DNA of 52,900 nt from an uncultured Opitutia bacterium (lineage in GTDB: Bacteria > Verrucomicrobiota > Verrucomicrobiia > Opitutales > Opitutaceae), in contig CAIUOU010000090.1 in NCBI GenBank assembly GCA_903900845.1, positions 1 to 52,900 on the forward strand, in the 5' to 3' direction. The position numbers and the translations under genes were made by a program. A model generated the notes under the pieces. That model worked only from the letters and a program-made list of their open reading frames with translations. It did not search any database and had not been told where the DNA came from. Positions 1 to 52,900 of the stretch are shown in pieces; within the stretch, counting starts at the first letter, position 1; the number at the start of each line of letters is the position of its first letter.

Positions 1-1361
1 AGCTTCGCCGACGTGCCGCCGCCATTGTTGAGCTGGGCCGTGTTGGCCGTACCCTCGCGGCGCGCGACGATCGTTTTCAGGCCGTCGCCGCCGACGGAGC
101 TGCGGCCGTTGTTCACGTTGGCGTTGTCGTTGGCCGCGACGAAGGTGAAGTTGCGGTTCCAGAACTCGCCTTCCGTGTAGGTATAGATCCCCGTAAGCGA
201 CACCACCAGGTTCGGGGTGACCTTCCAGTCGGCGGTCAGCGTCATCGCGTCCTTGAGGATCGTCTTGTTGCCGTCCTTGAAGTCGATCTGCCGGATCACC
301 ATCGGACGCGGATCGGCGGCCGTCGGCGAGCGGTTGTAGCTGTTGTTGACGACGTACTGCTCGGTGTAGGAGTGCGCGTGGCTGGCGGAGAGCAGGATGC
401 CGAAGCGCTGGTTGAGGAACGACTCGGCGTAGTCGATGGAGTAATTGGGCTTCCACTTGTAGGAATCGCCGTCGCGCGGGCCGGCGGTTTTGCGCCAGGT
501 GAACTCCTCGGCGTTGAAGTTGAGGCTGGTGTTGTAGGCGAGCGTGCGGCCCTTGCGGTCGAAGGCGCGCTTGGTGCGCATGTTGATCGTGCCCGCGGGG
601 CTGTCGGCGTCGGAGTCCGGCGCCGTGGTGCGGTTGATCTCGATGGACTCGATGGCGGTAATGGAAAAGCCCTCGAAGGAGGTCGCGCGGGAGTTGGTGC
701 CGCCACCGCGGTTGGCGTCGGCGCTCGCCGAGCGGATGCCGTCGAACGACACGCCCACATACTGGGAATCCATGCCGCCTAGGCGCGGGCCACGGGCCTC
801 GGACTCGACGTAGTCGAGGTCGACGCCGGGAAGGTACTTCAGGAACTCGCCGACGTTGCCGTCGGTCACGTCGCCGAAGATGTCGGAAGCCACCGAGGTC
901 GTGATGCTCATCGAGCGGCGCTGCGCCATGATGGCCTTGGCGTTGCCCTCGCGCTCGGAGGACACCGTGAAGGCCTGCAATTGCACCGTGCCACCGGCCG
1001 CGGTCCCCGGGGTGGCCGCCGTGCTCGTGAGGTTGATCTCCCGCACGGCGGTCTGCCCGGCAGAGATGGTGAATGCCTCCTTCACCGTGTTGTAGCCGGT
1101 GTAGTTGACGGTGATGGAGGCGGCGCCGGCGGCCACGCCGGAGAACGAGAAGGAGCCATCGTTCTCCGAGTAAGTCACCTGGTTGGTACCGTCGAGGCGC
1201 ACCTCGGCGTCACGCACATACTCGCTCTTCGCCGGGTTGAAGATCCGGCCTTGAATGACGCCGGTGCCTTGGGCGCAGGCCACGGCCGCCAGCGCCAGCC
1301 AGGAAGAGAAAAGGGCGAGGGTTCGCAGCCACGTCCGCACAGGGTTTTGGTAGGGTTTCAT
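1..1361 (-). CDS. TonB-dependent receptor, N-terminal part (3' end outside window)
   Basis: The gene starts at the ATG at 1361 and runs off the left edge, leaving 453 codons. After a signal peptide (cleavage likely after a C-A-Q stretch near residue 29) comes a carboxypeptidase-regulatory-like beta domain (about 30-110). A plug domain follows, with the stretches EFLKYLPGVDLDY, GMDSQYVGVSFDGIR and AIESIEINRTTAPDSDADSPAG, then the start of the beta-barrel. This order is typical of large outer-membrane receptors that import oligosaccharides or other bulky ligands with TonB energy. The substrate cannot be read from this part. It lies 135 bases downstream of the DUF1552 gene on the same strand. 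No strong Shine-Dalgarno was seen. The class is secure; the ligand is unknown. Confidence 0.88.
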   Translation of the reverse strand, partial: MKPYQNPVRTWLRTLALFSSWLALAAVACAQGTGVIQGRIFNPAKSEYVRDAEVRLDGTNQVTYSENDGSFSFSGVAAGAASITVNYTGYNTVKEAFTISAGQTAVREINLTSTAATPGTAAGGTVQLQAFTVSSEREGNAKAIMAQRRSMSITTSVASDIFGDVTDGNVGEFLKYLPGVDLDYVESEARGPRLGGMDSQYVGVSFDGIRSASADANRGGGTNSRATSFEGFSITAIESIEINRTTAPDSDADSPAGTINMRTKRAFDRKGRTLAYNTSLNFNAEEFTWRKTAGPRDGDSYKWKPNYSIDYAESFLNQRFGILLSASHAHSYTEQYVVNNSYNRSPTAADPRPMVIRQIDFKDGNKTILKDAMTLTADWKVTPNLVVSLTGIYTYTEGEFWNRNFTFVAANDNANVNNGRSSVGGDGLKTIVARREGTANTAQLNNGGGTSAK

Positions 1362-1496
1362 GGGTAGATTTTGAAGATGTTGGACCCGCCCAGCGCGATG
1401 ACGCCCTGGGCGTTCCGGGATCGTTTCGCCAAGCGTTGGAAAACACGCCCCACCGGCAAGCCGATCTTTGCGTTCCGCGCCCGGAACCGCTGACGC

Positions 1497-2837
<1,341 letters not shown>

Positions 2838-2957
2838 GGCGGGAATGGGGAACGGGTTCTCCGGGACCAACGATCGCGGGGGGCGGGGACTACAGGAAAA
2901 AGGAAAGGCCCACGGCGCCGGCGCGCAACCTCCGATCTCTCCGGCCCCGCGCCCGGA

Positions 2958-5540
2958 TCACTTCCGCCGGAACAACTCGCTCTGCACGACCTCATGCACC
3001 AGCGAGCGCACGCCGTGACCGCGCGCGCGGGTCCGCGCGAGAATCGCCTCCACCGCGGCGCGATCGCCGAAGCGCACCGGCGCCCCCGTGGCGTAAACCA
3101 CCAGTTGCCGCACGAGGTTCCGCGCGATCTGGGCCTCGTCCTCGAGCAGTAGGCGCTTGAAATCCCGCACGTCGGTGAAGGGTTTACCCCCGGGGGTCTC
3201 GCCGGCGCTGTCCACCGGCAGCGCCAGATGGAAGGCGAACTTCTGCCCTCCTCGCCCGATGCCGGGCGCCGCCTGCGCGGGTTCGCCCATCGCCCGGTAG
3301 CGCTCGCGGAACCCGCCCATCACATCGAAGCTCTCCAACGCGAAGCCAGGCGGGTCGATCTTCACATGGCAGGACGCGCAGTTCTCCAACGTGCGGTGCT
3401 TCTCCAGCTGCTGGCGGATCGTCGTCGCGCCGCGGATGTCGGGCTCCACCGCCGGCACGCTGGGAGGAGGGGGCGGCGGGGGCTTGCCGATGAGGCGCTC
3501 CATCACCCACGCGCCGCGCACCACGGGCGAGGTGGTTGTGCCGTTGGCCGTCACCTTGAGGACCGCCGCCTGCGTGAGCAGTCCGCCCCGCATGCTGTCC
3601 GGGGGCAACGGCACGCGGCGCAACGCGACGCCCTTCACCGGCGGCAGGCCGTAGTGCAGCGCCAGCTTCTCGTTCAGCAGCGCGAAGTCGGCCGCCACCA
3701 GCGTGCGCGCCGGCAGGTCCTCCCGTAGCAACTCGCGGAAAAAGAGGCGCGTCTCCTCCAACGCCGACTCCGCCAGAAGGTCGTCCAAATAGTAATCGGG
3801 GTAAAGAATCTCGTCCGGCGCCGTCGCCACGATCCTCCGCAGGTCGAGCCAGTGGTCAAGGAACGCGTCCGTGAAACGGCGCGCGCGGGGATCGTCGAGC
3901 AGGCGCTCCGTCTGCGTCCGCAGCACGGATGGTTCCCGCAACCGGCCCGCTTCAGCCACCGCGCGCAGTTGGGCGTCCGGCGCGGAATTACCCAGGAAAA
4001 GCGCGAGGCGCGTCGCCAGCGCGTGGTCGTCCAGCGGCCCCGGCCGCGCGTCGACCGAAACGAACTCGGGTGAGCACAGCACCGCCGTGTACGCCGCGAT
4101 CATCGCCTCCGCGAAACCCCCGCTCGCGCCGAGCGTGTGCTCGAACACCGGCAGGAAACGCTCCACTTCCCCCGCCGGCACCGGGCGCCGGTAGGCCGCG
4201 CGCAGGAATCCTTCCAGCAGCCGCCGCGCGTCGGCGCGGGGATTGGCGGAGACCACTTCGATCCCTTTGCCGCCGGCAGCCGGGTCCCGCACCGGCAGGT
4301 CGCCGAACAACAGCCGATGGCCCGCCGTCGGCCACGCGTCGAGCAGGGGCCCCTCGACTTCCAGCCAACGGAACACCACCCCGGGCTGGCCGTCCTTCTC
4401 GGCGAGCGGGTTCTGCCATCGCCCCGCGCCCGGCCGGGACCGGAAAAACCGCGCCGCATCGGGCCGGATCGTCTCGCCGTCCAGCAACCACACGTCGAGC
4501 TCGTGCACCGCGGGCTCCGGCGTCACATCGAATTTCCCCAGCCACCGCAGCTGCCGCGGGGGAATCTCGGAGTAGATCGTCAGCGGTTCCTCGCGGCGGC
4601 CCGGGGAAATGTCGTCGAGGTCGGGGATGAACCAGCGGTCGGGCCGGCCCTTCACCGGCTTCGAGGGGCCGACCCAGACCGAAAACGCGTTGAACCGCAG
4701 CCGGTAGCGTCCCGCCTGCGGCGTCTTGAAACCGTTGAACTTGGGCTCGAGCGGCTCGTAGGCGCTGGCCACCAGGCCCACGCCCTCCAGCTCCCGCGTC
4801 GCGGGATCGGCCGCGCCGGCGGTCACGGGCGCCTTGCCCGCCCGCACGTCAGGTTGGGCGGCGCGATCCAGCACCGGGAAAGTCGCGCGCTCCGGCGCGG
4901 TGTTCATCACGGTGAACTTCATCGGCCCCGTGAAGCTTCGCTGCTCGCGGGCGTAGTAACGCGTCACCTTGGTCTCCGGCCGCGCGTTCTGCCGCGCGAT
5001 GACCTGCCGCAGCGCGTACTCGGCCGCCCCGAGGTAGCGCGCCATCTGCACATGCGAGACGTCGAGCGCCTCGCCGACCTTGTTGAAACGAAAGGCCTCG
5101 CCGTCCTCCGGCAGCCATTCCTTCACCTGCAGCCAGGGGGCGTCCAGCAGGTCACGCACGGCGTTCTCGTACTCTAGGCGGTTCAGGCGCCGGCGCGTCG
5201 CCCGCCCCTCGGCTGACAACCGCGCCCGCTCCGCGGCGACCAGCTCCGAGGACAACCCGCCGAGAAAAGCCTCCAGTTCAGCCGCGTCCGGCCGCGGTTT
5301 TTTCGCGGGCGGCATCTCGCCGTCAGCCACGCGGTCGTGCAGCTTCACCCAGAAATCGTGGTTGCCCGGATCCGCCGGTCGGAAGGCCAGCGCGTCGAGA
5401 TCGAGATCTCCTTTTTTCTCCACGGAATCATGGCAGGAGGCGCAGTGCTTCCCGAGGAACGCGCGCACGGGCGACGGGGGCGCGGCGAAGACGCAGGGGA
5501 ACGCGGCGGTCAGGACGAGAAGGGAAACGACGGGGCGCAC
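2958..5540 (-). CDS. DUF1592/DUF1588/DUF1585-family planctomycete-type cytochrome protein
   Basis: An 860-residue exported protein. A signal peptide ending near residue 20 is followed by a heme-type motif CASCH (Cys33, Cys36, His37) as in the planctomycete cytochrome C domain. Next come DUF1587-like sequence ([16 protein letters not shown]), a long DUF1595/DUF1592 region, and a DUF1588/DUF1585 C-terminal half. That half holds a second CASCH (Cys721, Cys724, His725) followed by [12 protein letters not shown], the usual signature. The start is GTG at 5540; the nearest upstream ATG is out of frame. The downstream gene is its usual partner DUF1552. The pair probably acts in the periplasm in a redox or degradation role, but this is inference because the families have no assigned reaction. 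Confidence 0.88.
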
Positions 5541-5663
5541 GGGCGACGGGGAGGGGCGACGCCGGCATGCTCGACGCCCGCCACCGGGTCGTCAACCGAC
5601 GCCTCGGGTCGCGCCGGCCGGGGGACGCTTTACGCGCCAGGCCCCGGCACGTAAGGTTTACCG

Positions 5664-6158
5664 ATGCTCGAGGAAACGGAGTCACCCAAGCGGAAGTTCC
5701 GTTTCAAGCCGACGGCGTTTGAAACCGTGAACGAACGCTCGGAAGGCCGTCCGCCGGACGCGTCGCCGGATCCCGGTCCGGAGCCGGCTCACGCCCAAGC
5801 GGGCTCCATTGACGTGCATGATCTTCTGCGGGAGGCAGCGCGCGGCGTGCCGGTGACCGGTGTGCATCGCGGGAGCGGAAGCGACAACGAGGTGCGGAGC
5901 GTCCTGCGCGAGGAGCAGGCGCGGCAGGAAGAGGCGGGGTTGTTTGAAACCGGGACGCTCGACGACTCCGTGCGCCGGCGGCGTCTGCGGCGGTACGTTA
6001 TCGTCCTGGTCGTGACCGGGGTCGCGGCCGGCACGATCGCCTTGCTCACAGGTCCGCGCGATCCCCTGCCCTTCACACTCGCGGTTGCCGGGTTCGGGGC
6101 CTTCTCGGCCTGGCTGACGTGGCGCACGTTTTTTCTCCGAACCCACTACGACGAGTGA
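5664..6158 (+). CDS. Hypothetical two-helix membrane protein
   Basis: A 164-residue protein I do not recognise. The first 105 residues are hydrophilic and charged, with a proline-rich segment (PDPGPEPAHAQ). Two hydrophobic helices follow: RYVIVLVVTGVAAGTIALLT (about 109-128) and LPFTLAVAGFGAFSAWLTW (about 134-152). The arginine cluster just before helix 1 suggests the long N-terminal part stays in the cytoplasm. The ATG at 5664 follows GTAAGG at a short distance. It stands alone between two minus-strand genes, 123 bases from the divergent DUF1592 gene and convergent with the Gfo/Idh/MocA gene. It is a real gene by codon pattern, with function unknown. Confidence 0.72.
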   Translation: MLEETESPKRKFRFKPTAFETVNERSEGRPPDASPDPGPEPAHAQAGSIDVHDLLREAARGVPVTGVHRGSGSDNEVRSVLREEQARQEEAGLFETGTLDDSVRRRRLRRYVIVLVVTGVAAGTIALLTGPRDPLPFTLAVAGFGAFSAWLTWRTFFLRTHYDE

Positions 6159-6175
6159 GCCGTCGTGCGGACGGC
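6159..6175. other. Small hairpin between convergent genes
   Basis: A 6-bp perfect stem (GCCGTC/GACGGC) with a five-base loop lies directly after the stop of the small membrane-protein gene and just before the stop of the convergent Gfo/Idh/MocA gene. There is no T-run on either side, so it is not a classical intrinsic terminator. A role in ending or stabilising either transcript is only a possibility. Confidence 0.3.
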
Positions 6176-6186
6176 ACAGCGCCGGC

Positions 6187-7584
6187 TCAGGTGAGCTCCC
6201 AACCCGGCCGGTAGGTGCCGCGGATGATGGCGTCCGCCTCGGGGACGCCGGGCACGCGAAGATTGGCGGCGTCCCATGCGATCGGCCGCTTCAGGCGCAG
6301 GGACAGGTTACCGAGGTGGGCGAGCTCCGTGAGATGCGCGCCGTAGGTGAAATGGCTGCCGGCCGGCTCGCCTCCCTTGCACGCGTCGATCCAGTCGCGG
6401 TGGTGCCCTTGGGAGCGCCGGAGCGTCGCGGGCGGCTTCGGCGTGCCACGTAAAGATTCCGGAAACAGCCGAGGGGCACCGCCCGCGCCGTCGCATTGGA
6501 TGACACCTTTTTCCCCGACAAAGATCACGCCGCGGCCCGGCAAGGGGAACGATCCCATCGCCGCCGGCACGGCGGGTTTGAGCCCGCCGTCGTACCACGT
6601 AAGCCGCACGGCCGGCAGCGGGCCCCGCGCGGGGAAGTCGTAGTAAACGATGATGCCGTGGGGCGCGATCTCGGCGTCCATCGGCCCGGCGCCCACCGCG
6701 TGCACGCGTGAAGGCGCCGGCAGATCGAGCGCCCACGTGGCGCAATCGAGGTCATGGCAGCCGAAGTCCCCGAGGCTGGAGCCGCCGAAGGCCCAGAAGT
6801 CGCGCCACGCGACCGGATGGTAGGCGGGATGAAAAGCCCGCGGCTCGCGCGGCCCGAGCCAAAGATCCCAGTTGAGCCCATCCGGTACCGGTGGCGCGCC
6901 CTCCGGACGCGCCGTGAGCGTGGGATTCCACCGGCGGGTGCCGACCCAGACATGGACCTCGCGCACGGCGCCGATCGTCCCCGCGCGGATGTGCTCGACG
7001 GTCTCGCGGATGCCGACGGTCGAGTGCCCCTGGTTGCCCGTCTGCGTGGCGAGACCCGTCTCGCGCGCCACCCGCGCGACCTCGCGGGCCTCCCAGAGGT
7101 TATGGGTCAGCGGCTTCTCGCAGTAGACATGGCGGCCGGATCGCAACGCGCGCAGGGAGATGGCGGCGTGGAGATGGTCGGGTGTCGCGCACAGCACGGC
7201 GTCGAGGGACTTTTCCCGGTCGAGCATGACGCGGAAGTCCTCGTATTCCGCGCAACGGAAGCCCGGCTCTGACTCGCCGTGGCGTTTCTCCACCGCGGCC
7301 CGCGCCGGGGCGCGGCCTCCCGCGCCCTTGTAGTAGAAAGCCTCGAGGCTGAATTCGCGGGCGGGGTCGGCCACGGCGGTGACCCGGACGTCGGCCAAGT
7401 CCAGCAAAGCCCGGAGATTTTGAAGACCCCGTCCGCCGACGCCGACCACGCCCACGTTGACGCGCTCGCTCGGCGGCACGAAACGCGGGCCACCGAGAAC
7501 ATGACGCGGGAGCACGGTGAACGCCGTCGCGGCGGTGGAGGCGGCGCGGAGAAATTTCCGGCGGGTGGATGGGGTGGCTTTCAT
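6187..7584 (-). CDS. Tat-exported Gfo/Idh/MocA family oxidoreductase
   Basis: A 465-residue oxidoreductase. A Tat signal (TRRKFLRAASTAATAF) precedes an N-terminal Rossmann fold with VNVGVVGVGGRGLQN. The conserved CEKPLTHN block follows, then the C-terminal alpha/beta domain typical of the glucose-fructose oxidoreductase / inositol dehydrogenase family. Family members oxidise or reduce sugars and polyols with NAD(P); exported Tat members carry the nucleotide already bound. The ATG at 7584 gives a normal Tat leader; in-frame sequence extends upstream without a better start. It begins 28 bases after the Nudix gene stops, so the two are probably co-transcribed, although a functional link is not obvious. 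The substrate is unknown. Confidence 0.88.
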   Translation of the reverse strand: MKATPSTRRKFLRAASTAATAFTVLPRHVLGGPRFVPPSERVNVGVVGVGGRGLQNLRALLDLADVRVTAVADPAREFSLEAFYYKGAGGRAPARAAVEKRHGESEPGFRCAEYEDFRVMLDREKSLDAVLCATPDHLHAAISLRALRSGRHVYCEKPLTHNLWEAREVARVARETGLATQTGNQGHSTVGIRETVEHIRAGTIGAVREVHVWVGTRRWNPTLTARPEGAPPVPDGLNWDLWLGPREPRAFHPAYHPVAWRDFWAFGGSSLGDFGCHDLDCATWALDLPAPSRVHAVGAGPMDAEIAPHGIIVYYDFPARGPLPAVRLTWYDGGLKPAVPAAMGSFPLPGRGVIFVGEKGVIQCDGAGGAPRLFPESLRGTPKPPATLRRSQGHHRDWIDACKGGEPAGSHFTYGAHLTELAHLGNLSLRLKRPIAWDAANLRVPGVPEADAIIRGTYRPGWELT

Positions 7585-7612
7585 GAGGCGGAAAAACGGG
7601 CGCCGGTTGCGG

Positions 7613-8053
7613 TTAGCGCGGTTCCGCCCGCAACGCGACGACGACGGGAAGATCGGCCGGGGCGAGGTCGTAACCATCGAGCTCGGAGAGTTCGACCCAG
7701 ACCAGGCCGACGTGTTCGTGCGGATGCGGGGCGGGGCTGCCCGGCGCGAGGCGGCAGCGCAGCGGGATCATGTCGATGACGGCGAACCCGTAGTCGTGGG
7801 TGAAGCGCGGCAGCGGCTCGATGCCCTCGATCTCGACGCCCAGTTCCTCGCGCAACTCGCGCGCGACGGCGACGGCGGGCGTTTCCCCGGGCTCCACTTT
7901 ACCGCCGGGAAACTCCCACTTCAGCCCAAGCTTCTTGTGGGCCGGCCGGCGCGCCAGAAGCAGGCGGCCGCGCTCGTCGACGATCACCGCCGCCACCACC
8001 GGCACCGGCGGTTTCCCGGCGGGCCCCGCGGAGATCGGCGAGGAAATCGGCAT
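7613..8053 (-). CDS. MutT-type Nudix hydrolase
   Basis: A 146-residue Nudix hydrolase. The full Nudix box lies at about residues 51-73 (G51, E57, R65-E66, E69-E70, G72), matching GX5EX7REUXEEXGU, and the protein is close to the usual MutT length. MutT enzymes hydrolyse 8-oxo-dGTP to its monophosphate and so clean the nucleotide pool. The preceding LLLARRPAHKKLGLKWEFPGG is the typical MutT/8-oxo-dGTPase context, which favours this over other Nudix activities. I chose ATG 8053 because it starts a normal short N terminus; upstream in-frame sequence looks non-coding. It is divergent from the O-antigen ligase gene across 104 bases and heads a likely two-gene transcript. Confidence 0.85.
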   Translation of the reverse strand: MPISSPISAGPAGKPPVPVVAAVIVDERGRLLLARRPAHKKLGLKWEFPGGKVEPGETPAVAVARELREELGVEIEGIEPLPRFTHDYGFAVIDMIPLRCRLAPGSPAPHPHEHVGLVWVELSELDGYDLAPADLPVVVALRAEPR

Positions 8054-8157
8054 CCGGGAACTCACGCAGAGCACACGCGGCGGCCCAAGCCCGAAAACCA
8101 AACGCCGCGGCCAAAAAACCCTCGCGCCGGCGCGGCGCGCGACAATCCTCCGCCGCG

Positions 8158-9648
8158 ATGACTGACCCTGCCGATCCCATCGTGCCGAGCCCCTTGGACC
8201 GGATGCGGGGTCGGCGCGAAAAACCGCGGATCCACCCGGCGGAAAAGGCGGTTTTGGTACTGCTCGCAACCCATCTTACGATTCTTCCCTGGGCGCTGGG
8301 CGCGATGCACCTACCGGCGCAAATCGCCAGCGCGGTTCTCGCGGTGGTGGCCATGGCCGCGGCGCTGGTGCCGCGGACCTACCGTCCGGACGAATCTGGA
8401 CGGGAACCCTTCCGGCTGGTTCCCGGCAGGCGGCTGCTACGTTTCCCGGTCTTCTGGCTTGGACTGGCACTGCTGGGTTACGTGCTGCTGCAGGCCATGA
8501 ACCCTGTCTGGGCGCACGCCACAGACGGAAAGGTGTTTTGGATGGCACGAATTCAAGGCAGCGACTGGCTGCCGCCCGGTGTGCAGGTGCCGTTTGAGAA
8601 GTGGGGTCCTTGGCGAGTCCTCGTGGTTTTCAGCACGGCCTGGCTAACCGTGTGCGCGGTTTGGGTGGGGTTCACGCGGCGCCGGAGCCTCCAGATCCTC
8701 ATTGGGGTGCTTACGGCAAACGGCCTGCTCGTCGCACTGGTGGGTGTGGCCCAACGGATGACCCGCACTAATCTGATCTATTGGAATCTGGATTTTCCCG
8801 GAGCGATGACCTTCGGCCCTTTTGTGTATAAGAACCACGGGGCGGGCTACCTCCTCCTGCCTTTGGCTGCCGCCTGCGGGCTGGCGGGCTGGTTCTACCT
8901 CCGGGGCTTGCGACGGCTTGAGAAGTCCAATCCCAGCGGGGTGCTGGCGTTCGCCGCGACGTTCCTTGCGGTGGCGATCGTGACGAGCTACGCCCGCGGG
9001 GCGACGCTCGCCATGCTCGGCTACCTGCTGTCGTGCATCGCCGGCTTTGTGGCGCACCAATTGAGCCTGCCGAAGGAGCACCGCAAAACGATCATCCTCG
9101 TAGTGATGCTGCTCGTCTTCGGGTACTTCCTGGACACGGGGTTGCAGGCGTTACGGGCCGGCGAGGCCTGGGAACGGATGAAGAGTGGGGTCACGCGGCA
9201 GGACACTTCTTGGGAGAGCCGCGAATGGGCGAGTGCGGCCACCTGGGAAATGATCAAGGAGCAGCCGCTGACCGGAGCAGGAGCCGGAAGTTTCCAGTAC
9301 GTCTTTCCCGTCTACCAGCATCGTGACCCTCGGCTGGTGAAGTCGTCGGACGGCCGCCCCATGTTCTGGCAGCAGGCCCACAACGACCTGCTCCAGTTCC
9401 CCGCGGAACTGGGAGCGATCGGCAGCCTCCTGATCCTCGCCATGCTCGCCTGGTGGCTCGTGGAGCTGGTGAGAAGCTACTTCTGGCTCAACGCCTTCAG
9501 CCTCTGCCTCACCGTCGGCCTGCTCGCCCTGCTGGTTTACTCGTGGTTCGACTTCCCGTTCCAGTGTCCCGCCATCCTGCTCACCTGGTGCGCGATGTGG
9601 CCGGTGGTCACACTCTGGACACAATTCGAGGAGCAGCGCGGCGGCTGA
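8158..9648 (+). CDS. O-antigen ligase / polymerase family membrane protein
   Basis: A 496-residue polytopic membrane protein with roughly eleven or twelve hydrophobic helices. It carries the Wzy_C/O-antigen ligase signature: a cytoplasmic-side SYARGATLA stretch, a large loop with TGAGAGSFQYVFPVYQ and AHNDLLQFPAELG, then two or three closing helices. Members transfer or polymerise undecaprenyl-linked glycans at the periplasmic face (WaaL, Wzy or other glycan ligases). Which of these this is cannot be told by eye. No other polysaccharide genes lie next to it, which fits an orphan ligase. The start is ATG 8158, divergent from the Nudix gene. The next gene begins 55 bases downstream on the same strand. 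Confidence 0.85.
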   Translation: MTDPADPIVPSPLDRMRGRREKPRIHPAEKAVLVLLATHLTILPWALGAMHLPAQIASAVLAVVAMAAALVPRTYRPDESGREPFRLVPGRRLLRFPVFWLGLALLGYVLLQAMNPVWAHATDGKVFWMARIQGSDWLPPGVQVPFEKWGPWRVLVVFSTAWLTVCAVWVGFTRRRSLQILIGVLTANGLLVALVGVAQRMTRTNLIYWNLDFPGAMTFGPFVYKNHGAGYLLLPLAAACGLAGWFYLRGLRRLEKSNPSGVLAFAATFLAVAIVTSYARGATLAMLGYLLSCIAGFVAHQLSLPKEHRKTIILVVMLLVFGYFLDTGLQALRAGEAWERMKSGVTRQDTSWESREWASAATWEMIKEQPLTGAGAGSFQYVFPVYQHRDPRLVKSSDGRPMFWQQAHNDLLQFPAELGAIGSLLILAMLAWWLVELVRSYFWLNAFSLCLTVGLLALLVYSWFDFPFQCPAILLTWCAMWPVVTLWTQFEEQRGG

Positions 9649-9703
9649 GGCGGGCGCCGTTTTGCCGGAACATCGGCGGACGGCGCGTGACGAAGGGATT
9701 CGG

Positions 9704-11629
9704 ATGACCATGGCTCGCCGAACCCTGAACCGCGGGCTCGCCGCCCGCATCCTGCCCCTCCTTTTCACGGCGCTGGCGTTACTGCCGCCAGTGCATCTGG
9801 CGCAAGGCGCCGAACCGTCCCGCCCACCGGAACCCGAAAGCAACCCCGGGGCGGGAATGATCAAGGCCGCCGAGCCGACACGCCTGGAAACGGAATCGGC
9901 GGGCGTCCACGGCCAACTTCCGGTGGCTCCCGAAGTCGTTTCCCCCGGCAACCGCGGCGACCTTGATTACACCATTGTGGCGGAGCCCTTGCACGGCCGG
10001 GTGGGTCTCGCGGCGCCGGAGGAAGGCGCGGATATCTTCCGGACCAAGCGCTCCCGGCTGGGCTACTTCGCGTACCGGCCAGAGGAAGGATTCATCGGCG
10101 AAGACTCTTTTGCCTATACCGTGCGCAACGAAACCACCGGGCTGTTCTTCCGGGGCGAAGTGGTGATCACCGTGAAACCGCCCCCGGCCGTGGTGCTGCA
10201 AAAATTCGAGGTCGGCGCCGATCGCGTGCGCGCCACGCGGATGCGCGCAGTGGCGCTGGCGACACGCCCCAACACACCCATCACCGCGAAACTGCCCGGA
10301 CACGCGGAATCCATGTCGCCCGCGGACCTCGCGGGGGCCGCCGAGCCCCGGATCGCCTACCGGTTGGACGCGCAGGCAAAGCCCCGGCACGGGATGGCGC
10401 GGCTTGATCCCGAGAGCGGCCAACTGACCTACGCGCCCGACCCCGGTTACATCGGCGAGGACCGCCTTGGCTACTACACCGTCGACGAAAACAACCCGCA
10501 CCTCGGCGCGGCCAACGAGGTGGTGATCGTGGTGGAGCCCATCCGCCATTCGCGGCGGCTCGAGGTGGATCGTAGCCGGGGCCGGCCCGTCGATCTCGTG
10601 TTCGTCATCAACAACTCGCCCTCGATGGCCGCCCACCAGGGCCGGATCGCGGCCAACCTCGGGCGCTTCCGGCGGCTCTTTCATGACCGCGAGCTCGATT
10701 ATCGCATCGGTGTGCTGACAACCGATTTCGTGAATCTCGACCCGGCGCTGAGAAACGAGCAGCAGCGGCTCTTCAAGGAGGTGCGGTCGGTGCGAATCGA
10801 CGCGGCGGGCCGGCCGGTGACTGACGCACGCGGACGCCCGCAGCCCGTCACGAAGACGGTCGCCAGCAACGGCGCGCTCGTGGCGCTGCCCGGTCTGCCG
10901 GAGCCGTGGGTGACACCGGCCACACCCGACGGGGTTTTCGCGGAACTCGTGAAAGTCGGGACGAACGGCGACAGCAACCGCACCGCGTTTACGGCGGTGT
11001 ACAACTTCGTCGCCGACTTCCAACAGGGACGGCACGCCTTCCTCCGGCCCGAGGCTCAGACCATCGTGGTCTTCTTCATGGACGAGGAGGAAACGCGAAT
11101 GGCGCGGTGGAACGAGGGCTCACCCGAAGGTGCCCGGACGGAATGGATCGAGGACGGGCGCCTGCCCGATCTCATCCGCCGCCATAACGCCCGCCGTCCG
11201 CAGGCACCGCAGACCCTCGACGGCTACATCAACCAGTGGGTCCTGCGACCCTTCGTCATCGTGAAGGGCAACCGCCGGGGCGCGGTGGAGATGCACGCGG
11301 TGGTGGCACCCGACAACCTTTCCCACCGGCGCGCGGCCGAACTCACCGGAGGCACCGTGTTGAACATCCGCGATGATTTCTCGGCGCCGCTCGCCGCGCT
11401 GGGCGACCGCATCGCCGACACGGTCGCGGTGGCGCTGGAGCCGGTTTCGGCCAACGCGACATTTCATGCCCCGAGCCTGAAGGTGCGGGTCGACGGCCGA
11501 GCGGTGCCAGCCGATCCTCGCGACGGCTTCACTTACGACGCGCAGACCCACAGCCTGCGGTTCCACGGCGCGGGCAAACGCCAGGCGGATCGGGCCCGGA
11601 TTGAAATCACCTACGACGAGCACCTCTGA
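9704..11629 (+). CDS. Secreted protein with two Ig-like/cadherin-like repeats and a VWA-like domain
   Basis: A 641-residue exported protein. After the signal peptide (to about residue 35) come two bacterial Ig-like repeats at about 85-157 and 215-278. Each contains the motif G-x-x-x-Y-x-P-x-x-G-[FY]-I-G-E-D, typical of cadherin-like/VCBS tandem domains in surface proteins. A von Willebrand factor A-like domain follows from about residue 297 (DLVFVINNSPSM, then RIGVLTTDF and IVVFFMDEEETRM). The metal-site motif is altered: the usual first Asp of DxSxS is Asn303. The ATG at 9704 follows GAAGGGA at 9692-9698; a TTG at 9662 is less likely. The protein is probably a surface or periplasmic adhesion or binding protein; the partner is unknown. 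Confidence 0.78.
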   Translation: MTMARRTLNRGLAARILPLLFTALALLPPVHLAQGAEPSRPPEPESNPGAGMIKAAEPTRLETESAGVHGQLPVAPEVVSPGNRGDLDYTIVAEPLHGRVGLAAPEEGADIFRTKRSRLGYFAYRPEEGFIGEDSFAYTVRNETTGLFFRGEVVITVKPPPAVVLQKFEVGADRVRATRMRAVALATRPNTPITAKLPGHAESMSPADLAGAAEPRIAYRLDAQAKPRHGMARLDPESGQLTYAPDPGYIGEDRLGYYTVDENNPHLGAANEVVIVVEPIRHSRRLEVDRSRGRPVDLVFVINNSPSMAAHQGRIAANLGRFRRLFHDRELDYRIGVLTTDFVNLDPALRNEQQRLFKEVRSVRIDAAGRPVTDARGRPQPVTKTVASNGALVALPGLPEPWVTPATPDGVFAELVKVGTNGDSNRTAFTAVYNFVADFQQGRHAFLRPEAQTIVVFFMDEEETRMARWNEGSPEGARTEWIEDGRLPDLIRRHNARRPQAPQTLDGYINQWVLRPFVIVKGNRRGAVEMHAVVAPDNLSHRRAAELTGGTVLNIRDDFSAPLAALGDRIADTVAVALEPVSANATFHAPSLKVRVDGRAVPADPRDGFTYDAQTHSLRFHGAGKRQADRARIEITYDEHL

Positions 11630-11674
11630 ACCAACGGGGTCGGCTCAAAGGCGACCGGCCGGGATCAGCTGGAA

Positions 11675-11690
11675 ACCTTCGGCCGAAGGT
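11675..11690. other. 16-bp perfect palindrome between convergent genes
   Basis: ACCTTCGGCCGAAGGT is a perfect inverted repeat in the 145-base gap between the convergent VWA and delta-60 genes. It could form a hairpin with a short loop in either transcript. No T-run follows, so intrinsic termination is not supported. It could equally be a site for a dimeric protein. Confidence 0.3.
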
Positions 11691-11774
11691 CATGAACCAG
11701 CGAGAAGGCGAGTGAAGCGGAAATTTCCGTCCGCCGCCCTCCCATCGCGAACGGATGAAAAAAATCCGGCCGGC

Positions 11775-14700
11775 TCAGGGCACCTCGTAGATCTCGAGGA
11801 GGGCGGTGCCGGAGGAAACAGAGTCGGTGCCCACCTGAATCGTGTAAACCCCGGCGGGTAGCGCCGCGAGAACCGCGGCGTCCTTGCTACCCGCGGGCAG
11901 CGCGAACGCGCCGGCCCGCAGCGCGGCGGCGGCGAGATCGGGCAGGCTCGAGACCCAGTTGTCGTTTCCGCCCAGCAGCTGACCGGCGCTGTCGTAGAGG
12001 GAAATGGAGGGATCGGCCACGGTGTTGGAGGCGCCGAATTGCGCCATCGCCGGCCCGACGCCGCGCAGCAGCACGCGGGCGCCGGCGCCGCCATCGAGCA
12101 CGAAGCCGCTGATGAGCGCGCCGGAACCGGCCGCGGCCGGGCCGCGGCTGGACACGTTGACGAGCCGCGCTCCGTCGCCCGAGCCGGCGTCATAGATCTC
12201 GACGAGCGCGATACCGGAACGGGCGGCCGCGCCCCCCCCGACCTGCACGGTGTAGACACCGGGGGAGAGCGTCACCAGCGCCGCGCTGTCGGCGCTGCCT
12301 GAGGCGAACGGGAAGGCGCCGGTGCGCGTGGCGGCGGAACCTGCCTCGCGGCTCCAGCCCTCGGTGCCGGCAACCAGCGTGCCGCCCGAGGCGTAAACCT
12401 GCAGCGAGGTGGCGGTGAGCGCGCCCTCGACCCCGAAGGCGCCCAGCGCGGGACCGGCCCCGCGCACCAGCACCGACCTGGGCTCCGTACCAGCAATCGC
12501 GAAGCCGAGGATCAGCGGGTTGCCCGGCGATACCTCGCCCCGGGTGGAAAGATTGACGAGCCGCGCGGGACGGGAATCCGCGGCCCGCACGGTGTCGCCC
12601 ACCGTGATGGAGACCGTGCCCTCGCCCGGCACCGCGGTCGTGAGGGAACGCGGGATGATGCCGGTGGCGACGTCGACGCCCGGCTGGGCGGCGGCCTGCG
12701 CCGGAGTGGAGGTGCTGTTCGCCGGAATGCCCAAACCGGGCACCGGGCTCGCGTAATTGAACTCGCGGATCACCTCGTAGAGCCCGGAGGCGACCCCCGC
12801 GACCGAAGGCGTGACCGCGCGGGCTCGGATGTAGAAGACCGCGTTGGCGGGCAGGTTCGCACCCGCCACCTGCCAGTTCGCTGTGCCGGGAGCACGGACT
12901 CCTTCGCCGAGCCGGGTCCACGTGACGCGATCCGGGGAGATCTCAAAGAGCACACTGGAAATTTCCCCGATCGCACCGGAGCGGTTGAGCAACACCGAAC
13001 CCCGGTTGGCGGCGACGCCCAACACCTGGGCACCGGAAGCCTGCGCCGAAAGCCGGGCGATCCCCGGGCGGGCCACTCCGCCCACCGCGCTGAAGGACCC
13101 GCCGATCATCAGGCGCCCATCCGCCTGCAGCGCGAGCGCGGTGACCGCGCCGTTCGGGCCGGGGGAGAAAGCGTTGTCCGCCGACCCATTCGCGTTCAAC
13201 CGCACGAGGCGCGAGGGGCTTCCCGCGACGAGCACCTTGCCGTCGGCCTGGAGCGCCAGTGCCACCGCGCTGCCAGCGGGGGCGGAGAAGGAGGAGTCGG
13301 CCGAACCGTCGGCGTTGAGACGAGCGACCCCGGCTTGGTTGACCGCGTAAAGGACACGTCCGTCGGCCTGCACGGCGAGCGAGGTGACCGGTCCACTCAC
13401 GCTGGCGGAGAAAGAGGCGTCGGGGGCACCGGCGGCGGAGAGCCGGATGATGCCGCCCGCATGGCCGACCAACACGCTCCCATCGGGCTGCAGCGCCAGA
13501 GAGCGCACGGCGGAAGGAGCGCCGGCATTGTACGAGGCGTCGAAGGTGCCATCGGCGTTGAACCGGGCGAGGCGCTGGCGGGTGACGCCGTTGATGCTGG
13601 TGAAGGCTCCGCCGACAATCGTCCGGCCATCGGATAGGGCCAGAAGCGCGTGCACCGCGCCGTCGGGCCGCGGCTGGAACGAAGTCGTGACCGAACCATT
13701 GTCGTTCAGCATCGCGAGATTCCGGGCGGCCACGCCGCCGATGCCGGCGAAACTCCCGCCCACGAGAATCGAGCCGTTGAGTTGGAGATCAGTGAAGCTG
13801 CCGCCGACGAGCACCGTGCCGTCGGGGCGGGCGGCGACCACGCCGATGTTGCCGCGGATATCGGGATTGAAGTTGAGGTCGATCGCGCCGCCGGTGTCGA
13901 CACGGGCGAGGCGGTTGCGGCCCACCGGGGCTCCGGTGCCGCCGGGCTGGAGCGTTGTGAACGCGCCGCCGAGGAGCACGAAGCCGTCGGATTGGACCGC
14001 GAGCGTCGTCACCGTGCCGTTGGGGTTGGGATTGAAGGACTGGTCCACGGCGCCGTCGCTGTTGATGCGCGCGAGATTGTTACGGAGCACCAGCGCGCCT
14101 CCGGCGGCCGGTTGGAGGGAGGTGAATGACCCGCCGAGCAGGAACTGACCGTTGGTGAGGGCGACGACCGCGTTGACCGGGCCGCTCGCGTTGGGGTTGA
14201 AGTTCTGGTCGAGCGAGCCGTCCGAATTGAGTCGAGCGACGTAGTTGCGCGTCACGGCCGTCGAGGTGGCGTTGGGCACGAGACTGTTGAAAGAGCCGAC
14301 CGCAACCACCTTGCCGTCCGCCTGAAGGGCGAGGCCGTTGACGGACGCGCTGGGCGAGGGGTTGTAGTTGGCGTCGATCGTGCCGTCCTCGTTCACGCGC
14401 GCGAGATAGTTGCGGGCGACGCTGGTCGAGGTGAGGTTGGGCGTGAAGCTGGTGAAGTCCCCGCCGACGACGAATTTGCCGTCGGTCTGGCGCACGATGC
14501 CGGCGATGCGGGCGTTGGCGCCCGGGTCGAAGGTCACATCAAGGGACCCGTTGTTGTCGATGCGCGCCATGCGGTTGCGCGCGGTGCCGCCTACGGTGGT
14601 GAAGGAGCCCGTGACAACGATACGACCGTCGGGCTGCACGATGATGCCGGTGACCGCCCCGTTGGGCGCGGGGGTGAAGGAGGCGTCGAGCGCACCGTCG

Positions 14701-17543
14701 GCGCGGAAGCGCGCGAGGTTTCCGCCAGCCGCGTTGCCCAGGTTGGCAAACGATCCGCCGACGAGAAGCCGGCCTTCGCGGTCGATGGCGACGGCCGCGA
14801 TCTCGCCGCTCAGCCGGGCGCCCGCCGAGGCGAAAGCCGCGCGCAGGGTGCCGTTCGCGTTCAGCCAGGCGAAGCCCGAGAGCTGCGTGGGCACAGGCGC
14901 GCCCGCGGTGCGGACCACGATGGCGTGCACCGGGCCGTCGGTGGCGAGCACCGGGCTGAAGTCGGGATCAGGCGTCCCCTCCGAACGGAAGCGCGCGATG
15001 TTGGTGCTCTTCGCACCGCCCAGATCGGCGAAGCTGCCGACCGCAACCACCCGGCCGTCAGGTTGCACGGCAAGGGCGCTTACCACCGCGCCGGAGGCAC
15101 CGCCAGCGGAGGCGTCGAACCCGGTGTCAACCTGGCCGGAGGACAGGAGCCGCGCGAAATTGCGGCGTGTGACGCGCAATGCGGCGCCAACCGGCTGCAG
15201 GGAAGTGAAGGCGCCGCCCACCAGCAGGCGGCCGTCGGCCTGCAGGCGCAGGGAGTCGACGCGGTTGCCTGCCTGCTCGCTGAGGTCGAGATTGAAGGAG
15301 GCGTCGACGGTGCCGTCAGTGTTCAGGCGGGCCGCGTACTTGCGAAGGGTCCAATCAGCGGCCCCGTTGGGCTGCAGGGTGGTGAATGCCCCGCCGATGA
15401 CGAGCCGCCCGTCGGACTGCAGGACCGAGGTCAGCACATTGCCGTTGGCGTTGGGATTGTAGGCGAAGTCGAGGTTGCCCTCCGGCGTGAACCGCGCGAG
15501 CCGGTTGCGCACCGGCACACTATCGGTCGAGCGCCCGCTCGCGTCGGTCGTCTTGTCGAGCTTACCGTCGGTTCCGACCGCCGTGGAGAAGGCGCCGCCG
15601 GCCACCACCTTGCCGTCCGACTGCAGCTGCAGGGTGCTCACCTGGCCGTTGAGCGTCGGACTGAAGGCGTCGTCGAGCTTGCCGTCCGCGCCGCTGATGC
15701 GGGCGATGAAATTCCGCGAGACGAAGGAAGCGTTGATATTCCCGAAAGCTCCCGGACGAAGGGCGCTGAACAAGCCGCCAAGGATGATCTTGCCGTCGCC
15801 CTGGACCACCAGCGCCGAGACCGTGGAATTGGGATTGGGATCGAAGGCGGAGTCGATTGTGCCGTCGGCGTTGAGGCGTACCAGATTGGCGCGCGCCTCC
15901 GGTGTCGAGGAGCGGCCCGGGGTGACGAAGTTGAACGTGCCGCCGACGAGGATCTTGCCGTCGTTCTGCAGCACCAGAGTGCCCACCTGGCCATCGAAGT
16001 GCGGGTAAAACTCGGAGTCGATCGAGCCACCGGAATTCAGTCGCGCGAGGTGGCGCCGGGTCTCCCCGCCGATTTCGGTGAACGCGCCGCCGACGATCAC
16101 CTTGCCGTCAGGCTGGAGCGCCAGCGCATAGACGCGCCCGTTCAAAACCGGGGCGTAGGCCGGGTCCACGGTGCCGTCGGCGTTGAGCCGCGCGACGTAG
16201 TTGCGGGTGAGCCCAGCGATGCTGGTGAAGGTGCCCGCCACCACGATTTTCCCGTCGGACTGCGTGACGGAAGCGAGGATGCGGCCGCCCGCGTCGAGTT
16301 CAAACGAGGCGTCGAGCGAACCGTCGGCGGCGAGGCGCACGAGGCGGTTGCGGACCACCGCGGAGGTGGATCCGGCCGGCGTGGCGCGGGTGAACGATCC
16401 GCCGATCACAAGCTTGCCGTCGGCCTGCTGCACGACGGCGTTGACCGCGGCATTCAGGGTCGGCGCGAATCCGTTGTCGAGGGAGCCGTCGGGGTTGAAG
16501 CGGGCCACGAAACCGCGGCTCACCGACGTGGCGCCGCGACCCCACACCGCGGAGAACGCGCCGCTGATCACGATGAGGCCATCGGATTGGACGATCACCG
16601 AGGACACCGCGCCGTCGGCGCGCGGATAGAACTCGGAGTCGAGCGTGCCATCGAGGTTGAGCCGGGCGACACGGGAACGGCCGGCGGGGTTGACGTCGGT
16701 CGGGGGCTGAACCGTGGTGAAATAACCGGCGAGCAGGACCTTGCCGTCACGCTGCACCGCGAGGCTCGTCACGCCGTTGTTGGCGTTGGGGTCGAAGGCG
16801 GGATCGACGGAGCCCGACGGGGTCAGGCGAGCGATGCGGTTGCGCGTCACCGCGGCAGCCTCCCCGGCCGGCTGCAGGGAAGTGAATCCGCCCCCGACGA
16901 GGATCCGGTTCTCCACATGCAGGGCCAGCGCGAGGACCATTGCGTTGGGGTTCGGATTGAAGGCGGCGTCGAGCGTGCCGTCGGCGTTGAAACGCGCGAG
17001 GTAGTTGCGCGTCACGGCAGCGGCCGCGCCGGCGGGCTGGACCGTGGTGAAGGAGCCGCCGGCGACGATCCGGTTGTCGGCCTGCAGCAGCAGGGCGTGA
17101 ACCTGGGGTTGGAGTTGCCCGCCAAGATTCGGGTTGAAGGCGGCGTCGACCGACCCGTCCGCATTGAGCCGCGCGATCCGGTTGCGGGTGACGGCGGCTC
17201 CACTGGCGCCGGGCTGCAGGGAGGTGAAGTCGCCGCCGACGACGACGCGGTTGTCGCGCTGGACGAGCAGCGCGCGTACCGGGGCGTTGGGGGACGGGTT
17301 GAAAGCGGTGTCGACCGACCCATCCGCGTTGAGCCGCGCGAGGTTGGAACGCGCTACGCCGCTGACCGAGGTGAACTGCCCGCCCACCAGAAGCTTGCCG
17401 TCGGGCTGGGAGACGACCGTGAAGACGGTGCCGTCGACATCGGGGCTGAAACCGTCGTTCACCGAGACGGGCTGCGCGAAAGCACTGAGGGCGGCGAAGA
17501 GCCCGGCCAGAAAGATCGGGAAAGAGGGCGTCAGTCGGCGCAT
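11775..17543 (-). CDS. Giant secreted delta-60 repeat protein
   Basis: A 1,922-residue exported protein. A signal peptide (FLAGLFAALSAFAQ) is followed by about 27-28 tandem repeats of roughly 45-60 residues. Each repeat has Q-x-D-G-[KR]-x-x-V-G-G-x-F, then R-x-x-[IL]-A-R-x-x-x-D-G-[ST]-x-D, then F-x-P: delta-60 repeats (TIGR02608, DUF5122), thought to form beta-propeller-like arrays. One unit near the C-terminal third is chimeric, with the GGSF core appearing twice in close succession. A linker domain follows, then two tandem copies of a domain of about 130 residues (starting ARLVNLSTRG and ARLVNVSSRG, each ending near an EIY motif) that is frequent at the C terminus of Verrucomicrobial secreted proteins. 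I chose ATG 17543; ATG 17573 would add ten residues. The role is probably surface-associated or extracellular; the ligand is unknown. Confidence 0.87.
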   Translation of the reverse strand: MRRLTPSFPIFLAGLFAALSAFAQPVSVNDGFSPDVDGTVFTVVSQPDGKLLVGGQFTSVSGVARSNLARLNADGSVDTAFNPSPNAPVRALLVQRDNRVVVGGDFTSLQPGASGAAVTRNRIARLNADGSVDAAFNPNLGGQLQPQVHALLLQADNRIVAGGSFTTVQPAGAAAAVTRNYLARFNADGTLDAAFNPNPNAMVLALALHVENRILVGGGFTSLQPAGEAAAVTRNRIARLTPSGSVDPAFDPNANNGVTSLAVQRDGKVLLAGYFTTVQPPTDVNPAGRSRVARLNLDGTLDSEFYPRADGAVSSVIVQSDGLIVISGAFSAVWGRGATSVSRGFVARFNPDGSLDNGFAPTLNAAVNAVVQQADGKLVIGGSFTRATPAGSTSAVVRNRLVRLAADGSLDASFELDAGGRILASVTQSDGKIVVAGTFTSIAGLTRNYVARLNADGTVDPAYAPVLNGRVYALALQPDGKVIVGGAFTEIGGETRRHLARLNSGGSIDSEFYPHFDGQVGTLVLQNDGKILVGGTFNFVTPGRSSTPEARANLVRLNADGTIDSAFDPNPNSTVSALVVQGDGKIILGGLFSALRPGAFGNINASFVSRNFIARISGADGKLDDAFSPTLNGQVSTLQLQSDGKVVAGGAFSTAVGTDGKLDKTTDASGRSTDSVPVRNRLARFTPEGNLDFAYNPNANGNVLTSVLQSDGRLVIGGAFTTLQPNGAADWTLRKYAARLNTDGTVDASFNLDLSEQAGNRVDSLRLQADGRLLVGGAFTSLQPVGAALRVTRRNFARLLSSGQVDTGFDASAGGASGAVVSALAVQPDGRVVAVGSFADLGGAKSTNIARFRSEGTPDPDFSPVLATDGPVHAIVVRTAGAPVPTQLSGFAWLNANGTLRAAFASAGARLSGEIAAVAIDREGRLLVGGSFANLGNAAGGNLARFRADGALDASFTPAPNGAVTGIIVQPDGRIVVTGSFTTVGGTARNRMARIDNNGSLDVTFDPGANARIAGIVRQTDGKFVVGGDFTSFTPNLTSTSVARNYLARVNEDGTIDANYNPSPSASVNGLALQADGKVVAVGSFNSLVPNATSTAVTRNYVARLNSDGSLDQNFNPNASGPVNAVVALTNGQFLLGGSFTSLQPAAGGALVLRNNLARINSDGAVDQSFNPNPNGTVTTLAVQSDGFVLLGGAFTTLQPGGTGAPVGRNRLARVDTGGAIDLNFNPDIRGNIGVVAARPDGTVLVGGSFTDLQLNGSILVGGSFAGIGGVAARNLAMLNDNGSVTTSFQPRPDGAVHALLALSDGRTIVGGAFTSINGVTRQRLARFNADGTFDASYNAGAPSAVRSLALQPDGSVLVGHAGGIIRLSAAGAPDASFSASVSGPVTSLAVQADGRVLYAVNQAGVARLNADGSADSSFSAPAGSAVALALQADGKVLVAGSPSRLVRLNANGSADNAFSPGPNGAVTALALQADGRLMIGGSFSAVGGVARPGIARLSAQASGAQVLGVAANRGSVLLNRSGAIGEISSVLFEISPDRVTWTRLGEGVRAPGTANWQVAGANLPANAVFYIRARAVTPSVAGVASGLYEVIREFNYASPVPGLGIPANSTSTPAQAAAQPGVDVATGIIPRSLTTAVPGEGTVSITVGDTVRAADSRPARLVNLSTRGEVSPGNPLILGFAIAGTEPRSVLVRGAGPALGAFGVEGALTATSLQVYASGGTLVAGTEGWSREAGSAATRTGAFPFASGSADSAALVTLSPGVYTVQVGGGAAARSGIALVEIYDAGSGDGARLVNVSSRGPAAAGSGALISGFVLDGGAGARVLLRGVGPAMAQFGASNTVADPSISLYDSAGQLLGGNDNWVSSLPDLAAAALRAGAFALPAGSKDAAVLAALPAGVYTIQVGTDSVSSGTALLEIYEVP

Positions 17544-17780
17544 AGAGAACGGGAAAACAGCGGCAAAGGACATGGAAAGGTTGGGCCGGATGGATCGGCG
17601 GGGATAGGAATCGGGAGAAATTAGAGGCCGAGGTTGGGCGTCGCGGTGACGCAAGGCAAGCGGTGGCTCCGGGAATCACCGGCGGGGGCGTTCCGTCGCG
17701 CCGGAGAGCGCTCGCGTGAAGGTGAGAGCGCGGGAAGACCGGCCGGTTCCGCGGAAACGCGGCCGACCTGCGCGGGGCGC

Positions 17781-17808
17781 TTGCGCGAGGGGGCGTTCGC
17801 GGTACGCT
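17781..17808 (+). promoter_or_regulatory. Candidate promoter of the peroxiredoxin gene
   Basis: TTGCGC at 17781-17786 and TACGCT at 17803-17808 are separated by 16 bases, a sigma-70-like arrangement. The ATG at 17818 is only nine bases beyond the -10-like box, and no Shine-Dalgarno is visible. Transcription from this site would therefore give a nearly leaderless message. This was spotted by eye only. Confidence 0.35.
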
Positions 17809-17817
17809 TTGACCGCC

Positions 17818-18336
17818 ATGAAACTCCCCCGCCTCCTCCTCGCCATGTCGCTGTTCTCGCTCCTGCTCGGTTCCGCCCGCGCGGACGCCCTCAAAGTGGG
17901 CGCCGCCGCTCCCGTTGTCGCCGGCATGACCGATGCCGGCACGAAGCTGAACCTCGCCGACGTGTACAAGAACAACGACTACACCCTCGTCTGGTTTTAC
18001 CCGAGAGCCCTCACCGGCGGCTGCACGAAGCAGGGCTGTTCGCTCCGCGACGCCAACGCGGAGCTCAAGAAGCACGGCGTGGCGGTGGTGGGCGTGAGCA
18101 ACGACACCGTCGAGAAGCAGAAGGAGTTCAAAGAGAAGAATAACTTCCCCTTCCCGCTGCTGGCCGACACCGACAAGGCGGTGGTGAAAGCGTTCGGGCA
18201 AAGCGGCATCGCCTTCCCGAGCCGCGAGGCCTATCTGATCGATCGGTCTGGCAAGGTCGTTTACCACGACAAAGGCCAGACCGACAAGCAGGCTGAAATG
18301 GTTCTAGGCTTTCTTAAGTCAAAGAAGACCAGCTAA
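17818..18336 (+). CDS. Exported Bcp/PrxQ-type peroxiredoxin
   Basis: A 172-residue thiol peroxidase of the AhpC-TSA/Bcp family with a signal peptide (LLLAMSLFSLLLGSARA). The active-site segment is YPRALTGGCTKQGC: Cys69 is the peroxidatic cysteine and Cys74, five residues on, is the resolving cysteine as in atypical Bcp/PrxQ enzymes. The usual TPGCT is TGGCT here. The enzyme would reduce hydrogen peroxide and organic peroxides in the periplasm, which requires an exported thiol donor; thioredoxin-fold proteins are encoded further along the window. An in-frame extension to 17716 was rejected because the ATG at 17818 opens the signal peptide. A strong terminator follows the gene. Confidence 0.87.
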   Translation: MKLPRLLLAMSLFSLLLGSARADALKVGAAAPVVAGMTDAGTKLNLADVYKNNDYTLVWFYPRALTGGCTKQGCSLRDANAELKKHGVAVVGVSNDTVEKQKEFKEKNNFPFPLLADTDKAVVKAFGQSGIAFPSREAYLIDRSGKVVYHDKGQTDKQAEMVLGFLKSKKTS

Positions 18337-18370
18337 CTAGAATTTAAAGCAACTTTAGGCTTTCTCCAGA

Positions 18371-18404
18371 AGCCCTCCCCTTTTGGGGAGGGCTTTTAGC
18401 TTTC
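18371..18404 (+). terminator. Rho-independent terminator after the peroxiredoxin gene
   Basis: A perfect 10-bp stem (AGCCCTCCCC at 18371-18380, GGGGAGGGCT at 18385-18394) has a TTTT loop and is followed by TTTAGCTTTCTT. It lies 34 bases past the peroxiredoxin stop. The GC-rich stem and T-rich tail make this the clearest intrinsic terminator in the window. Confidence 0.9.
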
Positions 18405-18503
18405 TTCCCGACCCTCGTGACGAGCCCGTGCCGTGTGCCTGGGGTAAGTTCTCAGCTTATCGGGGCCCACGCCTATTTCGTCATCACGCCGGAGAATTGG
18501 GCT

Positions 18504-19436
18504 TCAAAGTTCATCGTCGGGTGAGGCGCGTAGCGCTCCGGCTCCGGGGTCTCGGCGCACCCGCTCCAGCCATTCCGTCATCAGGGGATCCCGGGGCGAT
18601 GCGGACTCTGGCCACGGCGCGGCCACGATATCGATGACGCGCAGCTCGCCATCCGTGCACCGCACGAAGTTCCGCGCGTGCAGGTCGGCCACGAGCCACG
18701 GGGATTCCCCGAGAAAAAAGAGCCGCGGGTGATCGCGGTTGGCCCGCAGGAAACGCGAGGGAATCTCGATCAGGCTGGAGGGCAGATGGCGCGAGGTATC
18801 GGCGCCCTGCGGCAGCGGCTCGCCCAGGGTCTGCTTCGCGACCAGAATACCCTCCACCGTCACCGCCGCGACCTCGGTGGCGGCGCCCCCGAGCGCGTGG
18901 ATCAGCAGGAGTTTCTCCAACAGGTCCCGGTAGCCGCCCAGCACGGCCTCGGCCTGCCAGGCCGCCTCCCCGCCCGCGCGGAAACCAAACACGCTGCCGA
19001 CGCGCTTCTCCTCGCGCGGGAGGTAGAATTTATACACCGAGCCGCATTCCGTGGAAAGGAACGCCGAGGCCTCGACGCCGCTGTGCAGGTACCGCAGCCG
19101 GGCGTTCGGCTCCTCCAAAGGATGCTCCACGGCGGCCGAGAACCCGAAGTCCTCCAGACGGAGCAAAGGCAGCCACGCCCGGAAATCCCGGATCGCCCCG
19201 CCCAACTCCGCCCACTCCCCGCCGGCGCCCTCCAGCAGGATCACTTCGTCTTCCGCGAGGAGGAAGAGATCCTGGTCCGAATCTGTTCGGAGATCACATT
19301 TTTCCGCTGCCGCGCGGAGGCGAGCGAGCGACGCCAGTCGTCGCTCGTGATCGTCTCGAATTTCCGCGCGCGCGCCGGCTCTTGGGAGGAGCCGGCCTTG
19401 GATGCGGGTGGTTTTCCGGGTGAAGACATCGAGCAT
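18504..19436 (-). CDS. Kinase-fold-like protein (aminoglycoside-phosphotransferase / polyvalent-kinase type)
   Basis: A 310-residue protein not matched to a named family with certainty. Its C-terminal part carries a kinase-like catalytic loop, LVADLHARNF (Asp251, Asn256), followed 13 residues later by VID (Asp269), which can serve as the metal-binding Asp. A beta-strand lysine sits in GSVYKFYLP (Lys136). This spacing resembles the APH/choline-kinase fold and the polyvalent-kinase-like family rather than classical Hanks kinases. The His usual before the catalytic Asp is missing. The N-terminal 110 residues are of unknown type. I chose ATG 19436; longer starts give an Arg/Cys-rich non-coding-like N terminus. 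It is divergent from the efflux operon and its 3' end faces the peroxiredoxin terminator. The substrate is unknown. Confidence 0.6.
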   Translation of the reverse strand: MLDVFTRKTTRIQGRLLPRAGARAEIRDDHERRLASLARLRAAAEKCDLRTDSDQDLFLLAEDEVILLEGAGGEWAELGGAIRDFRAWLPLLRLEDFGFSAAVEHPLEEPNARLRYLHSGVEASAFLSTECGSVYKFYLPREEKRVGSVFGFRAGGEAAWQAEAVLGGYRDLLEKLLLIHALGGAATEVAAVTVEGILVAKQTLGEPLPQGADTSRHLPSSLIEIPSRFLRANRDHPRLFFLGESPWLVADLHARNFVRCTDGELRVIDIVAAPWPESASPRDPLMTEWLERVRRDPGAGALRASPDDEL

Positions 19437-19504
19437 GCGGCCGGCGCGCGAACGTTCGCGGCGGGCGCGCCAAACGCAAGGGCAACGCTCGCACCGCCAC
19501 AAGC

Positions 19505-19532
19505 TTGCCGCGGTCCCCGCCCGCGGGATACT
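19505..19532 (+). promoter_or_regulatory. Candidate promoter of the ABC efflux operon
   Basis: TTGCCG at 19505-19510 and GATACT at 19527-19532 are 16 bases apart and lie 32 bases before the first ATG of the efflux operon, inside the 128-base divergent gap. No repressor gene or clear operator was found next to it, unlike the TetR-linked ybhGFSR operon of E. coli. Prediction by eye. Confidence 0.35.
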
Positions 19533-19564
19533 TTGCCCATGCGTCCGAACGGCCGCTCCACGCC

Positions 19565-20554
19565 ATGCCCCGGATCCTTACGCTCGTCGCCGCCTTCACG
19601 CTCCTCGCGGGCTGCCGGCCCGCCCCCTTGGACGGGCCGCTGGTGCTTTCCGGCAACCTCGAGTTGGTCGACGCCCAATTGAGCTTCAAATATCCGGGCC
19701 GCGTGCTCGAACGCCTCGTCGACGAGGGCCAGCGCGTGAAGGCCGGTCAGCCGGTCGCGCGCCTCGACGACTCGGAACAGACCCAAGAGGTGGCCCTGCG
19801 CCGCGCCGAGCTGGCCGCGGCCCGCGCCCTGCTCGCCGAACTCGAGGCCGGATCCCGCCCCCAGGAGATCGCCGCCGCGGAGGCCGTGCTGCGCAGCATG
19901 CAGGCCGAACGCGAGCGCGCGGAACTCGATTTCAAACGGCAGCAGGACCTGCTCCAACGGAACGCGATCGCGACGCGCGACTTCGAGTCCGCGCGCGCAC
20001 AACTCAAGGTGGCCGAGGCACGGGTCGCCGAGGCGGCTGAACGCGCCTTGCTCATCCGGGCCGGTCCGCGACCCGAGACCATTCTGCACGCACGCGCTCG
20101 CGCCGAGCAGTCCGCCGCCGCGCTCGCCCTCGCCCAGAACCGCCTCGACCAGACCCGGCTGGTCTCGACCCTCGATGGCGTCGTGCTCTCGCATCACGTC
20201 GAGGCGGGGGAGTTCGTTGCCGCCGGCACGCCGGTCGTCACCGTCGCCGACACCGTGCGCATGTGGGTGCGGGCCTACGTGAACGAGACCGACCTCGGGC
20301 GGCTGCGCCTCGGCCAGAAGGTCGAGGTGCGCACCGACACCGCGCCGGGCCGCGGGCACGAGGGCACGGTCTCCTTCATTTCGGCCGAGGCGGAATTCAC
20401 GCCGAAGACGGTCCAGACCGCGAAGGAACGCGTCCGGCTCGTCTATCGCGTGAAGGTAGACGTGCTAAACCCGCGCGACGAACTGAAGACGGGCATGCCC
20501 GCCGACGTCATCGTGCCGGCGGCGGCATCCTCCACGCCGGCGAAGGGCGGCTGA
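19565..20554 (+). CDS. HlyD/YbhG-type membrane fusion lipoprotein
   Basis: A 329-residue periplasmic adaptor. The lipobox LLAGC predicts a lipoprotein with Cys17 lipidated. It then has a biotinyl-lipoyl-like half (GRVLERLVDEGQRVKAGQPVARLDD), a long alpha-helical coiled-coil hairpin (about 70-180, rich in Ala, Glu and Arg), the second lipoyl half (STLDGVVLSHHVEAGEFVAAG) and a beta-barrel domain. This matches YbhG/HlyD adaptors that couple ABC-2 exporters to an outer-membrane channel. It heads the operon; the first ATPase starts seven bases after its stop. ATG 19565 was chosen because it gives the lipoprotein signal at the correct place. No TolC homologue is in the window, so the outer-membrane partner must be elsewhere. 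Confidence 0.88.
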   Translation: MPRILTLVAAFTLLAGCRPAPLDGPLVLSGNLELVDAQLSFKYPGRVLERLVDEGQRVKAGQPVARLDDSEQTQEVALRRAELAAARALLAELEAGSRPQEIAAAEAVLRSMQAERERAELDFKRQQDLLQRNAIATRDFESARAQLKVAEARVAEAAERALLIRAGPRPETILHARARAEQSAAALALAQNRLDQTRLVSTLDGVVLSHHVEAGEFVAAGTPVVTVADTVRMWVRAYVNETDLGRLRLGQKVEVRTDTAPGRGHEGTVSFISAEAEFTPKTVQTAKERVRLVYRVKVDVLNPRDELKTGMPADVIVPAAASSTPAKGG

Positions 20555-20561
20555 GCCCGCC

Positions 20562-21518
20562 ATGGCCGCCATCCGGACGCGCGGAATGCGCCGCACCTTC
20601 GGCGGGGTGACGGCGGTCGCGGGCCTCGATCTCGACGTCGAGGCCGGCGAGATCTTCGGCCTCGTCGGACCAGACGGGGCGGGGAAAACGACCACCCTGC
20701 GAATGCTCACCGGCATCCTGCCGCCCACGGCCGGCAGCATCGAGGTGGCCGGTTGCGACGTCGTGCGGCAGCCGGGCGGCGTGAAGGACCGCATCGGCTA
20801 CCTGAGCCAGCGGTTCGGTTTGTACCCTGACCTGACCGTGGCCGAAAACCTCGCGTTCCACGCGGACCTGCAGGGGGTACCCCCGGCGGAGATGCCGGCG
20901 CGGACCGCGCGCCTGCTCGGATTCAGCGGTCTTGATGCGTTCCATCGCCGGCTGGCGGGCGATCTTTCCGGCGGGATGAAGCAGAAGCTCGGCCTCGCCT
21001 GCGCGCTTATCCACACACCGCGGATCCTCTTCCTCGACGAGCCGACCAACGGTGTCGACCCGGTGTCGCGCCGTGATTTCTGGCGGATCCTCCACCAACT
21101 GGTTCGCGAGGGAGTCACGATCCTCGTCTCCACCGCCTACCTCGACGAGGCCGAACGCTGCAGCCGCCTCGCGCTCCTGCACGAAGGACGCGTCCTGGCG
21201 CTGGGAACCCCCGGCGAGGTGAAAAGCATCCTGCCGGGCTCGCTGCTCGAGGTGCGCACCGCGGATTCCCGGAAAGCCTGCCTGGTGTTGCGCGCCCGGC
21301 TGCCGGAGTCGCGCGTGGTGCTTTTCGGGGACCGGATCCACGTGACCGCAGCGGACGCGGCTGCAGCCGGACGTCGCATCTCCGAAGCCCTCGCGGCGGA
21401 GGGACTCCCCCCGGAATCGGTGCGCCCCGTCGAGCCCTCGCTGGAGGATGTTTTCGTCGCCGTGCTCGCCCGCCCGGCCCCGCCGGGCTCCGGCGCCGAG
21501 GCCCCCTCCTCGCCATGA
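20562..21518 (+). CDS. ABC transporter ATPase (YbhF N-half-like)
   Basis: A 318-residue nucleotide-binding protein of the ABC-2 drug-efflux class. Walker A is GPDGAGKT (36-43), the signature is LSGGMKQK (from 135) and Walker B is ILFLDEPT with catalytic Glu160. The switch histidine expected after the D-loop is absent: the segment reads VSTAYLDEAE with Ala192 where the second ATPase has a histidine. In E. coli both ATPase halves are fused in YbhF; here they are separate genes. Its stop overlaps the start of the next ATPase by four bases (ATGA). It likely forms a heterodimer with that ATPase to drive the two permeases. Confidence 0.9.
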   Translation: MAAIRTRGMRRTFGGVTAVAGLDLDVEAGEIFGLVGPDGAGKTTTLRMLTGILPPTAGSIEVAGCDVVRQPGGVKDRIGYLSQRFGLYPDLTVAENLAFHADLQGVPPAEMPARTARLLGFSGLDAFHRRLAGDLSGGMKQKLGLACALIHTPRILFLDEPTNGVDPVSRRDFWRILHQLVREGVTILVSTAYLDEAERCSRLALLHEGRVLALGTPGEVKSILPGSLLEVRTADSRKACLVLRARLPESRVVLFGDRIHVTAADAAAAGRRISEALAAEGLPPESVRPVEPSLEDVFVAVLARPAPPGSGAEAPSSP

Positions 21519-22495
21519 ACGGGAACGCGGACCACGCGGCCCCGGCGATCGAGGTGCGGGACCTCGGGATGACCTTCGGCTCATTCCGTGCGGTGGCAGG
21601 TGTCTCTTTCGGGGTGAAGCGCGGGGAGATTTTCGGCCTGCTGGGACCGAACGGAGCCGGCAAGTCCACGACCATCCGCATGCTGTGCGGCCTGCTGGTA
21701 CCGACGAGCGGCACCGGCCGCGTTGCCGGCCTCGACATCGTGCGCGACACGGAAAGCATCCGCGCCCGCCTGGGCTACATGAGCCAGCGCTTCTCCCTCT
21801 ACGACGAGCTGACCGTGGAGGAGAACATCGAATTCTTCAGCGGGATCCAGGGCCTGCCCCGCGCGCGCCGGGAAACGCGCCGGGACTGGGTGCTGGAGAT
21901 GGCGGGTCTCCGGGAGCAACGCCAAACCCGAACCGCCAATCTCTCAGGCGGCTGGAAACAACGGCTGGCGCTCGGCTGCGCGGTGCTGCACGAGCCGCCA
22001 ATCCTGTTCCTCGACGAGCCGACGTCGGGCGTCGACCCGATCAGCCGCCGACTTTTCTGGGACCTGATCCATGGCTTGGCGGCGGGCGGCGTGACCGTGC
22101 TCGTGACGACGCATCACATGGAGGAGGCCGAGTACTGCGACCGCCTCGGTGTGATCTATCGGGGTGAACTCGTGGCGCTCGGCACGCCGGCGGAGCTCAA
22201 GTCGAACCACATGCGGGATGCCGTCGTGGAGATCACCTGCCCGCGGCCGCAGGAGGCCCTGGCGGCCGTCGAGGTGCTACCCTCGGTGCGCGAGGCCTCG
22301 CTGCGCGGCGGCGGCCTGCACGTTGTGGCGCGTGACGCCGAAGCCGCGCTGCGCGGAATTCCGGCGGCGCTGGCGGCGGCCGGCATAAACGCCAGCCGCG
22401 TCGAGCGCGTAACGCCGTCGCTGGAGGACGTTTTCGTGTCGTTGATCGAGGCGCACGACCGCGCGGCCGGGGCCCGACGGGAGGTGGAACGATGA
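21515..22495 (+). CDS. ABC transporter ATPase (YbhF C-half-like)
   Basis: A 326-residue ABC ATPase with all canonical motifs: Walker A GPNGAGKS (44-51), signature LSGGW (143-147), Walker B ILFLDEPT with Glu168, and switch His200 in VTTHHMEEAE. The C-terminal 90 residues form the usual extension ending in a TPSLEDVF motif, shared with the preceding ATPase, so the two are old paralogues. ATGA overlaps at both ends couple it to its neighbours. It probably supplies the competent hydrolysis site in the heterodimer. Family members export drugs, cations or other small molecules; the substrate here is unknown. Confidence 0.91.
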   Translation: MNGNADHAAPAIEVRDLGMTFGSFRAVAGVSFGVKRGEIFGLLGPNGAGKSTTIRMLCGLLVPTSGTGRVAGLDIVRDTESIRARLGYMSQRFSLYDELTVEENIEFFSGIQGLPRARRETRRDWVLEMAGLREQRQTRTANLSGGWKQRLALGCAVLHEPPILFLDEPTSGVDPISRRLFWDLIHGLAAGGVTVLVTTHHMEEAEYCDRLGVIYRGELVALGTPAELKSNHMRDAVVEITCPRPQEALAAVEVLPSVREASLRGGGLHVVARDAEAALRGIPAALAAAGINASRVERVTPSLEDVFVSLIEAHDRAAGARREVER

Positions 22496-23625
22496 GCCCG
22501 CGCCGGCTGCTCGCCATGGCCCGGAAGGAGACCATCCACATCCGGCGCGACCCGCGCAGCCTGGGTCTCGCCGCGGGCATCCCGATGCTGATGCTGCTGA
22601 TGTTCGGCTACGCGCTGACGCTGGACGTCAACCACGTGCCCTTCGTGGTGCGCGACCAGAGCGGCACACCCGAGAGCCGGGCGCTCGTCGCCCGCTTCAC
22701 CGCGACGCGCTACTTCAACTTCCAGGGCGCGATCGCGGACGAGGCCGGCATCTCCAGCGCGCTCGACACCCGGCGGGCGATGCTGGCGCTCGTGATCCCG
22801 CCCGACTTCGCGACGCGGCTCGGCGCGGGCCGCGAGGTCCCCGTGCAGGCGATCGTCGACGGCGCGGACGCGAACACCGCCGGTATCGTGCTGGGCTACA
22901 CGCAAGCGGTGGTGGCGAGCCACCAGGCGCAGATCATGCTGGAAGTAGCCCGGCGGACGGGCGGGTCGCCGCCCGCGCCCTCCGTCGACCTGCGTCCGCG
23001 GGTGTGGTTCAACGCCGATCTGGAGAGCCGGAACTTCATCGTGCCCGGGATCATGGCGGTGATCATGGGGCTGATCGCGGCCCTGCTCACGGCGCTGACC
23101 GTGGCGCGGGAATGGGAACGCGGCACGATGGAGCAGCTGATCACCACTCCCGTGCGTCCAGCCGAGATCATCCTCGGCAAACTTCTGCCGTACACGGTCA
23201 TCGGCCTGGCGAACATGACCGTCGCGGTGCTGATGACGGTGTTCCTTTTCGACGTGCCCCTGCGCGGCAGCGTGACGCTGCTCTTCTCGGCCGGCCTGGT
23301 GTTCGTGGTCGGCACGCTCGCGCAGGGACTGTTCATCAGCGCGCTGGCCCGGCAGCAGCTGCTCGCCGCCCAGCTGGCGATGGTCTCGACCTTCCTGCCG
23401 GCGTTCCTCCTCTCGGGTTTCGCCTTCGCCATCGCCAACATGCCCGGGCCGGTGCGCGCCATCAGCCACCTCGTGCCGGCCCGCTACTTCGTGTCGCTCG
23501 TGAAAGGCGTCTTCCTGCGCGGAACGGGGCTGGAGACGCTGGCGCGCGACGCCCTGCTGCTCGTCGTTTTCGCGGTGGCGCTGCTGGCGCTCGCCATCCG
23601 CCTCACGCGCGGGCGACTCCGCTGA
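22492..23625 (+). CDS. ABC-2 type permease (YbhS-like)
   Basis: A 377-residue permease. It has one N-terminal helix (about 20-40, ending near FGYALTLDV), a periplasmic domain of about 130 residues, then five helices. NPDLESRN-like sequence (NADLESRNFIVPGIMAVIM) opens the membrane region, and EWERGTMEQLITTPVRPAEIILGKL is the typical coupling segment of the YhiI/YbhS/YbhR group. It overlaps the preceding ATPase by four bases (ATGA) and ends two bases before the next permease. The two permeases are clear paralogues and probably form the heterodimeric membrane core of the exporter. Confidence 0.9.
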   Translation: MSPRRLLAMARKETIHIRRDPRSLGLAAGIPMLMLLMFGYALTLDVNHVPFVVRDQSGTPESRALVARFTATRYFNFQGAIADEAGISSALDTRRAMLALVIPPDFATRLGAGREVPVQAIVDGADANTAGIVLGYTQAVVASHQAQIMLEVARRTGGSPPAPSVDLRPRVWFNADLESRNFIVPGIMAVIMGLIAALLTALTVAREWERGTMEQLITTPVRPAEIILGKLLPYTVIGLANMTVAVLMTVFLFDVPLRGSVTLLFSAGLVFVVGTLAQGLFISALARQQLLAAQLAMVSTFLPAFLLSGFAFAIANMPGPVRAISHLVPARYFVSLVKGVFLRGTGLETLARDALLLVVFAVALLALAIRLTRGRLR

Positions 23626-23627
23626 CC

Positions 23628-24755
23628 ATGGCGACGCGCATCCTCGCCATCCTCCGCAAGGAGTTCCGCTCCCTCCTGCGCGACCCGCGCATGCGGTTCG
23701 TGATCCTCGGCCTGCCTGTGCTGCAAACGCTGATCTTCGGGTACGCCGTGACGCTCGACGTGCGGCACGTGCGACTGGCGGTGGTGGATCGCGACGGCAC
23801 GCCGGCGAGCCGCGCTCTGGTGGCGCGCTTCACGGGATCGGCGTGTTTCGACGCCGTGGCGCATCCGGCGGACGAGACCGCGGCGCGCGCACTGCTCGAT
23901 GCCGGCGAAGTCTCCGCGCTGCTGCAGATCAACGCCGGTTTTGCGGAAGGTCTGCGTGCCGGCCGCGCGATGCCGGTCCAGCTGGCGGTCGACGGCGCCG
24001 ATTCCAACACCGCCCGCTTTGTCCTGAACTACGCGGCCCAGATCGCGGCCGCGGCCAACGCCGCGCTCGCCGGCGAGACGATCCGTCGCCGGTTCGGTCC
24101 GGCCGCGGCGCCCGGCGGCATCGATCCGCGGCCGCGGGTCTGGTTCAACCCCGACCTGGAGAGCCGCAACTACTACGTGCCGGGCATCATCGCGATGCTC
24201 GTGATGCTGGTCGGCCTGATGCTCACGAGCATGGCGATCGTGCGGGAGAAGGAGACCGGCACGATTGAGCAGATCATGGTGACGCCGATCCGCCCGGTGG
24301 AGTTCATCCTAGGTAAATGCGCGCCGTTCGCCGTGGTGGGCCTCATCGACACGGCGTTGGTCTCCGCGGTGGGCCTCTTCTGGTTCGACATCCCCTTCCG
24401 CGGGAGCTTCGCCCTCCTGCTCCTCGGCACCGCGCTGTTCCTGCTCGGAACGCTCGGCATCGGGCTCTTCATCTCGACGGTGAGCCGCACGCAGCAGCAG
24501 GCGATGATGACGACGTTCTTCTTCTTTTTCCCCGCGATGCTCTTCTCCGGCTTCATTTTTCCGATCTCCAGCATGCCGGAACCATTCCAGTGGCTGAGCC
24601 TCGCCGACCCGCTCCGGCACTTTCTCGTCATCATCCGCGGCGTCTTCCTGAAGGGCGTGGGCGCCGAGGTGCTGTGGCCCGAGCTGGCCGCGCTCCTGGG
24701 AATGGGTGCCGCTGTGATGGCCTTCGCCGTCTCGCGCTTCCGGAAAACGCTCTGA
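23628..24755 (+). CDS. ABC-2 type permease (YbhR-like)
   Basis: A 375-residue permease and paralogue of the preceding gene, with the same topology: one N-terminal helix, a periplasmic domain, then five helices. Key stretches are FGYAVTLDV, NPDLESRNYYVPGIIAMLV, EKETGTIEQIMVTPIRPVEFILGK and FFFFFPAMLFSGFIFP. The start is ATG 23628, two bases after the upstream stop; in-frame sequence continuing upstream inside the first permease is not coding in this frame. It is the last gene of the adaptor-ATPase-ATPase-permease-permease operon. No terminator was seen in the following gap. Confidence 0.9.
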   Translation: MATRILAILRKEFRSLLRDPRMRFVILGLPVLQTLIFGYAVTLDVRHVRLAVVDRDGTPASRALVARFTGSACFDAVAHPADETAARALLDAGEVSALLQINAGFAEGLRAGRAMPVQLAVDGADSNTARFVLNYAAQIAAAANAALAGETIRRRFGPAAAPGGIDPRPRVWFNPDLESRNYYVPGIIAMLVMLVGLMLTSMAIVREKETGTIEQIMVTPIRPVEFILGKCAPFAVVGLIDTALVSAVGLFWFDIPFRGSFALLLLGTALFLLGTLGIGLFISTVSRTQQQAMMTTFFFFFPAMLFSGFIFPISSMPEPFQWLSLADPLRHFLVIIRGVFLKGVGAEVLWPELAALLGMGAAVMAFAVSRFRKTL

Positions 24756-25078
24756 GCGGGTCGCAGCCGCGAGGAAGGAAGAAACGTCCGGCCAACCGGG
24801 GCCGGGCGCAGGAGCGAAGGACCTGGAGGATTACCGATCCGCGGTTCATCGGACTCGAGTGGTCCGCAGCCCCCTCCGTTGCCGGAGCTTTGGCGGGTAA
24901 ACCGCCGCGGCCAAGTCGGGCGCCGGTCGCGGGAGGATTTTCCTTATTCAGCGCCTTCCGAGAGTTCCGTGGGCCGCCTGGCTCGCTTTCGTGATCTTGG
25001 CGTTTCGCGGCTCCCCTTCTCGGGCCTCCGTGAACGGTGCCTCAATGAAAGCGTCGCGCAACCGCGCCGGCTCCAAGC
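24756..25078. other. 323-base intergenic gap
   Basis: The gap lies between the convergent ends of the efflux operon and the MscS gene. I found no credible gene, tRNA or terminator in it. Its right half holds the 9-base-periodic stretch listed separately at 24984-25010. Short open frames on both strands appear to be chance products of high GC. Confidence 0.5.
24984..25010. repeat. 9-base-periodic intergenic sequence, candidate dispersed repeat
   Basis: Three consecutive 9-base units (CGCTTTCGT, GATCTTGGC, GTTTCGCGG) lie in the gap. From memory, similar strings alternating TTCGCG and GATCTT occur between genes in many Verrucomicrobial genomes. Only one copy of this version is in the window, so dispersion cannot be shown here. 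Confidence 0.3.
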
Positions 25079-26305
25079 TCAGCCGTTCCGTGTTCCGACC
25101 AGACGGTCGAAGGCGGGGCCGGCCAGCTCGACGGTTCTCGTCGGAAAGGCGAACGCCAGGCCGCGGGCCTCGACCGCGCGCATGATCGCGAGATTCACCT
25201 CCTGCTTGATCGCGAGGGAGCGGCCGAAATCGGCTTCGGTCACCTCGTAGGCCAGCCACACGTCGAGCGAGGACCCGCCGAAGTCCCGGAAATAGACATG
25301 CACCTCGCCGCGGTCGACGTCTGGACGCGCGAGGAGCATCGCCCGGACGTCGGCCACCAGGGATTCCACCTGCTCCGGGCGACTCGCGTAGGTGACGCCG
25401 ATCACCTGCTCGAAACGCCGGCCGGTGAAGCGCGAGAGGTTCGTGATCGTGTCGGAGGCGACCGTCTTGTTCGGGATCACCATCAGCGAGCGGTCCTGCA
25501 GCCGCACGCGGGTGGACCGCAGCCCCACGTCCTCGACTTTGCCGAGATGTCCGCCGATCCGCACGGTCTCGCCCACGCGGAACGGCTGATCGACGGCCAC
25601 GACGATCGCCCCGAATACGTTCGCGAGCGTGTCCTGCGCCGCGAGGGCGAAGGCCAGGCCGCCGATGCCGAGGCCCGCCAGCAGCGCCTTCACGTCGAAC
25701 CCGAGGCCCTGCACGGTCAGGAGCACCCCCACCACCGCGAAGAGAATGAGGGTCGTTTTCCGGATCCACGGCATGAAGGCCGCGACGCCGAGCGCCCGCT
25801 CCCGGGCGACCTCGCCGGCATGCTCGAGGAGAGCCGCCAGGCCGCACCACAGGGCCCAGAACAGCACCAGGGAGAACGCCACCTGCGAACCATGGCCGAT
25901 GAACCGGTCCGCTTCCGCGGTCAGCTTCAGCACCCGCAGCGACGAGAAGAGGCCGAGCAGCGTCACCAGCGCCGCCGCCGGTCGCTCCAGCGCCGGGAAC
26001 AACTTGTCGTCCAGCGTGGTCTCGGTGCGTTCCGCCAGACGGCGCAGGGTCGGGAAAAACAGTCCCGTGACGATCCGCCGGCCGAGCAGCGCGATCACCA
26101 GCAACCCGGCCGCCACCGCGAAATGCGTCACGGTGTTGCCAGAGTCCGGGATGCCGAGCAGCCGCAACGCCGTGTCGACCAGATGCTCGAGGAAATCGTG
26201 CGCGTCGATCCGCACTCCGTCCGCGACCGGGTTCTCGGCCGCACCGAGCTCAGCGGGGCCGGCCGCCGGCGCCAACGGGAGCAGCCTCTTCGGGGGAAGC
26301 CTCAT
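25079..26305 (-). CDS. MscS-family mechanosensitive channel
   Basis: A 408-residue small-conductance mechanosensitive channel. It has transmembrane helices at about 60-80, 105-125, 140-160 and 178-198, then the conserved pore helix TM3 (about 205-232: LLAGLGIGGLAFALAAQD). The beta-domain follows (PFRVGETVRIGGHLGKVEDVG, SLMVIPNKTVASDTITNLS) and then the C-terminal alpha/beta domain. Such channels open on membrane tension and release solutes during osmotic downshock. The extra N-terminal helices make it a YbdG/YnaI-like size rather than minimal MscS. ATG 26305 is the first start. It lies 140 bases downstream of the small heat-shock genes on the same strand. Confidence 0.9.
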   Translation of the reverse strand: MRLPPKRLLPLAPAAGPAELGAAENPVADGVRIDAHDFLEHLVDTALRLLGIPDSGNTVTHFAVAAGLLVIALLGRRIVTGLFFPTLRRLAERTETTLDDKLFPALERPAAALVTLLGLFSSLRVLKLTAEADRFIGHGSQVAFSLVLFWALWCGLAALLEHAGEVARERALGVAAFMPWIRKTTLILFAVVGVLLTVQGLGFDVKALLAGLGIGGLAFALAAQDTLANVFGAIVVAVDQPFRVGETVRIGGHLGKVEDVGLRSTRVRLQDRSLMVIPNKTVASDTITNLSRFTGRRFEQVIGVTYASRPEQVESLVADVRAMLLARPDVDRGEVHVYFRDFGGSSLDVWLAYEVTEADFGRSLAIKQEVNLAIMRAVEARGLAFAFPTRTVELAGPAFDRLVGTRNG

Positions 26306-26445
26306 GGGCGCGAGGACACTAGCCCGGGATCGGGTTTGTCAAAGGCTTTGACCGGTGGCGGCGCGGGGAAACGAAAACGCCGGGGAGAAAGCTCCCCGGC
26401 GGTTACGGCACGGACACACGCCGGATCCGGCGCGGCGCGCGGGAT

Positions 26446-26853
26446 TCAGCTCACCGTGATCTTCCGCGGTTTGATGGCGGCGGACTTCGGCAGCGACACC
26501 CGCAGGATGCCGTCCGCGATCTCCGCGTGGATCTTGTCGACGTCGATCACGTTCTCGTGCTCGAGGACGAGCTCGTACGGGGCGTCGGAAGTCTCGCGGT
26601 AAAGCAGCGTCCAAGCCTCGGGGCGCTTCCACGACCGGCGGCCGACGACGCGGAGAAACCCCTCCTCGACCGTGAGCTCCAGGCCTTCCTTGGAGACGCC
26701 GGGGAGATGAATGGTGACGCCGAAGGCGTCGTCGGCCTCCCGGATCTCGTAGGCGGGCTTGATGGACGGACCGATGTCGACGGGGCCGGATCGGGCGCTG
26801 CGACGGGTGGGCAGACGGTTAAAGGCGGGCATAAGGGTGTGGATGAGGGACAT
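26446..26853 (-). CDS. Hsp20/alpha-crystallin small heat-shock protein
   Basis: A 135-residue small heat-shock protein. The alpha-crystallin domain runs from about residue 38 to the C terminus. It contains FGVTIHLPGVSKEGLELTVEEG and ends with the A-x-x-x-x-G-[IV]-L-x-[IV]-x-[LV]-P-K motif (AEIADGILRVSLPK). It binds unfolding proteins as an ATP-independent holdase. ATG 26853 follows an AGGAG at good distance. It is the second gene of a pair, 50 bases after its paralogue, with a leader resembling the first gene's leader. Divergence between the two (135 versus 154 residues) suggests distinct subunits of one heat-induced system. Confidence 0.9.
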   Translation of the reverse strand: MSLIHTLMPAFNRLPTRRSARSGPVDIGPSIKPAYEIREADDAFGVTIHLPGVSKEGLELTVEEGFLRVVGRRSWKRPEAWTLLYRETSDAPYELVLEHENVIDVDKIHAEIADGILRVSLPKSAAIKPRKITVS

Positions 26854-26862
26854 GGTGGTTTT

Positions 26863-26879
26863 CTCCTGGATAGAGGTTG
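26863..26879 (-). promoter_or_regulatory. Leader element of the second Hsp20 gene (shared motif and ribosome binding site)
   Basis: Read on the minus strand this is CAACCTCTATCCAGGAG, ending nine bases before the start codon. It closely matches the leader of the upstream Hsp20 gene. A CTCC just upstream could pair with the GGAG of the ribosome binding site. No regulator is identified. Confidence 0.4.
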
Positions 26880-26903
26880 AGGGAGTTCGCGGTTAGGCGG
26901 GGA

Positions 26904-27368
26904 TCATTTCACCTCGATGGTGACCTTGCGCGGCTTCGCCTCCTCGCGCTTGGGCAGCGTGACGAGCAGCACGCCATTCTCGAAAGCGGCGGTGACCTTT
27001 TCGGACTGCACCGATTCGGGAATGGAAATCGACCGGGCAAAGCTGAAGGCCTCCTCCTCGGAGCCCTCGGCGGCCGGGGTTTTTCGACTGCCGGAGAGCG
27101 TCAGGTAATCCTCCACCATTTCCACGTTGATGTCGGCGCGCGCGACGCCCGGCAGCTCGGCGCGGAGGTAGAGGTTGTCCTTATCCTCGTAGAGATCGAC
27201 CGGGAAGCGGCTGCTCGCGAGGCCGTTGCCCGCGAGGTCGCCGAGAGCCGCCTCGAAGAAGCGGTCGATCTCGCTCTCGAGCCCGGACCATGGCGAGCGC
27301 GGGACCGCGCCGGGCAGGGAAGTGAGGCTGCGGTTGAGGGTGGGCTGTGTGTAGCGAATGAGTCTCAT
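26904..27368 (-). CDS. Hsp20/alpha-crystallin small heat-shock protein
   Basis: A 154-residue small heat-shock protein with an alpha-crystallin domain (about 50-150). It has NLYLRAELPGVARADINVEMVED in the middle and FENGVLLVTLPKREEAKPRKV at the end; the G-V-L-x-V-x-L-P-K tail is the family signature. The N-terminal arm (about 45 residues) is the variable oligomerisation region. ATG 27368 has a good AGGAG eight bases upstream. This gene heads a two-gene unit, divergent from the aminotransferase gene over 204 bases. No clear heat-shock sigma site (CTTGAA...CCCCAT) or CIRCE element was seen. Confidence 0.9.
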   Translation of the reverse strand: MRLIRYTQPTLNRSLTSLPGAVPRSPWSGLESEIDRFFEAALGDLAGNGLASSRFPVDLYEDKDNLYLRAELPGVARADINVEMVEDYLTLSGSRKTPAAEGSEEEAFSFARSISIPESVQSEKVTAAFENGVLLVTLPKREEAKPRKVTIEVK

Positions 27369-27376
27369 GGTTTTAA

Positions 27377-27395
27377 CTCCTGGATTATGAGGTTG
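27377..27395 (-). promoter_or_regulatory. Leader element of the first Hsp20 gene (shared motif and ribosome binding site)
   Basis: Read on the minus strand this is CAACCTCATAATCCAGGAG, eight bases before the ATG at 27368. It is nearly the same as the leader of the second Hsp20 gene, differing by two single-base insertions. AACCTC could partly pair with GGAGTT across the ribosome binding site. Confidence 0.4.
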
Positions 27396-27572
27396 GATCG
27401 CCCCTCCTGTCGCATTTCGCGGACCAAAGCCGGCGCCGGGCTAAGTCGCGCGCCGCGAGCGGTTTGATGCGCGGGGTCGGGCGGCCGGTGGGAAAAAGAT
27501 GCGCGAACCGGGCGCCCAGGCGGGAAAAATCGTCGCGCGGTCCGCCCAAACCGTCATCACCTCGGTCCGACC

Positions 27573-28721
27573 ATGACCCGTTTCGACTTCGACCGCGCTC
27601 CTGAGCGCCGCGGCACCGATTCCCAGAAGTGGCAGAAGTATGCCGGCCGCGACGTGTTGCCGCTCTGGGTGGCCGACATGGATTTTGCCTCGGCGCCGCC
27701 GATCCTCGATGCCCTGCGCGCCCGGGTGGATCACGGGGTTTTCGGCTACGCCCGCCCGACCGCGACGACCAGCGAGGCCGTCACGGGCGCGCTCGCGGAG
27801 CGCCACGGGTGGAAGGTCGACCCCGAATGGATCGTCTGGCTGCCGGGATTGGTGGTCGGGCTCAACGTGGCCACGCTCGCCTTCGCCGGACCGGGCGAGG
27901 AGGTGCTCACGCTCACGCCAGTCTACCCCCCGTTCACCTCGGCGCCGCGGAACAGCGGCCGCTCGCCCGTCGGCGTGCCGTTCACGCTCGCGGGCGGAAG
28001 ATGGGAGATCGACTGGGACGCCCTCGAGCGCGCGGTCACGCCGCGCACCCGGATTTTCATGCTGTGCAACCCGCACAACCCCCTCGCCCGGGTCTGGCGA
28101 AGGGAGGAGCTGGAGCGCCTCGGCGAGTTTTGCCTTCGCCACGACCTCGTCCTTTGCTCCGACGAGATCCACTGCGACCTGATCCTCGATCCGGCGCTGC
28201 GGCATGTGCCGTCGGCCACGCTGTCACCGGAGCTCGCGGCGCGCACGATCACCCTGATGGCGCCGAGCAAAACGTATAATGTGCCGGGGCTGGGCACATC
28301 CCTCGCGATCATCCCCGACGCGGGTCTGCGAGCCCGCTTCAACCGGGCCGCCGCCGGGATCGTGGCGGAGGTCACCTGCCTCGGTTTTACCGCCTGCGAG
28401 GCGGCTTACCGCGACGGCGAGCCGTGGCGCCAGGAGCTGCTGGCCTACCTGCGAGGCAACCGCGATTACCTGCTCGATGCCCTGCCCCGGGCGCTGCCCG
28501 GGTTGAAGCTCGAGGCACCGGTGGAAGCCACCTACCTCCTGTGGATGAACGTGGCGGAGCTGGGCGTCGCCGATCCGGCGGCGCATTTCGAGCGGCGGGG
28601 TGCTGGCCTGAGCGACGGCGCGCCCTTCGGCGCGCGTCCAGGCTCCCACCTGCGCCTCAATTTCGGCTGCCCGCGCGCCATGCTCGAGGAGGCCGTCCGC
28701 CGGATGGCCTCCGGGCGCTGA
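27573..28721 (+). CDS. PatB/MalY-type PLP-dependent C-S lyase / aminotransferase
   Basis: A 382-residue fold-type I PLP enzyme. The N terminus (FDFDRAPERRGTDSQKW, then LPLWVADMDF) is diagnostic of the PatB/MalY subgroup. The PLP-binding lysine is Lys233 in APSKTYNVPG, CNPHNP provides the conserved Asn, and SDEIHCDL holds the cofactor-contacting Asp. Members act as cystathionine beta-lyases that cleave cystathionine or cysteine to pyruvate, ammonia and a thiol. Some also act as aminotransferases or in MalT regulation. ATG 27573 starts the family N terminus directly. It is convergent with the methyltransferase gene after it and divergent from the heat-shock pair. Confidence 0.9.
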   Translation: MTRFDFDRAPERRGTDSQKWQKYAGRDVLPLWVADMDFASAPPILDALRARVDHGVFGYARPTATTSEAVTGALAERHGWKVDPEWIVWLPGLVVGLNVATLAFAGPGEEVLTLTPVYPPFTSAPRNSGRSPVGVPFTLAGGRWEIDWDALERAVTPRTRIFMLCNPHNPLARVWRREELERLGEFCLRHDLVLCSDEIHCDLILDPALRHVPSATLSPELAARTITLMAPSKTYNVPGLGTSLAIIPDAGLRARFNRAAAGIVAEVTCLGFTACEAAYRDGEPWRQELLAYLRGNRDYLLDALPRALPGLKLEAPVEATYLLWMNVAELGVADPAAHFERRGAGLSDGAPFGARPGSHLRLNFGCPRAMLEEAVRRMASGR

Positions 28722-28751
28722 GCCCGCCGCCGCCGGGCTGGTCCGGCGTGC

Positions 28752-30047
28752 TCACGTGGCGCCACGGCGGAGCGTGAGCACGCACTCCAGGTGACGGGTC
28801 TGCGGGAAGAGATCGAACGGCTGTGCCGCGGCCAGCATGTAACCGGCGGCGAGAAAATGCCGCAGGTCGCGCATCTGTGTCGCGGGATCGCAGGAGACGT
28901 AGACGACGGTGCGCGGACCGAAGGCGAGGAGCTGCTTCAGGAACGCTTCATCGCAGCCCTTGCGCGGCGGGTCGATCACCACGGCGGTGTCGGCCGGCGC
29001 GAATACCGGGTCGAGGCCCGCGAAGATCGCGGCCGCGTCGCCTGCAGAGAAGGTCGCGTTGGTGATGCCGTTCGCGTCCGCGTTCTCACGGGCGAACCGC
29101 ACGCTGCTCTCGCTGATCTCGATGCCCGCCACCCGCTCGAAACCGGGGGCGGCGCTGAGCGCGAAAAGCCCGCTGCCGCAATAGGTGTCGACCAGGAAGC
29201 GGGCCCCGCCCGACGCCGCCTGCTCCCGCACATGACGCGTGAACGCCGGCAGCAGGAACGGGTTGTTCTGGAAGAAGTCGCGCGCGAGGAAGCGTAGCCG
29301 CAGCGGCCCGCCCGGGCGCGGCCCGGCGTCGGTGATTTCCTCGGTGATCACGGCCTCGTGGTCCGTCGTCACCGCGCCGCCCGCCTCCCGCAGCAGCAGG
29401 GTGGCGCCGCGGGTGTATAAGGCCTGCCGGGCGTGCACCGCCGCCCGCTCCTCCGTGAGGCGCGCGTTGATCGCCTCGGTGGCGATCGGGCAGGCCGGCA
29501 CATCGACGATGTCAAAACGCGTGCCTTGGCGGAGAAACCCGATCGGCACGGGCGGGGCGCCTTCGCCCCCGCGCGGCGGGGAGAAATGCGGGGTGATCTT
29601 GGAACGGTAGTGGAACGGGCGCGGCGAGGGCGTCACCGGCGCGACCGGAAAGCCGGCGATCCCGGCCATGTGTTCCAGCAGCTCCGCGACCTGGCGGCGT
29701 TTCCACTCCAGCTGCGCGGGGTAGTCCAGATGCTGGTACTGGCAGCCACCACAGCGGCCGAACAACGGGCAGCGCGGCGCGACCCGCTCCGCGGCGGGCC
29801 GCAGCACCTCGACGAGATCTGCCTCGGAATAATTGCGGTGGTTGCGGAAAACCCGCACCCGCACCCGCTCGCCGGGCAGCGTGAACGGCACCATCACCAC
29901 CCACTTGCCCGCGTCCGCCGGCAATTCCACGCGGCCGAGGCCCGCGCCGAGGTTCGTCAGCGTCGTGACCTCCAGCTCGAGCTCGGCGTGGTACGCGAAC
30001 GGCTGGTCGTTGAAGGGTTTCCTTTTGCCCACGCGCGGAGGGAACAC
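28752..30047 (-). CDS. RlmD/RumA-type 23S rRNA (uracil-C5)-methyltransferase
   Basis: A 431-residue enzyme with an N-terminal TRAM RNA-binding domain (about 22-80), an iron-sulfur motif (Cys93, Cys99, Cys102, with Cys186 as fourth ligand) and a C-terminal SAM methyltransferase fold. The fold carries VDTYCGSGLFAL and IDPPRKG and the catalytic Cys386 in YVSCDPAT. This arrangement matches RlmD (U1939 of 23S rRNA), although RlmCD and other TrmA-family specificities are possible. The start is GTG at 30047; no ATG is in frame nearby. It is divergent from the SpoU methyltransferase gene over 67 bases, so two RNA-modification genes share a control region. Confidence 0.88.
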   Translation of the reverse strand: MFPPRVGKRKPFNDQPFAYHAELELEVTTLTNLGAGLGRVELPADAGKWVVMVPFTLPGERVRVRVFRNHRNYSEADLVEVLRPAAERVAPRCPLFGRCGGCQYQHLDYPAQLEWKRRQVAELLEHMAGIAGFPVAPVTPSPRPFHYRSKITPHFSPPRGGEGAPPVPIGFLRQGTRFDIVDVPACPIATEAINARLTEERAAVHARQALYTRGATLLLREAGGAVTTDHEAVITEEITDAGPRPGGPLRLRFLARDFFQNNPFLLPAFTRHVREQAASGGARFLVDTYCGSGLFALSAAPGFERVAGIEISESSVRFARENADANGITNATFSAGDAAAIFAGLDPVFAPADTAVVIDPPRKGCDEAFLKQLLAFGPRTVVYVSCDPATQMRDLRHFLAAGYMLAAAQPFDLFPQTRHLECVLTLRRGAT

Positions 30048-30114
30048 GCGCCGCCGCCGCGCGCGAGCAAAAGGATTTTGTCTTTTGCGGCGAACCGGTG
30101 TCTTCCATCCGCGC

Positions 30115-30918
30115 GTGTCCGTACCCGAGAAGATCTCCAGCCTGCAGAACCCGCGCGTGAAGGAGCTCGTGCGCCTGCGCGACCGCCGGCCGCGCGACGA
30201 GGCTGGCGTGTTCCTGGTCGAGGGCTACCGCGAGATCCTCCGCGCGCTCGACCGGGGCGTGCGCCCACGGGATCTCTACTTCTCCCCCGACTGGTTCCTC
30301 GGGACCAACGAACCGGCGCTCCTCGCCCGCGCCGAGGCCGCCGGCGCGAAACTGTGCGAGCTCTCGAAGGAGGCCTTCGCCAAGGTCGCCTACCGCGAAC
30401 GGCCCGACGGTCTGCTCGCCGTGGCTCCGCAATGGCGGCGCCGGCTGGAGGACCTCGCCCTGCCCGCCGCGCCGCTGCTGCTCGTCGTCGAGGCGATCGA
30501 GAAGCCCGGCAACCTCGGCACCATCCTGCGCGGCGCCGACGCCGCCGGCTGCCACGCGGTCATCGTCTGCGATCCGGTCACCGACATCTTCAATCCCAAC
30601 GTCGTCCGCGCCTCCACTGGTGTGCTTTTCTCCGTCCCGCTGGTGGTGGAGGAAAGCCCGCGGGTGCGGGCGTGGCTGCGGGAAAAGGGCGTGCGCGCGG
30701 TGGCGACGACGCCGGCGGCGGCGACGATCTACAGCGCGGCCGACCTCCGCGGGCCGCTGGCGGTCGTCATGGGCAGCGAGCAATACGGTCTCAGCGAATT
30801 CTGGCTCAAGGAGGCCGACCTGCCGGTGCGCATCCCCATGGCGGGCCAGGCCGACTCGTTGAACGTGGCGATGGCGGCGATCATCACGCTTTTCGAGGCG
30901 GTTCGCCAGCGTGGTTGA
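30115..30918 (+). CDS. SpoU/TrmH-family RNA 2'-O-methyltransferase
   Basis: A 267-residue SPOUT methyltransferase. An N-terminal substrate-binding domain (EKISSLQNPRVKELVRLRDR, typical of RlmB/TsnR-like proteins) is followed by the knotted SAM-binding domain. Its three motifs are EAIEKPGNLGTILRGADAAG, VMGSEQYGLS and IPMAGQADSLNVAMAA. It transfers methyl to a ribose 2'-OH in rRNA or tRNA; the target nucleotide cannot be predicted. The start is GTG 30115; the frame stays open upstream, but that sequence lies across the divergent gene and lacks a good start. It is the first of four plus-strand genes running to 33114. Confidence 0.88.
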   Translation: MSVPEKISSLQNPRVKELVRLRDRRPRDEAGVFLVEGYREILRALDRGVRPRDLYFSPDWFLGTNEPALLARAEAAGAKLCELSKEAFAKVAYRERPDGLLAVAPQWRRRLEDLALPAAPLLLVVEAIEKPGNLGTILRGADAAGCHAVIVCDPVTDIFNPNVVRASTGVLFSVPLVVEESPRVRAWLREKGVRAVATTPAAATIYSAADLRGPLAVVMGSEQYGLSEFWLKEADLPVRIPMAGQADSLNVAMAAIITLFEAVRQRG

Positions 30919-30978
30919 GCGCCGGGCGGGGCCGATTCGTGGCTCGCGGCACGGGCGCGGGATCGTTCTCCTCGCGGC

Positions 30979-31611
30979 ATGGAGACCTTTTTTGCGGTGC
31001 TCTATGTTGTCGTCCTGATCGGGGTGGTGCTGCTCCTGATGATGATGCGGGAGCGCAAGGTCACCCGGAACCTCACGTCGCTGGCGGCGCGGACCGGCCT
31101 GCGGTTCCGCCCATCCAAGGAGAATGAGACCGGAGTCGGCTCCAGCGTGGAAGGCGAGTTCCAGGGGCGGCCGGCGCGGTTCTGGACCTACGCGACCGGC
31201 GCGGGCAAATCGCGGACCGAATGGGTGGCCGTCTCGGTGCGGCTCGCGGTCGGATCGCGGCTGACGATGCAATTGAAGCCGCAGGGCTTCGGCACGAAGG
31301 TCGCCGAACTTTTCGGCGCGAAGGAGATCGAGGTGGGTGATCCGCGGTTCGACGGCGAATGGTTCATCCGGACCAATGCGTCGGCCACCTGCCGCGCCGC
31401 GTTGCTCCCCGAGATCCGAGAGCGTTTGATGACCGCCCGCCTGACCGGAGCCCGCGGGATGTTCACGATCGAAAACGGAGCCGCGCGCTACCACGAGGCG
31501 GGCTCCTACTCCAGTGAACGCACGACCGCGCGTCTCGAGTTGATCCTGCCGCTGCTGCGGGACCTTGCCGAGGCCGCGGAGGGGAGCGAGGCCGCGCTGC
31601 CGGTGGCCTGA
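30979..31611 (+). CDS. Hypothetical membrane-anchored protein
   Basis: A 210-residue protein of unknown family. It has one N-terminal transmembrane helix (FFAVLYVVVLIGVVLLLMMM, 4-23) followed by basic residues, then a soluble domain on the cytoplasmic side by the positive-inside rule. The soluble part alternates strands and helices, with a stretch like FQGRPARFWTYATGAGKSRTEWVAVSV that recalls small DUF3137-like or phospholipid-binding anchors. I cannot place it. It lies 60 bases after the SpoU gene. Codon use matches the neighbours, so the gene is real. Confidence 0.7.
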   Translation: METFFAVLYVVVLIGVVLLLMMMRERKVTRNLTSLAARTGLRFRPSKENETGVGSSVEGEFQGRPARFWTYATGAGKSRTEWVAVSVRLAVGSRLTMQLKPQGFGTKVAELFGAKEIEVGDPRFDGEWFIRTNASATCRAALLPEIRERLMTARLTGARGMFTIENGAARYHEAGSYSSERTTARLELILPLLRDLAEAAEGSEAALPVA

Positions 31612-31671
31612 GCACCCGCACCGCGCAGCGGGTGGGTTTGCGAAAGGCCGGGCGGCGACTTCGCTCCGCGC

Positions 31672-32691
31672 GTGGATCCCGTCTCCCATGTCGCGCTGGG
31701 TGCCAGCCTTGCCCATGTCTGCTGCGGCGCCCGTCTCGGGCGCTCGGCGGCTCTCGCCGGCGCGCTCGCGGGGCTGGCGCCGGACGCCGATGTCTTCATC
31801 TCGAGCGCGATCGATCCGCTCCTGGCGGTGGAACATCATCGCGGCTTCACCCATGCACTGGTGGCCGTGCCAGCCGGAGCGGCGCTCGTGGCGGCGTTGT
31901 GGCTCGGTTCCTCGAAGTGGCGCGACGGAAGGCGCTGGACGATGCTCTGGGGCGCCGCGGCGCTCTCCTACCTGAGCCATGTGCTGCTCGACGCGGCCAC
32001 CAACTACGGCACGCAGCTGCTCTGGCCGTTCTCGAACCAGCGCGCGGGCTGGGACTGGATCGCGATCGTGGATCCGGTTTTCACGCTGCCCCTGCTCGCC
32101 GGACTCGGGCTCGGGCTCCTTCGGAGCCGCCTGCGCCCCGCGGTGCTCGCGCTGGTTTTCGCCGGATGCTATCTGCTGATCGGCGGCGCGCAGCACGCGC
32201 GCGCGGTTGCGGCGCAGCGGGAACTGGCGCGGAAGCGCGGCCACACGCCGGAGCGGATCGAGGTTATGCCGACGCTGGGTAACAACGTCGTCTGGCGCGC
32301 GCTCTACGTCCACCAAGGCCGCATCCACAGCGATCGTATCCGCGTGGGCTGGTTCGCCCGTCCCGCCATCCGCGAAGGCTGGTCGCTCCCGTTGGCGGGG
32401 ACCGCGGACCTCACCGCCGGCGAACGCGTCCGGAACCGCCGCCAATCCTTCGAGCGATTCGCCTGGTTCTCGGACCACTGGGTGGCGCGCAGCCCGGCCG
32501 ACGCCTCCGTGCTGGCCGACATGCGCTACTCGCTCGGCGCGGACGCCTTCGATCCGATCTGGGGTATCCGCTTCACCGCGGAGGGCGCCGTCAACGAGGT
32601 GGAATGGATCAACCGTTCCCGTGACCGGCGGATCGATCCGAGAGAGCTTTGGCGCGAAATCACCGGGGCGGATGAACGCTACGGCCAGTGA
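31672..32691 (+). CDS. YdjM-like membrane-bound metal-dependent hydrolase family protein
   Basis: A 339-residue protein of the YdjM/DUF457 family. The N-terminal half holds several membrane helices and the conserved metal-type motifs DPVSHVALG, LAPDADVF, HHRGFTHAL and LSHVLLDAATNYG, whose His and Asp residues are the predicted ligands. The C-terminal 170 residues are soluble. Members are annotated as inner-membrane hydrolases; the reaction is unproven. The start is GTG 31672, which immediately opens the conserved DPVSH motif. It lies between two small genes of unknown role. Confidence 0.83.
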   Translation: MDPVSHVALGASLAHVCCGARLGRSAALAGALAGLAPDADVFISSAIDPLLAVEHHRGFTHALVAVPAGAALVAALWLGSSKWRDGRRWTMLWGAAALSYLSHVLLDAATNYGTQLLWPFSNQRAGWDWIAIVDPVFTLPLLAGLGLGLLRSRLRPAVLALVFAGCYLLIGGAQHARAVAAQRELARKRGHTPERIEVMPTLGNNVVWRALYVHQGRIHSDRIRVGWFARPAIREGWSLPLAGTADLTAGERVRNRRQSFERFAWFSDHWVARSPADASVLADMRYSLGADAFDPIWGIRFTAEGAVNEVEWINRSRDRRIDPRELWREITGADERYGQ

Positions 32692-32757
32692 CCGCGGCCA
32701 CGGACGCCGAAGGGCGCGGACTTGAGGAAGGCTCGCCCTGCGGATAGGCGATTCCGG

Positions 32758-33114
32758 ATGGAATCACCGACTGAACTCCTCGGCCGCTGGCAGATGATCC
32801 GCGCCGAGCTCGCCGGCGAACCGGCCCCCGAGTTGGTGACGAGCCGAATGGTCCTTGAGCTGAGTGCCGGGCATTACGAGGTGGTCTATGCTGGGGAGGT
32901 CTCCGACGCCGGCGAATGGTCGGACGGACCAAAGGCGGGAACGCTCACCCTACTGGGGAAACGCGGCCCCAACGCGGACCGCCGGATCCCTTGCCTGTAC
33001 CAGCTGGCCGGCGACCGGCTGCGCGTCTGCTACGGGCTCGACGGGACGGAGCCCGCGGATTTCGCCACCGCCGGCCTGGCGCAACGCTACACCGCCACCT
33101 ACCGCCGACTGTAA
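32758..33114 (+). CDS. TIGR03067-like small domain protein
   Basis: A 118-residue protein resembling the TIGR03067 domain. LLGRWQMIRAELAGEPAP at the start, a central strand-rich part and RIPCLYQLAGDRLRVCYGLDG at the end match the pattern of these lipocalin-like domains, frequent in Planctomycetes and Verrucomicrobia. No signal peptide is visible, unlike many members. I chose ATG 32758 over an in-frame upstream start because it opens the domain. Its stop is 15 bases before the REP-like element. Its function is unknown. Confidence 0.65.
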   Translation: MESPTELLGRWQMIRAELAGEPAPELVTSRMVLELSAGHYEVVYAGEVSDAGEWSDGPKAGTLTLLGKRGPNADRRIPCLYQLAGDRLRVCYGLDGTEPADFATAGLAQRYTATYRRL

Positions 33115-33129
33115 ACACCCCGCCCCAAA

Positions 33130-33200
33130 GGGGTCAGGGCGTTGAACGTTTACGAACGGGTCGAACAGGCGCGTCGAAAAACGTTCAACGCCCTGACCCC
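33130..33200. repeat. REP-like palindromic element, copy 1
   Basis: A perfect 22-bp inverted repeat (33130-33151 and 33179-33200, arm beginning GGGGTCAGGGCGTTGAAC) encloses a 27-base loop. Short outer hairpins flank it (CCCC-AAA-GGGG on the left, CCCC-AT-GGGG on the right). The reverse complement matches copy 2 at 37568 almost end to end, including part of the loop (GACGCGCC). It sits between convergent genes and contains the stop codon of the minus-strand gene. It resembles REP/BIME elements mobilised by REP-associated tyrosine transposases; no such transposase is in the window. Confidence 0.85.
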
Positions 33201-34930
33201 ATGGGGGAGTCGCGCAGCGCGATGAAGTCCGCCCGGGACGCCTCGTCCTCGGCGACGCGCAGGCCGAGCGCGATCAGGGCGTCGGCTTGCTCCGCGTGGC
33301 CGTGGCGCGCGTAAAGCCCGGCGGCCTTGCGGACCAGCGGCACGCGGCGGGGGAAAAGCCTCACGCCCTCATCGAGGACCGCGAGATGCCGCAGGGTCGG
33401 CAACGCGTCGGAAGCGGTCCAAGTGTCGGCGATGAGTTCGTAGACCTCGGCCAGGGGTGGCGCGGCGCCGCGCGCCGCAAACAACGCCTCGAGCACGCGC
33501 GCGGTCTGCGCGGTGTCAATCCGGCCGCCGGCCCCGGCCGGGCGGGCGAGAAACTCCGCCAGGCGCAGCCGGGCCAGCTCCTGGTTAGCGCGCGGCCGCA
33601 CCGGCCCGAGCGCGACGGCCGCCTCGAGTAGTTCGCGGGCCGCGGCGTCGTCGCCTCCGTCGACCTCACAGAGACCCATCACGGCCAGCAGGCGCGGGTC
33701 GCGGTGATCGCGGTCATAGGCGCGACGGAGCGTGCGCCGCGCCTGCTCGAGGTATTTCGGCGCGAGTTCCGCGGAGATGCCGCGCACGTAGGGCACCTCG
33801 AGCCGCTCCCAGTCGCCCTTGATGCACGCGATCTGAAGGTCGGAAGCGTTGACGAGCGCGAAGGGCGGCAGCTTCGCGGGGCGCGCGGGACGCAGGCGGG
33901 TGCCGCGGCGCGCAGCCTCGGGCAGGTAGGCGGCGAGCCGACGCCGCGCCTCGTCGTAACCGAAGCCCAGGCACTCGATGAACAACCGTTCGCTCGCGCC
34001 CTCGGCGGCGCTACGTTCCACGAAGCGCCAGAGCCCGGCGCGGTGCGCCTGCTGGTCGGCATCAAGACCCCAGCGCACGAGCAGCGCCGCGTGCGCCTGC
34101 CACGCCCGCGCCGGCTCGACGCCTTCCGGCAGGGAAGAATCCCCCGCGGCCGGCAACCGCTGCTGCAGGATGTCGGGCACGCCCCAGACGGGCGGGGGGA
34201 AGGCGGGATCCTTGACCTGTGACGCCGTGGGTGGCGGAGCGAACCAATCCAGCGGCGCGAGGTTGAGCTGGCCGCTGCCGTACTCGGTTTTCTGGTACAA
34301 AGTCAGCAGCCCGCCCAGGAACCAGGCCGGCAGCGCCGGCAAGCGCTGCCGGGCGAGGAAGTTGATGTAGTCGTAGGTGAGGGAGAGCCGGTCGGCGTCA
34401 ACCTGATCCCGGCGGACGATCATGAAGATCGCCATCACATCGCGGTCCGAGAGACGCAGGTTGGGCAGGAAACTGTAACGCGGTCCGGCCGCAGGAGGCC
34501 GAAACCCGCGGCCGGCCGGCAGGGCAACCGGGTCCGGCGCGGCGGTATCGGCCCGGCGGAGCAGCTGGCGGATGACCTCCTGCGAGGCGGCGGGCTGGAG
34601 TTCCTCGTCGTAGAGGATCAGCAGCGGCGGCACCGAGGACTGCCAGCGGAGGGAAGGCGGCAGCATCTCGCCCAGCAGGGCGTGGAGCTGGAAATGCGCC
34701 TCGACGACGCGGCGCGTGGCGGAGTCGCCGCAGCGGGAGAGGATCTCGAAACCCATCGCCTCGCCGTGGCGCCAAGGCGGCCCCTTGGCGGCCTCCTCGA
34801 CGAGAAAGGGCGGCAGCGAGACCGCCGTATCCTGCGCGGACGCCTTGCCGGGAGCGAGGACCAGCAGCGCAAGCCAGAGCGCCACCCGTCGCCAACCCGC
34901 CGACTCCCGTCCCTGCCCGGATCCGCTCAC
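33185..34930 (-). CDS. Exported pseudo-peptidase-like protein with helical-repeat C terminus
   Basis: A 581-residue protein with a signal peptide (VALWLALLVLAPGKASA). Residues 181-210 look like a peptidase-MA/DUF1570-type zinc peptidase in which the metal site is lost. Where such proteins have HExxH, this has YDYIN (186-190), and LPAWFLGG (199-207) stands where LPxWxxEG is expected. The C-terminal half (about 370-570) is Ala/Leu/Arg-rich helical, TPR-like. The GTG start at 34930 overlaps the stop of the upstream Gfo/Idh/MocA gene (GTGA), indicating translational coupling. The last residues (MGSGR) and the stop lie in the REP-like element, so the natural end may have been replaced. The function is not known. 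Confidence 0.72.
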   Translation of the reverse strand: MSGSGQGRESAGWRRVALWLALLVLAPGKASAQDTAVSLPPFLVEEAAKGPPWRHGEAMGFEILSRCGDSATRRVVEAHFQLHALLGEMLPPSLRWQSSVPPLLILYDEELQPAASQEVIRQLLRRADTAAPDPVALPAGRGFRPPAAGPRYSFLPNLRLSDRDVMAIFMIVRRDQVDADRLSLTYDYINFLARQRLPALPAWFLGGLLTLYQKTEYGSGQLNLAPLDWFAPPPTASQVKDPAFPPPVWGVPDILQQRLPAAGDSSLPEGVEPARAWQAHAALLVRWGLDADQQAHRAGLWRFVERSAAEGASERLFIECLGFGYDEARRRLAAYLPEAARRGTRLRPARPAKLPPFALVNASDLQIACIKGDWERLEVPYVRGISAELAPKYLEQARRTLRRAYDRDHRDPRLLAVMGLCEVDGGDDAAARELLEAAVALGPVRPRANQELARLRLAEFLARPAGAGGRIDTAQTARVLEALFAARGAAPPLAEVYELIADTWTASDALPTLRHLAVLDEGVRLFPRRVPLVRKAAGLYARHGHAEQADALIALGLRVAEDEASRADFIALRDSPMGSGR

Positions 34931-36408
34931 GCCTTGCCGGAGAGATCGGGCACCGTGAACGGTGCGCGGTATTGGCGGGTGAGGAGCGGATTGGCGGCGG
35001 CGGCGAACTCGCCCGTGAAGCGCTCCGTGCCGGGCGCGATTTGCAGCAAGGCGCCGAGCGCGAGCGGCGTGGCCTTGAGATCAACCGCGTTGGTGCCGAG
35101 GTGCTCCATCATGCGCCCGCACGCCTCGGCAAGCCCGGCGTTGCCGCGGATCCGCTCACGCAGGGCGTCCGGTTGGGCGGCCTTGCCCAGCACATGGGAA
35201 ATGTTGCCGAGGTGGCAGAGCGCGCTGGAGACGTGGCCGTCCTCGATCGGACCGCAGAGGTCGGCCGTCTTCCGGCTTCGCACGACGTCGATGAAGTTCT
35301 GCATGTGGCGGTCGACGCCCTTGAACTCCCGCACCACCTTGCCCGATTTGTCGTAGGCGGTGGCGGTGAAGTAATTCGTCGAGACGACGCTGCCGCCCTC
35401 GCAGTCGATCACGTTGCCGACACCCACGCCGCGGAAGTTGTCCATCGTGTCACCACGCCGACCACCACCGGCCGTCGCACCCGCCTTCGCGGGCAGCCCG
35501 CGCACCTCGAAGATCAGCGGGGCGCTGGCGTAGTCGTGGATCACGACCTGCGTGTTGGGAGTGTCACCGTCATCGACGTAGCCCAGGCGGCCGCCGACGC
35601 TGAGGGTCGTGCGCGGCAGGCCGGTCTCACCGAGGAACCAACGGGCGACGTCCATCTGGTGGATACCCTGGTTGCCGACGTCGCCGTTGCCGGTGACGTG
35701 CACCCAATGCCAGTCGTAGTGCAGCCGCAGGCGGCGTGGCGGGACGAGCGGGGCCGGCCCGCACCAGAGGTCGAAGTTTATGTTGGCCGGGATCTGCAAC
35801 GGGGCGTCGGCGCGGCCGATGCTGTCGCGACGCTTGTAGCAGAAACCGCGCGCCGCGGTGACGCGGCCGAGTTGCCCGGAACGCACCCACGCCACCGCCT
35901 CCCGGAGGCCCTCGCCCGAACGGATCTGCGTGCCGCACTGGACGACGCGGTTGTGCCGCGCGGCGGCGTGCACCAGCTGGCGGCCCTCCCAAACGTTGTG
36001 GGAAACGGGCTTCTCGACGTAGACGTCCTTACCCGCCTGGCAGGCCCAGACCGCCTGCAGCGCGTGCTGATGGTTGGGCGAGGCGATGGAGACGGCGTCG
36101 ATATCCTTCTGCGCGAGCAGCTCGCGCAGATCGACGTAGGTCCGCACCTCCGAACCCTCCTCGGCGAGCGACTTCTTGGCGCGGGCGAGGACGGCGGAGT
36201 CGACGTCGCACAAGGCGACCACGCGCACGCCCTTCACGCGCTGCAGGCTCTGGAGATGGTTGCGGCCGCGGCCGTTTAGGCCGACGACGGCGACGCGGAT
36301 GTCGCCGTTGGCGCCGGCGGACTGCGCCCAGGTGCGGGCGGAAAGAGCGGCCCCGGCGGCGGCGAAGGCGGAGGAGCGGAGGAAAGAGCGGCGATCGACG
36401 GGGTTCAT
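34927..36408 (-). CDS. Tat-exported Gfo/Idh/MocA family oxidoreductase
   Basis: A 493-residue oxidoreductase with a Tat signal (DRRSFLRSSAFAAAGAAL, cleavage near WAQS). The Rossmann motif RVAVVGLNGRGRNH follows, then the VEKPVSHNVWEGRQLVHAA block and a C-terminal beta-sheet domain with GNQGIHQMDVARWFLG, which carries the catalytic-type His of the family. It would act in the periplasm on a sugar or polyol with tightly held NAD(P). It is the middle gene of a three-gene operon: 28 bases after the DUF6807 gene and overlapping the next gene by four bases. ATG 36408 is well placed. The substrate is unknown. Confidence 0.88.
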   Translation of the reverse strand: MNPVDRRSFLRSSAFAAAGAALSARTWAQSAGANGDIRVAVVGLNGRGRNHLQSLQRVKGVRVVALCDVDSAVLARAKKSLAEEGSEVRTYVDLRELLAQKDIDAVSIASPNHQHALQAVWACQAGKDVYVEKPVSHNVWEGRQLVHAAARHNRVVQCGTQIRSGEGLREAVAWVRSGQLGRVTAARGFCYKRRDSIGRADAPLQIPANINFDLWCGPAPLVPPRRLRLHYDWHWVHVTGNGDVGNQGIHQMDVARWFLGETGLPRTTLSVGGRLGYVDDGDTPNTQVVIHDYASAPLIFEVRGLPAKAGATAGGGRRGDTMDNFRGVGVGNVIDCEGGSVVSTNYFTATAYDKSGKVVREFKGVDRHMQNFIDVVRSRKTADLCGPIEDGHVSSALCHLGNISHVLGKAAQPDALRERIRGNAGLAEACGRMMEHLGTNAVDLKATPLALGALLQIAPGTERFTGEFAAAANPLLTRQYRAPFTVPDLSGKA

Positions 36409-36436
36409 GGGGAAAGGGGGCAGCTGGGGCGGCGGA

Positions 36437-37429
36437 TCACTTGGACGCGGAGAAGGCGCGGTACTGTTCGGCGACCTTGGAGGCCTTCTCGTCGCCGGAG
36501 TGGAAGTAGAAACGCCAACGGAAGGTGACCGAACCGCCGGCCGGGATGGTCATCTCACCCGCCTTGGGCTGGTCCTTCAGGTTCTCGAAGTCGTGCTTGC
36601 CGAAAGGATTGGCGGCGAAGAGCGCGTAATCGCGGACGTGCCACCACGTGGGGTGCCGGGGATTGGACGGGTGGTCGAAGATCGCGACGCCGTGGACCTT
36701 GCCGTCCTTGGGCCCGTGGTAGTCCACCCAGGTGGAGCGCTTGCCCCACGCGGCGGTGTTTTTGACGCCCTCCGCGTTGATGATCGTGCCGGTGCCGGCA
36801 TGTTTCACGCGTTGCTTGTTGGCGGAGTACGTGTGCGGCGGCGTCATCCACAGCGGCAAGCGGATCGCCATCGATCCCTCCTTGGTGTCGCCGAGTACGA
36901 CGGGTTTTCCTGCCGGGGCCTTCAACGTCACCTGATAATCGAGGAAGCGGCTGTCGCCGGCGGCGGTGATGCGCACCACCGTCTCGTCCGTGAGATGCAC
37001 CGCGCCATCGGGCCCGACCCAGCGGTTGCGGGCCTTGATCACGCCGGCGCCGCCCGCGACCGAGTGCTCGACCGAGTCGCTGACGATCAGGCCCTTCTTG
37101 TCACTGCCCTCCGCCCAGAAATCGATGCCGTTCACATCACCGTGGGTGAACCAGAGCGAGCGGTGATGCGGATGGTCCTCCACCTCGCCCGGCACGCCCT
37201 TCTTCATCGGGAAATTGCGGGTAAGCTGGGTGCCGTCGGCCGCCAGCACCGGGTGGAAATAGGGTTTCGGGCCTCCCTTGAAGACGTACTCGGTGAAGAG
37301 CTTGCCGCCCACCTCGACACGCACGCGATCATCGGCGCGTTTCAAGGTGACTTCAGCGGCGGGCAGGACGATGGGGAACGCGGCGGCGAGGCCGGCGACG
37401 AGACGGCGGAGCAGGGGTCGGGGGCTCAT
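36437..37429 (-). CDS. DUF6807 (PmoA-named) family protein
   Basis: A 330-residue exported protein of the family often labelled PmoA but now DUF6807; it has no relation to methane monooxygenase function. A signal peptide (LVAGLAAAFPIVLPAA) is followed by a beta-rich body. Family-like stretches are FTEYVFKGGPKPYFHPV, HPHHRSLWFTHGDVNG, SKEGSMAIRLP-type sequence and VAIFDHPSNPRHPTWWHVRDYALFAANPFG. Many members are encoded beside Gfo/Idh/MocA genes, as here. A role in handling sugars or glycosides is commonly inferred but unproven. ATG 37429 was chosen; the frame runs further upstream into the REP-like copy 2, which is not part of the gene. Confidence 0.85.
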   Translation of the reverse strand: MSPRPLLRRLVAGLAAAFPIVLPAAEVTLKRADDRVRVEVGGKLFTEYVFKGGPKPYFHPVLAADGTQLTRNFPMKKGVPGEVEDHPHHRSLWFTHGDVNGIDFWAEGSDKKGLIVSDSVEHSVAGGAGVIKARNRWVGPDGAVHLTDETVVRITAAGDSRFLDYQVTLKAPAGKPVVLGDTKEGSMAIRLPLWMTPPHTYSANKQRVKHAGTGTIINAEGVKNTAAWGKRSTWVDYHGPKDGKVHGVAIFDHPSNPRHPTWWHVRDYALFAANPFGKHDFENLKDQPKAGEMTIPAGGSVTFRWRFYFHSGDEKASKVAEQYRAFSASK

Positions 37430-37567
37430 GGTGGAGCCAGACGAACAAACCGGCCGAAGGGAGCAATAGTTTTGCCGGCCGCACCCGGGATGATCAGCCC
37501 GGGCCATCGACGCATAGGACGGGGAGCTTCGCGGCAAAAGGCCGGAGATGCAGCCGCGACTCCCCAT

Positions 37568-37637
37568 GGGGTCAGGGCGTTGAACGTTTTGGGACGCGCC
37601 CATTCAACCCATGCGCAAACGTTCAACGCCCTGATCC
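37568..37637. repeat. REP-like palindromic element, copy 2
   Basis: The left arm (37568-37589, GGGGTCAGGGCGTTGAAC...) and right arm (37617-37637) form the same palindrome as copy 1, with the outer end of the right arm changed (GATCC for GACCCC). Compared with the reverse complement of copy 1 it matches from the flanking GACTCCCC through the arms and part of the loop. The two copies are therefore inverted and about 4.4 kb apart. It lies in the 405-base gap before the DUF6807 gene; the rest of that gap holds only the terminator at 37773. Confidence 0.85.
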
Positions 37638-37772
37638 TTTTGGCGTTAACCGCGGCTGCATCGCCCGATTCTCCGACTGCGAGGACGCCACTATGCCCTG
37701 CGGTTCTGAGTTCCTGATCTCCAGATTCAACCCCGCCAGCCACCTTTTGCGCCCCGGCTTGAAGGCGGAATG

Positions 37773-37806
37773 AAAAAGGCGCGGTCCGCGAAAGGGAACC
37801 GCGCCT
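37773..37806 (-). terminator. Rho-independent terminator of the DUF481 gene
   Basis: On the minus strand, AGGCGCGGT and ACCGCGCCT form a perfect 9-bp stem with a 12-base loop, followed by TTTTTC. It begins 28 bases after the DUF481 stop. It would also insulate the REP-bracketed operon downstream from read-through. Confidence 0.85.
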
Positions 37807-37834
37807 GAGGAAAGAGGGGATTTTCAGCCAGCGC

Positions 37835-38872
37835 TCAGCGCCAGTTCAGCACCAGGCGGGTGAAGTAGGTGGTGTCCATCTTCTCCACGCCGCGACCGGG
37901 GCGGCTGTTGTAGTCGTTGGCCAGGCCGAGACGGAGCTTCCAGCTCGCGTTGGCCATGGGCAACTCGAAGAAACTCTCGTGGGTCGCACGGTAGTTGCTG
38001 AAGTCTTGGAACGCGGGCACGAGGGTCAGACGGTTCACCAACAGGCCGCTCGAAAGCTCGAGGCGGTGGGCGAAGCCGAAGTCGAGACCGGCGCTCTTCA
38101 CGTCCGTAGTCGCGGGATTCTTGTAACCCTCGTAGCGGAACGAGAGACCGAAGCGGCCCGTGAGCGTCTGCTTCTTCTGCTTGATGAAGTCGTAGCCCAT
38201 ACCGAAGCCGGCGACGTCGTAGAGCTCGATGTCCTTGATCCGGTCAAAGCCGCCTTCATTGCGGGCGTACCAGGAGTTCTTACCGGCGAAGTTGCTGGTG
38301 TAGTCCACTCCCGCCTTGAACTGGTCGGCCGACTTCACGCTGTCGGTCACCTGGCGGTCGTAGGCGAGGTAGAACTGGAGCGTGTCCGAAAGGCCCTTGA
38401 GCGTCGCGCGGAGGCTGCCGGCGGTGCCGAGCTGGCTCTTGTTGCCGTTCTTGCCCGTGACATCGACCGCGGCCTCGTAAGCCCAACCGCGCTCGAGGGC
38501 GACGAGAGCGGGATCCTTGCCGCCGGCGGCCCAGGAGGCGGCGACCTTGCCGATCTCCGAGGCGAACTCCCCTTCGGCGTTGGCGACCTTCACGTGACCG
38601 TCGCCGGACCCGGTGACCTTGCCGTCGACCCGGTTACCATTGGCGAAACGCACCGCGATGGGGGCGTCGGTATTGATGGCCACCACCTCGGCCTGCTTGA
38701 TCGAAATCGAGCCGGCGTAGGTGGTTTCGACCACGACGGCGCCGTCGTCGATCTTGACGATCTTTCCGACGATGCGGGCGCCGCCTTTGATGTCCACGGA
38801 ATCGGCGGCCAGACGGGCCGCGCCGCAGATGGCGAGCAGACAGGTGATGAGGATGCGGAGGGAGGAGGACAT
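37835..38872 (-). CDS. DUF481 (YdiY-like) outer-membrane beta-barrel protein
   Basis: A 345-residue exported protein. A signal peptide (LRILITCLLAICGAARLAA) is followed by an N-terminal strand-rich domain (ADSVDIKGGARIVGKIVKIDDGAVVV, 25-115). A DUF481 beta-barrel follows (about 130-345), with alternating aromatic strands and a C-terminal strand ending LVLNWR. DUF481 proteins are salt-induced or putative outer-membrane proteins of unclear function. I chose ATG 38872 because it opens a clean signal peptide; an in-frame start 17 codons upstream is weaker. It stands alone, divergent from the methyltransferase gene and closed by a good terminator. Confidence 0.83.
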   Translation of the reverse strand: MSSSLRILITCLLAICGAARLAADSVDIKGGARIVGKIVKIDDGAVVVETTYAGSISIKQAEVVAINTDAPIAVRFANGNRVDGKVTGSGDGHVKVANAEGEFASEIGKVAASWAAGGKDPALVALERGWAYEAAVDVTGKNGNKSQLGTAGSLRATLKGLSDTLQFYLAYDRQVTDSVKSADQFKAGVDYTSNFAGKNSWYARNEGGFDRIKDIELYDVAGFGMGYDFIKQKKQTLTGRFGLSFRYEGYKNPATTDVKSAGLDFGFAHRLELSSGLLVNRLTLVPAFQDFSNYRATHESFFELPMANASWKLRLGLANDYNSRPGRGVEKMDTTYFTRLVLNWR

Positions 38873-39026
38873 GCGTTTATGAAATAAGAGAGCAGCAAAC
38901 CGCTTCAGCGCAAAAACGGTCAACGATCAACCTTAGGCGAATTCGGAACAGCGGACCTTGGTCCCGCCTGGCCGCGAAGGGCGGCTCGACACCCACGCGG
39001 GCGACCCCTTCCCTGCCCCGCACCGC

Positions 39027-39944
39027 ATGGCCGCGCCCCAACCCGAAAGACCCGAACTGATCGTCGCCGACCGTTGGCGGGACTACGCCCTGTTGGATTG
39101 CGGCGACGGCATGAAGCAGGAGCGTTGGGGTCCGCACACCCTGGTGCGGCCGGACCCGCAAATCCTCTGGCCCCGGCACGGCCGTGAGCCCGGCGCGGTC
39201 TGGGAGGAGTGGGACGGGTTCTACCATCGCAGCGACAAGGGCGGCGGGCATTGGGAATTCCGGCGTCCGCTGCCGGAGTCCTGGACGATCCAGTACGATC
39301 CCCTCGGGCTGACCCTCAAGATCCGGCCGACCTCCTTCAAGCACACCGGCCTGTTTCCGGAGCAGGCGGTGAACTGGGATTGGTTCTCGGCGCGGATCGC
39401 GGCGGCGCGAAGGGCCGGCCGCGAGGTCGCCGTGCTCAACCTTTTCGGCTACACTGGCGCAGCGAGCGTGGCCGCGGCGAAGGCCGGGGCGTCGGTTTGC
39501 CACGTCGACGCCGCCGAAGGCATGGTGAAGTGGTGCCGCGAAAACGCCGCGCTGAGCGGCCTGGCCGACGCCCCCGTGCGGTACATCGTGGATGACTGCC
39601 TCAAGTTCGCCCGCCGGGAGCTGAAACGCGGGCGGCGTTACGATGCCGTGATCATGGACCCGCCGACTTACGGCCGGGGCAGCTCGGGCGAGATGTGGCG
39701 GCTGGAGGACAACCTCTGGGAGTTGCTCAAGGAGTGCCGCGCCCTGCTAAGCGACGCCCCGCTCTTCCTGCTGATCAACGCCTACACGGCGCGCCTTTCG
39801 CCCACCGTGGTGGGAAACCTCTTGGCCGAGCTCATGCCCGGACCCGCCGGCCGAATCACGGCCGGCGAGGTGGGATTGCCCGCGCGTAGCGACGGCAAGG
39901 TGCTGCCCTGCGGCATTTACGGCCGCTGGGAAGCGGCGGGCTGA
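39027..39944 (+). CDS. RlmK/RlmI-like class I SAM-dependent methyltransferase
   Basis: A 305-residue methyltransferase of the COG1092 type (RlmI/RlmK-like). The SAM-binding motif is LNLFGYTGAASVAAAKAGA with the acidic end VDAAEG. The catalytic-loop segment MDPPTYGRGSSGEMW matches the DPPxxGRG pattern of this group. It lacks an N-terminal PUA domain, so it is like the RlmK half of E. coli RlmKL rather than RlmI. It probably methylates a base of 23S rRNA; the exact target is unknown. ATG 39027 was chosen since the frame upstream has no family similarity. It is convergent with the thioredoxin gene, with 14 bases between the stops. Confidence 0.86.
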   Translation: MAAPQPERPELIVADRWRDYALLDCGDGMKQERWGPHTLVRPDPQILWPRHGREPGAVWEEWDGFYHRSDKGGGHWEFRRPLPESWTIQYDPLGLTLKIRPTSFKHTGLFPEQAVNWDWFSARIAAARRAGREVAVLNLFGYTGAASVAAAKAGASVCHVDAAEGMVKWCRENAALSGLADAPVRYIVDDCLKFARRELKRGRRYDAVIMDPPTYGRGSSGEMWRLEDNLWELLKECRALLSDAPLFLLINAYTARLSPTVVGNLLAELMPGPAGRITAGEVGLPARSDGKVLPCGIYGRWEAAG

Positions 39945-39958
39945 GCCCGCCGCGGGAC

Positions 39959-41836
39959 TCAACGCATCGCGTCGCGCTTCTTCTGGTCGATCTCGGCCTT
40001 GGCCAGGATTTCCGGAGCCACCTTGATGCCCGCCTTGGCCAGCGCGGCGTCGAGGAGGACCTCACCCGCCAAATAGCCCGTCACCGTCGCGGCGATCTTG
40101 CCGTCGCGGCCGATGATGAACTGCTGGGGGATGCCGCCGACGCCATAGAGCTTGGCGGAGGCGCGGTCGGCGCCCCGCTCGGCGGGGTCATGCGAAAAGA
40201 CGAAGTCCGGGTACTTGGCCTGGTTGGCCTTCACCCATGACTCGAACTTGTCGCGGGTGTCGCTGGTGCAGGACGCGAGAATGACGACGCCCTGGTCCTT
40301 GTACTTGGCGGCCACTTCCTGCGAGTGCGGCATGGAGGCGATGCACGGACCGCACCAGGTCGCCCAGAAGTCGAGCACCACCACCTTGCCGCGGTAATCG
40401 CTCAGCTTGACCGGCTTCCCGGACAGGTCGGTGGTCGTGAAGTCGGGCGCCACCGCTCCGGGCTCGAGCATCTTGACCCGGGGAGCGGACGAGCGCGCGG
40501 CCCGCTCATCGTTAAACGCCTTCAGTTCGGCGTCGGTCGTGACCTTCTTCGGCATATCCGCCGCCGCCAGCTTAACGCCAGCGCGCAGCAGCAGGTTGCC
40601 GATGGTCTCGCCGTAGTTCGGGCCGAAGCCGGCGCTCCAGCCGATGAGCGTGCCGTCGGCCGCCATCGCGATCGTGGTCGGCACCGGGGTGAGCACCCCG
40701 CCGATCTGCATGGAGATCGTGCGATCGTAGAACGCGCGGGAACGCGCCGTCTCCGCCTTCAACTCCTCGGGCGACATCTGCTCCCGGGACTTGGCCGGAG
40801 GGGTTAGCTTGCCCAGACCGTCGTGGGCGACGCGGAAAGAAAGCTCCTTGTTCTTGGCCATCCAGCCCTGCAGGGCCTCCAGCGAGTCGTACCCGCCGAT
40901 ACCCAGAAAATCCACCTGGTCAGCGTAGGCCTTCGCCAGCCCGTTCCAGCGGGCCAGAAAGGCGTCGCCCGGGCCGTTGCCCGCCGACCACAGGCCGATG
41001 ATCATCGGTTTTCCGCGGCGGAAATCAGAAAGCTTGGCCGGCTTGCCGTCGGCCGTAGCCAACAAGAAATCAGGCAGCGCGGCCGCCCCCTTGAGACGAC
41101 CGAGATCGGTCATGAACGGCGGCGGCGGGTTGGCGGCGAGCCGGGCGAGCTCGGCCGCGCGCTGCTTTTCGGCCTCGGCCGACTCCTTCAATTGGGCCTC
41201 CCCCTTGGCAACCGTGGCGGCGTCTACTTTCACGCCGAGTTTCGCCAAGGCGGCCTCCGCCCGGGCATCGCCGGGGGAGTTGCCGACCACGACGGCGGAG
41301 ATCACGCCATCGCGGCCGATGATGAACTGCGTCGGAATGCCCTTCACGCGGTAGAGTTTCGCCGAGGCGCGGTTTTCAAAATCCGGCGAGCCGCGTTCCT
41401 TGGTGTCGAAAGTGAACCGCAGATTCGGGTACTTCGGTTGGTTCTTCGGGATCCACTCCTTGAACTTCTCGATCGTGTCACTCGTGCCCGCGGCCAGCAC
41501 CACGACGCCCTGATCCTTGTACTTCGCCGCGACTTCGTCCGTGTGGGGGAAGGACGCGATGCACGGGCCGCACCAGGTCGCCCAGAAGTCGAGGATGAGA
41601 ATCTTTCCCTTGTAGTCGGAGACCCGGACGGTCTGGCCGTTGATGTCGAGCGTCTCAAAATCCGGCGCAACCGCACCGGCGGCCAGCGTCGCGGCGGTCG
41701 CGGCGGTCGCGGCCGGCGCCGCCGCGGCACCGCCGGGGGAACCGAGCATCGCGGCCGGAACCATCGGCGCCTGCGCCGAGAGCAGCGGAGCCAGCAGCAG
41801 CGCGGCGGTTAAATGAAGCATGGTGGTTTTTTTCAT
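39959..41836 (-). CDS. Exported triple-thioredoxin-domain (TlpA/ResA-like) protein
   Basis: A 625-residue exported protein with three thioredoxin-like domains in a row. Domain 1 (about 53-200) has WCGPC at 88-92 and the cis-Pro segment GIPTQF. Domain 2 (about 250-425) aligns with WSAGNGPG at 283-290, so both cysteines are lost (NGPG for CGPC), although VPTTIA keeps the cis-Pro. Domain 3 (about 455-605) has WCGPC at 494-498 and GIPQQF. Domains 1 and 3 share long near-identical stretches (EVAAKYKDQGVV, FIIGRDG), so they arose by recent internal duplication. It would act as a periplasmic thiol-disulfide reductant. Its start overlaps a truncated paralogue by four bases. Confidence 0.87.
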   Translation of the reverse strand: MKKTTMLHLTAALLLAPLLSAQAPMVPAAMLGSPGGAAAAPAATAATAATLAAGAVAPDFETLDINGQTVRVSDYKGKILILDFWATWCGPCIASFPHTDEVAAKYKDQGVVVLAAGTSDTIEKFKEWIPKNQPKYPNLRFTFDTKERGSPDFENRASAKLYRVKGIPTQFIIGRDGVISAVVVGNSPGDARAEAALAKLGVKVDAATVAKGEAQLKESAEAEKQRAAELARLAANPPPPFMTDLGRLKGAAALPDFLLATADGKPAKLSDFRRGKPMIIGLWSAGNGPGDAFLARWNGLAKAYADQVDFLGIGGYDSLEALQGWMAKNKELSFRVAHDGLGKLTPPAKSREQMSPEELKAETARSRAFYDRTISMQIGGVLTPVPTTIAMAADGTLIGWSAGFGPNYGETIGNLLLRAGVKLAAADMPKKVTTDAELKAFNDERAARSSAPRVKMLEPGAVAPDFTTTDLSGKPVKLSDYRGKVVVLDFWATWCGPCIASMPHSQEVAAKYKDQGVVILASCTSDTRDKFESWVKANQAKYPDFVFSHDPAERGADRASAKLYGVGGIPQQFIIGRDGKIAATVTGYLAGEVLLDAALAKAGIKVAPEILAKAEIDQKKRDAMR

Positions 41837-42279
41837 GAGGTGGGGTTGGGCGGGTTAGTCCCGCCCAACGTGAGGGTGCGAATGATGGAGGATACTGACG
41901 TTAGGGACAGGAGCGTCGTGGAATGGATCCGTGGAGAGCGGCCGTTAGGCAAGTTGCGGGGCGGGCAGGCATTCGTGCCGGGGCCATCTCCGCACAGCGC
42001 ATCTCGCTTGGCCTGATCGAGCTTCGCCCCGGCGATGATCTCGGATGCTACCTTGATCCCGGCCTGCGCAAGCGCCGCATCGAGGAGGACTTCACCCTTG
42101 AAGTCGGAGAGACGCCCCTCTTTCCCTCCGACGTCGCTCACCACGAAATCCAGCGTCGCCGCACCGTTGGCCAACAAGACGGAGCGTGAGACCGAAGCCG
42201 GCGCCATCGACGCCTGCGCCGACCACGTCGAAGCCAGCAGCACCGGCGCGATCAGCGGGACAAGAAACATTTTTTGCAT
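41833..42279 (-). pseudogene. Core-deleted thioredoxin-like paralogue (remnant)
   Basis: A 148-codon open frame. It has a signal peptide (MFLVPLIAPVLLASTWSAQA), then the domain start DFVVSDVGGKEGRLSDFKG, which passes directly at residues 62/63 into EVLLDAALAQAGIKVASE. In the adjacent triple-thioredoxin protein these pieces are about 108 residues apart (Gly483 and Gly591) and flank the whole thioredoxin core, including CGPC. An in-frame deletion has removed the core. The tail after KRDAL (about 53 residues) has no counterpart and seems to be read-through of intergenic DNA. The stop overlaps the ATG of the intact gene (ATGA). It may survive only as a coupled leader; a stable protein is doubtful. 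Confidence 0.68.
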
Positions 42280-42326
42280 CGGCGAAGACGCGCCACGGGA
42301 GGCGCAAGGTGAAGCGGGGGCCGGCG

Positions 42327-45206
42327 TCAGAACGGAATCGCGAACGAGGTCTCCAGCGTGCGGCCAAAGGACCAGCGCCCGTGCAGACCCGCGTTGAAAC
42401 CATAGATGTTGTTGAAGAACGGCGGCTCCTTGTCGGTGAGGTTAGCGATGCCGGCGCCGATCCGCACCCCCTTGCCGAACCGTCCCCAGAGGGGACGCTT
42501 GAACTCGTAGGTGCCGCGCACGTCAATGAGCGTCATCGCCGGCGTGGTGTAATTGGACGGGGTGACGCCCGCCTGGTTCGTCCTGAATCCGCTCATGTAG
42601 CTGTGCTGCGCGGAGGCGCTCCAGGCACCGCGATTCCAGGAGAGGGAGGACGCGATGTTCCACCGCGGACTCGAGTAGGTATCGCCCACGTCGTTGATGG
42701 GCGCGGCGCCCACGGCCAGCTGCCGCGACTGCCGGATAGTCTTGGCCGCGTTCACCCCCACCCGCCAGCGGCCGAGCCGCTCGCCGGGGATCCGGTAGTC
42801 CACCCCGTAATCGAGACTGTCGTTACGGATCAGCCCGAAGTTCACGTACTGGGAGTACAGGGTGTTGATCGAGCCAGGCAGGCCGGCCGCGGTGTCGGCC
42901 GCCGTCGGCGCGTTGCGCACCACAAAGCCTGGGAAAAGAGCCGGATTGTTCAGGATCACCGTCGACGAGAGCGACTGGATGGCGTTGCGCTGCTCGGTGC
43001 GGTAATAATTGGCCGAGAGCGAGAGGCCCTTCAGCTGCGGGAGCTCCACCACGGCCCCGAAGAACCGGGTCTTGGAGGTTTCGGCGGCGAGCTCGGGATT
43101 GGGACGCGTGACCAGCGTGATCGGCGTCGGGGTGTTGCCGCGCAGCGGGTCGTTGATCGTGGTGCTCGTGGTCGTCGTCGGCCGCCGGTTCTCGGTGAGA
43201 CCGGGCGAACGGTAACCCTCGGAATGGCTCCCGCGGAGCAGCACCGGACGGTAGGGTGACCAGGTGAAGCCCAGCTTCGGCACGCGGCTGCCCTCCTGGC
43301 CGGTGATATCCTCCGCCCGGCCGGCAAGGTTCGCCTCGAACCGCTCGACCAGCGGGATGCGGTTGGCTTTGCCCACCAGAGGCAGCTGCAGCTCGCTGAA
43401 AGCGGCGCGCGTGATGCGCTTGCTGGTGTAGGGCGTCACCGTCGTCACCACCGGGAAGTTGCTGTAGCTGACCGCGATGTTCGTGTTCTTGTCGCGGTCG
43501 TAGGAGAAGCCGAACGACATGCGCGCCACACCGCCCCAGATTTTGCCGAGGTCGCCGTTGGCGGAGAAATCGAGGCTCTCCAGGCCGGAACGTCCGTCGG
43601 CGGTCGGGTAAAGGGCCGTTTGCTCCAGCAGGCCGCTCTGGTTGGGCGCGCCGGGAACCCGCTCGTCGATGAACGGGTTGAAGCGCTGCGCGGCGTCGCT
43701 GTTGTTGGCGAAAAAGTTGAAGGCGGTCTGATTGAAACCGCGGCTGATCGAGAAGTACTTCTGCTGCTGCCAGCGATAACCCGCGTCCCAGCGCCAGGTG
43801 GCGAAAACCCTCCCCCGCGCGCCGACCGTCACCGTGGTGGAGTCGGTCCGGGTCCGCTGCCACACCTGTCCCCACTGCGGCAGAAGCATGCCGAAGGAGA
43901 TGTTCTCGCCGAAGGGGTTGTTCGCCGCCGAGACCGCGACGCCCGAAACGTAGGCGGGCAGGGTCTGCGCGTTGCTCTTCGACTGCGTGCGGCTTGCGTT
44001 GCCGTAAATCTCGACCCCGCCGGCGAGCTGGTAGCTCGCGGTGCCGGTCACGCCCCGCCGCTCGGCGGCCGAGACGAGCTGGGTCCACTGGGCGGGATTC
44101 GTGATGCGCTGACCCTGCGCGACGATCGCGGTGCCGGTCTGGCCAGGGTCGTTCGTCGTGCGGCGCTCGAAGGCCGAGACGGGCGGCGTGGCGGCGGAGC
44201 CGGCCGGCGCGAGGAGGACGCGGATGCCGGGAATGCTCGCAAAACCCGTGGTGGCGGTGGCCTGCACCGAAGCGGGATAACCCCACTGGATCCGCTGGTC
44301 CGTGCCGTACACCGGCGCGCCCGTCGTGGGACTGTAGCCTTGGATGCGCGTGCGGTAGTCCATCGCTTTCGAGAAGGCCCGCTGCGAGGCGTACAACGGG
44401 TCGCGGTCGTAATAATCCACCGCGAGGGTGCCGCGCAGTTTGCCGCCAGCGCCCGCGAAACCGGTCGTCACCGTGCCCTGCCGCTCCCGTGCGCCGCCGT
44501 GCTCGCGGAACTTGACCGATCCGCTCACCTCGGTGCCCACCCAGGATTTCTTGAGCACGATGTTGATCACGCCCGCCACCGCATCGGCGCCGTAGATCGC
44601 AGAGGCGCCGTCGGTGATGATCTCAACGCGCTCGATCAGGCCGAGCGGGATGGTATTCAAATCGACAAAACCCTGCCCGGTGGTGGAACCGCGGTTGCGC
44701 TCGCCCGCCTGCGCGACGCGCCTTCCGTCCACCAGCACCAGCGTGGAGCCGGAGCCGAGGCCGCGGAGGCTGACGCCCGAAACGCCGGTTTGGACGGGGA
44801 CGTTGGTGGCGAGAATCGGGCTGCTACCGATGGGCGGAACCAACGGCAGGCCGCTTTCCGTGCGCTGGCCCGCCGCCATGTTAAGGTCGTCGGGCGCACT
44901 ATTGCGACCCGCGCCGACGCCGCTGTAGGTCTGCGGCAATGAGCGCATGAAGTCAGAGAGGTTCATGGCGCCGGAGGCGCGGATGTCCTCGGTGTTGTAA
45001 ACGGAGACCGGCGAAGGGCCGTCGACCTCGGTCCGCCGGATGCGCGATCCGAGCACCTCGAAGGCCTCCATTTGAGTGGTCGGGGCGCCGGCGCCCGGGG
45101 CTGCGGATTGCGCGTAAGCCGGAGCGGCAACCAGCGCGAGGAGCGCCGCGCGCCCGGCGCGACGAAGGATGAGGGCGCCCAACGGGCGCAAAGCGTGGGT
45201 GTTCAT
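42327..45206 (-). CDS. TonB-dependent receptor
   Basis: A 959-residue outer-membrane receptor. A signal peptide (ALLALVAAPAYAQ) is followed by a plug domain from about residue 45. The plug has GSRIRRTEVDGPSPVSVYN, SGVSLRGLGSGSTLVLVDGRR, LGLIERVEIITDGASAIYGA and AVAGVINIVLKK, the classic plug pattern. A large beta-barrel follows, ending in an aromatic residue (SFAIPF). It lacks the extra N-terminal carboxypeptidase-like domain of the receptor at the left edge, so the two belong to different groups. It sits upstream of the thioredoxin genes (47 bases) and 103 bases after the sialidase gene, all on one strand. The ligand is unknown. Confidence 0.9.
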   Translation of the reverse strand: MNTHALRPLGALILRRAGRAALLALVAAPAYAQSAAPGAGAPTTQMEAFEVLGSRIRRTEVDGPSPVSVYNTEDIRASGAMNLSDFMRSLPQTYSGVGAGRNSAPDDLNMAAGQRTESGLPLVPPIGSSPILATNVPVQTGVSGVSLRGLGSGSTLVLVDGRRVAQAGERNRGSTTGQGFVDLNTIPLGLIERVEIITDGASAIYGADAVAGVINIVLKKSWVGTEVSGSVKFREHGGARERQGTVTTGFAGAGGKLRGTLAVDYYDRDPLYASQRAFSKAMDYRTRIQGYSPTTGAPVYGTDQRIQWGYPASVQATATTGFASIPGIRVLLAPAGSAATPPVSAFERRTTNDPGQTGTAIVAQGQRITNPAQWTQLVSAAERRGVTGTASYQLAGGVEIYGNASRTQSKSNAQTLPAYVSGVAVSAANNPFGENISFGMLLPQWGQVWQRTRTDSTTVTVGARGRVFATWRWDAGYRWQQQKYFSISRGFNQTAFNFFANNSDAAQRFNPFIDERVPGAPNQSGLLEQTALYPTADGRSGLESLDFSANGDLGKIWGGVARMSFGFSYDRDKNTNIAVSYSNFPVVTTVTPYTSKRITRAAFSELQLPLVGKANRIPLVERFEANLAGRAEDITGQEGSRVPKLGFTWSPYRPVLLRGSHSEGYRSPGLTENRRPTTTTSTTINDPLRGNTPTPITLVTRPNPELAAETSKTRFFGAVVELPQLKGLSLSANYYRTEQRNAIQSLSSTVILNNPALFPGFVVRNAPTAADTAAGLPGSINTLYSQYVNFGLIRNDSLDYGVDYRIPGERLGRWRVGVNAAKTIRQSRQLAVGAAPINDVGDTYSSPRWNIASSLSWNRGAWSASAQHSYMSGFRTNQAGVTPSNYTTPAMTLIDVRGTYEFKRPLWGRFGKGVRIGAGIANLTDKEPPFFNNIYGFNAGLHGRWSFGRTLETSFAIPF

Positions 45207-45309
45207 GATGGCGGACCGCGGAGCGGAACGCGGCACCCTACGGGGCGCACGACCGACGGCGAGGTCAAACCCGCCCGACGCGCGGGCGTGGGAAAAGGAT
45301 CGCCGCGGC

Positions 45310-46410
45310 CTACGGCGGCCACTCGCCGGCGACATAGTCGCGGGGCGTCAGCCGGGCCGGGTCCAGAACCACATGCCTCACGCGCTCCCGTTTCCACGTG
45401 TAGGTGATATGCACGAGGCCGTCCTTCGCCTGGATCAGCGCCGGATAACTATACTCCCCGGGCGCGCTCTCCAGCACCACGCCGGCCTGCCAGTTACGGC
45501 CGTCGCGCGAGACGGCGACGTTCAACGGCGAACGCTTCCCGCCCCATTTACCAGGCTCGCCGGGCACATGGTTGTAGACGATGAGATGCCGGCCGTCACG
45601 AAGGGTGACGGCATCGGTGCCGGAGTTGGGATTCGGCAGAGAACCGAGGGCCATCGGCTTCCACGTCGTGCCGCCGTCGGCCGATTCCACCTCGAAGACT
45701 TTGTTTTGCCGCGAACGGCCGATCGCCAGCAAGCGATCGCCGCCGAGGAACAGGATGCTGGGCTGGATGGCGCGGATCGCCTCGCCATCATGGACCGGCC
45801 CGATGCGTTCCCACGTTCGCCCGAGATCCCGGGTGCGCTCGAAGTGCACCGCCCACTTGCTCTGGCGCTCGGGGGTCTCGGTGCTCACCGGGCAAAGGAT
45901 GTCGCCGTTCGGCAGCTGCACGGGCCGGTTCTTCACCGGACCAAGGATGTCCTCGGGCAGCCGGCGCGGGGCCGACCACGTGCGCCCGCCGTCGGCCGAG
46001 TCCATCACCATTCCCCACCAGGTCTCGGGCGTCGGACCGCATTTGTAGAAAAGCAGCAGCGGGCCGTTGCGCGGCTGGAAAAGAACGGGGTTCCACGTCG
46101 GATGACGGAGCACGGAGCCATCGGGCCGGCGGTACTGCACGCCGTTCGCGACCTCCACCGGCGCGGTCCAGCGACCCGCCTCCTGGCGCGAGACCCAGAT
46201 GCCGACGTCGGGGTGTTTCTCGCGCGTGCCGCCGAACCAGGCCGCCACGAGACCACCGCCGGCCGTTTCCTCGATGGTCGAGGCATGGCACTGCGGGAAC
46301 GGGGCGCTCTCATAGATGAAGCCCTGCGAAACGATCACCGGCGAGCCGGTGGCGGCGACGCCGGCGGAGGTGAAAATCAACACGGACAGACGGAGCAACA
46401 TGGTCGTCAT
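45310..46410 (-). CDS. Predicted neuraminidase (BNR-repeat, COG4692-like)
   Basis: A 366-residue exported protein with a six-bladed beta-propeller pattern. It opens with FPQCHASTIEETAGGGLVAAWFGGTREKHPDVGIW-type sequence and carries Asp-box repeats SADGGRTW (138-145), SADGGTTW (243-250) and degenerate versions. This fits the COG4692 predicted neuraminidases. Sialidases release terminal sialic acid, but many members of this group act on other glycans, and I could not assign a full arginine triad by eye. ATG 46410 opens a short signal peptide; ATG 46401 is also possible. It is 103 bases upstream of the TonB-receptor gene on the same strand, consistent with glycan capture and cleavage. Confidence 0.8.
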   Translation of the reverse strand: MTTMLLRLSVLIFTSAGVAATGSPVIVSQGFIYESAPFPQCHASTIEETAGGGLVAAWFGGTREKHPDVGIWVSRQEAGRWTAPVEVANGVQYRRPDGSVLRHPTWNPVLFQPRNGPLLLFYKCGPTPETWWGMVMDSADGGRTWSAPRRLPEDILGPVKNRPVQLPNGDILCPVSTETPERQSKWAVHFERTRDLGRTWERIGPVHDGEAIRAIQPSILFLGGDRLLAIGRSRQNKVFEVESADGGTTWKPMALGSLPNPNSGTDAVTLRDGRHLIVYNHVPGEPGKWGGKRSPLNVAVSRDGRNWQAGVVLESAPGEYSYPALIQAKDGLVHITYTWKRERVRHVVLDPARLTPRDYVAGEWPP

Positions 46411-46518
46411 GGGAGGGGTGGGAACCGGGGTGAACCTGCCCGGGATGTGGAGGGCACGGCCGCGGCCGGCGATGCAATTCCACGAACCCGAAGCGCCGGC
46501 GCGGGCACGAAGGGACCC

Positions 46519-46707
46519 TCAGTCCTCGGGCGTCCGCGGCCCTTTCGCCGCGTCGCGGATCACCAGCCAAAGTGTCACCAGCATGACGAGCAGGCCGGCC
46601 GCTCCGACCCAAAGGTCCGTCCCCCCTGCGATGGCGATCGACCACGCCTCCGCGCGGGCGGCGGCGGACTGGAAGCCGGAGGCGATCGGCTGGAGGATGG
46701 TTGTCAT
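46519..46707 (-). CDS. Small single-helix membrane protein
   Basis: A 62-residue open frame with one transmembrane helix (DLWVGAAGLLVMLVTLWLVI, about 31-50), followed by a basic and then acidic tail. Codon use has the same high GC at third positions as neighbouring genes, and the gene fills the gap between the sialidase and the Gfo/Idh/MocA gene on the same strand. No Shine-Dalgarno is evident. It could be a small stress or accessory membrane protein; no family is recognised. Confidence 0.5.
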   Translation of the reverse strand: MTTILQPIASGFQSAAARAEAWSIAIAGGTDLWVGAAGLLVMLVTLWLVIRDAAKGPRTPED

Positions 46708-46796
46708 GGCGGGCCCTGACCCGCGCTACCATCGCCTCCCGGCCGTTCCGTGGCGCGGCATCCCTTGGCGAAGATGCCGCGCGGACCGCGCCCGCC

Positions 46797-47777
46797 TCAG
46801 CGCGGCTGGTTGGCCTTGATCACGTCGGCGATCGAAACCGGCGCGCCGCCGCGCCGCTTGCTCTCGTCGGCCGCCTCCATGAAGGCGATGATCTCGATCG
46901 TCTCCTCCGGCGTGACCGGGGCGACGCGGGTCTGGAAGAATTTCACGACGTCATTCAGCAACGGGCTGTAGTTCACCTTCAGCTCGGGCGAGACGATGGC
47001 GGTGGAGCCAAAAACGGTGAGCCCGAAGGAGCCCTTCGTGTTGCGGTTGCCGCGCATCGTGCCGACGCGGCCGTCGGACCACACCCCGGTGACCACGTCG
47101 GCGGTGGGGGTGTGGGTGCGGACGATCGTCTGGCAGCCCCGGCCCATCACGGTGTAGAGCGCCTCCACCGCGTGGATACCATACCAGAAGAGGTCGGGGT
47201 GATGCGGCTCGAGCTCGCAGGGACCGAAGGTGCTGGCGCCGCGGAGCTCGCCGACCTTCATGCCCTGCGTGGCGAGCTGCACCGACTGGCGCAGCGACGA
47301 GGAACTGAAGACGGGCGTGTTGTGCTTCCGCGCGAGCGCGTAGATCTCGAGCGTGTCGCGCAGCGAGCCGGCGACCGGCTTGTCGATGAACGTCGGCTTG
47401 CCGCTGGGCAGCACCTCGCGCGCGTACTTCAGGTGCGGCCGGCCGTCGACGCTTTCGATCATCACCGCGTCGACGTTCTTCACCAGCTCGGCGACCGTAT
47501 CGTAGAGTTTGACCCCGGGGTACTTCAGCAGGTCCGCCGTGTAACCTTCGACGCGGTTGGCGCTCGAAGGAATATCGGGGCTGCCGCCCTTGAACACCGC
47601 CACGACGCGGGCGCCAGGGACGTGATCCTTGGCCTTCGGGTCGTTCAGGGTCTTCGTGAAGGCGATGACATGGGAAGTGTCGAGGCCGATGAGGCCGACG
47701 CGGATCTCGGCGGCGCGCAGGGCCGGAACGAGGAGCATCGGGAACAGCAGGGCGAGGATACGCTGGGGGGTTTTCAT
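46797..47777 (-). CDS. Exported divergent Gfo/Idh/MocA-like protein
   Basis: A 326-residue member of the Gfo/Idh/MocA superfamily with a Sec-type signal peptide (ILALLFPMLLVPALRAA) rather than a Tat one. The usual GxGxxG dinucleotide loop is replaced by VGLIGLDTSHV (27-37), with only the first glycines kept. The middle block is IDKPVAGSLRDTLEIY, the equivalent of EKP. Similar GLDTSH proteins form a recurrent subgroup in Verrucomicrobia and Planctomycetes by my recollection. Whether it binds NAD(P) at all is uncertain. ATG 47777 gives the signal peptide; open frame further upstream overlaps the neighbouring gene's end region and was rejected. It lies 110 bases after the DHDPS-like gene. Confidence 0.8.
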   Translation of the reverse strand: MKTPQRILALLFPMLLVPALRAAEIRVGLIGLDTSHVIAFTKTLNDPKAKDHVPGARVVAVFKGGSPDIPSSANRVEGYTADLLKYPGVKLYDTVAELVKNVDAVMIESVDGRPHLKYAREVLPSGKPTFIDKPVAGSLRDTLEIYALARKHNTPVFSSSSLRQSVQLATQGMKVGELRGASTFGPCELEPHHPDLFWYGIHAVEALYTVMGRGCQTIVRTHTPTADVVTGVWSDGRVGTMRGNRNTKGSFGLTVFGSTAIVSPELKVNYSPLLNDVVKFFQTRVAPVTPEETIEIIAFMEAADESKRRGGAPVSIADVIKANQPR

Positions 47778-47887
47778 GAGAGTTTCGGAAAAGACGGCCT
47801 CACGGGCCACCCCCGGTCTGCCCGAAGCCGCGCGGATTGGAAACGCCGAAGTTCGCGCGGCGAGGAATCCGCTTTCCCGGCCGCGGA

Positions 47888-48931
47888 TCACGCCAACCAG
47901 CGGTCCAGGTGGCGGGCGACGAACGCGTCGTCCACCAGCCAGGGGTGGGCGGCGGCGACGCGCGTGATCTCGCGCGCCTGGCCGGGCGAGAGCCGCTCGA
48001 GCGGATCGAGACAGGCGTTGGTCGCGAACAGGCCCTGCCGCCGCAGCACCTCGTGGATGCCGGGCAGGCAGCCGGAAAACCCGTGGGCGGCGTCGAAGAT
48101 CGCGGCGTTGGCGTCGGTCAGCGCCGCGTTCCGGCCGAGCCACGAGGCTGGTAGCATGGCACGCCGGCGGGCGCGCTTGACCTCGGCCAGGAGCGCGACC
48201 GCCCGCTCGGTCCAGACGCCCCACTGCCCGAGCAGTCCGCCCGCGATGTGGCGCGTGCGGCCGCCGAAAGTGAACGGTGTCAGGAGATCGCCGAGGATGT
48301 GGTCGTCGTTGCCCGTGTAGAGCGCGACGTCATCGCGTCCGACTTCCAGCACCGCCCGCACGACGTCGATTGTCCGGTAGCGGTGGAAAGGCGCGATCTT
48401 GATCGCGACCACCTCGGGTATCTCCGCGAAGCGTCGCCAGAACGCGTGCGTGAGCACGCGGCCGCCGACCGCGGGCTGCAGGTAGAAACCGACCAGCGGG
48501 AGCTCACGCGCGACGGCGCGGCAATGCGCGAGCACCGCGCGTTCGTCGTCCCGCGCCCAAGCCCCGAGACTCAGCAGCCCGGCGTGGTAACCGAGCCCGG
48601 CGGCCGTGCGTGCCTCCCCGACCGCCTGCGGCGTGCGCCCGCAGAGGCCCGCGATCAACGCGAAAGGCCCCCGCGCCCCGGTCCCGCGCCACGCCCGCGC
48701 CTCCGCGGCCGCGAGCGCGAGCACGGGTTCGAACAGGCCGTGCCGCGGATCCCGGATCGCGAACTGCGTGGAATGCACCCCGACCGCGAGCCCGCCCGCC
48801 CCCGCGTCGGCGTAGTACCGCACCACGGCGCGCTGCCGCCGCTCGTCCCAGCGCCGCGTCCGGCCGAGCGCCAGCGGCAAGGCCGGTATCACCTGGCCGT
48901 CGAGCAGATGGGTGCGCAACGCGGCGGGCAT
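47888..48931 (-). CDS. DHDPS/N-acetylneuraminate-lyase-fold protein, divergent
   Basis: A 347-residue TIM-barrel protein of the dihydrodipicolinate synthase family. The Schiff-base lysine is Lys178 in VVAIKIAPF, and Tyr150 in LVGFYLQPAVGG matches the conserved active-site tyrosine. The pyruvate-binding GxxGE segment is instead GVHSTQF (51-57), so the carbonyl partner may not be pyruvate. It is longer than typical DHDPS (about 290) by roughly 50 residues. It starts three bases after the stop of the epimerase gene, so the two are co-translated. Aldolase or lyase activity on a sugar acid is plausible; lysine synthesis is unlikely. Confidence 0.8.
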   Translation of the reverse strand: MPAALRTHLLDGQVIPALPLALGRTRRWDERRQRAVVRYYADAGAGGLAVGVHSTQFAIRDPRHGLFEPVLALAAAEARAWRGTGARGPFALIAGLCGRTPQAVGEARTAAGLGYHAGLLSLGAWARDDERAVLAHCRAVARELPLVGFYLQPAVGGRVLTHAFWRRFAEIPEVVAIKIAPFHRYRTIDVVRAVLEVGRDDVALYTGNDDHILGDLLTPFTFGGRTRHIAGGLLGQWGVWTERAVALLAEVKRARRRAMLPASWLGRNAALTDANAAIFDAAHGFSGCLPGIHEVLRRQGLFATNACLDPLERLSPGQAREITRVAAAHPWLVDDAFVARHLDRWLA

Positions 48932-48934
48932 GGT

Positions 48935-49981
48935 TCAGAAATTGCCGTCGCGGCGCTCGAAGCCGGTCGGCTTGCCCCAGTCGCCGCCGCCGGCGAGCAG
49001 CCACGCGGCGATCCAGCGCTGCATCTGGTCGACGGAGGTGGACGGCTCGCCGAACCGGCGGTGGGCGGCGCCGGCGTTGTTCAGCCACGCCGTGGGCGCC
49101 TCCGCGCCCGTGAAACGCACGGTCCTTCCGAGCATTTCGCCGAAGCTTTCCGCAAGCTCCCGCACGGTCAGGATCCCCGCGCCGGTGATGTTCACCGGCA
49201 CCGGCGGCGCCGCCGCGAGATCCAGCGCGCGGATGACATGATCCAGCGCGTCGCGCTGCCAGATCACGTTCACGTGGCCGGTCGTGATGTCCACCGCCTC
49301 GCCGCGGAGGACGCGGCGCGCGATGTCGACCAGCAGGCCGTAGCGGAACTCCACCGAGTAGTTGAGGCGGATCAGCGCCACGCGCGTGCCCTGCCGGCGG
49401 GAGACCTCCGCGAACGACTCCTCGCGCCCGAGACAGGAGAGCGCGTAATCCCCGACCGGCGCGGGCGTGGTCTCCTCGGTCGCACCACCACCCGCCGGGG
49501 TCACGAAAGGATAGACGCAGCCGGTCGAGAACGCCGCGATGCGCGCCGCGTGGAACCGCTCGCCGACGCGGCGCGGCAGCTCGACGTTAACGCGCCGCAG
49601 CAGCTCCGGCGATGCGGCGGTGCCGAACTTCACCCCCGCGAGGAAGAAGACGGTCGACGCCTCGGGCAACGCGGCGAGCTGGGCCCCGTCCTCGAGGTCG
49701 GCCGCGAGCGTCGCGACGCCCAGCCGCGTAAAATCCTCCCGGTCGCGCAACGTGCGGAAACGGGAGACCGCCAGCACGTCGTCCGCGCGCCCGAGCGGCG
49801 CCAGCGCCCGGCGCAGCATCACCGAGAGATGCAGGCCCATCTTCCCGCCGGCGCCGAGCACCAGCACGCGGCCGGGGGCACGCGCGAGCACGGCCGCGGC
49901 GGCCGGCGTGGGCTCACCCAGGAAGGAGTCGATGTCCTCCGGCGCGCAGGGCAGACCGTGAGCGGCTTCGGCGGGCGGCAT
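48935..49981 (-). CDS. NAD-dependent epimerase/dehydratase-like SDR
   Basis: A 348-residue extended short-chain dehydrogenase. The Rossmann motif is RVLVLGAGGKMG (38-49), the Ser of the catalytic triad lies in AFSTGCVYPF (Ser152), and Tyr179 begins the YxxxK position. The lysine is replaced: the sequence reads YALSCLGREE, with Cys183. A 37-residue N-terminal extension precedes the fold. Members epimerise or dehydrate nucleotide sugars or reduce sugar-derived substrates. ATG 49981 was chosen; upstream in-frame sequence overlaps the divergent M20 gene start. It heads a unit with the DHDPS-like gene and probably the Gfo/Idh/MocA gene. The substrate is unknown. Confidence 0.82.
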   Translation of the reverse strand: MPPAEAAHGLPCAPEDIDSFLGEPTPAAAAVLARAPGRVLVLGAGGKMGLHLSVMLRRALAPLGRADDVLAVSRFRTLRDREDFTRLGVATLAADLEDGAQLAALPEASTVFFLAGVKFGTAASPELLRRVNVELPRRVGERFHAARIAAFSTGCVYPFVTPAGGGATEETTPAPVGDYALSCLGREESFAEVSRRQGTRVALIRLNYSVEFRYGLLVDIARRVLRGEAVDITTGHVNVIWQRDALDHVIRALDLAAAPPVPVNITGAGILTVRELAESFGEMLGRTVRFTGAEAPTAWLNNAGAAHRRFGEPSTSVDQMQRWIAAWLLAGGGDWGKPTGFERRDGNF

Positions 49982-50046
49982 GGGCCGCGAGTGGCTAGGT
50001 CGCGAACCCGCTCGCGCAAGCCGAATCTTACCCGCAACGTCCGGCC

Positions 50047-51201
50047 ATGCCGCGTTCACCGGACTCCCCCGCCGCCCTGCTCGCCGCGATGGTCGCCATT
50101 CCCAGCGTGAACCCCGGTGGCGATCCCGGCGGCTCGACGCCCGGCGAGGCCGCGTACGGGGCCTGGCTCGCCGACCATCTCCGCGGGCTCGGCGCCGATG
50201 TGGCGGTGCGCCCGCTTGCGCCGGGCCGACCCAACGTGATCGGCGTCTTCGAGCCGGGGCGCCGGGCCGAGGCCACGGTCGTCTTCGCGCCGCACCTCGA
50301 CACCGTGGGCGTCGCGGGCATGACCGTGCCTCCCTTCCGGCTCACGCGGCGCGCCGGCCGCCTGCACGGCCGCGGCGCGTGCGACACCAAGGGCCCCACG
50401 GCCGCGTTGCTCTGGGCACTGCGCCGCTGGACGCGCCTGCCCGTCGGCCGACGGCCGGCGGTGCGCTGGATCGTCGCCGCCACCGCGGGCGAGGAGGAGG
50501 GCAGCGCGGGCGCCGAGGCGCTGCTGCGGGCCGGATTCAAGGCGGATTTCGCGGTCGCCCTCGAGCCGACGGAATTACGCGTGGTGCACGCGGCGAAGGG
50601 CATTCTGCGCGTGTGGCTGGAGTCTTCCGGCCGCGCCTGCCACGGCGCGCAACCGGAACGCGGCGACAACGCGATCTACCGCCTGCTACCCCTCGCGCAG
50701 GCGCTGCGCGACGAACTCGCCCCGGAGCTCGCCGCGCGCCGGCATCCGATTTTAGGCCGGGCGAGCCTGAACCTCGGCGTGCTGCAGGGTGGCCGCGACC
50801 TTAACATCGTGCCGGATTTCTGCCGCGCGGGGCTGGACATCCGTCTGCATCCCGGCGTGACCGCCCGCGAAGTGACAGCGCGACTGCGCGCGCTCGCGCG
50901 GGCGCACGCCCCGCGGACGCGCCTGCGGGTCCACCGCACCGGGCCAAGCTTCGTCACACCGCGCGGCCACGCCTGGGCGAAGGCGCTGCGCGGAGCCGGT
51001 CGCGGCTGGGCGGCCGCGGACTGGTTCTGCGACGCCAATGTCTTCGCGGCCGGCGGCATCCCGGCGGTGGCGTTCGGCCCGGGTGACATCGCGCAGGCGC
51101 ACACGCGCGACGAGTTCATTCGCGAAAGCGACCTGCGCGACGGCGCGGAGGCGTTCCTGCGCTTTCTCACCGCGGGCCGATCCGCCAAGGAACGGGTTTG
51201 A
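50047..51201 (+). CDS. M20-family metallopeptidase (ArgE/DapE/CPG2-like)
   Basis: A 384-residue M20 di-zinc hydrolase. The metal-binding residues are seen in order: APHLDTV (His and catalytic Asp), GRGACDTKGP (bridging Asp), AGEEEGS (Glu-Glu), ALEPTEL (metal Glu) and a late His in AQAHTRDEF. The dimerisation domain lies between about 185 and 300. Members remove acyl groups from amino acids or cleave dipeptides; ArgE, DapE and carboxypeptidase G2 are equally possible. There is no signal peptide, so it is cytoplasmic. ATG 50047 is divergent from the epimerase gene over 65 bases. The next gene begins 32 bases downstream. Confidence 0.87.
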   Translation: MPRSPDSPAALLAAMVAIPSVNPGGDPGGSTPGEAAYGAWLADHLRGLGADVAVRPLAPGRPNVIGVFEPGRRAEATVVFAPHLDTVGVAGMTVPPFRLTRRAGRLHGRGACDTKGPTAALLWALRRWTRLPVGRRPAVRWIVAATAGEEEGSAGAEALLRAGFKADFAVALEPTELRVVHAAKGILRVWLESSGRACHGAQPERGDNAIYRLLPLAQALRDELAPELAARRHPILGRASLNLGVLQGGRDLNIVPDFCRAGLDIRLHPGVTAREVTARLRALARAHAPRTRLRVHRTGPSFVTPRGHAWAKALRGAGRGWAAADWFCDANVFAAGGIPAVAFGPGDIAQAHTRDEFIRESDLRDGAEAFLRFLTAGRSAKERV

Positions 51202-51233
51202 GTACCTCGGCGGGCGTTCCTTTCCTCGCGCGC

Positions 51234-52655
51234 ATGCCCCGCCCCACTGTGCGCCAGCTGGCGCTTCTCGCCGCGCTTTCCTCGCCGGTCCTCGCGCTCG
51301 CCGCGGAACCGCGCGACGCGGCGAAGCTCGCCGCCGAACTGTGCGTGAGCTGCCACAACCAGAACCTTGTCGGCAGCCCGGCTCCAAACCTCGTCGATCC
51401 GCTGTGGACGCATGGCGGAAGCGACGAGGCGATCCTGCGCAACATCCGCCAGGGGTTCCCGCAATCGGGCATGCCGGGTTTCGAGGGGATCCTCACCGAG
51501 CCCGAGATGCTCGGCCTCGTTCGCCATATGCGTGCCCTTTCGCGCGAATACGGGGCGGGACGTCTGAAGCATCCCGCGCCCCCGGCCGTGCTGCCGCTCG
51601 CGACCGAGTTGCACGGCGCGCGGCTGGAAACGTGGGTCGACGGCCTCGAAACCGCGTGGGGGCTGGAATTTCTCCCCGACGGACGGCTCTTGGTCACGGA
51701 ACGCGAGGGGCGGCTGCGCATCGTTCGCGACGGCCGTCTCGAGCCCGAGCCGATCCGCGGCCTGCCCGGGATATTCGTGAAACAGGACGGCGGCCTGCTC
51801 GACGTCATCGCCCATCCGCGTTTCGCCGAAAACGGCTGGATCTACCTGGCCTACGTCGACACCGGCCGCGATCCCGCCACGTCGATGACCGTCGTGATCC
51901 GCGGGCGGATCCGCGAGGGAACGTGGGGCGATCAGGAGGAGCTTTTCCGCGGCCCGCCGGAAAGCTACGCGGCGGGTTGGACGCACTACGGGGCGCGATT
52001 CCTTTTCGACCGCGAGGGCCGACTGCTTTTCACCATCGGGGACCGGGGACTGCCCGAGGCCGCGCAGGATCCCTCGAGTCCGCTGGGCAAGGTCCACCGC
52101 GTGTTCGATGACGGCCGCGCTCCGGCCGACAACCCGTTAGCTGGCCGACCTGGCGCTTGGCCGTCCATCTGGTCGCTCGGCAACCGCCACGCGCAGGGCC
52201 TGAAGTTCCACCCGGTCACCGGCGACCTCTGGGCCAGTGAACACGGGCCGAGCGGAGGCGATGAGATCAACGTGATCGAGGCGGGCGCGAATTACGGCTG
52301 GCCGGTGACCTCGCGCGGCACCGACCGCCGCCGAACCTTCGCCGCCGGCGACGCCTCGATGCGGTCCCCGGCGATCGCCTGGACACCCTCGGTGGCGCCC
52401 GCCGGCATCGAGTTCTACACGGGCGACAAGTTCCCCCGCTGGCGCAACCACCTGTTCGTGGCGTGCCTCGGCGGCGAGCAACTGAAGCGCCTGGAGACCG
52501 ACGGGCCGCGCATCGTGCGCGAGGAGATCGTCTTCAAGGGGTACGGCCGGGTGCGCGACGTGGTCACCGGCCCCGACGGGCTGCTTTATCTCGCGATGAA
52601 TTCCCCCGGCCGCATCGCACGCCTCGTTCCCGACACCTCCGTCGCGTCGCGTTGA
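51234..52655 (+). CDS. Exported cytochrome c / PQQ-type sugar dehydrogenase fusion
   Basis: A 473-residue exported protein. A signal peptide (LALLAALSSPVLALAA) is followed by a cytochrome c domain with CVSCH (Cys37, Cys40, His41) and QSGMPGFEG, whose Met is the likely sixth heme ligand. It then has a six-bladed soluble glucose/sorbosone dehydrogenase propeller (about 135-465: AWGLEFLPDGRLLVTEREG, GLLDVIAHPRF, ASEHGPSGGDEINVIEAGANYGWP). The enzyme would oxidise aldoses with PQQ and pass electrons to its own heme. The ATG at 51234 opens the signal peptide; a TTG at 51198 overlapping the preceding stop is less likely. It is the last gene in the window. Confidence 0.86.
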   Translation: MPRPTVRQLALLAALSSPVLALAAEPRDAAKLAAELCVSCHNQNLVGSPAPNLVDPLWTHGGSDEAILRNIRQGFPQSGMPGFEGILTEPEMLGLVRHMRALSREYGAGRLKHPAPPAVLPLATELHGARLETWVDGLETAWGLEFLPDGRLLVTEREGRLRIVRDGRLEPEPIRGLPGIFVKQDGGLLDVIAHPRFAENGWIYLAYVDTGRDPATSMTVVIRGRIREGTWGDQEELFRGPPESYAAGWTHYGARFLFDREGRLLFTIGDRGLPEAAQDPSSPLGKVHRVFDDGRAPADNPLAGRPGAWPSIWSLGNRHAQGLKFHPVTGDLWASEHGPSGGDEINVIEAGANYGWPVTSRGTDRRRTFAAGDASMRSPAIAWTPSVAPAGIEFYTGDKFPRWRNHLFVACLGGEQLKRLETDGPRIVREEIVFKGYGRVRDVVTGPDGLLYLAMNSPGRIARLVPDTSVASR

Positions 52656-52814
52656 ACCCGTCCGCCCCCGGCTGCAGCCACACCACGTCCGCTCTCCTGA
52701 TTGGCGAATTCCGCGGCCCTTGGCGGTCATACCGAGGGATAGCCAAGAAAATACCCCAGGCGCAGCGGTAGCTTTCGAAAAAGAAGGCCGCGAAGCCATC
52801 GGCCGCTTCCTCCG

Positions 52815-52841
52815 CATCCGCGCCATCCGCGAAATCCGCGG
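52815..52841. repeat. Three 9-base direct repeats, candidate dispersed element
   Basis: CATCCGCGC, CATCCGCGA and AATCCGCGG follow one another in the 245-base stretch after the sugar dehydrogenase gene (52656-52900). The same stretch reads on the minus strand as part of an open frame translating to ADFADGADAEEAADG, a string I recall from intergenic repeats of Verrucomicrobia. No credible gene or terminator is seen in the rest of this stretch. Confidence 0.4.
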
Positions 52842-52900
52842 TTAACATTCCGGGGAATTCACGCACCGCTTTCGGCAGCAGCCCTCGACTCATCCGAGGC

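Follow-up and report, generated by a model that had tools for sequence, protein, structure and literature searches.

The two inverted repeats that enclose three genes in the window (the whole stretch of 52,900 nucleotides analysed here) are very probably non-autonomous, dispersed passengers of the TIR type, most likely mobilised in trans by a TIRYT transposase encoded on contig C4, and not carriers of the gene block between them. The copies occupy two separate gaps at or near the ends of a conserved block without carrying it, and the bracket is settled as an ordinary placement of repeats. Copy number, location in gaps, family relationship, a transposase locus flanked by arms, conserved gene order without the repeats and the capture of a stop codon were observed directly, and the sequences compared gave no evidence of transposition, of excision products or of target sites. 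In the proposed mechanism, each bracket is a REPIN-like inverted doublet that forms a hairpin and belongs to a family of dispersed terminal repeats, probably moved by a single Y1 (HUH) enzyme via a folded single strand, by analogy with IS200/IS605 elements. The doublets lie in gene gaps, by preference just past stop codons, and nearby similar copies may be born by local spread or conversion.

Each repeat is a 71-bp doublet in which the 22-nt arm GGGGTCAGGGCGTTnnnnGTTT occurs twice in opposite orientations (33130-33200 and 37568-37638), and the two repeats are inverted relative to each other. The left doublet consists of an exact outer arm (33130-33151, plus strand), a 27-nt loop (33152-33178) and an exact inner arm (33179-33200, minus strand). 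In the right doublet, an arm identical to the consensus (37568-37589, plus strand) and one with two mismatches (37617-37638, minus strand) are separated by a loop of the same length (37590-37616). Four arm matches were obtained in the window, compared with 0.01 expected, and none of 100 shuffles gave four, which rules out coincidence as the source of the pair. The inverted pair reported in the preliminary description is thus real: the copies agree in their arms, in the 27 nt that separate these, in one flank (ACTCCCC) and in part of the loop. No inverted repeat listed for the window is longer: the two units are 88% complementary over 82 nt, lie 4355 nt apart and share a perfect run of at most 29 nt. 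Folding as DNA, performed for the two window copies only, predicted strong hairpins (z of -10.7 and -6.2). The two copies share a loop subfamily with three further doublets (C106:34038, C135:36539 and C135:27802).

Gene and domain searches confirmed that only the DUF6807 gene, the Gfo/Idh/MocA gene and a third gene lie between the copies. The bracket is nevertheless less precise than had been claimed, because the left copy extends into the third gene and the right one is loosely placed: it precedes the chosen DUF6807 start by 138 bp and is separated from the stop of DUF481 by 196 bp. The third gene (33185-34930, minus strand, 581 aa) takes its last codons and stop (33185-33187) from the left repeat, whose inner arm holds the TGA codon; the version of the protein in the sister species ends in ...ALRAR. 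No Pfam family was detected in it at E ≤ 0.001 and NCBIfam gave only TPR-type matches far below cut-off, so that its earlier label as a pseudo-peptidase finds no backing there. At higher coordinates lie the Gfo/Idh/MocA oxidoreductase gene (34927-36408, minus strand; PF01408, 83.4 bits; PF19051, 42.2 bits), whose product has an N terminus that resembles a Tat signal as judged by eye, and the DUF6807 gene (36437-37429, minus strand, 330 aa; PF14100, 245.9 bits), whose start was set at 37429, with the 330 aa matching locus L064 from residue 1. Outside the bracket lie the DUF481 gene (37835-38923, minus strand; PF04338), whose adjacency to DUF6807 is conserved, and, on the left, a TIGR03067-domain gene (32761-33114, plus strand; 41 bits, cut-off 40.15), whose stop codon (33112-33114) precedes the outer arm by 15 nt.

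The genome-wide search for the element proposed in the preliminary description recovered 146 arms in 60 clusters, the arms being selected by ≤2 mismatches to the core, and 139 of them overlap no called gene. Together with the cognate transposase locus, these counts make two independent insertions in gaps the best supported of the three options offered at that time. At ≤3 mismatches to the arm, 128 matches were obtained and none with a reversed control pattern. The clusters comprise 32 '+-' doublets, 10 '+-+-' arrays, 6 single arms and 12 other patterns. With gene calls made in-house from codon usage, a set from which the transposase gene is absent, 33 of the 66 distances to gene 3' ends are ≤25 bp, compared with 5 of 45 to 5' ends, and 27 of the 66 place the repeat 8-20 bp past a stop codon. 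Doublets 0.3-10 kb apart have a mean loop likeness of 0.31, compared with 0.14 for random pairs (17 close pairs among 50 doublets, nearby pairs being non-independent), a value reached in none of 20,000 permutations. The window pair ranks 7 of 1225 in loop likeness, and its close spacing follows from the tendency of similar copies in this genome to be neighbours. Some close doublet pairs (on C12 and C83) are dissimilar to each other.

No transposase was found between or beside the two window copies, so the earlier statement that none is present holds for the locus, but a matching Y1 gene exists elsewhere in the same genome. Four Y1_Tnp matches were detected in the genome, and the one on C4 (C4:16601-17563, with HFH and YIHLNP motifs) has arms on both sides (at 16286, 16453 and 16483 on one side and 17549, 17579 and 17724 on the other). 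Beyond Y1_Tnp, its product gave no Pfam match at E ≤ 1, although a C-terminal block is conserved among five homologues; the NCBIfam RAYT model NF047646 scored 61.3 bits (cut-off 80), and a PDB sequence search returned no match at E ≤ 0.01. The arm pattern was found in 3 of 57 genomes (122 arms in this genome, 38 in G036 and 1 in G013). The best match to the transposase among the 57 genomes, 69% identical, is that of G036, located between G036's own arms. Some homologue is encoded in 35 of the 57 genomes, nearly all of which lack this arm pattern, so the link between transposase and repeats rests on the flanking arms and the closest homologue.

Arm positions 1-8, GGGGTCAG, are nearly invariant over the 146 core-selected arms and fit GGGGWSAS, which the accessible text of two sources gives as the motif of the terminal repeats of TIRYT transposases (Di Nocera et al. 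2013, PMC3733652; subclass 2.1, PMC6006769). A Y1 gene flanked on both sides and copies present as singles, dimers and groups also agree with a TIR family. As in the TIRs and TIRtrons described in the accessible parts of these papers, GGGGWSAS-type repeats lie close to the ends of a Y1 gene and dispersed copies form dimers and clusters; unlike in those accounts, 146 arms were collected here for a single transposase with such flanks. For subclass 2.1 genes, the accessible text of PMC6006769 reports no REP-like sequences nearby and names a C-terminal helix-turn-helix, whereas Pfam detected none in the C4 transposase. Two inverted arms, a predicted single-strand hairpin (for the two window copies folded) and an extragenic position constitute a REPIN architecture. 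The doublets resemble the REPINs of RAYTs, as outlined in the accessible text of Bertels and Rainey (2011, PMC3116915), in being inverted, short-armed, hairpin-forming, extragenic and linked to a Y1 gene, but their arms lack the GTAG/GTGG foot and the RAYT model score is below cut-off. A classical GTAG REP was rejected, since the arm starts with GGGGTC, the bases before it are C-rich and then AA, and there is no GT[AG]G foot. Opitutus terrae, also of the Verrucomicrobia, is described in the accessible text of PMC3733652 as highly enriched in dispersed palindromic repeats; these are GTAG-tagged, whereas the family described here, likewise one of dispersed palindromes, has a GGGG-type start. A literature search with thin coverage of subscription papers gave no match for the arm core. 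With copy numbers like those of REPINs, the present family clearly exemplifies the amplification of a GGGG-type TIR family in Verrucomicrobiota.

Synteny between the two sister species is broken at the left copy, the gene on its other side being different. On contig C46 of the sister, a family arm also follows the same TIGR03067 gene, so the left site is old, and a recent insertion of the left copy was dropped as an explanation. Given an old arm site with a differing neighbour, a rearrangement or an assembly error touches the left repeat in one of the genomes. It is conceivable, if somewhat doubtful, that the left doublet joins two genomic places at family repeats and represents a breakpoint, not an insertion. 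The TIGR03067 gene and arm of C46 run on into another gene, the third gene at L064 runs on into a formyltransferase gene that is located on C17 in the present genome, and the flank of the loop subfamily is retained on the third-gene side of the left doublet and lost on the other. Three further sister clusters join flanks that are found on different contigs here (C101/C196, C110/C189 and C90 end/C163), and C50 has its two flanks on two contigs of the sister. However, the distance from these three joints to the ends of the sister contigs is 197-744 bp, and 8 contig ends of the present genome fall within 300 bp of an arm (about 1.7 expected), which makes misassembly a serious alternative. Moreover, the formyltransferase gene on C17 adjoins epimerase-like and deacetylase-like genes (by reading), so that the sister may be the rearranged genome, and in 12 of the sister's 33 clusters collinearity extends over both flanks.

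Among 31 arms nearest matching flanks in the two species, 28 have near-identical cores and 30 differ at one base (arm position 15), which is C in all 89 sister arms. Subject to MAG assembly errors and detection bias, this species-wide difference at shared sites suggests in-place, genome-wide switching. Concerted evolution of this kind, in which sites older than the species split had their arms rewritten species-specifically alongside rapid divergence of the transposase, and their loops drifted until only random similarity was left, is put forward tentatively, as an outcome with a minor share of the probability. Resident copies would then be overwritten, besides new ones being added, either by the transposase or by conversion that uses copies close to the transposase gene as templates. 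Fourfold-site identity between the species is 0.55-0.76 (four genes), and near-saturation of neutral sites may be enough to explain the failure of loops to align at matched sites. Inversion of loops between their arms was rejected, reverse-complement alignments being no better (z of -0.5 to 0.4, seven loops), and one of six loop pairs, L243/L215 (114/115 nt), was dropped as evidence of descent since the positions of its arms do not match. Simple doublets could also have arisen by re-insertion into shared hot spots, independently in each species, and several matched clusters do differ in arm number or spacing; re-insertion is disfavoured for composite clusters with matching spacings (L247, L252, L245 and L248). 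In several composite clusters the order of the arms agrees as well, as do the lengths of the loops (e.g. 146/150, 83/81 and 82/82).

Another reading, that the doublets are transcript-end hairpins (mRNA stabilisers or terminators) kept for function and not merely mobile, is unlikely: the peak just past stop codons, the strong predicted folding of the window copies and the nearly unchanged cores at sites common to the sister would suit it, but a family-wide switch of one base between species is unexpected from such a function alone, and the right copy is remote from the DUF481 stop.

Orthologous transposases with different cognate repeats in related genomes recall the REP orthoswitch model, in which, according to the accessible text of Nunvar et al. 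(2013, PMC3686654), new repeats spread and old ones remain and decay; here, by contrast, sites are common to both species, yet nearly every arm has the species-specific base. The sister comparison bears on the old question of whether palindromes change by new transposed copies or by conversion of residents, and shared sites with a species-specific base make this question directly testable in closed genomes. Gene conversion in dispersed palindromes is reportedly the question asked in the title of Higgins et al. (1988). In searches with thin coverage of subscription papers, REPIN/RAYT combined with gene conversion returned no on-topic title among the matches listed, and concerted evolution combined with extragenic palindromic returned a single match, on C. 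difficile typing by its title.

The order and orientation of the DUF6807, Gfo/Idh/MocA and third genes are kept in 15 of 41 related loci, including the sister species, which has its own repeat family yet neither window copy in the corresponding gaps, although these empty sites cannot be aligned base by base. In 13 of the 41 loci (sister included), DUF6807 adjoins DUF481 and the third gene closes the block on the opposite side, and all 13 loci holding the four genes show this one orientation. No arm was detected at ≤4 mismatches in 80 related loci or at ≤5 mismatches in the 15 loci that keep the three-gene order; in relatives other than the sister, the lack of this exact family is a poor guide to whether copies were recently lost or gained. 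The preliminary description had named conserved order in relatives lacking the repeats as grounds for rejecting a mobile or invertible segment, and the comparison provides those grounds: with a dispersed family and conserved order in repeat-less relatives, the pair marks neither a jumping nor a flipping segment. Recombination between the copies that flips the three genes is highly improbable and was rejected on the strength of this order, even though the copies are inverted and largely complementary, as no flipped block or other sign of inversion was seen among the loci examined and the perfect run they share is short for efficient homologous recombination. That the two copies brought the block in as parts of a composite element, for which a different, 3.2-kb repeat-bracketed segment of the sister offers a precedent, is more improbable still and largely refuted, since the block occurs in the same order beside DUF481, and without repeats, in relatives. 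This 3.2-kb segment contains one TonB-receptor-like ORF (named from its translation) and is represented here by a single doublet at the matching site, so gain or loss of a bracketed segment can occur; the idea of rearrangement, abandoned for the present block, thus stays partly alive through that segment and the synteny break at the left copy.

The two window copies are 71-bp doublets at 33130-33200 (left) and 37568-37638 (right), each composed of two 22-nt arms in inverted orientation with a loop between them, and are inverted relative to one another; the inverted copies of about 70 bp reported in the preliminary description are thus real. As single-stranded DNA, each doublet forms a long hairpin upon folding, far beyond shuffled sequences. 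The genes between them encode a DUF6807 protein, a Gfo/Idh/MocA oxidoreductase and, as the third gene (33185..34930, minus strand), a 581-aa protein to which no Pfam family was assigned. The claim that they bracket this block precisely held only in part: the copies do flank it, but the right one is separated from the chosen DUF6807 start by 138 bp, and the left one extends into the third gene, the TGA stop of which falls within the inner arm. The third-gene protein of the sister species (genomes G036 and G057) terminates without any repeat. An outer 12-bp inverted repeat, GATGCAGCCGCG...CGCGGCTGCATC, encloses the right doublet (37547-37662), as if the latter had landed at the centre of an older palindrome. 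At 37770-37810, 3' of the DUF481 gene, a hairpin with a T-run (GGCGCGGTTCC...GGACCGCGCCTTTTT) looks by eye like the DUF481 terminator, and a similar one is found in the sister. A 1959-codon ORF at 11775-17654 is built of ~55-aa repeats, with 11 and 17 copies of the repeat families D1 and D2.

In this genome (4.40 Mb in 205 contigs, with the window comprising all of contig C90; best DUF6807 matches among named genomes in Opitutaceae/Verrucomicrobiota MAGs), 128 arm occurrences were detected at ≤3 mismatches (60 forward, 68 reverse), compared with 0 for the reversed control. Collection of arms with ≤2 core mismatches from 45 retrieved stretches and the window yielded at least 146 arms in at least 60 scattered clusters, both lower bounds referring to the matches listed. 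Positions 1-14 of these arms are nearly invariant and positions 15-18 variable. No called gene is overlapped by 139 of the 146, based on a codon-usage model trained on ten window ORFs, and four called genes upstream of an arm have their stop codon inside it. Listed clusters lie ≤25 bp from a neighbouring gene 3' end in 33/66 cases (27/66 at 8-20 bp) and from a 5' end in 5/45. At least 13 neighbouring cluster pairs, including the left and right copies and the transposase locus, are <5 kb apart on one contig (own count), so that such brackets are not unusual. On contig C105, positions 80-254 are nearly repeated at 3829-4003.

Four Y1_Tnp matches were obtained in this genome. The transposase gene on contig C4, containing the HFH and YIHLNP motifs, is located between arms on both sides, with its stop codon within an arm; its best match among the genomes searched is a G036 protein (69% identical) that lies between arms of its own. 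A broken fragment (C105:4012-4430; 52% identical, two stops) also adjoins an arm. In a set of 57 genomes that includes this one, the exact degenerate arm is confined to three: this genome (122 occurrences), G036 (38) and G013 (1). The motif GGGG[AT][CG]A[CG] faces inwards on both sides in 6/10 transposase loci (this genome, G036, G004, G016, G039, G041) and is absent in this arrangement from the sequence covered at L169, L171, L172 and L174. Repeats of the GGGGWSAS type are described for TIRYT transposases by Di Nocera et al. 2013 (PMC3733652), who also report GTAG REPs from Opitutus terrae, and are connected with subclass 2.1 in PMC6006769. Judged by this shared terminal motif, the arm family and its transposase belong to the GGGGWSAS type of TIRYT rather than to the GTAG REP type. 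GGGGTCAGGSCG is enriched over the reversed control in the same-genus genomes G032, G009, G004, G016, G013 and G014; many copies in G032 form close tail-to-tail pairs, not head-to-head doublets.

A mobile or invertible segment, as considered in the preliminary description, is contradicted by the order of the block in relatives. DUF6807, Gfo and the third gene occur in the same order and orientation in 15/41 related loci (L064-L104, own count; contig ends limit the reading at some); 13 of the 15 continue from DUF6807 into DUF481, and 11 from there into a methyltransferase; five further loci contain DUF6807 and the third gene with no Gfo between. No arm was found at ≤4 mismatches in 80 related loci; at 5 mismatches there is one match, located in L066. 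The sister locus L064 (G057; DUF6807 92% identical) has no arm in either gap around the block, despite 86 arms at ≤1 mismatch genome-wide; the 38 exact arm places of G057 are those listed for G036. Since the block order is kept and the sister gaps contain neither copy, it is not the two copies that define the block.

The left copy is an old one, placed where synteny between the species breaks. Sister contig C46 matches window positions 31067-33120, is followed by an arm at about the position of the left copy, lacks the second arm of the doublet at the matching place, and then runs into a different gene, which by eye reads like a PEP-CTERM protein (sole longer match in this genome 94 nt, 91%, on C185; others short and weaker). 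Downstream of the sister's third gene comes a formyltransferase gene; its counterpart here lies on C17 adjoining epimerase-like and deacetylase-like genes (all named from translations). As the C17 cluster looks intact, the sister may be the rearranged genome, or one assembly may be wrong. Within the 41 related loci, this formyltransferase is confined to L064, and the TIGR03067 (32761..33114, plus strand) and YdjM genes occur in none; the downstream side of the third gene is therefore variable anyway.

The two window copies share a 27-nt loop type with C106:34038 and two doublets on C135, the outer flanks being alike in most of the five. Among 50 simple doublets, loop and inner-arm likeness was 0.31 for the 17 pairs 0.3-10 kb apart vs 0.14 for random pairs (0/20,000 permutations reached the observed value). 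The p-value is only rough, given the dependence among pairs and a possible duplication by assembly of C2:86 and C183:5982. Either local spread or local conversion would produce such nearby look-alikes.

Both genomes are fragmented MAGs, and contig ends ≤300 bp from an arm are over-represented (8 vs ~1.7 expected). Repeat regions C2/C183 and C105/C27 look duplicated by assembly, and joints close to contig ends need long reads before they can be relied on. Among 33 sister clusters in 27 stretches covering arm places (own classification), 12 have both flanks in line with those of a cluster here, and 2 are likewise collinear with a gap of this genome that contains no arm. A further 2 border a 3.2-kb segment missing from this genome, 3 bring together flanks that lie on separate contigs here, 5 can be matched on a single side, 2 are ambiguous (second cluster of L247; L260), and for 7 the stretches retrieved here offered no convincing counterpart. 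The 3.2-kb segment (L234, G036:C6, 2426-5655) carries a single long ORF that, judged by its translation, resembles a TonB receptor, and the outer flanks of the segment meet here at a single doublet (C83:41791-41846). Clusters L239, L241 and L250 join flanks on C90 end/C163, C101/C196 and C110/C189, respectively, and the flanks of a cluster on C50 fall on two sister contigs (L237/L251); these joints are possible repeat-repeat rearrangements or misassemblies.

Where flanks match between the species, the arms nearest to them (31 arms, 18 sister regions) are identical at positions 1-14 in 28/31 cases and at position 15 in 1/31, with C in 31/31 in the sister and G, A or T in 30/31 here. Five pairs face opposite ways and are thus not the same arm; of the remaining 26, 24 have identical cores and 1 agrees at position 15. 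Over all arms listed, position 15 is C in 89/89 sister arms vs 3/146 here. It lies outside the detection filter (core ≤2 mismatches in both genomes), which leaves decayed arms uncounted and biases core identity upward. Fourfold-site identity between the species is 0.55-0.76 (four genes), and amino-acid identity is 0.685 for the transposase and 0.79-0.95 for four other genes. The old shared sites themselves appear rewritten in place, whereas in the orthoswitches described by Nunvar et al. (PMC3686654) old repeats remain and decay. The main alternative is that both species independently re-inserted arms at the same hot spots. Arm number or spacing differs wholly or partly in 7/11 compared cluster pairs, and loops at the matched clusters tested are no more similar in sequence than shuffled ones (z -0.9 to 1.3), L248/L201 (z 3.3-3.5) being the exception. 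Arm order and spacing (sister/here) are close at L247/L206 (146, 8, 12 vs 150, 8, 13), L252/L231 (83, 19, 82 vs 81, 16, 82, with an additional arm in the sister) and the transposase locus L245/L191, and spacing in the right part of L248/L201 (117 vs 115). A spacing of exactly 8 nt is frequent between tail-to-tail arms, both here (L191, C5, C57, C83, C101, C105, C110) and in the sister (L245, L247, L241), and may reflect the register of cleavage or joining.
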